A stretch of DNA of 42,802 bases from contig JAFLDL010000041.1 of NCBI GenBank assembly GCA_017302435.1, positions 1 to 42,802 of the forward strand, read 5' to 3'. Below, piece by piece: positions 1 to 42,802 of this stretch. The stretch's first letter is position 1, and each line of letters begins with the position of its first letter. The notes beneath the pieces were generated by a model that was given only the letters and a program-made list of their open reading frames with translations, was not told where the DNA came from and made no database searches. This DNA comes from Candidatus Accumulibacter necessarius. GTDB lineage: Bacteria > Pseudomonadota > Gammaproteobacteria > Burkholderiales > Rhodocyclaceae. The position numbers and the translations under genes are program-made.

Positions 1-50
1 CCACGCTCCTCTTCGGACAAGACAATCTTCGGGGCAACTCGCATCTGCAT
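1..50 (-). CDS. IS630-type transposase, N-terminal fragment cut by the window edge
   Basis: Reading leftward from an ATG at position 50, the strand encodes MQMRVAPKIVLSEEER before the window ends. This is the usual opening of IS630-family transposases (a stretch like RVAPKIVL followed by acidic residues and then a helix-turn-helix). A GGAG ribosome-binding sequence lies just upstream of the ATG. A second in-frame ATG lies two codons later and could be the true start. Only 16 codons are visible, so family assignment rests on a short but characteristic motif. The insertion sequence must end between about position 51 and the stop codon of the diguanylate cyclase at 122; I could not define its terminal inverted repeat. 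Confidence 0.6.
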   Translation of the reverse strand, partial: MQMRVAPKIVLSEEER

Positions 51-121
51 CTCCACTCCGCACACAACGTGCATTGGAGACGTGGTATCCAGACAAGTTC
101 CCTCAAGAATGCAACACTACA

Positions 122-1651
122 CTAGCCGCCCATGACCCGGTTCTTTCCGGCCCGCTTGGCCACATACATGGCACGGTCCGCCCGTTTGATGACGTCTTCG
201 CCCGATTCGTCGGCAGTCAGTTCCGCCACCCCCGCACTGAAGGTGATCAGGACCCGCTCGTTGCCGGCGAGGAAGAAGTTCCTGGTGAGCTCTCTCTGCA
301 GGCGTTTCATGGCTGCGATGCCCTCGTCCAGGTTGGTATCCGGCATCAGGATCACGAATTCCTCGCCGCCGTAGCGCGCCAGGGTGTCGACCGGTCGCAT
401 GTAGTGGCGAACGACCTGCACCAGGTGAATCAGGGCTTCGTCGCCGCTGGCGTGGCCCAGGCGGTCATTGAGCTGCTTGAAATTGTCGACGTCGAGCAAG
501 GACAGCGACAGCATTTCGTTCTTGCGTCGGACGCTGGCGATCTCGCGCGCCAGAGCCTCGTTAAGTCCACGGCGGTTGAGGACGTCGGTCAGCGGGTCGT
601 GGCGGGCGGAAGCGCTCGCGTGCTGGAGTTCCTCGTGCAGCCTGACCAGCTCGGCGTTGGTTGCCAGGGCGCCGGCCTGCAACTCCTGGAGCTGATCGCG
701 GGCGGCCGCGGTGTCTTCAGCCATGCCGCGGGTGGCATCGATCACCCGTTTCAGCAGTGGCGTCAGGTCTTCGATCGTTCTGACCTCGGCAATCTGCCGC
801 GAGCTGTCCTCCAGGTTATTCTGGAAGTCCGTGCTCGATTGATTCATCATCGCCAGTTGATCGATGAAGGCCGCCAACATCTGGCGCATCGCCTCCTGCG
901 CTTCCAGGGTGCGGCTCTTTGCCTCTCGCTGTCGGCTGATGACATCCTGCAGGCGGCGCTCGACGTCGTCCAGGCGGCGGAGGGTGATGGGGGGGGACAC
1001 GGCACTGACGAGAGAATCGATCTGGCCCTGGACGCATTGCTCATCGAGGCTCAACTCGCCGATGTTGTCAATGATCAAATGCAGCAGCTTGAGCAGGGTC
1101 TGCTTGATCTCCCCCTGCTCTTCCGCCGCCAACGAGGCCCGCTGGCTGAAGCTGGCGAGCAGGGCCAACAGCGCCTGGAAGTCTACTGTCGGGCCTTTGA
1201 GGGTTTCCAGCAGCTTGAGCGCCTGGCTGGACAACCACTCGTCCTCGTCGCCGAGTGCCGGCAGCAGGTCTTCGATCAGGCGCGTGACCCTGGCCAGCAA
1301 CTCGCTGGTGTGTTCTGGCGCTTTGCTTTCGGCCGAGGCCGTTGCTTCGTGGTCGTTGCTGGCCGATTCGGCGCTGGTGAGAGCGATCAGCGCATCCTGG
1401 ATACCCTGCCAGCTTCGCTTGCCGATCGCGGCTCCGAGGCGATCGACATGCCGTTCCTGTCCTGGATTCGCGTCAGCCAGCGCGGTCGCGATCCGCCGCA
1501 ATGGCGCCTCCGGAAATCCTGTCACGTCGGGAAGCTTTGCCACCTCATTGTAACAGGCCTGGTAGTTCGCAGGCGTTGGCAGCAACTTGCGGACCGTCAG
1601 TTGTTTGAGCGCTTCGCGTGCAATCTCGAGAGGATTTTTGGTGTCGATCAT
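122..1651 (-). CDS. Diguanylate cyclase (GGDEF domain)
   Basis: A 509-residue protein that should make cyclic di-GMP from two GTP molecules. The C-terminal GGDEF domain starts near residue 340 (HDPLTDVLNRRG) and carries the active-site GGEEF at about residues 428-432. An RxxD product-inhibition site (RPVD) lies exactly five residues before it. The N-terminal two thirds are helical and partly coiled-coil, with no membrane segment or recognised sensor domain, so the enzyme is probably cytoplasmic. I chose the ATG at 1651; a TTG seven codons upstream (1672) is the alternative. The gene is divergent from dusC and its 3' end abuts the probable IS630 element. The input signal cannot be told from the sequence. 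Confidence 0.92.
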   Translation of the reverse strand: MIDTKNPLEIAREALKQLTVRKLLPTPANYQACYNEVAKLPDVTGFPEAPLRRIATALADANPGQERHVDRLGAAIGKRSWQGIQDALIALTSAESASNDHEATASAESKAPEHTSELLARVTRLIEDLLPALGDEDEWLSSQALKLLETLKGPTVDFQALLALLASFSQRASLAAEEQGEIKQTLLKLLHLIIDNIGELSLDEQCVQGQIDSLVSAVSPPITLRRLDDVERRLQDVISRQREAKSRTLEAQEAMRQMLAAFIDQLAMMNQSSTDFQNNLEDSSRQIAEVRTIEDLTPLLKRVIDATRGMAEDTAAARDQLQELQAGALATNAELVRLHEELQHASASARHDPLTDVLNRRGLNEALAREIASVRRKNEMLSLSLLDVDNFKQLNDRLGHASGDEALIHLVQVVRHYMRPVDTLARYGGEEFVILMPDTNLDEGIAAMKRLQRELTRNFFLAGNERVLITFSAGVAELTADESGEDVIKRADRAMYVAKRAGKNRVMGG

Positions 1652-1850
1652 CAAGTGAGCATCGAGGGTCAAGGAATTCGGCCAGACCAGACCATGCGTC
1701 AGCTGGTAGTGGATTGTACCTTGTGCCCCCTTTGTTGACTTTATGAATTGTGAGGGTTCGCTGCCCGATGAGCGCTAGAGGTGTCCGGATTCCAGCTCTG
1801 GCCGAAGGCGTCTGCTCCGGTAGAATGGGCGAAAAAGGTCTGGGTTGAAC

Positions 1851-2834
1851 ATGGGAAAACTGCTGCTGGCACCGATGGAGGGTTTCGTCGATGATATTCT
1901 GCGCGACGTGCTGACGCGGGTCGGGGCGTATGACCTGGCGGTCAGCGAGTTCATCCGCGTCTCGGGCAGCCTGCTGCCAGCGCGTGCTTTCCGCCGGGTC
2001 TGTCCCGAACTCACCCGAGGCAGCCGCACGCATGCGGGTACGCCTGTCGCCGTTCAACTCCTGGGCAGTGACCCGGGCTGCCTGGCGGAAAACGCGGCGC
2101 AACTGGCTTCGCTGTCGCCGGCCGGCATCGATCTCAATTTTGGCTGTCCCGCGCCAACGGTCAATCGTCATGGGGGCGGTGCCATGCTGCTCGCCGATCC
2201 GGAACAACTGTTCCGCATCACCGCTGCGGTCAGGCGGGCGGTGCCGGCGGCAATCCCGTTTACCGCCAAGATGCGGCTCGGGATGCGCGATACCTCGAGA
2301 ACGCTGGATTGTGCGCGGGCGCTGGCGGCCGGCGGGGTGGTGTCGCTGGTCGTGCATGCACGCACCAGGGCCGAGGGCTATAGACCGCCGGCGCATTGGG
2401 AATGGGTTGCCCGCATCAACGAAGTCGTCCAGCAGCCGGTGACGGCGAACGGCGAGGTGTGGACCACCGATGACCACGCCCGCTGCTGTGCCCTCAGCGC
2501 GTGCCCGGACGTGATGATCGGGCGGGGTGCGGTCGCCGATCCCTTTCTTGCCCGACGGATTCGTGCGCTGGCCGCTGGCGAGGAACTGGCAAGCGAACGC
2601 TCATCCGACTGGCGTCGGCTGCAGCCACTGCTGGCGTCTTTCTGGCTGCAGGTGTGTGCCAAGGTCTCGCCGCGACACGCGCCGGGTCGCCTGAAGCTGT
2701 GGCTCGGTGCGCTGCGGCGAACCTTCGTCGAAGCTGAGGCCCTGTTCCAGGCTGTCCGGGAACTGCGGGGCATCGATGACGTCAACCAGGCGCTTGAACG
2801 GCATGGCGTGCTGCTGTTGCCGGCGCCAGCGTAG
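1851..2834 (+). CDS. dusC: tRNA-dihydrouridine synthase, DusC-like
   Basis: A 327-residue FMN-dependent enzyme that reduces uridine to dihydrouridine in the tRNA D-loop. The N-terminus LLLAPMEGFVD is the flavin-binding opening of the Dus TIM barrel. The catalytic cysteine is in NFGCPAPTVNRHGGGA (Cys about 99). MIGRGAVADPFL near residue 220 is the phosphate-binding loop, and a helical tRNA-binding domain follows. The length and the APMEGF start fit DusC (usually about 315 residues) better than DusA or DusB. I prefer the ATG at 1851 over the TTG two codons earlier. The TrmB-like gene follows after 7 bases, so two tRNA-modifying enzymes probably share a transcript. Confidence 0.88.
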   Translation: MGKLLLAPMEGFVDDILRDVLTRVGAYDLAVSEFIRVSGSLLPARAFRRVCPELTRGSRTHAGTPVAVQLLGSDPGCLAENAAQLASLSPAGIDLNFGCPAPTVNRHGGGAMLLADPEQLFRITAAVRRAVPAAIPFTAKMRLGMRDTSRTLDCARALAAGGVVSLVVHARTRAEGYRPPAHWEWVARINEVVQQPVTANGEVWTTDDHARCCALSACPDVMIGRGAVADPFLARRIRALAAGEELASERSSDWRRLQPLLASFWLQVCAKVSPRHAPGRLKLWLGALRRTFVEAEALFQAVRELRGIDDVNQALERHGVLLLPAPA

Positions 2835-2841
2835 CCGGTCG

Positions 2842-3513
2842 ATGTACGGCAACTCCCGCCTTCCGGCCAGTGCGCAGACTGGCGTGCACGGGCATCTGGC
2901 GATGCTGCTCGATCGGCACGTGAAGGCGCCCTTTCGCAAGCCGTATGCCGACTACAACCGTAGCGCCTTTGCCGCCAGCTTCGAGCGCTTCACGTGCCTT
3001 GCCAGCGGCGCACCGTTGATTCTCGACTCTTGCTGTGGGGTCGGGGAGAGCAGCCACCTGCTCGCCAGGGCGTTTCCGAACCACTACGTGATCGGGGTGG
3101 ACCAGTCGGCGTCGCGACTGGCACGCGGCGGGGGCAGGGCTGCCGAATGGCCGGCCAATCTCGATCTGGTTCGGGCCGACGTGGTCGATTACTGGCGCCT
3201 GTTGCATGATGCGGGTGTCAGGCTAGACCGCCACTACCTGCTTTATCCCAACCCGTGGCCGAAGATCGGCCAACTGAGCCGACGCTGGCATGGGCATCCC
3301 GTTTTCCCCACCGTGCTCGAGCTGGGTGGCGTTCTCGAATGCCGAAGCAACTGGCCGATCTACCTGATGGAGCTGTGTTTCGCAGTGCGGAGACTGACGC
3401 AGCGGGCCGCCCTGTGCGAGCCCTATCTTCCGGAGCAGCCGTTGACACCTTTTGAGCGCAAGTACCTCGCGTCGAATCATCGGCTGTTTCGCACCGTCAT
3501 CGACCTGTCGTGA
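2842..3513 (+). CDS. TrmB-like tRNA (guanine-N7) methyltransferase family protein
   Basis: A 223-residue SAM-dependent methyltransferase. LDSCCGVGESS near residue 55 is the SAM-binding glycine-rich loop and VIGVDQS the following acidic strand. YPNPWPKIGQLSRRWHG is the TrmB signature (YPDPWPK in typical members), and PLTPFERKYL near the C-terminus matches the TrmB motif around TxFExK. The family methylates G46 of tRNA. The protein is shorter and more diverged than canonical TrmB, which is commonly encoded elsewhere, so it may be a paralogue. It sits 7 bases after dusC and just before a tRNA gene, consistent with tRNA modification. The frame is open further upstream inside dusC, but the ATG at 2842 is the sensible start. 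Confidence 0.75.
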   Translation: MYGNSRLPASAQTGVHGHLAMLLDRHVKAPFRKPYADYNRSAFAASFERFTCLASGAPLILDSCCGVGESSHLLARAFPNHYVIGVDQSASRLARGGGRAAEWPANLDLVRADVVDYWRLLHDAGVRLDRHYLLYPNPWPKIGQLSRRWHGHPVFPTVLELGGVLECRSNWPIYLMELCFAVRRLTQRAALCEPYLPEQPLTPFERKYLASNHRLFRTVIDLS

Positions 3514-3597
3514 AACCAGTGCCTGGTCTTGTGCAGCCGGTGGCGCCAGCGCGAGATCGTGGCGTCGCGTCGAGTGGGTGGAGTGGCGGCAGTGGCG

Positions 3598-3627
3598 TTG
3601 TGGAGACGACCCTAACCGTCGTAGAAT
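3598..3627 (+). promoter_or_regulatory. Candidate sigma-70 promoter of tRNA-Gly
   Basis: TTGTGG (3598-3603) and TAGAAT (3622-3627) are separated by 18 bases. The predicted start, about 7 bases downstream, falls just before the tRNA at 3638. This is inferred from consensus match and position only. Confidence 0.5.
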
Positions 3628-3637
3628 AGCGACGTGC

Positions 3638-3711
3638 GCGGGCGTCGTATAATGGTAATACCCTAGCTTCCCAAGCTAGAGCCGAGGGTTCGATTCCCTT
3701 CGCCCGCTCCA
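3638..3711 (+). tRNA. tRNA-Gly (anticodon CCC)
   Basis: A complete cloverleaf folds by eye. The acceptor stem is GCGGGCG (3638-3644) with CGCCCGC (3701-3707). The anticodon stem is CTAGC/GCTAG around the loop TTCCCAA, giving anticodon CCC at 3670-3672. The T arm is GAGGG/CCCTT around TTCGATT. The discriminator base is T and CCA is encoded (3709-3711). It reads GGG codons. Confidence 0.96.
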
Positions 3712-3757
3712 ACCCGGTTCTGTGTGTTGCCAACTCGCCGGAATGCCCGCTATCCTG

Positions 3758-4171
3758 CTAGCCCCCTAGCCCCTGTGGCGTCAGCGGGTCCTTGTCGCGC
3801 TTCAGATTCAGTACGCAGAGAATGCCGGGCGAGTCGGGCGTCGTGCCGAATGATCCTGCCAAGGCTTCGGCGTAATTCTGCCCGGAGATTTTCCGGTGAT
3901 AGTAGCGCGAGGTGACGTCGAGGAAATAGGGGTCGGGATTCTGCAGCAGGTCGCTACCGATGCTTCGGCTGCCGATCCGCATTTCCCCGCATTTGTTCTG
4001 AATCTGGTCAAGAAACGCTTCAAACGGATCGTCAGGTCGCCAAGCATCGGGCGCGCAGGCGGCGAGCACGACGGGAAACAGGGCGACGACAAGCGCCTGG
4101 CGAGATGATCGGAGTTGCTGGAGCTGCGCTTGAGGACGGCTCAGGCTGGCGTTGGCTGGAATGTTTCGCAT
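3758..4171 (-). CDS. Small lipoprotein of unknown function
   Basis: A 137-residue protein with a charged N-terminus, a hydrophobic stretch and a lipobox-like VVLAAC near residue 39, so it is probably lipidated and exported. The mature part has no motif I recognise. It has one tryptophan-proline rich start (DAWRPDDPFEAFLDQI) and a basic C-terminus. GAAGGG precedes the ATG by a suitable distance. A strong hairpin (4191-4222) separates it from the glycine-zipper lipoprotein upstream on the same strand. It could be a small envelope protein; no function is claimed. Confidence 0.6.
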   Translation of the reverse strand: MRNIPANASLSRPQAQLQQLRSSRQALVVALFPVVLAACAPDAWRPDDPFEAFLDQIQNKCGEMRIGSRSIGSDLLQNPDPYFLDVTSRYYHRKISGQNYAEALAGSFGTTPDSPGILCVLNLKRDKDPLTPQGLGG

Positions 4172-4190
4172 TTTTTCCCTTCGGGTGAAA

Positions 4191-4222
4191 GGTATCGGGC
4201 TCGCATCCGGTTGCCCGATACC
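4191..4222 (-). terminator. Perfect 10-bp inverted repeat between two lipoprotein genes
   Basis: GGTATCGGGC (4191-4200) pairs exactly with GCCCGATACC (4213-4222) around a 12-base loop. On the minus strand the stem is followed by TTTCACCC, a weak T tract, so this may be an intrinsic terminator or attenuator after the glycine-zipper gene. It could instead be a structured leader of the next gene. Confidence 0.5.
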
Positions 4223-4249
4223 TGACGAGCAGTCCTGAAACAGTGTGGC

Positions 4250-4693
4250 TTAGCGCGGAACGACGCGTGCGTTTTCCCCGCTGCCTTCAATGAATACCCG
4301 CTGACCCTGGAAGAGGCTCTGACTCACCGGCTGCGTGATCGATACCAGGACCCCGTTGGTCGTGCGCACGATGATCTGCTGCCCTGGCACGGGCTGGTCG
4401 TACTTCTTCTGGACTTCGTTGCCGGCGATGGCGCCGCCGACGGTTCCCAGCACCATCGCCACATCACGTCCGGTGCCACCGCCGATCAGGCTGCCGATGC
4501 CGAGACCGGCAAGACCACCGACGACAGCGCCAACCCCCGCATGATGATTGCTTGGCAATTGCACCAGCGTGATCTGTTCGATGGTGCCGCTACGGATTTC
4601 CAGTTCGCCTGGCGGTGGTCCGGGAACCGCACACGCGGTCAGGAACAGGGCGAGCGCGAATGTTGACAGGTACGATGAGACTTGCTTGAACAT
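4250..4693 (-). CDS. Glycine-zipper 2TM outer-membrane lipoprotein (SlyB/PcP family-like)
   Basis: A 147-residue lipoprotein. The signal peptide MFKQVSSYLSTFALALFLTAC ends in lipobox LTAC. Residues about 55-95 form a glycine zipper, VGAVVGGLAGLGIGSLIGGG then MVLGTVGGAIAGNEVQ, typical of the 17-kDa surface antigen/SlyB group that inserts into or stabilises the outer membrane. The C-terminal part (residues about 100-147) is a small beta domain seen in this family. GGAGG lies 6 bases before the ATG at 4693, which fixes the start; the open frame extends upstream to 4765 without support. Confidence 0.85.
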   Translation of the reverse strand: MFKQVSSYLSTFALALFLTACAVPGPPPGELEIRSGTIEQITLVQLPSNHHAGVGAVVGGLAGLGIGSLIGGGTGRDVAMVLGTVGGAIAGNEVQKKYDQPVPGQQIIVRTTNGVLVSITQPVSQSLFQGQRVFIEGSGENARVVPR

Positions 4694-4869
4694 GCTGACC
4701 TCCTGGAAAGGCGGGTTGGTGGGGAAACGTGTTGATCGTCGAACTGCAGACTGAGCGTGCCGCAAGGATTGTAAACGGTTGACGGAGCGGCGGCTACGTC
4801 AGGTCCGGAGGGGGGCGACTCGATTGGCATACCAGCAAGGCAAGGCACGGTTGCCGGCAGAAGGCCTCT

Positions 4870-5190
4870 CGCCCTGACCACAGGTGGCTCGTCATCGCCT
4901 GCGCCGCCCCAGCTGCTGCCGTCCCTGCCACTGCTCTGGAAGCTGCTGCGGGGCTGCTGCTCGCGATCGGCCCAGGAGGTGTCGCCGCTGGCCGACTGCC
5001 ATCCGCTTGCGCCGTGTTGTTGCCAACCGCCATCGGCATTGCGGTAGGCATTGCCGTCAGCGCTGGCGTACCAACTCCGCGTGCCGGCGTAGACGGCATT
5101 ACCTCTGTCCTCTGTGGCCATAGACGTTGGCGCTGGCCGAGCCACAGCAGGGGTAACCCCAGTAGGTCGTGGTACGGCGATGGTCATCGT
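4870..5190 (-). pseudogene. C-terminal remnant of a large exported repeat-type protein
   Basis: A minus-strand frame reads NAVYAGTRSWYASADGNAYR followed by a GGWQQHGASGWQSASG stretch and a Ser/Gly/Arg-rich tail. This pattern (aromatic repeat of the DGNxYRxxDGGWQ kind plus glycine-rich tail) is typical of the C-terminus of large periplasmic or surface proteins with GxVY/GWQ modules. There is no N-terminal part: the reading frame upstream breaks near 5190, and related-looking sequence continues in another frame toward 5260. The normal C-terminus is also lost, as the frame runs on into the leader of the glycine-zipper gene. I read it as a decayed gene; the parent family is not certain. Confidence 0.5.
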
Positions 5191-5580
5191 TTGATCGTCC
5201 TTTGCTGATCTCAGGTAGGAAGGGCGAGTCCGAGTCGCGCCAGAGTATGTCTCTGACGCTGAGCAGGGTCAACGCGCCACCCGCTCGCCTTTCGGTGCCC
5301 ACGATGCCTGGATCGGCAATGAGTCGTTCGATGCGCCTGGGTCCAACGCATTCGAAGCCGGTTGCGCACTGAAGCGCCTCGCTGCAAGGGCCGCGCGGCG
5401 GTCGAGCTTCTTGCCGGGGAGTTTTCGTGGCGGTATGCTTGATCGTGCAAATGCGAGGATGACGCGGCGACAACAACCAAAGGCAGGAGAAATCAGGGGG
5501 TGTCCTGCAATGAGGAAGCCGTGGGCAGAACACCACGCGCGGCGGTAAGCCGTCGCTGTCAAGGGTACTGAGGGGGCACA
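5191..5580. other. Intergenic, no convincing gene
   Basis: I see only fragmentary frames on both strands here, part of which may belong to the decayed gene at 4870-5190. A purine-rich GAGGGGG just before 5581 is the probable ribosome-binding site of the SulP transporter. Confidence 0.4.
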
Positions 5581-7326
5581 ATGGCACAAGACACTCAAGG
5601 GCAAGGCTTCAGGCTGCCGGTTTTCCAGGGCATCCTGCCGGTTGACCGGTCAGGGATCGGACGGGACGTCCTGGCCGGCTTCACCCTCGCGGCGCTCGCC
5701 ATTCCGGGGACGATGGGCTACACGAAGATCATCGGCACGCCGGTGATCACCGGTCTGTATACCATTCTCATTCCGATGAGCCTGTTTGCCATTTTCGGCT
5801 CGTCGCGGCATCTGTCGGTGGGCGCTGATTCGGCGACAGCGGCGGTGGTTGCCGCCGGTCTCGCCGGCATGGCGGTGCGCGGGTCGAACGAGTGGCTGGC
5901 GCTGTGCAGCCTGCTGGCGCTGCTGGCGGCGGTATTCATGTTCGCCGCACGCGTTCTGCGCCTTGGCTTCCTCGCCGATTTTCTGTCGCGCACGGTACTC
6001 ACCGGCTTTCTCACCGGGGTCGGCGTGCAGGTGGCGCTGCTCGAGGTTTCCGGCCTGTTGGGGTTGCCGCGCATCACCAACGAGCCGCTCGAGCAGATTG
6101 CGCACGACCTGCGGCTGATCGGCGAAGCCAATCCCTATGCGGTGTGCGTCTCGCTCGCCGTGCTGGCGGTGATCCTCGGTGGCAAACGGATTTCGGACAA
6201 GATCCCGGGCGGGCTGATCGCCGTCGTCGCCGCCATTGGCGTCAGCTGGGCGATGGATCTCGGGGCTCACCTCGAGACGCTGGGTGCGGTACCGAGTGGT
6301 CTGCCAACGCTTGCCCTGCCGCACGTCGAGTGGAGCTGGGCGCTGATCCAGAAGCTGCTACCGATCGCCTTTGCCTGCTTTGTGGTGATTCTCGCGCAGA
6401 GCGCCGCGACGTCGCGCGCCTACGCGGCGAAGTACAACGACCGCTTTGACGAAAACGTGGACATGGTCGGGCTTGGCATGGCCAACCTGGGTGCGGGTTT
6501 ATCCGGTACCTTCATCGTCAATGGCAGTCCGACCAACACGGCAATGGTGGACAGTGGCGGTGGCCGCAGCCAGGTGTCGCAGCTCACTGCCAGCGGCATT
6601 GTGCTGGTGGTCCTGCTGTTTCTGACCGGGCCGCTGGCGCATTTGCCGACCGCCGTTCTTTCCGCCATCGTTTTCCTCGTCGCGGTGAGAATGATCGATG
6701 TCAAGGGTATGCGCCGGATCTTCGTCGAGGCGCGCGCCGAGTTCTGGGTGGCCTTGCTGACCGCCGCCACGGTGGTTGTGATCGGCGTCGAGCAGGGAAT
6801 CATTCTCGCCATGGTGCTGTCGCTACTCGATCACGTTCGGCGTGGCTACCGGGGAACCAATGCCATCATCGCAGCGGACAAGCGAAAGAAGGGCTGGCAG
6901 ACCGTTCCGCTCGGCGAGCCACAGCAGATCGCACCGGGCCTGCTCATCTACCTTTTTGGTCACAGCCTGTACTACGCCAACGCTGCGCAGTTTGCCGAGG
7001 AGGTTCTCCGCCTGGGAAAGGACAAGGCGCAGCCGCCGCTGGCATGGTTGTGCGTCGAGGCGGCAGCGATTGGCGACGTCGACTTCTCGGCCGCGGCGAT
7101 GTTGCGCGATACCTGTACGTTGCTGAAGCAACAGGGAATCCGGCTGGTGTTGGCGAACGTGTCTCCGCTGGTACGCGACCAGTTCGATCGCTACGGCATC
7201 ACCGAGGCCCTTGGCGTGGATGCGATCTATGGTTCAGTGCATGCGGTTGTCGCTGCCTACGAGCGCCAGTCGGCTGCGTCGGCTGGGGCGACCACAGGCG
7301 AGACCGGTGGCGGCCAACCAGCCTGA
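5581..7326 (+). CDS. SulP-family anion transporter with STAS domain
   Basis: A 581-residue inner-membrane transporter. The start GRDVLAGFTLAALAIPGTMGY is the SulP signature in which TM1-TM2 open the core; about 10-12 membrane segments follow to residue about 430. NGSPTNTAMVDSGGGRSQVS near residue 320 is the conserved TM9-TM10 loop. A cytoplasmic STAS domain occupies residues about 445-560 (GLLIYLFGHSLYYANAAQFA, then WLCVEAAAIGDVDFSAAAML). SulP members carry sulfate, bicarbonate, or dicarboxylates. The substrate cannot be read from sequence; sulfate would fit with the sulfatases 9 kb away, but that is inference. Start ATG at 5581 with GAGGGGGC upstream. Confidence 0.9.
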   Translation: MAQDTQGQGFRLPVFQGILPVDRSGIGRDVLAGFTLAALAIPGTMGYTKIIGTPVITGLYTILIPMSLFAIFGSSRHLSVGADSATAAVVAAGLAGMAVRGSNEWLALCSLLALLAAVFMFAARVLRLGFLADFLSRTVLTGFLTGVGVQVALLEVSGLLGLPRITNEPLEQIAHDLRLIGEANPYAVCVSLAVLAVILGGKRISDKIPGGLIAVVAAIGVSWAMDLGAHLETLGAVPSGLPTLALPHVEWSWALIQKLLPIAFACFVVILAQSAATSRAYAAKYNDRFDENVDMVGLGMANLGAGLSGTFIVNGSPTNTAMVDSGGGRSQVSQLTASGIVLVVLLFLTGPLAHLPTAVLSAIVFLVAVRMIDVKGMRRIFVEARAEFWVALLTAATVVVIGVEQGIILAMVLSLLDHVRRGYRGTNAIIAADKRKKGWQTVPLGEPQQIAPGLLIYLFGHSLYYANAAQFAEEVLRLGKDKAQPPLAWLCVEAAAIGDVDFSAAAMLRDTCTLLKQQGIRLVLANVSPLVRDQFDRYGITEALGVDAIYGSVHAVVAAYERQSAASAGATTGETGGGQPA

Positions 7327-7592
7327 TGGTGGGTGCCGGGTCAGCTACGTTGAACCGGGGGAGAGCGGCCGCCGGCTGATCTGCTCGGACTGCCGGTTTG
7401 CGAGTCTCGCCCCATACCGCAGGTCTTCGTACTTTGGGAGAGCAAGGCGTGGGCAATGGCCTTGCAGGAGGCGGCGGTACGGTCGAACCGGTCTTCTGCG
7501 CATCGTGAAGCGTTTGGACAAAGGCAAAGGTGAAGGACTATGCGAGAATGCTTGACAGAGGTGATCGCTGCCTCAAGACGACAGGAGAAGAC

Positions 7593-8399
7593 ATGATGAA
7601 GCGAAATCAAAATCCAGTTGCGCACTGGTTCGGCAGTGCTTTGTTGGCTGCCAACGTGCTTTTCGGCAGCGCTGCCGTGGCTCAGGAAAGACCCGTGGCT
7701 GAGGCAGCGCCTGCCGGGCAGATCAAGGACGAGCGGGCGCTCGATCTGCTGAAAGGCATGAGCGACACGCTCGCGAAGGCGCAAACGCTGGGCTTCCAGG
7801 TGCGTAGCCTGGTTCCTTTTGCCACACCTTTCGGGCAGCAGATCAGCCTTTTCGGCACCTCGCGCGTAGCGATGCGGCGGCCCGACCAGCTGTTCGTCGA
7901 GACCCGTGGCGAACTTTTTCCGCACAACCTCTACGTCAACGGCAAGACGGTCACGGCGATCGGGGTCGATAAGCGGTTCTATGCGCAGCAGCCGGCAGCG
8001 GCGAGCACCATTGAAGCCCTGATCCAGAAGGAGCATCCGGGCTCCGACGCCTTGGCGCCCTTTGTGGACTTGCTCGTTGCCGATCCCTACGCCCGTCTCA
8101 CCGAGGGTCTTTCGGGCGCCCTCCTGGTTGGCCAATCGACAATCGAGGCGGTCGTCACGGATCACCTGGCATTTTCCGGCAGCGGCGTCGATTGGGAAAT
8201 CTGGATCGGTAGCAAGGACAAATTGCCGCGCCTGATGATCGTGCACTACCGTGGCGGCGAACGTCAGCCGACCTTCATGGCGACGTTCTCGGACTGGAAA
8301 CTCGGCGCACCGATTCCGGCAGCCACGTTCAATGCCGTCATCCCGAAGGACGCAGTGAAGATCGAGTTCAAGCTGCCTGTCCTTCAGCAATCGAAGTAA
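7593..8399 (+). CDS. DUF2092 periplasmic protein (copy 1)
   Basis: A 268-residue protein with a signal peptide (MMKRNQNPVAHWFGSALL to AVAQ). The mature part matches the DUF2092 pattern: an N-terminal helix (ALDLLKGMSDTLAKAQTLGF), beta strands with RRPDQLFVETRGELF, then LFVNGKTVTAIGVDKRFYA, an aspartate-rich linker, and a C-terminal VDWEIWIGSKDKLPRLMIVH segment. As I recall, the family has a LolA/LolB-like half-barrel fold that binds acyl chains. AGGAGAAG before 7593 supports this start over the longer frame to 7530. The small exported protein at 8420 follows after 20 bases. This pairing recurs at 12402/11913 and 27048/27944. Confidence 0.85.
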   Translation: MMKRNQNPVAHWFGSALLAANVLFGSAAVAQERPVAEAAPAGQIKDERALDLLKGMSDTLAKAQTLGFQVRSLVPFATPFGQQISLFGTSRVAMRRPDQLFVETRGELFPHNLYVNGKTVTAIGVDKRFYAQQPAAASTIEALIQKEHPGSDALAPFVDLLVADPYARLTEGLSGALLVGQSTIEAVVTDHLAFSGSGVDWEIWIGSKDKLPRLMIVHYRGGERQPTFMATFSDWKLGAPIPAATFNAVIPKDAVKIEFKLPVLQQSK

Positions 8400-8419
8400 G
8401 CAGCGAAAGGAACAATGCG

Positions 8420-8896
8420 ATGAAGCAGATCAAGACACTCATCCTCGGCATCGCCGCGACCGGCGCGATCCTCGTTCCCCTTGCCGATGCCAACGCGTGG
8501 GTTGCCGCTGCCCGGGGCTGGGGTGGACGCGGGGCCGTTGCGGTTGGGGGCTTCCATGGTGGCGCCTACTATCACGGTGGCGGCTATTACCATGGGGGGG
8601 GCTGCTACGGATGCGGGGCAGCGGCCGGTGCGGTTGCCGGGTTGGCGGTCGGCGCCGCCATCGCTGACGCTTCGCGACCGGCTACCGTTGTTGTCCAGCA
8701 GCCGACTTACGTGGCCCCGCAACCGGTCTACGTCGCCCAAGGCTATGTGCCGATCGGAACGCAGTTCGCGGTACTACCCTCAGGGGCACAGAGCATGATC
8801 GTTAACGGCGTCAACTATTATCAGAGGGGGCCGACCTGGTACAAGCCGTATTTCGGCTCGAGCGGCGTGTACTACGAGGTAGTGCCGGCACCGTAA
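8420..8896 (+). CDS. Small exported Gly/Tyr/His-rich protein, partner of DUF2092 copy 1
   Basis: A 158-residue protein with a clear signal peptide (MKQIKTLILGIAATGAILV to ADANA). A glycine, histidine and tyrosine-rich stretch follows (GGAYYHGGGYYHGGGCYGCG), then a short hydrophobic glycine zipper (AGAVAGLAVGAAIA), a PQPVYVAQG linker, and a C-terminal domain ending TWYKP, GSSGVYYEVVPAP. That C-terminal pattern (LPxG, then YY, then W[YF]xP, then VYYxVV) is shared with the products at 11913 and 27944. It resembles small DUF6515-like exported proteins, though I would not assign it firmly. Cotranscribed with the DUF2092 gene. Confidence 0.75.
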   Translation: MKQIKTLILGIAATGAILVPLADANAWVAAARGWGGRGAVAVGGFHGGAYYHGGGYYHGGGCYGCGAAAGAVAGLAVGAAIADASRPATVVVQQPTYVAPQPVYVAQGYVPIGTQFAVLPSGAQSMIVNGVNYYQRGPTWYKPYFGSSGVYYEVVPAP

Positions 8897-9031
8897 GGCC
8901 TCAGTGGCCGGGTTGCAAGCAGATAACGAGAGGAGAGGAGCCTGCCAGGCTCTTTACCCCACCGGGTTGTCGGCCTGCCCACTGAATGCTGAACGCACGG
9001 AACCGACGGTCTCGCGCCAGGCGATCCGTTT

Positions 9032-10462
9032 TCAGAGCAGCGGGCTCATCACCTGGATCGCGTTCTCGAGCAGTCGTCGCCAGCGCGGCCGGGCGCGCCA
9101 CTGCTCCAGTTCCAGAGCGTGGGAGCGCGATTCGTACTGGCGCTGAAGTTCCCGTACTTCCGAGGAAAACCGCTGATCGTACGCAATCAGCGAGACTTCG
9201 AAGTTGAGTTCGAAGCTGCGCAGGTCGAGGTTGACTGTTCCGAAGATGGTGATCTGCTCGTCGATCACCATGCTCTTGGTATGCAAGAGGCCATCGCGAA
9301 AGTGCAGGATGGTGATGCCGGCAGCCAGCATGTCGTCGTTGTAGGCGTCGCTGGCGTAGCGGACGAGTCGAGAATCAACCTTCTCAGGAACGATCAGGAT
9401 GACGCTGACGCCGCGAACGGCGGCCGAGCGCAATGCGGTGAGCATGGTTTCACTGGGAACGAAGTAGGGTGTCGTCAGGACGATCTCCCGCCTGGCCGAA
9501 TAGATGGCGGTCAGCAGCAGTGCCTCGATATGCCGGGTGGACCCGTGCGGGCCGGAAGGGAAGATCTGGACCCGGCTGTTGTCGGTGAGCGAGAGGATCG
9601 GTGGCTCCGGGGGAGCAAAGTCGCCGCCGGTTTGCAGGGTCGTCAGCGACAGTGAAACGGCTTCCAGAGCCCAGGCAGCCGGTCCTTCGATGCGGACCAT
9701 GGCGTCGACCCATTCGCCGACGCCGGCGTCCTGCTTGAAGAAGCGCGGGTCGGCAATGTTCATGCTGCCGGTGTAGGCAACGCCACGGTCGATGACCGCA
9801 ATCTTGCGATGATCACGCAGGTCGAGACGGACGAACAGCGCCCGTAGCGCATTGACCGGGAGGACTTCGATGACATCGACGCCGGCGGTTCGTAGACGCG
9901 CGACCGATTCGCTCCTGAAAAAGGCGCGGCTGCCAAGTGAATCCATCAGCGCCCGACAGGCGACACCTCGCCCGGCCGCCTCGACCAGCGCAGTCACGAG
10001 ATCGTCGACGAAGCCGCCTGCGTGCCAGATGTAGAACTCCAGGTGCACCGAGTGGCGAGCGGTGTGGATGTCGGCAATCAGCGTACGCATGATCGACTCG
10101 CTGTCGACCAGCAGCCGCAGACGGTGACCGGCCATCAGCGGCAGGCCGGCGAGTCCGGCGGCAAGCCGGCTGATGCTCTCCGCACCGCTGCTCAGGGTGC
10201 TTGGCGCGACCACGTCGGTCGACGGGATGGCGCGTGCCCAGCGCATGATCTGTGGCTGCTGCTTGATCGCCCGTTGCATCCAGGTACGGCCGAGACGGCG
10301 CTCACCGATCAGCAGATAGCCCAGCGCGCCGATCGCCGGCACCAGGATGACCAGCAGCAGCCACGCCAGCGCCGTGCCGCGCGAACTGCGGCGCGAAAAG
10401 ATGCGCAAGGCCACCGCGACCGCCAACAGAACGTAGAACAGGTACAGGAAGCTGACAAACAT
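9032..10462 (-). CDS. cls: Cardiolipin synthase (phospholipase D superfamily)
   Basis: A 476-residue membrane enzyme that condenses phosphatidylglycerol molecules to cardiolipin. Two N-terminal transmembrane segments (residues about 3-20 and 30-52) are followed by two PLD catalytic domains. The HxKxxxxD motifs are HRKIAVID (His218, Lys220, Asp225) and HTKSMVID (His394, Lys396, Asp401), each followed by the G-S/T-x-N part (TGSMNIADPR; FGTVNLDLRS). Length and order match bacterial ClsA-type enzymes. It is divergent from marC with a 300-base gap. All key residues are intact. Which Cls subtype it is cannot be settled from sequence alone. Confidence 0.9.
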   Translation of the reverse strand: MFVSFLYLFYVLLAVAVALRIFSRRSSRGTALAWLLLVILVPAIGALGYLLIGERRLGRTWMQRAIKQQPQIMRWARAIPSTDVVAPSTLSSGAESISRLAAGLAGLPLMAGHRLRLLVDSESIMRTLIADIHTARHSVHLEFYIWHAGGFVDDLVTALVEAAGRGVACRALMDSLGSRAFFRSESVARLRTAGVDVIEVLPVNALRALFVRLDLRDHRKIAVIDRGVAYTGSMNIADPRFFKQDAGVGEWVDAMVRIEGPAAWALEAVSLSLTTLQTGGDFAPPEPPILSLTDNSRVQIFPSGPHGSTRHIEALLLTAIYSARREIVLTTPYFVPSETMLTALRSAAVRGVSVILIVPEKVDSRLVRYASDAYNDDMLAAGITILHFRDGLLHTKSMVIDEQITIFGTVNLDLRSFELNFEVSLIAYDQRFSSEVRELQRQYESRSHALELEQWRARPRWRRLLENAIQVMSPLL

Positions 10463-10767
10463 GTCATGGAGTATGAGACTGCTGCACCAAATTGGTCAAC
10501 GGACTCGCACGCCAGCGCCGGGTTGACCGGCGTTGGCCAAGCCGCTCGGCGACGGTTCCGGCCATGCAGGCAAGCAGGGGAGGTGGCCGGTCTTCGACTG
10601 GAACCCGGGATGCTGCTGGCAGCGCTGGAACTACCCGACCACAGGCGTTTATGCTAGCCTGCCGGCGCATCGATCCGGTCTGCCGCCGCCGACAGTGCAC
10701 AACCCACTGGCTTTGTGTGCTGCCTGCCGGGCCTTTCGAGGCATCCCTCGTTTCCCACTGGAGTACT
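10463..10767. other. Intergenic between cls and marC, nothing recognised
   Basis: Frames here are arginine-rich in several phases and look non-coding. It must contain the divergent promoters of cls and marC, but I see no strong consensus boxes. Confidence 0.4.
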
Positions 10768-10773
10768 TTGCGC

Positions 10774-11436
10774 GTGACTCCCACCATCACCCTTTTCATC
10801 AGCCTGTTTACCACCCTCCTGGCGATCATCAATCCGCTCGAGGCGATTCCGGTCTATCTCGGCCTGACCGACGGCAAGCCGGACGCCGAACAGCGGCGGG
10901 TGGCACGCCAGGCCTGCATTTATGCGTTGCTGCTCAGCTTCTTTTTTCTGCTCTTCGGCACCATGCTGCTGCGCTTGTTCGACGTTTCCCTGAGCATGGT
11001 GCGGGTGGTTGGCGGCGTGATTCTTACTCGGGTCGGGTTCGAACTTTTCAATCCGCCGCCATCAGGCGGGATCATTCCGCGTGCGGACGATAGCAATACA
11101 GACGTTGCCTTTGTTCCGCTGGCCATGCCGATCATGTTCGGTCCGGGCGCCATCGCGACCCTGATCAGCATGGCTTCGACGATCAAGCAGTCGCCGGGGG
11201 AGCTGACGCACTTTTTCGCCGCCAGCGCAGCGATCGTCGCCTGCATGCTCGTGACCTATCTGTCGCTGACTTACGCCAAGCCGATTCTGCGCAAGATGGG
11301 CAAGCAGGGAATTGATGCCGCGACCCGCATCGTCGGCTTCTTTGTGGCTGCCATGGGAATGGGGCTGATTTTCAATGGCGCGGTGGAGTTCTTGGAGCCT
11401 TACCGGCAGGTGGCAAGGGTCGCCGCCGGGGTCTGA
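10774..11436 (+). CDS. MarC-family integral membrane protein
   Basis: A 220-residue protein with six predicted membrane segments. The start ITLFISLFTTLLAIINPLEA with NPLEAIPVYLGLT is the MarC signature, VGGVILTRVGFELF matches the TM3 region, and PLAMPIMFGPGAIATLIS is the second conserved block. The family was once linked to multiple antibiotic resistance, but that link is not supported; its role is unknown, possibly small-solute transport. The start is a GTG at 10774 or a TTG two codons earlier; GGAG at 10760-10763 is suitable for either. No obvious operon partner. Confidence 0.88.
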   Translation: MTPTITLFISLFTTLLAIINPLEAIPVYLGLTDGKPDAEQRRVARQACIYALLLSFFFLLFGTMLLRLFDVSLSMVRVVGGVILTRVGFELFNPPPSGGIIPRADDSNTDVAFVPLAMPIMFGPGAIATLISMASTIKQSPGELTHFFAASAAIVACMLVTYLSLTYAKPILRKMGKQGIDAATRIVGFFVAAMGMGLIFNGAVEFLEPYRQVARVAAGV

Positions 11437-11489
11437 ATGCGCTGGTCTTTGCAGCCTGCCAGGTATGACGTCGGGCGCGCCGCCGGCGT

Positions 11490-11610
11490 CAGGCGCAGGG
11501 CGTGGCCCCGAGGAACCTCGTTGCCGAGGGTTATGGCCAATATCAGCCGGTGGCGTCGAACGACACGCAGCAAGGACGCGCCAGGAACCGCAAGATCGAC
11601 ATCGTACGAC
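11490..11610 (+). pseudogene. OmpA C-terminal domain remnant
   Basis: This frame encodes NLVAEGYGQYQPVASNDT followed by GRARNRKIDIV, the C-terminal peptidoglycan-binding end of an OmpA-like domain. Against the intact OmpA-like lipoprotein at 26158, about 19 of 34 residues match by eye (YQPVAxNxT, GRxxNRxIxIV). Nothing upstream encodes the rest of the domain, and the frame continues past the normal end with unrelated residues. It lies next to the second DUF2092 cassette, as the intact OmpA gene lies near the third, so it looks like a leftover of a duplicated locus. Confidence 0.7.
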
Positions 11611-11912
11611 GTTCGAAGTGGAAAAAGCCGGTGGCGCGGTGTGAGGCGGCCGTCTTCGCCCCCTGGCAGCCGAGGGCGCGCTGGCGGCCTGCCGCGCGCC
11701 AACAGCCGCCTGTCGAGCAAATTGCGTGCAGGGGGTCGGCATCCAGGACGACCGCCTCTCAGAATTCAGCGGAAGTCGCCGGACCGCCTTGACTACTTCG
11801 TGAAACGACTCCTCGTCCTGCATTCCTGCGGGTGCCAGTTCGTGACCCCTCGCGCTGGCCGCATCGAGCGTCAGTCGCCCTTCCGTCAGGAAGTCCTCTC
11901 TGCGGCCGGACC
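11611..11912. other. Degenerate stretch with a possible minus-strand coding fragment
   Basis: On the minus strand, about 11760-11910, a frame reads REDFLTEGRLTLDAASARG and later ESFHEVVKAVRRLPL, with coding-like composition but no start in context and no family I recognise. It may be another gene remnant. Otherwise I see nothing. Confidence 0.3.
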
Positions 11913-12389
11913 TCAGTACGGTCGATTGACCACCACGTACTGGACGTCGTTGCCAACGTACTGCGGCTGGTACCAGCTGCTGCCGCACTGCTGATACACC
12001 ATGCCGTTGTAGTTGTATGGCGAGCAGTTGGGGGGCACGCTTCGTACGACCGAACCGACGACGGCGGCGGTCACCGCGACGGTGGCGGTGACCGCCGCAG
12101 CGGTGGCGACGGGGTGATAGTTGTCGTTCCAGCCACCACCGCGCCGATCGACATCGACATTGACGTTGCGGTTGACATTGACGTTATTGACGCTGGTGTT
12201 GCGCACGTTGGTGGTGCGCACGTCGCGCTGGCTGTTATTGACCTGCACGTCGCGGCCGCCGCCAGCGCGGCCACCACCGCCGAGCCCGCCGCCACCGCCG
12301 CGGGCCTCAGCCATGGGAGCCAGGGCGAAGCTGGCCAGGAGCAGAACGCTCAAGGGAGCCAGAAACAGTTTGTACAAAGACCTTTGCAT
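11913..12389 (-). CDS. Small exported Asn/Val-repeat protein, partner of DUF2092 copy 2
   Basis: A 158-residue protein with a signal peptide (MQRSLYKLFLAPLSVLLLA to AEA). A glycine-rich stretch is followed by a low-complexity Asn/Val/Arg part (VNNVNVNRNVNVDVD) and a hydrophobic alanine-valine segment (VATAAAVTATVAVTAAVVG). The C-terminal end is CSPYNYNGMVYQQCGSSWYQP, then YVGNDVQYVVVNRPY. The WYQP and VxYVVV pattern aligns with the C-termini of the proteins at 8420 and 27944. It lies 12 bases downstream of DUF2092 copy 2 on the same strand, so they are almost surely cotranscribed. No enzymatic motif; a surface or outer-membrane role is inferred. Confidence 0.75.
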   Translation of the reverse strand: MQRSLYKLFLAPLSVLLLASFALAPMAEARGGGGGLGGGGRAGGGRDVQVNNSQRDVRTTNVRNTSVNNVNVNRNVNVDVDRRGGGWNDNYHPVATAAAVTATVAVTAAVVGSVVRSVPPNCSPYNYNGMVYQQCGSSWYQPQYVGNDVQYVVVNRPY

Positions 12390-12401
12390 TTTGGCGCTCC
12401 T

Positions 12402-13172
12402 TTATTTTGTATTCAGCGGGCGGATGCCGATGGCCTGGGCACCCTTGGGCGGCGTGAACTTGAAGATTGCATCCGTGAACGTTGGCTTCAGGTTCCAGGC
12501 CATATAGGAAACGGACTGCGGGCGGGCTTCGTCAGACCGATTGGTGATCACCAGCTTGCGCGGCAGTGGCGCGTCGCCGGTCGTTATCCAGATCTGCCAA
12601 TCGACCTTGCCCTGGCGAAACGCGTAGTGATCGCACAGGTCCTTGCCGATGAAATCCTGGCCGGCGTTCATCGCCGACTCGATCTTGTCGAGCGGGGCGG
12701 CATCGGTGCCCCAGAGGAAGAGATCCGAAAGCGGGATCTGCACACCGTACCGGGCTTCGAGTTGATCGATCATGCCGCCGATATTGCCTGCCAATTCGGT
12801 GGTGGCATAGTATTTCAGCGCCGGCGTGTAGAGCGTGACGGTCTTGCCGTCGTAGATCAGCTCGCGCTCGGCGCGCGCACTCCGCATCACTGCTCGCAGC
12901 TTGTTTGGCCGCTGCACCTGGATCTCTGCCGATGAACTCTGCTGCAATTTCTGACCATCCTCGAGGACCGCTTCCGAAGACAGCTCGGTCCTGACCTGAA
13001 AGCGTTGCAGCGTCTGCAGGTGGGCGCCCATCTTCTTCAACGCCTGAATCGCAGCGGGGTCAACCGCATTGACGGCGGCTTGGGACGTGGCTGCCGGAGC
13101 CGGCTCGGCGTAGATGCCGGGTGCCGCGAACGACAGCGCCAGCAGGCTGAGCACAAGTTTATGGTGTGACAT
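12402..13172 (-). CDS. DUF2092 periplasmic protein (copy 2)
   Basis: A 256-residue exported protein (signal peptide MSHHKLVLSLLALSFAAPGIYA). It shows the DUF2092 layout: an N-terminal helix (AIQALKKMGAHLQTLQRFQV), AEIQVQRPNKLRAVMRSAR, then LIYDGKTVTLYTPALKYYA, a linker, and KVDWQIWITTGDAPLPRKLVI. Family function is unproved; LolA-like lipid or lipoprotein binding is possible from the fold. Its partner at 11913 follows closely. The decayed copy at 17920-18063 is clearly closest to this one (about 29 of 44 residues identical over the preserved part). The ATG at 13172 is preceded by GGAGA at a good distance. Confidence 0.88.
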   Translation of the reverse strand: MSHHKLVLSLLALSFAAPGIYAEPAPAATSQAAVNAVDPAAIQALKKMGAHLQTLQRFQVRTELSSEAVLEDGQKLQQSSSAEIQVQRPNKLRAVMRSARAERELIYDGKTVTLYTPALKYYATTELAGNIGGMIDQLEARYGVQIPLSDLFLWGTDAAPLDKIESAMNAGQDFIGKDLCDHYAFRQGKVDWQIWITTGDAPLPRKLVITNRSDEARPQSVSYMAWNLKPTFTDAIFKFTPPKGAQAIGIRPLNTK

Positions 13173-13494
13173 GGTTGGTTATCTCCTGGCTTGGGAAAAG
13201 GGCGCAATGAGGCGAACACGGCACCCCTGGGGTTGCGATCGGACGACTGTATCCCAGGGTGTTTGAAATACGTCACCCGTCCGAAAGGCGTAGCGTAGCT
13301 CACCCGCCGGCAGCAGTCGAGGATGATCAGAATGGAACAGCGGGTACCTTTCCTCTGGACACGGCCACCACGTCGCTCGTTTGCTGAGCGTCGCCGGGGT
13401 CGGCGTTGCCACCGCCGAGGTGAAGATCGCTGACGATCAGGGCTTGCGGCTTGGCTGACAGGCGATGACTCCCGTCCTAGAATTAGCGCGCCGC
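13173..13494. other. Intergenic between DUF2092 copy 2 and the AraC-type regulator
   Basis: No convincing gene. A short plus-strand frame ending near 13460 reads LLSVAGVGVATAEVKIADDQ before a stop, perhaps a remnant of an unrelated gene. The DUF2092 promoter must lie in this stretch, but I see no clear boxes. Confidence 0.35.
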
Positions 13495-14508
13495 TCAAAT
13501 ATGCGTACGCATTGCTCCCGGAGTCGTGTCGAACCAGCGGCGACAGGCCCGGCTGAGCGATCTCTGGTCACTGTAGCCGAGCAGAGCCGCCACTTCTGAC
13601 AAGGGCAACGCGGACTGGGCCAGGAACTCTCGCGCCTGTTTCCGCCGGACGCGGTCCAGAATGTCCGTGAAGCGGATTTTTTGTGCATCAAGCCTTCGCT
13701 GCAAGGTGCGCTCGTTCATCGCCAGTTGTCGGGCGATATCGGCCAGGCTGCAGCCATCGTCGGCCAGTTGTCGAGCGATCAGTTCCTCTATCTGGCAGGC
13801 CAGATCAAGCGGACTGCGTCGAATCAGGTGAGCCACAAAGCGCTCGACGGCAACGCGAATCTGAGGATTTCGACTGTCGAGCACGTTTTCGAGGAGAGAT
13901 TCGGGAAAGATCACGCCATTACCTGACTGCTGGCACGCCACTTCAGAGGCAAAGATTTCACGGTAGCGGGGCAGCGGGAAGCCGTGCCGGTGTGCTAACA
14001 CCACCCTCCAGTCAGCGCCGGCATCGCCGCTGAGCATGCGTAGCGTTTGGATCAGCATCAGGCAGCACATCTCCACCGATTGCCGCTGCTCTACGCCAAC
14101 TTCGGGAGGTAGTTCGTAACGCAGCCAAGCGAGTCCTGCGGCGGGGCCGGCTTGCATCCGCAGCGAGGTACGCGCCACGTGGTACGGCAAATTGCGCGCG
14201 ATCGCCACCAGCGCTTTGCCCACGGTGTTGGCGCGACTGGCAATGAGTGCAATGGGGCCGAGGGCCGAAAAATCCTGCCGTTTCGCCAGGAGCAGGCCAA
14301 AGTCCGGGGCGGCGAGCTGTGATGCCGCGTTTTCAAGCAACGCCACGACGCCGGGCATGCTGATCGTCGCTTCCGGTTGCGCAAGCATTTGTGTCGTCAT
14401 TCCAACGCCACTGAGCAAACCGTCGACGTCTCCGCCAAGATCACTGACGAGCTCGGCGAAACCGGTCAGCGCTCGGGCCCGCACCAACAGGGTGGGAGCT
14501 TTGTTCAT
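13495..14508 (-). CDS. AraC-family transcriptional regulator (arabinose-binding-like N-domain)
   Basis: A 337-residue regulator. Residues about 15-200 form the Arabinose_bd-type sensor found in regulators that sense hydrophobic or steroid-like ligands (opening LVRARALTGFAELVSDLGGD). The C-terminal about 100 residues hold two helix-turn-helix units (DDGCSLADIARQLAMNERTL and LPLSEVAALLGYSDQRSLSR) ending in the family signature. It is divergent from the first sulfatase. Two direct repeats 21 bp apart (14527-14561) lie just upstream of its start and probably are its operator. It most likely controls itself and the sulfatase; the inducer cannot be told. Confidence 0.9.
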   Translation of the reverse strand: MNKAPTLLVRARALTGFAELVSDLGGDVDGLLSGVGMTTQMLAQPEATISMPGVVALLENAASQLAAPDFGLLLAKRQDFSALGPIALIASRANTVGKALVAIARNLPYHVARTSLRMQAGPAAGLAWLRYELPPEVGVEQRQSVEMCCLMLIQTLRMLSGDAGADWRVVLAHRHGFPLPRYREIFASEVACQQSGNGVIFPESLLENVLDSRNPQIRVAVERFVAHLIRRSPLDLACQIEELIARQLADDGCSLADIARQLAMNERTLQRRLDAQKIRFTDILDRVRRKQAREFLAQSALPLSEVAALLGYSDQRSLSRACRRWFDTTPGAMRTHI

Positions 14509-14526
14509 GTGGCATGATCATCCGAA

Positions 14527-14561
14527 TGTCGTCAACTGTCTACAGATTGTCGTCATCTGTC
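14527..14561. promoter_or_regulatory. Direct-repeat operator, probably for the AraC-type regulator
   Basis: TGTCGTCAACTGTC (14527-14540) and TGTCGTCATCTGTC (14548-14561) match at 13 of 14 bases and start exactly 21 bp apart, two helical turns, the usual spacing for the two half-sites of an AraC-family dimer. They lie 19-53 bases upstream of the regulator's start codon, in the gap it shares with the divergent sulfatase. Confidence 0.7.
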
Positions 14562-14748
14562 CTAGGGTGAAAACCTCACCTGGCCCGAAAATGATAAAGC
14601 ATTGTGCCCCGCACTGGACTTCAGCCTGAACCTTGATAAGTGGCAGGCGGATCATTCACTGGCGCGTACCGGAAAATTTGTAGAGAACTTGAAGAATGCT
14701 TGGAGCAAAGCCTTTCAGTCTCGCGAAATTCGACCATTGGAGTAAGCA

Positions 14749-17247
14749 ATGAAAAAGCAATTCCTTGGACTGGCCCTATCCGCGATAGTCACCATTGGGT
14801 TATTTGGTCTTGCATCGGCACAGCAGGTCACCGGCGTGCTCGGATCGGCCAGCGCTACCACCACGATCAGCGGCAAGCAGCTTCCGCCGCCCGATCCGAA
14901 GTTTGGTGGGGTGATCAAGCAAAGAGCGTCGGAATCGACCCCGTGGTGGCCGCCACGGGTGGTGCCGCCGAAGAAGGCACCCAACGTGCTGCTGATCATG
15001 ACCGATGACGACGGCTTCGGCTCGCCCAGCACCTTCGGCGGCGTGATCCCGACCCCGGCGCTCGACCGCATTGCGAAGAGCGGCCTGCGCTACACGAACT
15101 TCCACTCCACTTCCCTCTGCTCGCCGACGCGCGCGGCGCTGATTACCGGGCGCAATCACCACTCGGTGGGCTTCGGCGTGGTCGGCGAGATCGCGACCGG
15201 CTTCCCTGGTTACGACTCGATCATCCCGATCGAGAAGGGCACCATCGGCACGATCCTGAGGGACAACGGGTACGCGACCTCATGGTTCGGCAAGGACCAC
15301 AACACGCCCTTCTTCGCCAACAGCCAGGCCGGGCCCTTCGAGCAGTGGCCGAACGGCATGGGCTTCGAGTACTTCTGGGGCTTCGTCGGCGGCGACGCCA
15401 GCCAGTGGCAGCCGAACCTGTTCCGAAACACGACGCCGATCTTCCCCTTCCAGGGCAACCCGGGCTGGAACATGCAAACGGCGATGGCCGACGAGGCGAT
15501 CCAGTACATGCGACAGTCGAAGGCGCTGGCACCGGAGAAGCCCTTCTTCGTCTACTACGTGCCCGGCGCCACGCACGCGCCGCATCATCCGACGCCGGAG
15601 TGGATCGACAAGATCAGCGCGATGAACCTGTTCGACGGGGGCTGGGAGAAGCTCCGCGAGACGATCTTTGCCAACCAGAAGCGGCTCGGGATCATGCCGC
15701 CCAACGCTCAGCTGACGCCGTGGCCTGACGGACAGGACATCTACAACGGCGCCAAGCTGCCGCGCTGGGACTCGCTGAGCTGGGAAGAAAAAAAGCTGTT
15801 CATCAAGCAGGCGAATGTCTATGCCGCCTATCAGGCCTACGCCGACAACGAGATCGGCCGTGTCATCCAGGCTGTCGAGGACATCGGTCAGCTCGACAAC
15901 ACGCTGATCATCTACATCAGCGGCGACAATGGCGCCAGTGCCGAAGGCATGGTCAACGGTACGCCCAACGAGTTCACCACTTTCAACGGCATCCCGGTGC
16001 CGGTCAAGGATCAGTTTCTCTGGTACGAGTTCTGGGGCTCTGACAAGACCTTCCCGCACTACTCGGCTGCGTGGGCCTGGGCCTTCGGCACGCCGTTCAA
16101 GTGGATGAAGCAGGTACCCTCGCACTTTGGCGGCACGGCGCAGGGCATGGCCATATCGTGGCCCGGTCACATTGGCGACCCGGGCGGCATCCGCCGCCAG
16201 TTCCACCACGTCATCGACATCGTGCCGACCATCCTCGAAGCCACCGGCATCCCGGCGCCGGAGATGATCAACGGCATCAAGCAGCTCCCGATCGAAGGCA
16301 CGAGCCTGGCCTACACCTGGAACAAGGCCAACGCCAACGCGCCGACCCGGCACACGACGCAGTATTTCGAGATGCTCGGCAACCGCGCCATTTACCATGA
16401 CGGCTGGGTTGCGGCGACGACGCCGGTGACGCTGCCGTGGGAGCTCTCCACCAAGCCGCCGCCCGATGTGATCACCGGGTACAGGTGGGAGCTCTACAAC
16501 GTGATCGAGGATCCGACGCAGAACAACGACCTCGCGGCGAAGATGCCCGACAAGCTCAAGCAGATGCAGAACATCTTCTATCTGGAGGCGGCGAAGTACA
16601 GCGTGCTGCCGCTGGACAACACGACGCTGGCGCGCTGGAATGCGCCGAAGCCGAGCCTGACGGCCGGGCGCACCGAGTTCACCTACTCGGGTACGCTGGC
16701 CGACGTGCCGGGCAGCACGGCGCCGCACATCCTGAACAAGTCCTATACGATCACCGCCGAGGTCACGATCCCCGCGGGCGGCGGCGAAGGCATGATCGTC
16801 ACCCAGGGTGGCCGCTTTGGCGGCTACGGGCTGTTCCTGAGCAAGGGCGAGCTCGGGGTCGGGCGGGGCAAGGTAGTCTTCCTCTACAACCTGCTCGACC
16901 TGAAGCGCACCATCTGGGAAGGGCCTGAACTGAGCCCGGGCAAGCACACGATCGTCTTCGATTTCAAGTCCGCTGAGCCGGGTCTGGGCAAGGGCGGGAC
17001 CGGTGTGATGTACGTGGACGGCAAGGAAGTGGCGAGGAACTCGATGCCCAACTCCACGCCGATCACTTTCGCCGAGGACGAGACCTTCGACGTCGGCCTC
17101 GACACGCGCACCGGCGTCGCGATGGTCGAGTATCGCTACGACTCCCCGTTCAAGTTCACCGGAACGATCGACAAGCTGACCTTCAAACTCGAGCCCTTTC
17201 CACCGCCTCAGCTTGTGCACCCGTTTGGCTCGCCGCATCGGCATTAA
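14749..17247 (+). CDS. Secreted type I arylsulfatase (paralogue 1)
   Basis: An 832-residue exported sulfatase (signal peptide MKKQFLGLALSAIVTIGLFG to ASA). The alkaline-phosphatase-like core starts at NVLLIMTDDDGFG (metal-binding Asp 86-88). CSPTRAALITGR (Cys124) is the sulfatase signature; Cys124 must become formylglycine for activity. THAPHHPT and SGDNGAS are further metal and sulfate-site blocks. From about residue 600 a C-terminal jelly-roll-like domain follows (GGRFGGYGLFL). The substrate class is aryl or alkyl sulfate esters; which one is unknown. No formylglycine-generating enzyme is in the window. A divergent AraC regulator with adjacent repeats probably controls it. The paralogue at 23065 is very similar throughout. 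Confidence 0.9.
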   Translation: MKKQFLGLALSAIVTIGLFGLASAQQVTGVLGSASATTTISGKQLPPPDPKFGGVIKQRASESTPWWPPRVVPPKKAPNVLLIMTDDDGFGSPSTFGGVIPTPALDRIAKSGLRYTNFHSTSLCSPTRAALITGRNHHSVGFGVVGEIATGFPGYDSIIPIEKGTIGTILRDNGYATSWFGKDHNTPFFANSQAGPFEQWPNGMGFEYFWGFVGGDASQWQPNLFRNTTPIFPFQGNPGWNMQTAMADEAIQYMRQSKALAPEKPFFVYYVPGATHAPHHPTPEWIDKISAMNLFDGGWEKLRETIFANQKRLGIMPPNAQLTPWPDGQDIYNGAKLPRWDSLSWEEKKLFIKQANVYAAYQAYADNEIGRVIQAVEDIGQLDNTLIIYISGDNGASAEGMVNGTPNEFTTFNGIPVPVKDQFLWYEFWGSDKTFPHYSAAWAWAFGTPFKWMKQVPSHFGGTAQGMAISWPGHIGDPGGIRRQFHHVIDIVPTILEATGIPAPEMINGIKQLPIEGTSLAYTWNKANANAPTRHTTQYFEMLGNRAIYHDGWVAATTPVTLPWELSTKPPPDVITGYRWELYNVIEDPTQNNDLAAKMPDKLKQMQNIFYLEAAKYSVLPLDNTTLARWNAPKPSLTAGRTEFTYSGTLADVPGSTAPHILNKSYTITAEVTIPAGGGEGMIVTQGGRFGGYGLFLSKGELGVGRGKVVFLYNLLDLKRTIWEGPELSPGKHTIVFDFKSAEPGLGKGGTGVMYVDGKEVARNSMPNSTPITFAEDETFDVGLDTRTGVAMVEYRYDSPFKFTGTIDKLTFKLEPFPPPQLVHPFGSPHRH

Positions 17248-17335
17248 GCGAAATGAGATGCTTGCCAGAAGTAAGCAGCGTTCGGTTACGTGATAAGTGC
17301 GTCGGCGTGCGCAATTGATCAAGGGTGGAGGTGTC

Positions 17336-17686
17336 ATGAAAGGAGCGCTGACCTTCGCCGCCGTCGGTGAAGCATCAACTGGTCTGGCTTTGCTGACCGT
17401 TCCCGCGCTGGTCGGGCGGGTGTTGCTAGCCGAGGAACTGACCGGCATCGCCATACCTGTCGCCCGGGTGGCCGGCATCGCTCTCATCGCATTGGCGGTC
17501 GCCTGCTGGCCGGGCACGCCGCTGGTAGGCATGTTGGCCTACAGCGCGGCTGTCACCCTCTATCTCGCCTACCTCGGCTTCGCGGGCGGCCCGGTCGGCC
17601 CACTGTTGTGGCCGGCGGTCGTCCTGCACGCCATCTTGACCGTGCTGCTGGCCCGGGCAGCACGTGGTGAGGGAAGATCGGCCTGA
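17336..17686 (+). CDS. Small integral membrane protein of unknown function
   Basis: A 116-residue protein made almost wholly of hydrophobic stretches, probably four membrane segments (ALTFAAVGEASTGLALLTVP, ARVAGIALIALAVACW, LVGMLAYSAAVTLYLAYLGF, PLLWPAVVLHAILTVLLAR). GGTGGAGG lies 5 bases before the ATG at 17336 and decides the start over the longer frame. It lies 88 bases after the sulfatase and may be cotranscribed. I do not recognise a family. Confidence 0.65.
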   Translation: MKGALTFAAVGEASTGLALLTVPALVGRVLLAEELTGIAIPVARVAGIALIALAVACWPGTPLVGMLAYSAAVTLYLAYLGFAGGPVGPLLWPAVVLHAILTVLLARAARGEGRSA

Positions 17687-17751
17687 CGTGGCTGTACACG
17701 ATCACCGGAACCGGTCTCGGCCCCGGGGACTTTTAGCCAGAACGGGCAAGC

Positions 17752-17768
17752 CCCCGGCTCTGCCGGGG
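17752..17768. repeat. GC-rich palindrome, REP-like
   Basis: CCCCGGC (17752-17758) and GCCGGGG (17762-17768) form a tight hairpin with a 3-base loop. No T tract follows on either strand. It resembles an extragenic palindrome between the membrane protein and the DUF2092 remnant. Confidence 0.4.
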
Positions 17769-17919
17769 TGGCCGTAGAAGCGCCGGTTCAGGCGGAAGAA
17801 ACAAGGCCGTATCGCGGCGCACCTGTCCGATGATTCGGATGCGCCAAGCCCCTCGAACAGGTCCGGCAGACGAGGCAGGCTATGTTTGGCCGCATGGGCT
17901 TTGCCGCCTTGTACTTCCA

Positions 17920-18063
17920 CATCGAGCACGAGGCGCAGTACTTCAGCGCCGGCGAGAACAGGGTGGCGGTCTTGTCCCGGACGATCAGTTGGCGCTTGGC
18001 ACGGGCACTCCGCATCACCGCGTGCAGCTTTCTTGGCCGCTCCATCGGGATCTCTGCCTGAGA
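17920..18063 (-). pseudogene. DUF2092 remnant
   Basis: The minus frame reads SQAEIPMERPRKLHAVMRSA then ARAKRQL and KTATLFSPALKY. Aligned by eye with DUF2092 copy 2 (SSAEIQVQRPNKLRAVMRSA and KTVTLYTPALKY), about 29 of 44 residues are identical. A stop codon precedes SQAE, and beyond ALKYCA the frame loses similarity. It is thus a short central piece of a lost fourth DUF2092 gene, with no partner gene beside it. Confidence 0.8.
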
Positions 18064-18097
18064 TCAGCACTGGCATCCGTCTCCCGCCTGATCAGGT

Positions 18098-19075
18098 TCA
18101 GTCAGCCTGAACGGGCCGCGCATTCCCATCGCCCCATCGGGTGTGCACCGCCACGAAATGCGCGATGTGATCGATTGCCAGGGTCGCCTCGGGAAGAAAC
18201 TCGGCCATCTGGAATGCGTGCGGCACGCCGGGCCAGATCTCGAGGCTGACTTCCACGCCCGCCACATGCGCTTTGTCTGCAGCGCGAACCGCTTCGTCGC
18301 GCAGCATTTCGTTGCTGCCGGCTTGCAGGAACAGCGGCGGAAAACCGCGGAAGTCGGCGAACAACGGCGACACTTCGGGGTCGATGTACTGGTGCGGCGA
18401 TTGCACATAACAGCGACGCAGGACGAGCAGGGTGCTCAACTGGAGCATCGGGTCCTCGCCGTCGTAGTCGGCCATGCTAGGGCTGGTGAGCGTGCAGTCG
18501 AGCGCCGGCGAGAGCAGCACGGCGCACGCCGGCAAGGGTTCGCTGGCCGCTCTTGCTCGGTGGATAGTCACCAGAGCCAGATTGCCGCCGGCCGAATCGC
18601 CGGCGAGCACGATGCTTTGGGGATTCAAGCCCTGTGCGAGGAGCGCTCGGTAAGCGCGATGGCAATCGTCCGGCGCTGCCGGAAACGGGTGCTCCGGTGC
18701 CAGCCGGTAATCGGGGAGGAGGGCGCGCGCGCCGAGGCGACGACACAGGCGCGACACCAGCGCCGCGTGCGCGTTGGGGAAGCGGAACGCGAATGACCCG
18801 CCGTGCAGGTAGAGGATGACCCGCTCGTCGCGGCTACCAGGGACTGTGATCCACTCGGCCGAAACGCCGCCGCAGTCGACCGGCGTGCGCCGCACGTCGG
18901 GCGCAAGGCGAAAATAGCGGGCGTCGATCTCCTCGTATTCACGCCGCAAGGCGGCGACATCGGATTCCTGGGTCAGCCGCCGGCGCATCGTCAGCCGCAG
19001 CAGCCCGTTCAGCGCTCGCGTCCGCCAACTGGGGCCAGTTTCAATCGTGTGGAGGTAAGTCGGTTCGCTGTGCAT
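18098..19075 (-). CDS. Alpha/beta hydrolase, hormone-sensitive-lipase (HSL) family esterase
   Basis: A 325-residue esterase with no signal peptide, so probably cytoplasmic. The HSL oxyanion-hole motif HGGS is at residues 91-94 (LYLHGGSFAF). DYRLAPEHPFPAAPDD is the second family signature. The nucleophile is Ser161 in GDSAGG. The acid is probably Glu256 (SNEMLRDE), and the base is His286 (GVPHAF). This set hydrolyses short or medium acyl esters. It is divergent from the patatin-like lipoprotein gene and sits among sulfatases and a second lipid hydrolase, suggesting a role in breakdown of ester or sulfate-ester compounds; that link is inference. Confidence 0.88.
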   Translation of the reverse strand: MHSEPTYLHTIETGPSWRTRALNGLLRLTMRRRLTQESDVAALRREYEEIDARYFRLAPDVRRTPVDCGGVSAEWITVPGSRDERVILYLHGGSFAFRFPNAHAALVSRLCRRLGARALLPDYRLAPEHPFPAAPDDCHRAYRALLAQGLNPQSIVLAGDSAGGNLALVTIHRARAASEPLPACAVLLSPALDCTLTSPSMADYDGEDPMLQLSTLLVLRRCYVQSPHQYIDPEVSPLFADFRGFPPLFLQAGSNEMLRDEAVRAADKAHVAGVEVSLEIWPGVPHAFQMAEFLPEATLAIDHIAHFVAVHTRWGDGNARPVQAD

Positions 19076-19188
19076 GGCTGTCCTGTCGTGGGTACAGGCT
19101 ACGCGAAATTGCGGGGTCGTGGAGGACGAGCATCGCGTTCACCGCAAGGACTTCTGCAGGGACAAGACAGGATAGAATCACATCTTCC

Positions 19189-20682
19189 ATGATCTACTTG
19201 GCCAAACCGATGACTCCATTGTCCATGCGCTCCTTGCTGGTTGTTATCTTGCTGCTCCTGCTCGGCGGTTGTGCCAGCCGGCCGATCAATCCGCCGATCA
19301 CGCAGGCTGACCCAACCGCGGGCTACCGCTTCGAGACGCGCCTGGGGCGTGTCAAGCAGAAGGAGAGTCTGGTCATCCTCGCCTTCTCGGGTGGCGGTAC
19401 GCGCGCTGCGGCGTTCTCCTACGGCGTCCTCGAGTTTCTTCGCCGTACCGAGGTCGTTGGACCCCAGGGCCAGCGCGTTCGCCTGCTTGATCAGGTCGAT
19501 GTCATCACCGGCGTCTCCGGCGGCAGTTTCACTGCCTTGGCCTATGGTCTGTACGGCGACAGACTGTTCAGCGAGTACGAGCAGCGCTTCCTCAAGCGTG
19601 ATGTGCAGGGCGAGATCATTGCCCGGACGTTCAGCCCGGGCAACTGGGGCAGTCTGTGGTTTACAGCCTGGGGCCGTTCAGAACTGGCGGCCGAGTTGTA
19701 CGACGAAATCCTGTTCAATGGTGCCACCTTCGGCGATCTGAACGCGGGCCGTGGTCCGCTGATTCTGGCCTCGGCGACCGACATCTCGACCGGCGCCCGT
19801 TTTGTCTTCAACCAGACGACCTTCGACATCCTCTGTTCGGATCTCAATGCCGTTCCCCTGTCGCGCGCCGCAGCCGCGTCGTCGGCCGTGCCGGTGGTGC
19901 TGTCGCCGGTGACAATGAACAATTACGCGGGCACCTGCAACAGGCGCTTTCCCGCCTGGGTGAAGCCGTTCACCGAAGCCGAGGAACCGCCGCGACCGGC
20001 GGCGCGCGCGATACGCTCGCTGAAGGACATGCAGGCTTACGACGACGGCGTCCACCGCCCCTACCTGCATCTCGTGGACGGCGGCGTTTCCGACAACGTC
20101 GGCATGCGCGCGGTGCTCGACGCGCTGGAAATTTCGCAGGCTCTGCACGAAGTTGGCGCCGCGACGCCGCTCGACGACGCGCGCCGGATCATCGTCTTCG
20201 TCGTCAATTCGCTGTCCTCGCCGCCGACCAACTGGGACGAATCCGAGACCCCGCCGGGCACTGTCGGCATCCTGCTGAAGTCAGCCGGCGTGCCGATCGA
20301 TCGCTACTCGTACGAAGCGATCGAGCTGTTGCGCGACATGGCTCACCGCTGGAAGACCGCGCGCCTGATCGCAAACTCGGCGGCCATGGCGAGCAACCGG
20401 GACCCCGCGGTCGCCGCTGCCGTTCGCGTGCCGGGCGCTGAAATCTATGTCATCGACGTCTCGTTCTCGGCGCTGAAGGACCCGGCGGAACTGGCTTATC
20501 TCAATGAACAGCCGACCTCCTTCGTGCTACCCGCAGAGGCCGTCGATCGCCTGCGCGCTGCGGCCGGAACGATCATCATGGATTCACCGGAATTCAAGCG
20601 ACTGCTGAAGGACGTCGGGGCGGCAATCGTGCCTGACTCGTCGCGCGGCGGTGCGGCGGCGAGCCAGCCTGGCGTGAAGTAG
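19189..20682 (+). CDS. Patatin-like phospholipase lipoprotein
   Basis: A 497-residue lipoprotein with a hydrophobic signal and lipobox LGGC (Cys28). The patatin fold shows the oxyanion loop FSGGGTRAAAFSYGVLEFL, the nucleophile elbow GVSGGSF (Ser110) and the catalytic DGG of LVDGGVSDNVG (Asp297). It should hydrolyse acyl esters of phospholipids or other lipids at the envelope. The ATG at 19189 is used here, but starts at 19210 or 19225 (MRSLLVVILLLLLGGC) would give a more typical signal peptide. It is divergent from the alpha/beta hydrolase. Confidence 0.88.
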   Translation: MIYLAKPMTPLSMRSLLVVILLLLLGGCASRPINPPITQADPTAGYRFETRLGRVKQKESLVILAFSGGGTRAAAFSYGVLEFLRRTEVVGPQGQRVRLLDQVDVITGVSGGSFTALAYGLYGDRLFSEYEQRFLKRDVQGEIIARTFSPGNWGSLWFTAWGRSELAAELYDEILFNGATFGDLNAGRGPLILASATDISTGARFVFNQTTFDILCSDLNAVPLSRAAAASSAVPVVLSPVTMNNYAGTCNRRFPAWVKPFTEAEEPPRPAARAIRSLKDMQAYDDGVHRPYLHLVDGGVSDNVGMRAVLDALEISQALHEVGAATPLDDARRIIVFVVNSLSSPPTNWDESETPPGTVGILLKSAGVPIDRYSYEAIELLRDMAHRWKTARLIANSAAMASNRDPAVAAAVRVPGAEIYVIDVSFSALKDPAELAYLNEQPTSFVLPAEAVDRLRAAAGTIIMDSPEFKRLLKDVGAAIVPDSSRGGAAASQPGVK

Positions 20683-20805
20683 CGCGCTCCGGCGTAGTAG
20701 CGAGGAAGCGTGTATGAAAGCGCTCGGCTAGCTTGCCATCGGCGCGGCAGCCAGTCTGCCTGCCGGGTCAGGGGATCCGCTGGCCGCCGCGCTTGTGGTC
20801 CCGTG

Positions 20806-21846
20806 CTAGCTTCCGCCGCCGGGTGAGGCTGGCCGGCGGACTCGCCAGCGGCCGGGTGTGACGCCACTCCAGCGTGAGAACGCCCGGCTGAAGGCGCTGG
20901 CATCGGAGTAAGCGAGCGCCGCGGCGATTTCACTCAGCGTCATTGTCGAATCATCGAGCATCTGCCGGGCGATCTCGAAGCGGACCTCGTCGGAGAGTTG
21001 CTGGAAGGTGGTTCCGCTGGCCCGCAGGTGCCGGTTCAGGGTACGAACATGCATCGAGAAAATGGCCGCGACTTCGTTCGCCGCCGCCCCGTGCGTCAGT
21101 AGCGCTGTCCGCAGCACGCGTTGCACCTGGTGCGGGAAGTCACCCGCAGTTCTTGCCTCGAGTTCGTCGATCTGCTTCTGCAGCAGGCGACGCAAGTCGG
21201 GGTCCGCTGCTGCCAAAGGGCGTGTCAGCCAGTCGGCGGGGAAAACCAGTGCGTTGTGCTCGGCGTCAAAGCGCAGCGGCGACTGGAAAAAGCGGCGAAA
21301 CGGGCCGATATCGGGCGGTTCCCGGTGGGCAAAGAGAACCTCGCTGGCCTGCCAGCCGGGCCCGCAGAGGCGGCGCATGATGTTGAACGCGACGGCGATG
21401 GCGCCGTCGGCGATCTGCTCGGCCGCCTCGACAGCTGGCTGGTAGATGGCGTAGCCGAAGAGCGCCGAGTTTCCGTTGATCACCAGCGTCGGCACTGCGC
21501 CGCGGTCGTGGTGGTGCAGATAGCGAACCAGCGTGCGCAGGGCGGTCTCGACGTCCGGCGAGTGTTGCACGAGGAATCCGACCAGACCGAGCGACGCAGG
21601 ACCGCCCTGCTGACCAACCAGGAGTCCGAAATGGCTGCAGCCGGTCCTGGCGACACAGATTGCAATCAGCCGGCCCAGGCTGACGAAGGGAATCATGTTG
21701 TCGGGGTCATCGAAAAGGCTCGGGCTGATCCCGGCCTCGGCGAGCAGTTCCGCCGGGTCGACGCCGTGGTCGCGCAGCACCGCAGGAATCGCTGCCGCCC
21801 CACGAACGCGAACGACCGCCTCGCCAAACGCTCTCTTAGCTCGCAA
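20806..21846 (-). CDS. AraC-family transcriptional regulator (arabinose-binding-like N-domain)
   Basis: A regulator of about 346 residues if it begins at the TTG at 21846, which has GGGAG seven bases upstream. The frame is open to 22092, but starts at 21954 or earlier would put the likely operator (21911-21943) inside the gene and give a family-atypical N-terminus. The sensor part opens AIPAVLRDHGVDPAELLAEA. The helix-turn-helix part is at the C-terminus (MTLSEIAAALAYSDASAFSR, then FSRWSGVTPGRWR). It is divergent from the outer-membrane protein and second sulfatase, and is the same class as the regulator at 13495. Confidence 0.85.
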   Translation of the reverse strand: MRAKRAFGEAVVRVRGAAAIPAVLRDHGVDPAELLAEAGISPSLFDDPDNMIPFVSLGRLIAICVARTGCSHFGLLVGQQGGPASLGLVGFLVQHSPDVETALRTLVRYLHHHDRGAVPTLVINGNSALFGYAIYQPAVEAAEQIADGAIAVAFNIMRRLCGPGWQASEVLFAHREPPDIGPFRRFFQSPLRFDAEHNALVFPADWLTRPLAAADPDLRRLLQKQIDELEARTAGDFPHQVQRVLRTALLTHGAAANEVAAIFSMHVRTLNRHLRASGTTFQQLSDEVRFEIARQMLDDSTMTLSEIAAALAYSDASAFSRAFSRWSGVTPGRWRVRRPASPGGGS

Positions 21847-21910
21847 CCGTCTACTCCCGTTTTCCAAAATAGCGCTCTTTCCACGCTTCCCGCTACCCGA
21901 ACGCCGTCGA

Positions 21911-21943
21911 TCTGTCGTGAATTGTATATCTTCTGTCGCGAAT
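21911..21943. promoter_or_regulatory. Direct-repeat operator, probably for the second AraC-type regulator
   Basis: TCTGTCGTGAAT (21911-21922) and TCTGTCGCGAAT (21932-21943) match at 11 of 12 bases and start 21 bp apart, as in the first operator pair. The intervening stretch is AT-rich (GTATATC). The shared core TGTCG also occurs in the pair at 14527. Confidence 0.65.
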
Positions 21944-22168
21944 GGTCGCGACATGGCCCCGGGTAGAAGCATGATAATGCGAACGAGCGCAACAGCGAGG
22001 GGGTTCGGGTGCGCCAGCTTCTGCCAATGGGCCGACGACGTGGAATGGCTGTGGCATCTGCGGCAGCCTTTGCTTGTCCCGCCATGATCCACCGGCTGGT
22101 CAGGCTCCGCAGCCAGCCCGGCGGCACGCCAGCACCGTGACTGACACCAACCGGAGGGAAAAGCAAGG

Positions 22169-23029
22169 ATGGAGACAGGAAAACTTTTCAGGCATCGCGT
22201 TGCCGGCGCCCTCTTCGGCGCCCTCAGCCTGGCAACGGTGGTGCCGGCGACCGCTGCCGAGGGCCTGCCCGGAGCAAGCCGCTTCGACGGTCAGTGGCAT
22301 TTCAGCCTGACGCCTTACGCGTGGCTACCGACGATCTACAACAGCGCGTCGTTAACCGGTCCATTCGGCATCTCGGGCGGCGTGGACAGCGCCATGCACA
22401 CGACCCCGAACGACTACCTGGACGACCTCTCGTTTGCATTCATGATCGCTGGAGAGGCGCGCAAGGGCGACTGGTCGGTGTTCACCGACTACATCTACAT
22501 GAAGCTCAAGGCACAGGACACCAGCGTGCGAACTGTCAGGGGGCCGGGAGGGGCCGTCTTGCCAGTGGCCGATGTGAGCGCCACGATGGATTTGAAGTCC
22601 GACGTCTGGACCCTCGCCGGCAGCTACACGGCCTGGCGCCGCGGGGCCTCTCACCTTGATGTCTTTGCCGGTACGCGCTACCTGTACATGAACCAGACGC
22701 TCGACTGGAGCATCAGCGGTGCGGCCGGCCTGCTCCCGGGGCGCCAGCGCACGCTTTCGGCGAGCATGAACAAGTGGGATGTGATCGCTGGCGTGAAAGG
22801 GGAGGTGAGCCTCAGCGACGATGGTCGCGTCTTCATGCCCTATTACCTTGATATTGGTTCCGGGTCCGACAACACGACCTGGCAGGCAATGGTCGCTCTG
22901 GGCTACCGCTACGGCTGGGGTGATGTCACGCTGGCGCTGCGCAACCTGTCGTACGACTTTACCGGCAGGGGGGAAGGCATCGACACCCGCTTCACCGGCC
23001 TGGCCCTCGGCGCCACCTTCCACTTCTAG
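22169..23029 (+). CDS. Outer-membrane beta-barrel protein
   Basis: A 286-residue protein with a signal peptide (to about VVPATAA) and alternating amphipathic strands to a C-terminal TFHF, which ends in phenylalanine as outer-membrane barrels do. FSLTPYAWLPTIY near residue 45 and DWSVFTDYIYMKL are typical of small outer-membrane proteins found with sulfatase or hydrolase genes. The sulfatase follows after 35 bases, so they probably form an operon and the barrel may admit or sense the substrate. I do not assign a substrate. Upstream lies the AraC-type operator. Confidence 0.8.
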   Translation: METGKLFRHRVAGALFGALSLATVVPATAAEGLPGASRFDGQWHFSLTPYAWLPTIYNSASLTGPFGISGGVDSAMHTTPNDYLDDLSFAFMIAGEARKGDWSVFTDYIYMKLKAQDTSVRTVRGPGGAVLPVADVSATMDLKSDVWTLAGSYTAWRRGASHLDVFAGTRYLYMNQTLDWSISGAAGLLPGRQRTLSASMNKWDVIAGVKGEVSLSDDGRVFMPYYLDIGSGSDNTTWQAMVALGYRYGWGDVTLALRNLSYDFTGRGEGIDTRFTGLALGATFHF

Positions 23030-23064
23030 TTTTTTCGGCAGTTTTTTGCTCCAAGGAGGCTGAC

Positions 23065-25593
23065 ATGCAATCAGGTTTGCGTTTGCTGGCGTTTGTTGCA
23101 GTCGTAGCAACATCTCTAGCCACCAGCGGTTGGGCGCTCGGGCAGCAGGTCACCGGCACCCTGGGCTCGCCCAGCGCCACGACTACGGTCAGCAACAAGC
23201 AACTGCCGCCGCCCGATCCCAAGTTCGGCGGCGTCATCAAGAACGACGCGCTGCAATCGAAGGCCTGGTGGGCGCCGCGCGTGGTGCCGCCGAAGGGCGC
23301 GCCGAACGTGCTGCTGATCATCACCGACGACGCCGGCTTTGGCGTGCCGAGCACCTTCGGCGGTGTCATCCCGACGCCGACGATGGACCGCATCGCCAGT
23401 GAAGGTCTGCGCTACAACCGCGTCTTCTCCACCGCACTGTGCTCGCCGACGCGCGCCGCGCTGATCACCGGGCGCAATCACCACTCGGTCGGCTTCGGCG
23501 TCATTTCCGAGCAGTCGACCGGCTTCCCCGGCTACAACAGCATCATCGGCAGAGACAAGGCGACGATCGGCCGCATGCTGCTCGACAACGGTTACGCCAC
23601 CTCGTGGTTCGGCAAGAACCACAACACGCCGGCCTTCGCCGCCAGCCAGGTCGGGCCCTTCGAGCTGTGGCCGAGCGGCATGGGCTTCGAGTACTTCTAC
23701 GGTTTCGTCGGCGGCGACGCCAACCAGTGGCAGCCGAACCTTTTCCGCAACACGACGCAGATCTTTCCTTTCCAGGGCAAACCGGGCTGGAACCTGATCA
23801 CCGGCATGGCCGACGACGCCATCGACTACATGACGCGCATCCACCAGACGCAGCCCGACAAGCCGATCTTCATCAAGTACGCGCCGGGGGCGACCCATGC
23901 GCCGCACCACCCGACCAGGGAGTGGGTGGACAAGATCGGCGCCATGCATCTGTTCGACGGCGGCTACGAGAAGTTGCGCGAGACGATCTTCGCCAACCAG
24001 AAGAAGCTCGGCCTGGTTCCCAAGGACGCCAAGCTCACACCGTGGCCCAATGAAATGCTGAAGCCCTGGGACCAGCTCAGCGCCGACGAGAAGAAGCTGT
24101 TCATCCGCCAGGTCGAGGTCTTCGCCGCCTACGCCGCCTACAACGACGCCGAGATCGGCCGCGTCATCCAGGCCTTCCAGGATCTGGGCAAGCTCGACAA
24201 CACCCTGGTCATCTATATCAACGGCGACAACGGTACCAGCGCCGAGGGCGGGCCGATGGGCACACCGAACGAGGTCGCCTTCTTCAACGGCATCAACGAA
24301 ATGCCCGTCGACGTGCAGATGAAGTGGTACGACGTCTGGGGTACCGAGCAGACCTACAACCACATGTCGGCCGGCTGGTCGTGGGCCTTCGACACGCCGT
24401 TCGACTGGTTCAAGCAGAACGCCTCGCGCCTGGGCGGCATCAACCAGAACATGGTCGTCTCGTGGCCGGCGCGCATCAAGGACAAGGGCGCCCTGCGCGA
24501 GCAGTTCGTGCACGTCATCGACGTTGTGCCGACCATCCTCGAAGCGGCGGGAATCAAGGCGCCGGAGATGGTCGACGGCATCAAGCAGGCGCCGATCGAG
24601 GGCACCAGCTTTGCCTACACCTTCGACCCGGCCAATGCCAGGGCGGCGTCGCGGCACAAGACGCAGTACTTCGAGATGTTCGGCCAGTGGGCGCTCTACG
24701 ATGACGGTTGGCTACTCAGCACCAAGGTCAACCGCGCGCCGTGGCAGGTTTTCGGTGAGGCCAACACCGATCCGCTGAACGGCCAGGTGTTCCAGCTCTA
24801 CAACCTGGGCAAGGACTTCAACCAGACCGACGACATTGCCGCACAGAACCCGCAGAAGGTCAAGGAGATGCGCCAGAAGTTCCTTGCCGAGGCGAAGAAG
24901 TACCAGGTCTTGCCGCTGGATGCGTCGGTGGCGGCCCGGATCGTCGCACCGCGCCCGAACATCACCGCCGGGCGGACGGAATTTGTCTACACGCGACCGA
25001 TGGTCGGCCTGCCGCAGGGCGACTCGCCGTTCCTGCTGAACGCGTCCTACACGATCACCGCCGACATCGACGTGCCGCAGGGCGGCGCCGAGGGCATGAT
25101 CCTGACCTCGGGCGGACGCTTCGGGGGATATGGCTTCTACCTGCTCAAGGGCAAGCCGGTGTTCCTGTGGAACCTGGTCGACCTCAAGCGCATCAAATGG
25201 GAAGGCGCCGAGGCGCTCACCCCGGGCCAGCACACGGTGGAGTTTGATTTCAAGTATGACGGCCTCGGCGTCGGGACGCTGGCGTTCAACAACATGAGCG
25301 GCCTCGGCCGACCCGGCACCGGCGTCCTCAAGGTGGATGGCAAGGTGGTGCAGACGATCACGATGGAGAAAACGCTGCCGATGATCCTGCAGTGGGACGA
25401 GAGCTTCGACATCGGTTCGGACACGCTGACCGGCGTGAACGACGCCGACTACATGCCGCCCTTCGCGCTGACCGCCAAGATGAACAAGCTGACGATCAAG
25501 GTCGACCGGCCGCAATTGTCGCCCGCGGACATCAAGAAGCTGGAAGCGGCGATGGCTGAGGCGCAGGACGGTAAGCCGCCGGCAAGCAAGTAA
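23065..25593 (+). CDS. Secreted type I arylsulfatase (paralogue 2)
   Basis: An 842-residue exported sulfatase, collinear with paralogue 1 (14749). Signal peptide to about WALG. NVLLIITDDAGFG begins the core; CSPTRAALITGR (Cys126) is the site of formylglycine formation. THAPHHPT and NGDNGTS follow, and the C-terminal jelly-roll-like part has GGRFGGYGFYL. AAGGAGG lies 7 bases before the ATG. It lies 35 bases after the outer-membrane protein and ends with a strong terminator at 25599. The two paralogues probably arose by duplication and may differ in substrate. All signature residues are intact. Confidence 0.92.
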   Translation: MQSGLRLLAFVAVVATSLATSGWALGQQVTGTLGSPSATTTVSNKQLPPPDPKFGGVIKNDALQSKAWWAPRVVPPKGAPNVLLIITDDAGFGVPSTFGGVIPTPTMDRIASEGLRYNRVFSTALCSPTRAALITGRNHHSVGFGVISEQSTGFPGYNSIIGRDKATIGRMLLDNGYATSWFGKNHNTPAFAASQVGPFELWPSGMGFEYFYGFVGGDANQWQPNLFRNTTQIFPFQGKPGWNLITGMADDAIDYMTRIHQTQPDKPIFIKYAPGATHAPHHPTREWVDKIGAMHLFDGGYEKLRETIFANQKKLGLVPKDAKLTPWPNEMLKPWDQLSADEKKLFIRQVEVFAAYAAYNDAEIGRVIQAFQDLGKLDNTLVIYINGDNGTSAEGGPMGTPNEVAFFNGINEMPVDVQMKWYDVWGTEQTYNHMSAGWSWAFDTPFDWFKQNASRLGGINQNMVVSWPARIKDKGALREQFVHVIDVVPTILEAAGIKAPEMVDGIKQAPIEGTSFAYTFDPANARAASRHKTQYFEMFGQWALYDDGWLLSTKVNRAPWQVFGEANTDPLNGQVFQLYNLGKDFNQTDDIAAQNPQKVKEMRQKFLAEAKKYQVLPLDASVAARIVAPRPNITAGRTEFVYTRPMVGLPQGDSPFLLNASYTITADIDVPQGGAEGMILTSGGRFGGYGFYLLKGKPVFLWNLVDLKRIKWEGAEALTPGQHTVEFDFKYDGLGVGTLAFNNMSGLGRPGTGVLKVDGKVVQTITMEKTLPMILQWDESFDIGSDTLTGVNDADYMPPFALTAKMNKLTIKVDRPQLSPADIKKLEAAMAEAQDGKPPASK

Positions 25594-25598
25594 GCGAA

Positions 25599-25637
25599 CG
25601 GCTGGCGTCCCGATGGGGGCGCCAGCCGCTTCCATTT
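25599..25637 (+). terminator. Rho-independent terminator after sulfatase 2
   Basis: CGGCTGGCG (25599-25607) pairs exactly with CGCCAGCCG (25620-25628), with further CCC/GGG pairing in the loop, and CTTCCATTTT follows. Confidence 0.8.
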
Positions 25638-25654
25638 TGATCTGGCGGGGAACC

Positions 25655-26071
25655 ATGAAAACAGCGGCTGCGCTCTACCTCTCACTCTTTACCGTTGCAA
25701 TCGGAACCGTGCCGGCGACGGCCGTTGCCCAGGTTGTCCCCAAGGCGGCAATCCAGTCCGAATCCCCTTTTTCGGCCCTGCCGGGACGCTGGGTTAGGCC
25801 CGACGGCGGCTACGTCATCAACATCAGGAGCGTCGATGCCAGCGGCAAGCTCGACGCCGCTTACGCCAATCCGAATCCGCTGCCGTTTTCCAGGGCGGAG
25901 GCGACGCGCGAAGGCAATGTCCTCAAGCTTTTCTTCGAGCTGCGGGCCGCTGGCTACAACGGATCGACCTACACCCTGACCTACGACCCGGCAGCCGACG
26001 TGTTGAAGGGCGTCTATTTCCAGGCGGTGGCGCAGCAGAAGTTCGACGTCCATTTCACGCGTGCAAGGTGA
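25655..26071 (+). CDS. Small exported protein of unknown function
   Basis: A 138-residue protein with a signal peptide (MKTAAALYLSLFTVAIGTVP to AVAQ). The mature part reads as a small beta-sandwich or lipocalin-like domain: LPGRWVRPDGGYVINIRSVD, LDAAYANPNPLPF, and YTLTYDPAADVLKGVYFQAV. The pattern GRWVRPDGGYVI..G..YxNPxP recurs in small hypothetical periplasmic proteins of Proteobacteria. A ribosome-binding sequence GGCGGGG precedes 25655. It starts a run of same-strand exported genes. Confidence 0.65.
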   Translation: MKTAAALYLSLFTVAIGTVPATAVAQVVPKAAIQSESPFSALPGRWVRPDGGYVINIRSVDASGKLDAAYANPNPLPFSRAEATREGNVLKLFFELRAAGYNGSTYTLTYDPAADVLKGVYFQAVAQQKFDVHFTRAR

Positions 26072-26157
26072 GTGAGGCGTTTTTTCGGGAGCGATCATGA
26101 GATGTTCCCCAAATGATTCATCGGCGTGGATTTCACGCCTAACCGCAGGAGGCAGAA

Positions 26158-26724
26158 ATGTTCAAGAAAACGCTCATCACCGTCGTTCTGGCCGCCGCCC
26201 TTGGCGGTTGCGTCAGCCAGAGTACGTACAACCAAGCAGTACAGACGGCGAATACCTACGCCAGCCAGAGCCGTACCTATCAAGCACTCAGTGCCCAGCT
26301 CCAGAAAGAAGTTCAGGCCGATCAAGTGCGTATCAAAGAGCTACAGGGTCAACTGACTGTCACGCTGATCGACGAGATTGTATTTTCTTCCGGCAGTGCC
26401 CAGATGAATGCCAAGGGCCGCGAGACGCTGGAGAAGATCGTCGGCACGCTGCAAAGCGTCACCGACAAGCGCATTGTCGTCCGCGGCTATACCGACAACG
26501 AGCCGATTGGCTACGAACTGCGCCAGCGCTATCCGAGCAACTGGGAACTTTCTACCGCACGTTCGAGCGACGTCGTACGTTTCCTGCAGGCCAAGGGCAT
26601 CGATCCGACGCGGCTTGAGGCTTCCGGCTTTGGCGAATACCAACCGGTCGCGCCCAACAGCACCGCTGCCGGACGCAAGGAAAATCGCCGAATTGAAATC
26701 GTCCTTACCGATATGAAGTTCTGA
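26158..26724 (+). CDS. OmpA-like peptidoglycan-binding lipoprotein
   Basis: A 188-residue lipoprotein (lipobox LGGC near residue 18). A short coiled-coil stretch (residues about 35-60, VRIKELQGQLTVTLIDEI) precedes an OmpA_C domain. The domain shows IVFSSGSAQMNAKGRETL, VRGYTDNEPIGYELRQRYPS (TDN of the diaminopimelate site), LSTARSSDVVRFL and the end GFGEYQPVAPNST..NRRIEIVL. It should anchor the outer membrane to peptidoglycan. AGGAGG precedes the ATG. The remnant at 11490 matches its end. The next gene follows after 30 bases. Confidence 0.92.
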   Translation: MFKKTLITVVLAAALGGCVSQSTYNQAVQTANTYASQSRTYQALSAQLQKEVQADQVRIKELQGQLTVTLIDEIVFSSGSAQMNAKGRETLEKIVGTLQSVTDKRIVVRGYTDNEPIGYELRQRYPSNWELSTARSSDVVRFLQAKGIDPTRLEASGFGEYQPVAPNSTAAGRKENRRIEIVLTDMKF

Positions 26725-26754
26725 ACGACGGATCCATAAACCCAGGAGTTCATC

Positions 26755-27051
26755 ATGACCAGACAACTCACGATTATTGCAGCCCTGGCCGCGACGCTTG
26801 TTGCCGGAACTGCCCACGCGCAATACCCGATCATGGATCGCGTCGCCAGCAAGGTGATCGAGAAGTACCAGACATCGACCTGCCAGCAGCTATGGCAGGA
26901 AAAGGCGCAAAAGCAGGGCCAGCCGAAGCCGGAGATGGAACAGCGCGCCATACAGATGCTGCAGCAGGATCCGCAAATGCGTCAGGCTTTCTTCGACAGG
27001 GTGGCAGCCCCGATCGTCAACAAGATGTTCGAATGCGGGATGATTCCATGA
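26755..27051 (+). CDS. Small exported helical protein
   Basis: A 98-residue protein with a signal peptide ending at AHAQ. The mature part is helical (IMDRVASKVIEKYQTSTCQQ, then MEQRAIQMLQQDPQMRQAFF) and has two cysteines, at CQQ and ECGMIP, which could form a disulfide. Its stop codon overlaps the next start (ATGA), so it is translationally coupled to DUF2092 copy 3. CCCAGGAG precedes the ATG. No known family recognised. Confidence 0.7.
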   Translation: MTRQLTIIAALAATLVAGTAHAQYPIMDRVASKVIEKYQTSTCQQLWQEKAQKQGQPKPEMEQRAIQMLQQDPQMRQAFFDRVAAPIVNKMFECGMIP

Positions 27052-27929
27052 ACCCTGTGACTAATCATTTCATTCGCCAGACCGGCATCGCGGTCGCCCT
27101 GAGCCTGCTGGTGGTGACCGGCGCCAGCGCGCAGACGGCGCCATCCGGTACCAAGCCGGCCAAGCCGGCGGTCAAGAAGAAGGCGGCGCCGGTCGACAAG
27201 CCGGCACTTGAGGCGCGCGCGGTTGACCTGCTCAAGGCGACCAGCGCCCGGTTGGCGGCGGCCAAGGCGATGTCCTTCACCGCCACCGTCAGCTACGAGC
27301 ATCCCAGCCGCCTCGGCCCACCCCTGGTGTTCACGTCGCGCTACGACGTCGTGATGCAGCGGCCGGAAAGGCTCCGGGTCATCAACCTGGGCGACGGCCC
27401 GGCCTCCGAGTTCTATCTTGATGGCAGGACCATGGTCGCCTTCGCGCCGGCTGAGAACCTCGTCGCCATCGCCGAGGCGCCACCGACCCTCGAAGCGGCG
27501 CTGAGGATGGCGTTCGAAAAGGCGGCCATCTACTTCCCGTTCACCGACCTGCTGCTTCCCGACCCATTTGCCGCGATCGCCGACGGCACCAAGCTCGCGT
27601 TTTACGTCGGCCCGTCCGGACTGGTTGGCGGAGTCAAGACCGACATGGTTGCCTGGGCCAACGACGACGTTTTCCTGCAGATGTGGGTAGGTGTCGAAGA
27701 CAAGCTGCCGCGCCGCATCCGCGCCGTCTTCCGTGCCGACCCGCTGCGCCTGCGTCACGACATGGAACTCTCCAACTGGCAGCTCGACCCGGTGATCGCG
27801 GCCGATGCCTTTGGCACGGCGAAGGCGAAGGATGCTCGGCGCATCGACTTCGCGCATCCGGCCGTAAAGCCGCCGCCGGGCGTCAAGCCGGTCGCGAAGT
27901 CGCCCAAGCCCGCAACCAAGTCGCAGTGA
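27048..27929 (+). CDS. DUF2092 periplasmic protein (copy 3)
   Basis: A 293-residue exported protein (signal to about GASAQ), starting with an ATGA overlap on the preceding gene. A lysine/proline-rich linker (TKPAKPAVKKKAAPVDKPA) leads to the DUF2092 part: VDLLKATSARLAAAKAMSF, VVMQRPERLRVINLGDGPA, FYLDGRTMVAFAPAENLVA and the C-terminal VFLQMWVGVEDKLPRRIRAV. A second Lys/Pro tail ends the protein. The LolA-like fold is from family knowledge. Its partner follows at 27944 after 14 bases. Confidence 0.87.
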   Translation: MNPVTNHFIRQTGIAVALSLLVVTGASAQTAPSGTKPAKPAVKKKAAPVDKPALEARAVDLLKATSARLAAAKAMSFTATVSYEHPSRLGPPLVFTSRYDVVMQRPERLRVINLGDGPASEFYLDGRTMVAFAPAENLVAIAEAPPTLEAALRMAFEKAAIYFPFTDLLLPDPFAAIADGTKLAFYVGPSGLVGGVKTDMVAWANDDVFLQMWVGVEDKLPRRIRAVFRADPLRLRHDMELSNWQLDPVIAADAFGTAKAKDARRIDFAHPAVKPPPGVKPVAKSPKPATKSQ

Positions 27930-27943
27930 ACACGGAGGCGAAA

Positions 27944-28558
27944 ATGAACAAGTCACTTATCGGCATCTCGATCCTGCTGGCCGGCGCCCTGTGTTCATCG
28001 CAGGCCATGGCATGGGCCAGCGCCAACCGCTTCGGCGGTTCGACCGCGCATGTTCCCGGCGCCACCGAGCACACAAACGCCTTCGGCGGCAGTTCGGAGC
28101 ACGCCTATGGTGAGGGCACCGAGCACACCAACGCCTACGGCGGCAGCACTGCCCACGCCTGGGGCGGGGGCACCGAGCATACCGATGCCTATGGGGCGAC
28201 TGCCTACCGCCCGCCCACCTACCCGGTCTACCATCCACCGGTCGCGGTGCCGGTCTATTCGGCAGGTTGTTACGGTTGCGCCGCGGCGGCCGGGGCGGTC
28301 GTCGGCGTGGCAGCGGGGGCAGCAGTGGCTTCGGCCAATACCGCGGCGGCCACTTCAAACGCCTATGCCGCCGGCGTGGCGGCGGGTGCCGCCAGTGCGC
28401 CGGTCGCCTACGCGATGGGCGTCAACTACGCGGCGCTGCCGCCTGGCGCGTCGCCTGCGAACGTCGGGGGTGCCACGTACTACATCGTTGGCAACACCTG
28501 GTTCAAGCCGATGTATGGCGCCAACGGTGTCTATTACCGCGTTGTACCAACTCCCTGA
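27944..28558 (+). CDS. Small exported His-repeat protein, partner of DUF2092 copy 3
   Basis: A 204-residue protein with a signal peptide (MNKSLIGISILLAGALCSSQ to AMA). Residues about 25-85 are tandem 18-residue repeats (TEHTNAFGGSSEHAYGEG, TEHTNAYGGSTAHAWGGG) rich in histidine, glycine and threonine; metal binding is possible but unproved. Then come a proline/tyrosine stretch, a Gly/Ala-rich helix or zipper (AGAVVGVAAGAAVASA) and a C-terminal domain with LPPGASPANVGGATYY, TWFKP and GVYYRVVPTP. It ends like the proteins at 8420 and 11913. GGAGG precedes the ATG. The repeat makes it the most elaborated of the three partners. Confidence 0.78.
   Translation: MNKSLIGISILLAGALCSSQAMAWASANRFGGSTAHVPGATEHTNAFGGSSEHAYGEGTEHTNAYGGSTAHAWGGGTEHTDAYGATAYRPPTYPVYHPPVAVPVYSAGCYGCAAAAGAVVGVAAGAAVASANTAAATSNAYAAGVAAGAASAPVAYAMGVNYAALPPGASPANVGGATYYIVGNTWFKPMYGANGVYYRVVPTP
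28025..28200 (+). repeat. 54-bp in-frame tandem repeat in the DUF2092 partner gene
   Basis: ACCGAGCA begins at 28064, 28118 and 28172, each 54 bases apart, encoding 18-residue units TEHTNAxGG…; the units differ slightly at the third codon positions and in a few residues. Confidence 0.85.
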
Positions 28559-28630
28559 GAGGGAGGTCGACCCCGCTTCCCGGAGCGGGCGCAATGCAAG
28601 AACCTGAAAGTCAATTTAGAGGATGAAACG

Positions 28631-28921
28631 ATGAAAGCTTCAGCATTTATCTTGTCCGCTGCGATGCTGGCGATGACGTTTGCTTCCGGTGCTTACGCGG
28701 TGGAATGCGTAGACGGTGTTCGTCGTGCCGAGTGTGAAACATCGCGAGGCGCTGTGGAGGTCCGCAAGCCGGTCGAGCCCCTTCCGGCGCGCGGGGTTGA
28801 AGTAGCTCCCGCACGGGGGGTTGAAGTCGCCCCTGCCAGGGAGGTTCCCGTGGCGCGTGACGCCGAGGTCCGTGCGACGCCGGAATGTCGTATGGTCGAC
28901 GGTCGGCGAGTCTGCCGCTAA
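28631..28921 (+). CDS. Small exported protein with short tandem repeats
   Basis: A 96-residue protein with a signal peptide (MKASAFILSAAMLAMTFASG to AYA). The mature part has two cysteines near the start (ECVDGVRRAEC), a repeat of about eight residues (PARGVEVA, PARGVEVA, PAREVPVA) and a C-terminal ECRMVDGRRVCR, so a C-xn-C pair at each end. Function unknown. AGAGGATGAAACG precedes the ATG. Confidence 0.7.
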   Translation: MKASAFILSAAMLAMTFASGAYAVECVDGVRRAECETSRGAVEVRKPVEPLPARGVEVAPARGVEVAPAREVPVARDAEVRATPECRMVDGRRVCR

Positions 28922-28957
28922 GCAGCCCGGCCTGTGCTTGGCGCCCGGTCGCTTGGT

Positions 28958-28982
28958 GGGGCCCTGCCGGGGCCCTTTCTGC
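28958..28982 (+). terminator. Probable terminator after the small repeat protein
   Basis: GGGCCC at 28959-28964 pairs with GGGCCC at 28970-28975 around a short loop, and TTTCTGCTT follows. Good stem, modest T tract. Confidence 0.5.
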
Positions 28983-29282
28983 TTCCATCTCGGCAGCGGC
29001 AGCGGCAGCATCCGCATCGCGCCGTCTCCGGGTGAGGGGCCAGCGCCAGTGAGTGGGATCGAGCATTTGCCTCTGTGGCGGTACCCACTATCGCGCGACG
29101 TTCCCGGGCAACCACCGCGTCCGCGCAGTGCGGCAGCCGTGGCGGCACCGGCCAAGCTCGTTCCCGTTTCCACAGGCAACTCTCGCGCCAAGCGGGAGCG
29201 AGCGCAGCTTGATCGCCCCGGGCAGGGTGGCTAGCATGTTTGAACTGTCGTTGAGCTACTTACCAAACCAAGGAGTCTGACC
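28983..29282. other. Intergenic, nothing firm
   Basis: No gene is supported. A plus frame reads CGGTHYRATFPGNHRVRAVR over about 29066-29125 but has no family match I know. GAGCTACTTACCAAACCAAGGAG before 29283 carries the SYLF gene's ribosome-binding site. Confidence 0.35.
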
Positions 29283-29840
29283 ATGAAACTGCACCACCTT
29301 TTGATGAACGGCGTAATCACTCTTTCCTTGTTGTCCGGTAGCGCTCTGGCTGCTGACGATAAGGCCGCCAAGCAGGCCGAGATCCGCACGGTGGCCCAGG
29401 CCTCGCTGGAGAAGTTCTACGCCGCTCAGCCGGAGCTCAGGGGGCAGGTTGCCAAGGCTCCAGGCTACGGCGTGTTCACCACTTACGGGCTGAGCTTCCT
29501 GGTTGGCGGTGCCGGCGGCAAGGGACTGGTCCATAACAACAAGACGAAGAAGGACACCTTCATGGCGATGGCGCAGGCGAGCGCCGGCGCCGAGGTTGGG
29601 ATTGCGGAGAGCGAGACCCTGATCATTTTCGAGTCTGCCAAGTCGATGGACTGGTTCGTCAACAAGGGCTGGGAAGGTGGCGGTGGCGGCGGGATGCAGG
29701 CTGGCGCTGGCGGCAAGTCGGCCGGCGTGGCAGGCGGCGGCGGCCCTGGCGGCGCGTACTACACCCTCACCAAGAACGGTCTGCAGGCCGGAGTCGCGGT
29801 CAAGGGGACCAAGTTCTGGAAGGACGGGGATCTCAATTAA
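29283..29840 (+). CDS. SYLF/YSC84-domain lipid-binding protein
   Basis: A 185-residue exported protein with signal peptide (MKLHHLLMNGVITLSLLSGS to ALA). The SYLF pattern is visible: AKAPGYGVFTTYGLSFLVGGAG, then GAEVGIAESETLIIFESAKS, with glycine-rich repeats (GGGGGGMQAGAGGKSAG) and a final GGAYYTLTKNGLQAGVAVK. The family binds phosphoinositides or other lipids in eukaryotes; in bacteria it is a periplasmic protein of unproved role. AAGGAG precedes the ATG. The next gene follows after 45 bases. Confidence 0.85.
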   Translation: MKLHHLLMNGVITLSLLSGSALAADDKAAKQAEIRTVAQASLEKFYAAQPELRGQVAKAPGYGVFTTYGLSFLVGGAGGKGLVHNNKTKKDTFMAMAQASAGAEVGIAESETLIIFESAKSMDWFVNKGWEGGGGGGMQAGAGGKSAGVAGGGGPGGAYYTLTKNGLQAGVAVKGTKFWKDGDLN

Positions 29841-29885
29841 GCGGATGTCCGCGAGAGGGGGACGTACACCCTGCCGGTAGGTGGT

Positions 29886-30830
29886 ATGCACATTTCTGGA
29901 AGTAGCCGCAGCATTCGTCTACAAGTACTCCTGGCAGTTGTGTCACTGTGGCTCGGCATTGGCGCCAGCAGCGTCGCACGCGCTCAGGACATCGAGCCGC
30001 GCGCCTATTCCAACGCGCCGGTTGGTGTGAACTTCCTGATCACCGGCTACGCCTATACGGAAGGCGCGGTGCCGTTCGACGCCTCGCTACCCGTGGAAAA
30101 CGCGCAGCTGAGGACGTCCAGCGCGGTTCTCGCCTATGCGCGGGTGCTCGATCTCTGGGGCAAGTCAGGCAAGTTCGACGCCATCGTGCCCTATACCTCG
30201 CTTTCCGGAACGGCCGAGCTCGCGGGTCAGCCCGTCGAGCGCGAGGCCAATGGTCTGGCCGATGCGAGATTCCGATTGTCGGTCAATCTTTACGGGGCGC
30301 CGGCGCTGACGCTGCAGGAGTTCAGGAATTACGAGCAGGATCTGATCGTCGGTGCGAGCCTGCAGGTGTCGGTGCCCTGGGGCCAGTACGACTCCAGCCG
30401 GGTGGTAAACATCGGCACCAACCGCTGGTCGTTCAAGCCGGAGGTGGGGATTTCCCAAGCCGTCGGTCCGTGGACCGTCGAGTTCCAGGCCGCAGCAGCC
30501 TTCTTCACGGACAACAAGGACTTCTTCGGTGGCAACACCCGTTCGCAGGATCCCATCTACTCGCTGCAGGGGCATGTGATTTACGGTTCCCGCTCGGGCA
30601 TCTGGGGTTCGCTCGATGCAACCTACTTCACCGGCGGCCGCACGACGGTCAACGGCGTAACGAAGGATGATCTCCAGGAGAACTGGCGCGTCGGTGGCAC
30701 GCTGGCTTTCCCCGTGGACGCGCGCAACTCGGTCAAGCTCTACGCGAGCAGCGGGGTGTCGGCACGGACCGGCAACAATTACGACCTGGTTGGGATTGCC
30801 TGGCAGTATCGCTGGGGCGCCGGGCTGTGA
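29886..30830 (+). CDS. Outer-membrane protein, MetA-pathway/phenol-degradation type
   Basis: A 314-residue exported protein with signal to about ARAQ. The mature part, beginning PRAYSNAPVGVNFLITGYAY, and the alternating strands that follow match the 'putative MetA-pathway of phenol degradation' family (PF13557), an outer-membrane beta-barrel group. It ends WQYRWGAGL. The stop codon overlaps the GTG start of the mechanosensitive channel gene, so both are translationally coupled. The substrate is unknown, despite the family name. Confidence 0.85.
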   Translation: MHISGSSRSIRLQVLLAVVSLWLGIGASSVARAQDIEPRAYSNAPVGVNFLITGYAYTEGAVPFDASLPVENAQLRTSSAVLAYARVLDLWGKSGKFDAIVPYTSLSGTAELAGQPVEREANGLADARFRLSVNLYGAPALTLQEFRNYEQDLIVGASLQVSVPWGQYDSSRVVNIGTNRWSFKPEVGISQAVGPWTVEFQAAAAFFTDNKDFFGGNTRSQDPIYSLQGHVIYGSRSGIWGSLDATYFTGGRTTVNGVTKDDLQENWRVGGTLAFPVDARNSVKLYASSGVSARTGNNYDLVGIAWQYRWGAGL

Positions 30831-33535
30831 GCGGCGTGCGCTGGCCAGCCTCGTGCGGGGCAGGGCGCTGGCTTTGCCATGTCTACCGGTGGCTGCGTAC
30901 ACCGGTTCCAGGCCTGCTGCTGGCCTTGGCTTTCGCCATGCTCGCGGGTGCGGGCTTCGCTCAACAGGGCGATCCGCTGCGGGCCGTGGCCGACCGGAAC
31001 GACGAAATCTCCAGCCGGATCACCGAGGCGACGAAAGCGATCGAGGAACCGGAGAAGGCGCTGGCGGACTTGCGGCGGATGCGGACCGAGCTCGAGCAAA
31101 GGATGCGCTGGGTCGAACGGCGTGCCAGTGTACAGGCTCTCGGCCAGGAATTCGCACAGACGCTCAGGGAGTATCTGCGTGGGCTGCCCAGCGCCGACAC
31201 GTTGGCCGCCGGCAAGGCGCGCCGCATGCAGCTTCTCGCCACGGCCAGCGATGCCGAACTCGCTGTCGAGCGCGCCCTGCACCGGCTCGACGATCCCGAT
31301 ACCGTGATCGACAGCCTGCTGGCGAAAGTTCAGCCGCCGTTCGCCGACGAAGAGTTGCCGCAGTTGAAGCGGGCACTGTCGGCCGCGCTGCGGCAACAGC
31401 GCGACCTGCTGCGACGTCTGGCTGGCGAGCAGAGCCAGCTGCGCAAGACCCTGAACGAGGCGGGCGAGGAGGCGGCCGCGCTGGAGAAGCAAGCCGACGC
31501 CGCTCGTACGCAACTGACCGATCTGCTCTTCTGGACGCCCGCGCCACCGACCGCACAAACGCTCGCCGAGCTCGTGCCGGCGCTGCAGTGGACCTTCTCG
31601 GCCGCCCACTGGCAGGCGGCTGCCGGGGCGATGCAGGCGGAACTGGCACGCAAGCCGCTCTGGCCGGCAGTGGCGCTGTTGTCGGCAGGTCTCCTGCTGG
31701 CCGTGCGCGGCAGATTGCGGCGGGCACTGCTGGCACTGTCGCCGGCAGCGCTGACGGTTGATCGCTACGGGATTGGGCATGCCCTGGCGGCCCTGGGGGT
31801 CATCTGCCTGCTTGCTCTCCCCCTCCCGCTTCTCATGTGGGCGGCTGCCGGCACGCTGCTGGGTGCGCCCGAGAGCCAGGATTTCGTCGGCGCGCTGTCG
31901 GAAGCGCTGTACCAGGTCGGCCGGCTGTTGCTGGCCCTGCTCGTCAGCACCTGGCTGCTCGACCGGAACGGGGTTGCCGTCCGCCACTTCGGCTGGGACG
32001 AAGCACTGGTGGCGGTGACGGCGCGCCACTTGCGCCGCGGGCTGGCCATCTTCGTGCCGCTAATTTTCCTGGCCGCGGTGAACGGGCTGGCGCACGCGCC
32101 GTTTGCCAACGAGGAGAGCCTCGGCCGCCTGGGCCTCAGTCTGGCATCGTTCACGGTGGCCGTGTTCTTCTTTCGGCTTCTTCTCCCCGGCAGCGCGGTG
32201 ATGCGGCGATTGCGCGCTTACGCGCCACGGAGCTGGGTGCTGCGCCTGCGCGTCGTCTGGTTGGCTGTGCTGGCCGGTATTCCCTGCGGCGTGGGGGTGC
32301 TTGCGCTGGCCGGCTACTTCGTCGCGGCCGGCTACGTCTTTGGACGACTCATTCATTCGCTGTTTGTGGTGCTGGGAGCCGTGGCTCTCTACGGCCTGAT
32401 GGCCCTGTGGGTGCAGATTCAGCGCCAGCGGCTCGCCCGTGAGCAGGACCGGGACGAGAGCACGCCGGCGACACAGTCCGCAGGGTTGGGTGCGGCTGAT
32501 GGGATCGTCACGCAAGACGATGCCTTGCCGCGGCGACTGCAGCTGGACATAGCGGCACTCGGCGAGGAAACACGATCGCTACTCGACTTCGTCGTCTCCC
32601 TGCTGCTTGTCGGCGCGCTCTGGTGGGTGTGGCGTGACGCGCTGGCGACGCTGGGGGCGATCACCGACTACAAGCTCTGGAGTTACACCGACAGCCTAGG
32701 TGGCAAGGAGGTGACGCACGCGCTCACCGTCGGCCGGCTGATGCTGGCGCTACTCGTCCTCGTCATCACCGCCATCCTGGTACAGCGGGTCGGTGCGCTG
32801 CTTGACATAGTTCTGTTGCAGCGCCTGGACATGCAGGCCGACGCAAGCTATGCGATCACGGTGGTGACGCGCTACGCCATCGCTGCCGTCGGCATCGTGT
32901 CGTCGAGCCGCCTGCTCGGCGTCGGCTGGGAGGATGTGCAGTGGCTGGTCACCGCGCTCAGCGTCGGCCTCGGCTTCGGCCTGCAGGAGATCGTCGCCAA
33001 CTTCGTATCGGGGCTGATCGTGCTCGCCGAGCGCCCGATCCGCATCGGCGACGTGGTGACGGTCGGCGACATCTCCGGCAAGGTCGCGCGGATCCGTGCC
33101 CGGGCGACGTCGGTGATCGACTTCGACAACAAGGAAGTGATCATCCCGAACAAGGCCTTCATCACCGGTCACGTAGTCAACTGGACGCTGTCGAACCAGA
33201 TCATCCGACTGCTGATCAAGGTCGGCGTCGGTTACGGCAGCGATATTGGGCTGGTGCAGCGGGCAATCCTCGAAGTCGTCCGTGGCAATCCCGACGTGCT
33301 GCAGGATCCCGCGCCTTCGGTCTTCCTCGTGGCTTTCGGCGAAAGTTCGCTGGACTTCGAGATTCGCGCCTTCGTCGATTCGCTCGACAAGCGTTTGCGG
33401 GTGCAGCACGAGATCAATCGCGAAATCGCGCGCGTGCTTGGCGAGCACGGCATCGAGATCCCGTACCCGCAGCGCGACCTGCACATCCGCTCGGCGCCGG
33501 GAGCATTCCCGGGAAACTTGCGGGACGACCAGTAA
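30827..33535 (+). CDS. Large mechanosensitive channel (MscK-like, DUF3772)
   Basis: A 902-residue inner-membrane protein starting at GTG in a 4-base overlap with the upstream stop. A hydrophobic signal or anchor (residues about 25-45) precedes a long periplasmic coiled-coil domain (about 50-280, e.g. EEPEKALADLRRMRTELEQR). About ten membrane segments follow. The C-terminal MS channel domain begins ALSVGLGFGLQEIVANFVSG, with VGDISGKVARIRARATSVID and VIIPNKAFITGHVVNWTLSN. It should open under membrane tension to release solutes. Length and layout fit the MscK/DUF3772-type large channels, not the small MscS. Confidence 0.9.
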   Translation: MSGVRWPASCGAGRWLCHVYRWLRTPVPGLLLALAFAMLAGAGFAQQGDPLRAVADRNDEISSRITEATKAIEEPEKALADLRRMRTELEQRMRWVERRASVQALGQEFAQTLREYLRGLPSADTLAAGKARRMQLLATASDAELAVERALHRLDDPDTVIDSLLAKVQPPFADEELPQLKRALSAALRQQRDLLRRLAGEQSQLRKTLNEAGEEAAALEKQADAARTQLTDLLFWTPAPPTAQTLAELVPALQWTFSAAHWQAAAGAMQAELARKPLWPAVALLSAGLLLAVRGRLRRALLALSPAALTVDRYGIGHALAALGVICLLALPLPLLMWAAAGTLLGAPESQDFVGALSEALYQVGRLLLALLVSTWLLDRNGVAVRHFGWDEALVAVTARHLRRGLAIFVPLIFLAAVNGLAHAPFANEESLGRLGLSLASFTVAVFFFRLLLPGSAVMRRLRAYAPRSWVLRLRVVWLAVLAGIPCGVGVLALAGYFVAAGYVFGRLIHSLFVVLGAVALYGLMALWVQIQRQRLAREQDRDESTPATQSAGLGAADGIVTQDDALPRRLQLDIAALGEETRSLLDFVVSLLLVGALWWVWRDALATLGAITDYKLWSYTDSLGGKEVTHALTVGRLMLALLVLVITAILVQRVGALLDIVLLQRLDMQADASYAITVVTRYAIAAVGIVSSSRLLGVGWEDVQWLVTALSVGLGFGLQEIVANFVSGLIVLAERPIRIGDVVTVGDISGKVARIRARATSVIDFDNKEVIIPNKAFITGHVVNWTLSNQIIRLLIKVGVGYGSDIGLVQRAILEVVRGNPDVLQDPAPSVFLVAFGESSLDFEIRAFVDSLDKRLRVQHEINREIARVLGEHGIEIPYPQRDLHIRSAPGAFPGNLRDDQ

Positions 33536-33578
33536 GATCTTGACGTTCGACAGAAGCACACGGCCGACTGCGTGGTAA

Positions 33579-33776
33579 TCAACGCGACGGTTTCTTCGTC
33601 ATAGCGAGAGGAGTAAGGCGTATGTGTTCTGCCGCCTTGTCCGGAACTTCCCGTTCGATGACCATCAGGTCGAGGTCCGAATCGTCGTCGGCTGTGCCGC
33701 GCGCGTAGGACCCGAACAGGATGACGCGGGCGGGTGAACGATACTCGTCAAGGTTGCCATTGACTGTTCGTCCCAC
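33579..33776 (-). pseudogene. Truncated MNT-type nucleotidyltransferase
   Basis: A 65-codon frame from a GTG at 33776 reads RVILFGSYARGTADDDSDLD, the GSxARGxxxxxSDxDL signature of minimal nucleotidyltransferases, with both first catalytic aspartates. It stops after LTPLAMTKKPSR, roughly half the usual 95-140 residue domain; the third aspartate and C-terminal helix are missing. The start overlaps the beginning of the primase-helicase gene on the other strand by a few bases. It is probably a broken MNT antitoxin-like gene without a HEPN partner in view. Confidence 0.7.
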
Positions 33777-33779
33777 CCA

Positions 33780-36614
33780 ATGGGCGCCGATGCCGCAGTC
33801 TCCCAGCACTCCGCCGTAGCCGCCAAGATCGCCCTTTTCCGGTCGCTCTTCCGGGGGCGGGACGACCTCTATCCGCGTCGTTTCGAAAGCCTCCGCACCG
33901 GCAAGACGGGTTACAGCCCCGCCTGCGCCAACGAGTGGGTGCGTGTTCTGTGCGACAAACGGGCGGTCAGGTGCCAGGACTGCCCCAGTCGGCGATTCCT
34001 GCCGCTGACCGAGGAGGCCATTCGTCAGCACCTTTCCGGTCACGACGACTGTGGTCGCGAGTTTGTGATCGGGGTATACCCGATGCTTCTCGATGAGACC
34101 TGCTTCTTTCTTGCCGCGGACTTCGACAAGCAAGACTGGCGTGCGGATGTCGGCGCCGTTCGCGAGACCTGCCGACAACTCGGGCTGCCGGCTGCGGTCG
34201 AGCGATCGCGCTCGGGCAACGGCGGTCACCTGTGGTTGTTCTTCGTCGAGGCCATACCGGCTGTCCTGGCGAGGAAACTCGGTGCGCACATTCTCACCGA
34301 GACGATGGAACGGCGACCAGACATCGGGCTGGATTCGTACGACCGTTTCTTTCCGAACCAGGACACCCTGCCCAAGGGCGGCTTCGGCAATCTGATCGCC
34401 CTGCCGCTGCAGAAGCGCCTGCGGGAGAGCGACGACAGCGTGTTCCTTGACGAACAGTTGCTTCCCTGGCCGGATCAGTGGGCGTTTCTCTCGACCATGC
34501 AAAGGATCACCCGTGCGGCAGCCGAAGCCATTGTCCGCGCCGCCGAGCAACGCGGCCGCGTCGTCGGAGTTCGCTTTCCTGGGCTTGACGAAGACAAGGA
34601 AGGCGACGCAGAACCCTGGACCTCGCCGCCTTCGCGCCGCCGTGCCGAAGCTCCAATCAGCGGGTCTTTGCCCGAGCGCCTGGAACTGGTCCTTGGCAAC
34701 GCGATCTACCTTGCCAGGGAGGGGTTGCCAGCCGCCTTGCGCAATCGCCTGCTGCGGCTGGCGGCGTTCCAGAATCCCGAGTTCTACCGGGCGCAGGCGA
34801 TGCGTCTGCCGACCTTCGGCAAGCCGCGCGTGATCTCCTGCGCCGAGGAGCATCCGCTGCATCTCGGTCTGCCACGCGGCTGCCTGGACGAAATCCAGGA
34901 TCTGCTCGGCAGCCTCGGGATCGAGTGCGTCCTGCGCGACGAGCGCCACCCCGGCGTGCCGCTGAGCGTCTCGTTCCAGGGCACCTTGCGGCCGCAGCAG
35001 GCGGTTGCTGCAGATGCTCTGGCCGGTCACGACCAAGGGGTTCTCGCGGCGACCACCGCTTTCGGCAAGACCGTCGTCGCGGCGTGGCTGATCGCCAGGC
35101 GCGGCGTCAGCACGCTGGTGCTCGTGCACCGCCAGCAACTATTGGAGCAGTGGGTCGAACGGCTGGCAACCTTCCTGGGTTTGCCGGCCAGGGCCATCGG
35201 CCGCATCGGCGGCGGCCGCAACAAGCCGAACGGCACGCTCGACGTGGCGCTGATCCAGAGCCTCGTCCGCGCCGGCGTAGTCGATGACGGCGTCGGGGAA
35301 TACGGTCATCTGGTCGTGGACGAATGCCATCACCTGCCGGCGTCGAGCTTCGAGCAGCTGGTCCGGCGAGGGCAGGCCAGGTATGTCCTTGGCCTGTCGG
35401 CGACCGTGACCCGCAAGGACGGGCACCACCCGATCGTTTTCATGCAGTGCGGACCGGTCCGCCATCGAGTCAGTGCGCGCGAACAGGCCGCAGAGCGACC
35501 TTTTGCCCACAACGTCTGGGTGCGTCCGACGGCATTCCACCCGCCCGGCGCCGGGGACCCCGATCTACGCGTCCAGTTCCATGATCTTTACGAGGCGCTG
35601 ATCGCCGACGACAGACGAAATCACCTGATCGTCGATGACGTCGCTGCGGCAGTTCGCGAGGGACGTTCGCCGGTCGTGCTGACCGAACGAACCCGTCACC
35701 TCGAACATCTGGCCGAGCGACTGTCTCCGATCGTCCGCCACCCCGTGGTCCTGCGCGGTGGCATGGGCAGGCGGCAATTGCAGGATGCGCTCGCGCAGCT
35801 GGTGGCCATCCCGGAGAGCGACGAACGTGTCGTCCTGGCGACCGGCGGCTACCTCGGCGAGGGGTTTGACGACGCCCGTCTCGACACCCTGTTCCTGACG
35901 TTGCCGGTTTCGTGGCGAGGAACGATTGCGCAGTATGCCGGCCGTCTGCATCGCCTGCACGACAGCAAGCGGGAGGTCCGCATCTACGACTACGCCGACC
36001 TCAATGTGCCGATGCTGGCGCGGATGTTCGACCGGCGCTGCAAGGGCTACGAAGCGGTCGGTTACACCATTCTGCTGCCAGCCAGCGCGGTGCCCGGCTG
36101 GCCGCCCGAGGTGCCGCTTCCGGTCGAAGCGGATTGGAAGCGCGATTACGCCACCAGCGTCCAGCGCCTGCTGCGCGACGGGGTGGACGCGCCGCTCGGC
36201 GAGCTGTTCGTTCACGCTGCCTGCACGTTCGAGGCGGGGGCGACCGGCGTTGAGCGCGCGCGCAGTGCCAGCGAAGCCTTCCTCTTCCGCCGCTTGCAGA
36301 CGCTTCCCGCCACCGCCGGGAAGTTTCATCTCAACGTCGAGTTGCCGATTCCTTTCGACGGGCGTGGCGGAATGGAGGTTGATTTGCTCGCGGCGGAGGC
36401 GCGGGTGGCGGTCGAACTCGATGGCCCGCAACACCTGGCCGACCCCGGAGCCTATCGTCGCGACCGGCGCAAGGACGCGCTGCTGCAGGAGTACGGCTAT
36501 GTCGTGCTGCGCTTTCTCGCCGAGGATGTCGGCAAGCATCTCGATGATGTTCTCGACACGCTCCTGCGCGCTCTGGCGCATCGCCAGCGGGATCCGATTC
36601 CGTGTGAGAGATGA
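33780..36614 (+). CDS. TOTE-type primase-helicase-nuclease conflict protein
   Basis: A 944-residue three-part protein. Residues about 10-245 are an archaeo-eukaryotic primase (AEP-TOTE) domain: a zinc-finger-like CQDC pair, catalytic FLAADFDK (Asp114, Asp116), ERSRSGNGGHLWLFF (His150) and SYDRFFPNQDTLPKGGFGNL. Residues about 400-760 are an SF2 helicase: AATTAFGKT (Walker A, 423-431), VVDECHH (DECH box, 514-517), SAT (540-542) and QYAGRLHR (motif VI, 718-725). Residues about 830-930 are a DUF559-like PD-(D/E)XK nuclease (MEVDLL with Glu866/Asp868, VELDGPQH, RKD, VLRF). All sites look intact. TOTE systems are predicted defences against invading DNA. It has no apparent operon partner. Confidence 0.88.
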   Translation: MGADAAVSQHSAVAAKIALFRSLFRGRDDLYPRRFESLRTGKTGYSPACANEWVRVLCDKRAVRCQDCPSRRFLPLTEEAIRQHLSGHDDCGREFVIGVYPMLLDETCFFLAADFDKQDWRADVGAVRETCRQLGLPAAVERSRSGNGGHLWLFFVEAIPAVLARKLGAHILTETMERRPDIGLDSYDRFFPNQDTLPKGGFGNLIALPLQKRLRESDDSVFLDEQLLPWPDQWAFLSTMQRITRAAAEAIVRAAEQRGRVVGVRFPGLDEDKEGDAEPWTSPPSRRRAEAPISGSLPERLELVLGNAIYLAREGLPAALRNRLLRLAAFQNPEFYRAQAMRLPTFGKPRVISCAEEHPLHLGLPRGCLDEIQDLLGSLGIECVLRDERHPGVPLSVSFQGTLRPQQAVAADALAGHDQGVLAATTAFGKTVVAAWLIARRGVSTLVLVHRQQLLEQWVERLATFLGLPARAIGRIGGGRNKPNGTLDVALIQSLVRAGVVDDGVGEYGHLVVDECHHLPASSFEQLVRRGQARYVLGLSATVTRKDGHHPIVFMQCGPVRHRVSAREQAAERPFAHNVWVRPTAFHPPGAGDPDLRVQFHDLYEALIADDRRNHLIVDDVAAAVREGRSPVVLTERTRHLEHLAERLSPIVRHPVVLRGGMGRRQLQDALAQLVAIPESDERVVLATGGYLGEGFDDARLDTLFLTLPVSWRGTIAQYAGRLHRLHDSKREVRIYDYADLNVPMLARMFDRRCKGYEAVGYTILLPASAVPGWPPEVPLPVEADWKRDYATSVQRLLRDGVDAPLGELFVHAACTFEAGATGVERARSASEAFLFRRLQTLPATAGKFHLNVELPIPFDGRGGMEVDLLAAEARVAVELDGPQHLADPGAYRRDRRKDALLQEYGYVVLRFLAEDVGKHLDDVLDTLLRALAHRQRDPIPCER

Positions 36615-36622
36615 GGTCCAGC

Positions 36623-36658
36623 GAATTGAGGGGACAGTACGAATTGAGGGGACAGTAC
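36623..36658 (+). repeat. Two exact 18-bp tandem repeats after the TOTE gene
   Basis: GAATTGAGGGGACAGTAC occurs at 36623-36640 and again at 36641-36658, directly joined. The sequence is typical of ends of mobile elements. A distant inverted look-alike, ACTGTACGGTCCCTACAA, begins near 36738. Confidence 0.85.
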
Positions 36659-36684
36659 ACTAAACTCATCTTTTCAGCCCAGGG

Positions 36685-37203
36685 CTAAAAGTGACAAGGT
36701 GGCGGAGTTCTCGGGCGTGGCAAGTAGCCGCGGAAATTTACTGTACGGTCCCTACAACCCCCAGTGCGCTGGAACTCGCCCTGATGCCCCCGGCCATCGG
36801 CCTCGCTGACACCTCGCGCGTCGCGACTTTGCCCGCCGAAATGCAGCGCAAGTTCAAATCGCTCGAGGATCTGCGCAAGAGGGAAGGCGGCCTCGAGGTG
36901 CACCTGACTTCCGACCGAAGGAACGCCGGCGATCAAACCCGGCATGCAGGACAAAGTCAATTGCTCGGCGTTGATCGGTCCGGTCGAACCGGCGTCGGAA
37001 TCGCGCCGGGTGTCCTCGCCCTTCAGGCGGCGATCACCCTGGATGGTGTAGGTGACAAAGCCATCGCGAAATACCAGCGCGCCATCGCTACGCCCGGCAT
37101 TGACACGCTTGCCATTGACCCAGACATGCTCCTGTTGGTCAATCCGGATGGTGGCCACCGTGCCACCGGTCGGGGTGGCCGTTCACCAGCCGGCAAGTGC
37201 TGA
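36685..37203. other. Overlapping coding-like frames, origin unresolved
   Basis: On the plus strand, about 36780-36920, a frame reading MPPAIGLADTSRVATLPAEM and SLEDLRKREGGLEV has high-GC third positions. On the minus strand, about 37158-36980, a frame reads IRIDQQEHVWVNGKRVNAGR, VFRDGFVTYTIQGDRRLKG, also coding-like. No start is placed in either and I recognise no family. It may hold two decayed gene fragments. Confidence 0.3.
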
Positions 37204-37403
37204 TGAACACGCGGATACTATCCGAAGCCACAAGCAAGAAATTCTCAATATTCTGACGAAACTGATTCATTGGGTGGGCGGTTTTTGCGCATGCTGCTTT
37301 CGCCGATACTTCGGCGCGAAGCAAGCGCAGTCAGTTCCAGCAGGCTTCTGTATCTCATCCAGCAGGCTTCTGCCTCTGATCAACAACTACCGGAACCCAA
37401 GAA
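37204..37403. other. Intergenic, upstream of the duplicated-domain gene
   Basis: A minus frame (37139-37324) reads MNQFRQNIENFLLVASDSIR but continues into an unrelated frame. No function; it may be part of the decayed region above. Confidence 0.3.
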
Positions 37404-38204
37404 ATGTCCCAGTCAATCAGGCGAACCACAGCCATCACCGTTGCGGTGTCGATGATCGTCGGCAGCAATGGCGCATGGGCCCAGACCCCCAGCGATCTAT
37501 CCGATCTGGTCGACGTGCGTGGCCGCGATGCAGAAGCGCAGATGGAAGATCGTGGTTATGTCAGTCACCACACCTCGAAAAGCGACGATGCCGCTTATAC
37601 CTACTGGTGGAACAGTCGCGACAAGCGTTGCGTGCGGGTACGCACCCGTGATGGCCGATATGAGCAGATCAAGACCGTAGGCAACAGCGATTGCGATCAA
37701 CGCGACAACAGCGGGGGCAAGGCGGCGGCTGTCGCAGTCGGTGCGGCAGCCCTGCTGGGCTTGGCGGTGCTTGCCTCAAAGTCCCACCATCGGGAGGACC
37801 GTGACTACGACGAGCGGCAAACTGCCCAGTTCGAACGCGGCTACCGTGATGGGCTGCACAACCAGCCCTTCCACAACTACGAGGACTCGAAAGAGTACAG
37901 CGACGGCTATACCAAGGGGGTGGATCAACGCCGCCAGGAAACGAGCTATCGCTCGGATTACGGGTCGCGCGGAGGCAACCGGGCTTACGTGAATGTCAGC
38001 GATCTGTCCAACCGTGAGACCACCTACACATGGGGGCAGCTGGAGCGTCGCGGTTTTGCCTTGGCCAATGAGCGTAAGTTGGGCAATGGCGACAACCAGT
38101 GGCTGTACTGGAACGACAGTACCCGTCAGTGCGTGGAGGTCGTCTCGCGCGATACCTGGGTCAGCTATGTCGGCGAGGCCAGTGCGACGGCGTGTCGGAA
38201 GTAG
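37404..38204 (+). CDS. Exported protein with internally duplicated domain
   Basis: A 266-residue protein with signal peptide ending AWAQ. Residues about 30-98 and 193-265 are two copies of one small domain: DLVDVRGRDAEAQMEDRGYV with YTYWWNSRDKRCVRVRTRDG..C, and VNVSDLSNRETTYTWGQLER with NQWLYWNDSTRQCVEVVSRD..AC. Each has a conserved WxxxxxxxCV and a final cysteine, probably a disulfide. Between them lie a hydrophobic segment (AVAVGAAALLGLAVLAS) and a charged, Tyr/Asp-rich linker. Function unknown; secreted or periplasmic. Only AAGAA precedes the ATG, a weak ribosome-binding site. Confidence 0.75.
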   Translation: MSQSIRRTTAITVAVSMIVGSNGAWAQTPSDLSDLVDVRGRDAEAQMEDRGYVSHHTSKSDDAAYTYWWNSRDKRCVRVRTRDGRYEQIKTVGNSDCDQRDNSGGKAAAVAVGAAALLGLAVLASKSHHREDRDYDERQTAQFERGYRDGLHNQPFHNYEDSKEYSDGYTKGVDQRRQETSYRSDYGSRGGNRAYVNVSDLSNRETTYTWGQLERRGFALANERKLGNGDNQWLYWNDSTRQCVEVVSRDTWVSYVGEASATACRK

Positions 38205-38370
38205 GCGGCAGGATGGGAACGTGGCGTGATGGCTCTGCATTCTGGCGGCATCGCCAGCGCGCGGGGCACATGCCGCGTCCGCCGGGCGAGCCGGCAATCA
38301 TCGTATCGCCAGCAGCGTGGCCGGGGCTGGTTCTCGTTCGCCTCATCCCTCTCGATCAACGCGTCAGCAA

Positions 38371-39312
38371 TCAAGGAACGGCGGTGACTGGCCAGGCGGC
38401 CTTGAAGCCATCCGCCAGGTTCTCGCAGCACAGCCGCAAGTGGTCGCGCAACAGCATGACAAGCGGCGACAACTGGCGACGATCGGCACAGACCAGTGAC
38501 AATGGCGCGGCCTCGGTCGTCCATTCGGTACAGAGCGGCACCAGAAGCCCAGCTGCTATGCTCTTGCCGACATCCAGCGCCGACTTGTAGGCAATGCCGT
38601 GGCCAGCAAGGGCCCAGCGATGCACGGCATCACCGTCGTCAGCGATCCGGTTTCCATTTACGGTTACCACGATCTCCTGCCCCTCCAGGCTGAAGCGCCA
38701 ATGCTCGTGCAGGGCGTTCCCGAGACGGAATCGCAGGCAATTGTGTCGCGACAGGTCCCCCGGAACCGCCGGTATGCCGTGGCGCGCCAGGTAGTTCGGC
38801 GCTGCACAGAGAACACGCCGGTTACCGGCCAGGATGGGCAGCGCGACCAACCCCGAATCCGCCATGTCCGTATAGCGAATGGCAATATCGACCGGTTGTT
38901 GGTAAAGGTCTGCCGGGCGGTCGGAAACATGCGTGCGCAGCGTCACGTCGGGGTGTTGAAGCAGGAAGCTGTCGAGCCAGGCCAGCAGATGATTCCGCCC
39001 AAGGTCCGAGGGCATCGAAACGCGCAACTCCTCGCGCAGGCTGCTGCGCACCTGGGCAATGTCGTCGAGCGCATGACTCAGTCCAGCCAGGGCGCAACGG
39101 GCTGCCGGCAACAGGCTTTCTCCTTCCGGACTCAGACGCAGGCTCCTGGTGGAGCGTATGAGCAATACCGCACCCAGATCGGATTCCAGCCGTTTCAGGC
39201 TGGCACTGGCTACTGCAGGAGACAAATCGAGCGTGTGGGCCGCTGTCGAGAGGCTCCCGCTGTCGGCAGCCAGCACGAAGACGCGGAGATCCTGCAAATT
39301 TCTGATTTTCAA
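38371..39312 (-). CDS. LysR-family transcriptional regulator
   Basis: A 313-residue regulator. Residues 1-65 form the winged helix-turn-helix (LQDLRVFVLAADSGSLSTAA, SPAVASASLKRLESDLGAVL), and about 90-300 the LysR substrate domain (PADLYQQPVDIAIRYTDMAD). Start TTG at 39312 is the only in-frame choice with family-like residues; no ATG is available upstream. The gene is divergent from the LprI-like gene at 39501, but regulation of it is inference. Inducer unknown. Confidence 0.9.
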   Translation of the reverse strand: MKIRNLQDLRVFVLAADSGSLSTAAHTLDLSPAVASASLKRLESDLGAVLLIRSTRSLRLSPEGESLLPAARCALAGLSHALDDIAQVRSSLREELRVSMPSDLGRNHLLAWLDSFLLQHPDVTLRTHVSDRPADLYQQPVDIAIRYTDMADSGLVALPILAGNRRVLCAAPNYLARHGIPAVPGDLSRHNCLRFRLGNALHEHWRFSLEGQEIVVTVNGNRIADDGDAVHRWALAGHGIAYKSALDVGKSIAAGLLVPLCTEWTTEAAPLSLVCADRRQLSPLVMLLRDHLRLCCENLADGFKAAWPVTAVP

Positions 39313-39473
39313 TTTTCGATTAAGAGTGTTTCGTCATGGCGCTAGTGTAAGGTCGAAAGCCGCTGACCGATACTCATTGAGCCATCGAGAGCGGCGGAAG
39401 ATGCTTCCCCTTCGCCGTGCCGGCAATACTTGCTATGGCAGCTGCAGCGATCGGCACGCAACCAGAGCGATGC

Positions 39474-39486
39474 CGATAGACTATCG
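39474..39486. other. Short palindrome before the LprI-like gene
   Basis: CGATAG and CTATCG pair around a single A (39474-39486), immediately before the ribosome-binding site GAGGAG. A possible operator for the divergent LysR regulator, or chance. Confidence 0.25.
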
Positions 39487-39500
39487 AGTGAGGAGAACCA

Positions 39501-40145
39501 ATGAAGAAGCCAGTGCTTGTTGTTTCATCTTTCATCGCCGGTGCGGTGGCCTTTCCGGTGACTGTGCTAGCGCAGGGGCCGACTTTCAACTGCGCGAAAG
39601 CGAGCGGTGAGGTTGAGACATTGATCTGCGCCGACGCCTCACTGGCAGCTCTCGACCGCAAGCTCGACGAGGTCTACAAGGCGGCATCGGCCAAGGCCAA
39701 AGGCAAGCTCGCGACACGGTTGCGCGAGGATCAGCGAGGATGGGTCAAGGGTCGCAACGACTGCTGGAAGGCGAAAGGGGAGCAGACCTGGATCACGGCG
39801 ACCTGGACCGTCGACACGGTGAAGGGGTGTGTCGATGCCCAGTACAGGCTCCGCACATCGGAACTGCAAGCGGTTTGGCAACTATTGCCGCCGAAGACCG
39901 TCTCCCATGCCTGCCAGAACAACCCTGCCAACGAGGTGGTGGCAAATTTCTTCGCCACCGACCCGGCCACGATTCGACTGGAGCGCGGCGATCGTACCGT
40001 GACGATGTGGCTCGTCGGCTCTGCGAGCGATGGGAAGTACGAAGGCCAGAATGTCAGCCTCGTGCATCAGGGCAACGAGCTGAAGGTGAGCTGGCTGGAC
40101 ACGAATACGGGCAAGACCGACGAACTGCAATGCAAGGCGAAATGA
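39501..40145 (+). CDS. LprI-N plus MliC-like exported protein (possible lysozyme inhibitor)
   Basis: A 214-residue exported protein with signal to about VLAQ. Residues about 30-115 form an LprI N-terminal-type domain (DUF1311): FNCAKASGEVETLICADASL, LDRKLDEVYKAA and a paired cysteine pattern. Residues about 135-214 look like an MliC-type inhibitor domain: HACQNNPANEVVANFF, then WLVGSASDGKYEG and a final LQCKAK. Both families can bind c-type lysozyme. Start ATG with GAGGAG upstream. The TraB-like gene begins 4 bases after it. Confidence 0.7.
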   Translation: MKKPVLVVSSFIAGAVAFPVTVLAQGPTFNCAKASGEVETLICADASLAALDRKLDEVYKAASAKAKGKLATRLREDQRGWVKGRNDCWKAKGEQTWITATWTVDTVKGCVDAQYRLRTSELQAVWQLLPPKTVSHACQNNPANEVVANFFATDPATIRLERGDRTVTMWLVGSASDGKYEGQNVSLVHQGNELKVSWLDTNTGKTDELQCKAK

Positions 40146-40149
40146 CACG

Positions 40150-41301
40150 ATGACCACGACCAACTCGACCGCAACCAAATCCAGCACCAGCAACTGGTCA
40201 GCGCGTCTGAACGGCGCGTTCTGGCTGGCGCTGATCCTGTTCGCCCTGGCCGGCCTGCTGGTCGTGGGCAAGCTGCCGCCATGGATCATCGGCCTGGTCG
40301 CCGCCGCGGGGGTCGCGCTGGGCGCGCTGCTGTTCCTGCTGCGCTGGCTGGCCAAGCGGCGCGACCCGGCCTACTCGCCTGGCCGGTCCTTCGGCGCCTT
40401 CGCGCTCGGTGGTGCGCTGGGCATGGTCGGACTCGCCTCGCTGCCGGTGTATTACCTGGCCTTCTGGGTCCAGAGCGGGCCGACCGCGGTGCCCCTGGCG
40501 ACGCTCTCCAACGGACAGAAGACCGTGGTTTTCCAGGGCATGCAGCACATCGGCTCGGAGGAGTTCTACAAGTCGGTCGTGTTCGACCTCGAGCAGGCGC
40601 TCGCGGACGGCTACACGCTGTTCTATGAGGGCGTGACGCCGGTGGACGGGCGGCCCGACCTGACGGACTGGTTCAACCAGACCCTGCGGGGCAGCAAGCA
40701 GGACCTCAGCGCCGGCTACAAGAAGATGGCCGAGCAATGCGGCCTGAGCTTCCAGCTGAACTACTTCGACCCGATCAAGGCCGACATGGCGATCCACCCG
40801 TCGCGGCACATCACCGCCGACGCGAACTTCCTGGAGATGAAGACAGAGTACGATCGCCTGCTGCGCGAGGACCCGGCCTTCGCGGCTGCGATGGCCGCCA
40901 AGGCGGCCAAGGCCAAGCCGGCGACGTCCGATTCCGGCGATCCGTTTGCGCTGTTCCTCGGCATCGTGGAAGGGGCCACCCCCGAGCAGAAGAAGCTTGC
41001 CGGCATCGTCTGCCGTGGCGTGTTGGGGATGGCCGTCTCCGGCGCGTTGGGAGAAGAGAAGGATCCGTCCAACCGAATCATCGTCGACTTCCGCAACCAG
41101 ACGCTCGCCCGCTTCGTCGCCGACTCGAAGTCCGACAAGATCTACATCACCTACGGCGCGGCGCACTTCCCGGGCTTTTTTGCCGAGCTGCAGCAGCGCG
41201 ACCCGAAGTTCGCCATCCGCTCGGTCAAGGGCGTGCGCCCGATGACGCTCCCGGACGAGGTCAACCTGGCACCGTCGGCCGTTTCCGGCTCGGGTGGGTG
41301 A
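40150..41301 (+). CDS. Membrane-anchored TraB/GumN-like protein
   Basis: A 383-residue protein with three N-terminal hydrophobic segments (about 20-40, 45-65, 85-110) and a soluble part. [27 protein letters not shown] and a late [13 protein letters not shown] fit the TraB/GumN (Tiki-like) pattern of HIG, acidic, and GxxH motifs, which in Tiki proteins is a metalloprotease active site. The family assignment is from motif order only. It overlaps the next gene by 8 bases and follows the LprI-like gene at 4, so all three probably share a transcript. Confidence 0.6.
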
Positions 41302-42226
41302 TTTGGGCAGCCAGCATTCAGGGCCGGCGGCCAGCGCCGTGGTTCCGCCGGTCGTCGCCTCGAACTGGCTCGGCAGATCAACTCGGGGACCGTCCCCCAT
41401 TTTCTGCGTGCTTTTCGCCGCCGCCGCCGCCACGCTCGCGGGCTGCGCATCGGTGCCACAAGGCGGCGGGCCCGCTCACCGTACTCCGCACGTTGCCGCG
41501 CTCGCATCTCTTGGCCCACTCTTTACCGTGACTGTCGACGTCGCCGGAGCCCCCAGGCGGTTTCTCGTCGATACGGGTGGCGGCATGACGGTGTTCGCCC
41601 CGGATGTGGCGGCTGAAGCGGGCTGCATTCTCGGCGGTCCGCTCACAGGCTTCCGCATGTCGGGTGAGCGCATCGACGCGCCGCGCTGTGAGGGGGCAAC
41701 GGTCAGCGTTGCCGGTTGGGTGTCACGGCCGCACACGGTCATGGTGCTGGATATCAACAAGTTGCTGCCGCCTGACTGGCCGCGCCTGGACGGTCTCATT
41801 TCCCTGTCCAGCTTTGACGGCCACGTCGTTACGCTTGACCTTCCCGGTCGTCGCCTGGTGCTCGACGACAGTGTGCCACGGGATGCGCGCAGCGTGCGCG
41901 TCCGCTTTGAACGTTCGGTCACGGGCCTGGCGCTGGTGGCCTTCGTTGCGACTCGTCACGGCGACACCGACGTCTGGCTTGAGGTCGATACCGGCAGCAC
42001 CAGCGCTCTCATTCTCAACGAACCAATTGCCGCGATGGTCGGCCTCGCAATCCCTGCCGGCCCTAACGCACGGATCGAGCTTCGCGTCGATGGTGGTGCG
42101 CCGGTTCAGACACCCGTCGAGACGAGCCGGCTTATCTTCGATGGCAACCTCGGGCTTGGCACGATGGGCTCATGGGTGGTCATTTTCGACCTTGAGAAGG
42201 AACGCGTATGGATTCGCACGCCGTAG
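41294..42226 (+). CDS. Retropepsin-like aspartyl protease lipoprotein
   Basis: A 310-residue protein with a lipobox LAGC near residue 51 after a long N-terminal stretch. Two DTG motifs, [12 protein letters not shown] (about residue 92) and [13 protein letters not shown] (about residue 232), show an internally duplicated single-chain aspartyl protease fold. It starts at GTG 41294 inside the upstream gene, but a later start nearer the hydrophobic stretch is more likely. Exported to the periplasmic side; target unknown. Confidence 0.7.
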
Positions 42227-42339
42227 CCAACCACGCACGACGATTGAGCAGGAGTAAACCAGTTTCGCGATGGGTTTTTTTGCAAAACCGTAGGGAGTGC
42301 GAGGGTGTTAGCCCGTAACCCGACAATTTGGCACGGTTT

Positions 42340-42367
42340 GGGCGGGTTACGCTCCGCTAACTCGCCC
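42340..42367. repeat. Palindromic repeat between protease and peptidase genes
   Basis: GGGCGGGTTA (42340-42349) and TAACTCGCCC (42358-42367) pair with one mismatch. A second GTAACCCG (42315-42322) can pair with the same arm. It resembles an extragenic palindrome. Confidence 0.5.
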
Positions 42368-42419
42368 TTCACCTTGCCTGGACCGAGTTCACCATGACTA
42401 ATGAATGGAGTATGCGGGA

Positions 42420-42680
42420 ATGACACTTTCGACCATCGGACGGAAGGCGCTTCAGGTGCTTGTCCTCGGGCTTGTCGCATTGTTTGCGGGCCCACAGAGC
42501 GCAGTGGCGCAGAAGCTGCCAGACTACAAGGCATCGGCCGGGATGCTCAAGATCGGCAAGGACCCCGAGCGCCCCGATGCCGAGATTTTTCACGTCGCCT
42601 ACACGCTCAAGGGTGCGGACCCCGCCAAGCGGCCGGTGACCTTCGCCTTCAATGGCGGCCCCGGCGCCGCCAGCATCTAT
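42420..42680 (+). pseudogene. S10 peptidase-like gene, N-terminal fragment cut by insertion
   Basis: From ATG 42420 (alternative 42405) a signal peptide (KALQVLVLGLVALFAGPQ to AVAQ) is followed by FHVAYTLKGADPAKRPVTFA and FNGGPGAAS, the S10 serine-carboxypeptidase signature (vFNGGPGSAS). After IY (about 42680) the match ends abruptly, and a stop follows at 42699-42701. The rest of the protein, about 400 more residues in the family, is missing; the break coincides with the start of transposase-like sequence. Confidence 0.75.
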
Positions 42681-42691
42681 ACCGTGGGCGG

Positions 42692-42802
42692 TCACGACTG
42701 AATCTTCTGGAACGTTTGGAAGTTCAAGGTCAATAAGGACTGTAGGGCGTTGGCGTGGATGGTGTGGGTATCTTGCAAGCAGCGTTCGATAGCGGTAGTG
42801 AA
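42692..42802 (-). CDS. Probable transposase C-terminus, cut by the window edge
   Basis: The minus strand from the window edge encodes FTTAIERCLQDTHTIHANAL and LTLNFQTFQKIQS, then TGA, with coding-like composition. It begins about 10 bases after the break in the peptidase gene. The residues recall C-termini of DDE transposases, but 36 residues are too few to name a family. Confidence 0.45.
   Translation of the reverse strand, partial: FTTAIERCLQDTHTIHANALQSLLTLNFQTFQKIQS

Follow-up and report, generated by a model that had tools for sequence, protein, structure and literature searches.

The fused gene and its three domains

The DNA analyzed here is a stretch of 42,802 nucleotides (the window) from a wastewater bacterium, Candidatus Accumulibacter. 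On its forward strand, a gene at 33780..36614 starts with ATG, has no internal stop, and encodes a 944-residue protein in which a Prim-Pol domain, an XPB-like helicase, and a DUF559 nuclease follow one another; a genome search returned it as the single match in its own genome. The initial annotation had described one 944-residue protein joining an AEP primase of the AEP-TOTE type, an SF2 helicase, and a DUF559-like nuclease, and Pfam agrees, with all three domains above their gathering scores: AEP-TOTE (PF22548) at residues 16–249 (E 7.7e-94; 314 bits against a cut-off of 27), ResIII at residues 402–544 (E 1.4e-19), and DUF559 (PF04480) at residues 866–932 (E 4.9e-11; 42.9 bits against a cut-off of 20.6). 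Structure prediction leads to the same architecture, namely a CAPP-like Prim-Pol, an XPB-like helicase, and a DUF559/Vsr-like nuclease fold. Sequence matches in the PDB (E ≤ 0.01) comprise XPBII, TFIIH XPB helicases, RadD, a putative helicase, the Marinitoga CAPP domain, and the endonuclease-like entry 3hrl, and the best PADLOC model for the protein (E 8.4e-88) is a PrimPol that PADLOC lists as CRISPR-associated. No sigma-70 promoter was found for the gene, and terminator-like sites were no commoner than in shuffles.

Conservation was counted in an alignment of 71 fused rows, partial rows included, and 23 rows of two-domain relatives; rows were picked as open reading frames, broken copies lie outside the counts, and at each position only rows that have a residue there were counted. 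All parts of the protein described below lie on the forward strand. The AEP domain (residues 11–258; 33810..34553) matches the CAPP Prim-Pol domain in the predicted structure. Near its start, four cysteines (C49, C58, C65, and C68; 33924..33983), each present in 67/67 fused and 21/23 two-domain rows, form a putative zinc site. By the definitions in the text available from PMC5862659 (motif I, hDhD; motif II, sxH; motif III, hD), the protein has all three AEP catalytic motifs in the alignment: motif I is D114-F115-D116 (DFD; 34119..34127), with both aspartates in 69/69 fused rows, and motif II is S145-GNGG-H150 (SGNGGH, residues 145–150; 34212..34229), with the histidine in 70/70; which aspartate belongs to motif III we infer, the probable candidate being Y187-D188 (34338..34343), with D188 in 71/71 fused and 23/23 two-domain rows.

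The helicase part comprises an XPB-type N-terminal domain (residues 299–398; 34674..34973), recognized by structure match, and an SF2 core (residues 399–769; 34974..36086), recognized by ResIII, by a phmmer match to XPBII (E 2.9e-17), and by fold; in the predicted structure, residues 299–755 match XPB with its N-terminus included. Its Walker A motif is TTAFGKT (residues 425–431; 35052..35072), with K430 in 71/71 fused rows, its Walker B motif is DECH (residues 514–517; 35319..35330), with D514 and E515 in 70/70, and its motif VI is QYAGRLHR (residues 718–725; 35931..35954), with Q718, R722, and R725 in 71/71. R545 and D547, which follow motif III and are also present in 71/71 fused rows, lie in a stretch that we liken to the RED motif of XPB. 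The domain order and intact motifs given in the initial annotation (DFD, SGNGGH, and DECH among them) thus reappear in the alignment; the DECH box, which it had called unusual, is the family norm, as C516 is present in 70/70 fused and 22/23 two-domain rows. A helical connector seen in the structure models (residues 784–850; 36129..36329) leads to the DUF559/Vsr-like nuclease (residues 851–935; 36330..36584), which is identified by Pfam, alignment, and fold; E879, D881, and K898 are present in 71/71 fused rows and D868 in 70/71. In the predicted structure, this C-terminus matches DUF559/Vsr nucleases and, weakly, Bax1, which is the nuclease partner of archaeal XPB.

All three domains are under purifying selection: in comparisons with six Accumulibacter copies, dN/dS was 0.16–0.22 for the Prim-Pol, 0.18–0.25 for the helicase, and 0.09–0.19 for the nuclease. 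The connector (residues 770–850) had overall values of 0.19–0.37 and was the highest region in five of the six pairs.

Set beside known systems, the protein belongs to a known AEP-helicase kind, of which it is a variant armed with a nuclease. It shares with the AEP-TOTE family a PF22548 domain far above the gathering score and, with the two-domain relatives, the order of AEP followed by SF2 helicase, but only the fused protein has the DUF559 nuclease on the same chain. No published account of what makes up a full TOTE system came up in the literature searched, which lacked most subscription papers. Its Prim-Pol is predicted to share the CAPP fold, yet the CAPP type A1 cut-off of NCBIfam is not reached (68.7 bits vs. 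200), and it differs from the CAPP_A 'CAPP-Helicase' and the non-CRISPR relatives, as these appear in the available text of PMC8211822, by the added nuclease and by the CRISPR arrays not found at its loci (see below). The fused protein shares with XPB/SSL2 the SF2 core and, by fold match, the XPB-type N-terminal domain; because it scores 54.6 bits against a cut-off of 610 for the NCBIfam XPB equivalog, we call the helicase XPB-like rather than XPB. Unlike the archaeal XPB–Bax1 pair (PMC7293015, as far as its text was available), it is one chain with an added Prim-Pol, and its nuclease is closer to the DUF559 entry 3hrl than to Bax1. Unlike other DUF559/Vsr-like nucleases, the nuclease is here part of a large ATP-driven enzyme, while scoring above the PF04480 cut-off and keeping the acidic and lysine residues.

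Distribution and origin of the fused form

A near-full-length copy in a single frame is present in 8/28 Accumulibacter genomes, including the genome under study and G013, whose contig is nearly identical to the window. Among 101 genomes, nine have such a copy (the genome under study, G013, G023, G025, G016, G004, G026, G020, and G051), with G051 belonging to another genus; the copy in G003 runs off the end of its contig, and that in G014 is broken. In a wider genome scan, at least 541 of 588 candidate stretches encode relatives. Of the best 80 of these, 75, some of them broken or partial copies, reach the nuclease, four stop near residue 773, and one is cut by a contig end. By record taxonomy, the 75 loci come from at least six phyla, the records with fused loci being assigned to Pseudomonadota, Verrucomicrobiota, Planctomycetota, Acidobacteriota, Lentisphaerota, Riflebacteria, and 'Deltaproteobacteria'; because most records are metagenome-assembled, single phylum assignments may be wrong. 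Within Pseudomonadota, 16/398 genomes have a match at E 1e-60 and the nuclease is reached only in the genome under study, and within the phylum of G105 (Verrucomicrobiota by record), 37/288 genomes have a match, 20 of them full length and three of these near 49% identity. From these numbers (75/80 loci over at least six phyla, 20/288 genomes in one phylum, and only one among 398 in another), the spread of the fused form is patchy and transfer-like. Because near-full-length open copies are present in 8/28 genomes of the genus, the nuclease is reached in 75 of the best 80 loci, and dN/dS is 0.09–0.25 across the three domains, the gene is more than a chance reading frame.

Proteins with the nuclease make up a separate family. 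The two-domain form coexists with the fused one in two (G110 and G125) of 30 genomes with a fused gene. In a FastTree tree of 71 fused and 23 two-domain rows, the two forms separate by one change with a support of 93; in an enlarged tree of 79 fused and 32 two-domain rows, to which 17 rows had been added, including divergent Verrucomicrobiota and one row identical to an earlier one, they still separate by one change, with a support of 64 and long branches. These trees are most simply read as one fusion event; they are compatible with, and do not show, one origin. Broken copies and fragments of the gene exist in other genomes, as is common for defense genes. In-frame stops in three copies (L062, L074, and L087) were considered as natural gene splits, and this was rejected because the copies look decayed. 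In a viral collection, one of six loci, on a putatively viral contig, was fused and was followed by an AbiEii-like ORF, and no phage record covers 80% of the 944-residue protein.

Boundaries of the gene and its sites in sister genomes

Upstream of the gene, on the reverse strand at 33572..33737, lies the remnant of a nucleotidyltransferase gene that we take, by its motif, to be of the MNT type. The initial annotation had noted this gene as broken, and it is: two pieces (33572–33610 and 33616–33737) match longer copies in three sister genomes, in which ~418 bp lie between them, and the homology ends sharply at 33737. The left boundary of the gene unit can therefore be placed at 33738..33741, because homology to G025 starts at 33741. 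The piece at 33616–33737 matches a second place in its genome (L133, G000:C51, 2145–2266) at 92% identity. Directly after the gene, at 36623..36658 on the forward strand, repeat searches found a tandem pair of an 18-bp unit. The exact 16-mer core of the unit was found in this genome only at 36623–36658, and with up to three mismatches allowed, the second copy together with its right flank matches nowhere else; the "mobile-element repeats" of the initial annotation thus come down to one local pair. A stretch 3' of the gene at 36660–36699 (AAACTC...GTGACAAGG) resembles, by eye, a stretch 5' of the gene in the sister copies L034 and L039, with a 58-bp match to G016.

In related Accumulibacter genomes, the gene sits at different positions. 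Apart from G013, the DNA common to the window and the sister copies is the gene with up to ~55 bp upstream. A contig of G013 (C101) is 99.9% identical to the window at 25848–42802 (17 kb) although that genome is listed as a different species, for which shared strain DNA, a recent transfer, and a binning error are possible explanations; because of this near-identity, G013 adds no independent evidence. In G023, G025, G016, G014, and G003, the gene lies at another site, where it adjoins a clpX-like gene and an MFS transporter gene (both named by eye) as far as the contigs reach. The two sides of this site are no more than 400 bp apart on one contig in 16/28 genomes of the genus, including the genome under study and counting G002 on a shorter match, and 4.3 kb apart in G025. 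The cargo at the site varies, with a MazE-like antitoxin and a PIN protein in G025, an EAD8-TIR-NACHT-FGE protein and a reverse-transcriptase fragment in G003, and redox and two-component genes without an AEP gene in G027. These data support a hot spot in the sister genomes and not at the window. In the G003 locus (L195, G003:C248), the protein adjoining the fused gene (1675–5931) is an EAD8-TIR-NACHT-FGE-sulfatase protein with the reverse-transcriptase fragment nearby, an arrangement reminiscent of a diversity-generating conflict locus.

Neighboring genes and a possible link to defense

The initial annotation had suggested that the flanks form a defense-island-like hot spot. However, the 10 window ORFs tested encode an MscS channel, a Phenol_MetA_deg protein, a sulfatase, a DUF2092 protein, a LysR regulator, an LprI/MliC protein, and four proteins without a family; no defense gene is among them, and the window flanks are not a defense island. 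Specifically, these ORFs, which include the nearest neighbors on both sides, contain no methyltransferase family, and thus no Mod of a type III restriction system, and no cas family. A home-made 21-mer scan, run without a positive control, found no CRISPR array in 135 loci including the window, and because arrays were not found, a CRISPR association of the gene was rejected.

Six neighbor families were sought as recurring partners at 90 fused loci and, for comparison, at 41 two-domain loci and in 20 control stretches; the fused set takes in broken copies and one undetermined locus. AbiEii-like ORFs, sought with a home-made search, were found in 4/90 fused loci (counting the seed locus), 4/41 two-domain loci, and 0/20 controls; the corresponding counts were 4/90, 3/41, and 0/20 for AAA_14-DUF4143, 3/90, 2/41, and 0/20 for AlbA_2, 2/90, 8/41, and 1/20 for tyrosine recombinases, 2/90, 1/41, and 0/20 for PIN, and 0/90, 1/41, and 0/20 for TniQ. 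The search was not exhaustive, as it missed the annotated TniQ of L137, and short contigs lower all counts. No family thus exceeded 4/90 fused loci, and clusters of flank ORFs outside one syntenic Accumulibacter group spanned at most four loci. No widely recurring operon partner was found, in line with the earlier remark that no cotranscribed partner is visible.

Flank ORFs were also scanned against PADLOC and Pfam. The scan covered 185 of 232 selected ORFs, all shorter than 1200 aa and from fused loci outside Accumulibacter, and four of the 185 are pieces of the fused gene itself. PADLOC families matched numbered 178 for 95 flank ORFs and 129 for another 90, vs. 48 for 95 of 97 control ORFs, which came from 20 arbitrarily picked contigs of such genomes; the families named here are among the first 25 for each set, and there are cases of one protein being named by several models. 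A single ORF of L108, encoding an SNF2-type helicase, accounts for 44 of the 129 families, and when the ten longest flank ORFs were matched one by one, this helicase took 44 families, two ORFs matched only a small 2OG model, and seven matched none. Zorya, Dpd, BREX, and DISARM (DrmD) were rejected as neighbors because all the listed models match this one ORF. The mads models occur in flanks and controls alike. After correction, AbiEi/AbiEii, PDC-S01, methyltransferase, and UG29 reverse-transcriptase models are left, with the methyltransferase and reverse-transcriptase matches near fused genes being single ones. Pfam found AbiEii in 4/95 flank ORFs (one batch alone) and placed many flank ORFs in other genomes in housekeeping families. 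Because 44 families come from one helicase, models are redundant, and many flank ORFs are housekeeping genes, the PADLOC excess, a tally of models over sets of ORFs, is modest. Of the defense association proposed earlier, the part that stands is weak, namely the higher PADLOC counts (178 and 129 vs. 48), AbiEii, and the TIR-NACHT protein, whereas the apparent size of the excess was inflated. Judged from these gene contents, a defense link of the fused genes is plausible but modest.

On plasmids, 234 records have a match, 51 of which cover 80% of the query, and 18 plasmid stretches, one of them without annotation, were opened. In 6/18, the two-domain gene lies near sets of two or three tyrosine recombinases, possibly a recurring element (L138, L139, L142, L144, L145, and L146, all alphaproteobacterial plasmids), and in 2/18 it lies near TniB/TniQ. 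In L137, a Sphingobium plasmid, the AEP-helicase gene (5848–8295) overlaps the TniQ gene by 4 bp within a TniB-TniQ gene row. Other neighbors in the 18 stretches are type I restriction (one), AbiEii (two), and a PDDEXK nuclease (one), with further toxin-antitoxin genes in several. This setting fits the account of Zabrady et al. (2021, PMC8211822), in the text available, that non-CRISPR CAPP relatives are typically found in mobile elements and mostly have a helicase domain.

Discussion

Our working hypothesis, which is the best single reading although we give it somewhat less than even confidence, is that the protein is a self-contained, horizontally spread anti-invader enzyme. Its computed basis is a single chain with three folds whose active sites are conserved, purifying selection on each, a scattered spread, and no widely recurring partner; the TIR-NACHT-FGE protein beside the gene in G003 and the antitoxin-PIN pair in G025 also count for defense. 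We infer the action on invaders, what is recognized, and the order of the steps, which might run as follows. The XPB-like translocase would bind and open foreign DNA, probably replicating DNA or odd structures (forks, bubbles, or gaps, for example). The opened strand would be nicked by the fused Vsr-type nuclease, much like the role proposed for Bax1 next to archaeal XPB, and the Prim-Pol domain would prime or extend on the exposed single strand. Priming could drive more opening, convert the cut strands of an invader to damaged duplex, or refill a gap in host DNA. We saw no partner or sensor that accounts for the sparing of self. A bolder version, which we consider doubtful, is a one-protein immune machine that would open, cut, and prime: a widespread, partnerless defense reusing the excision logic of XPB–Bax1 together with its own primase, in which the XPB-like motor would open invader DNA, the Vsr-type nuclease would incise it, and the Prim-Pol would prime from the opened strand.

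Repair and mobile-element service are real rivals of the anti-invader reading. The protein could be a one-chain bacterial counterpart of XPB–Bax1 that opens lesions or stalled forks, incises, and reprimes or fills gaps with its Prim-Pol. The best structural matches of the helicase, to XPB as part of repair and TFIIH complexes and to the XPBII of XPB–Bax1, point in this direction, as do the matches of the nuclease to the Vsr repair endonuclease and Bax1, and XPB–Bax1 is called a helicase-nuclease repair machine in the available text of PMC7293015; still, we regard a repair role as unlikely, if to be taken seriously. Rather unlikely, too, is a plasmid or transposon primase-helicase that would aid replication, establishment, or transposition and whose nuclease would process ends. 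The plasmid cousins that adjoin recombinase sets (6/18) or TniB/TniQ (two) suit such a role in element biology, as do the recombinases at 8/41 two-domain loci and the mobile-element setting given for non-CRISPR CAPP relatives in the available text of Zabrady et al. (PMC8211822). However, recombinases are found at 2/90 fused loci vs. 1/20 controls and TniQ at 0/90 (in the search that missed the L137 TniQ), the tested neighbors in the window are not element genes, and the phage records searched hold no match over 80% of the protein. A selfish, homing-like gene whose nuclease cuts sites while the polymerase-helicase helps copy the gene in is highly improbable, since inspection of the flanks by eye revealed no target duplication, the MNT gene at the left edge has also lost ~418 bp, and in one clade the gene stays at a single position.

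Often, several proteins share the primase, helicase, and nuclease steps among them. Because the anti-invader enzyme proposed here is encoded by one gene of less than 3 kb, its function is directly testable in a laboratory host, and a single widespread chain with three kept active sites would offer a simple system for the study of Prim-Pol in immunity or repair.
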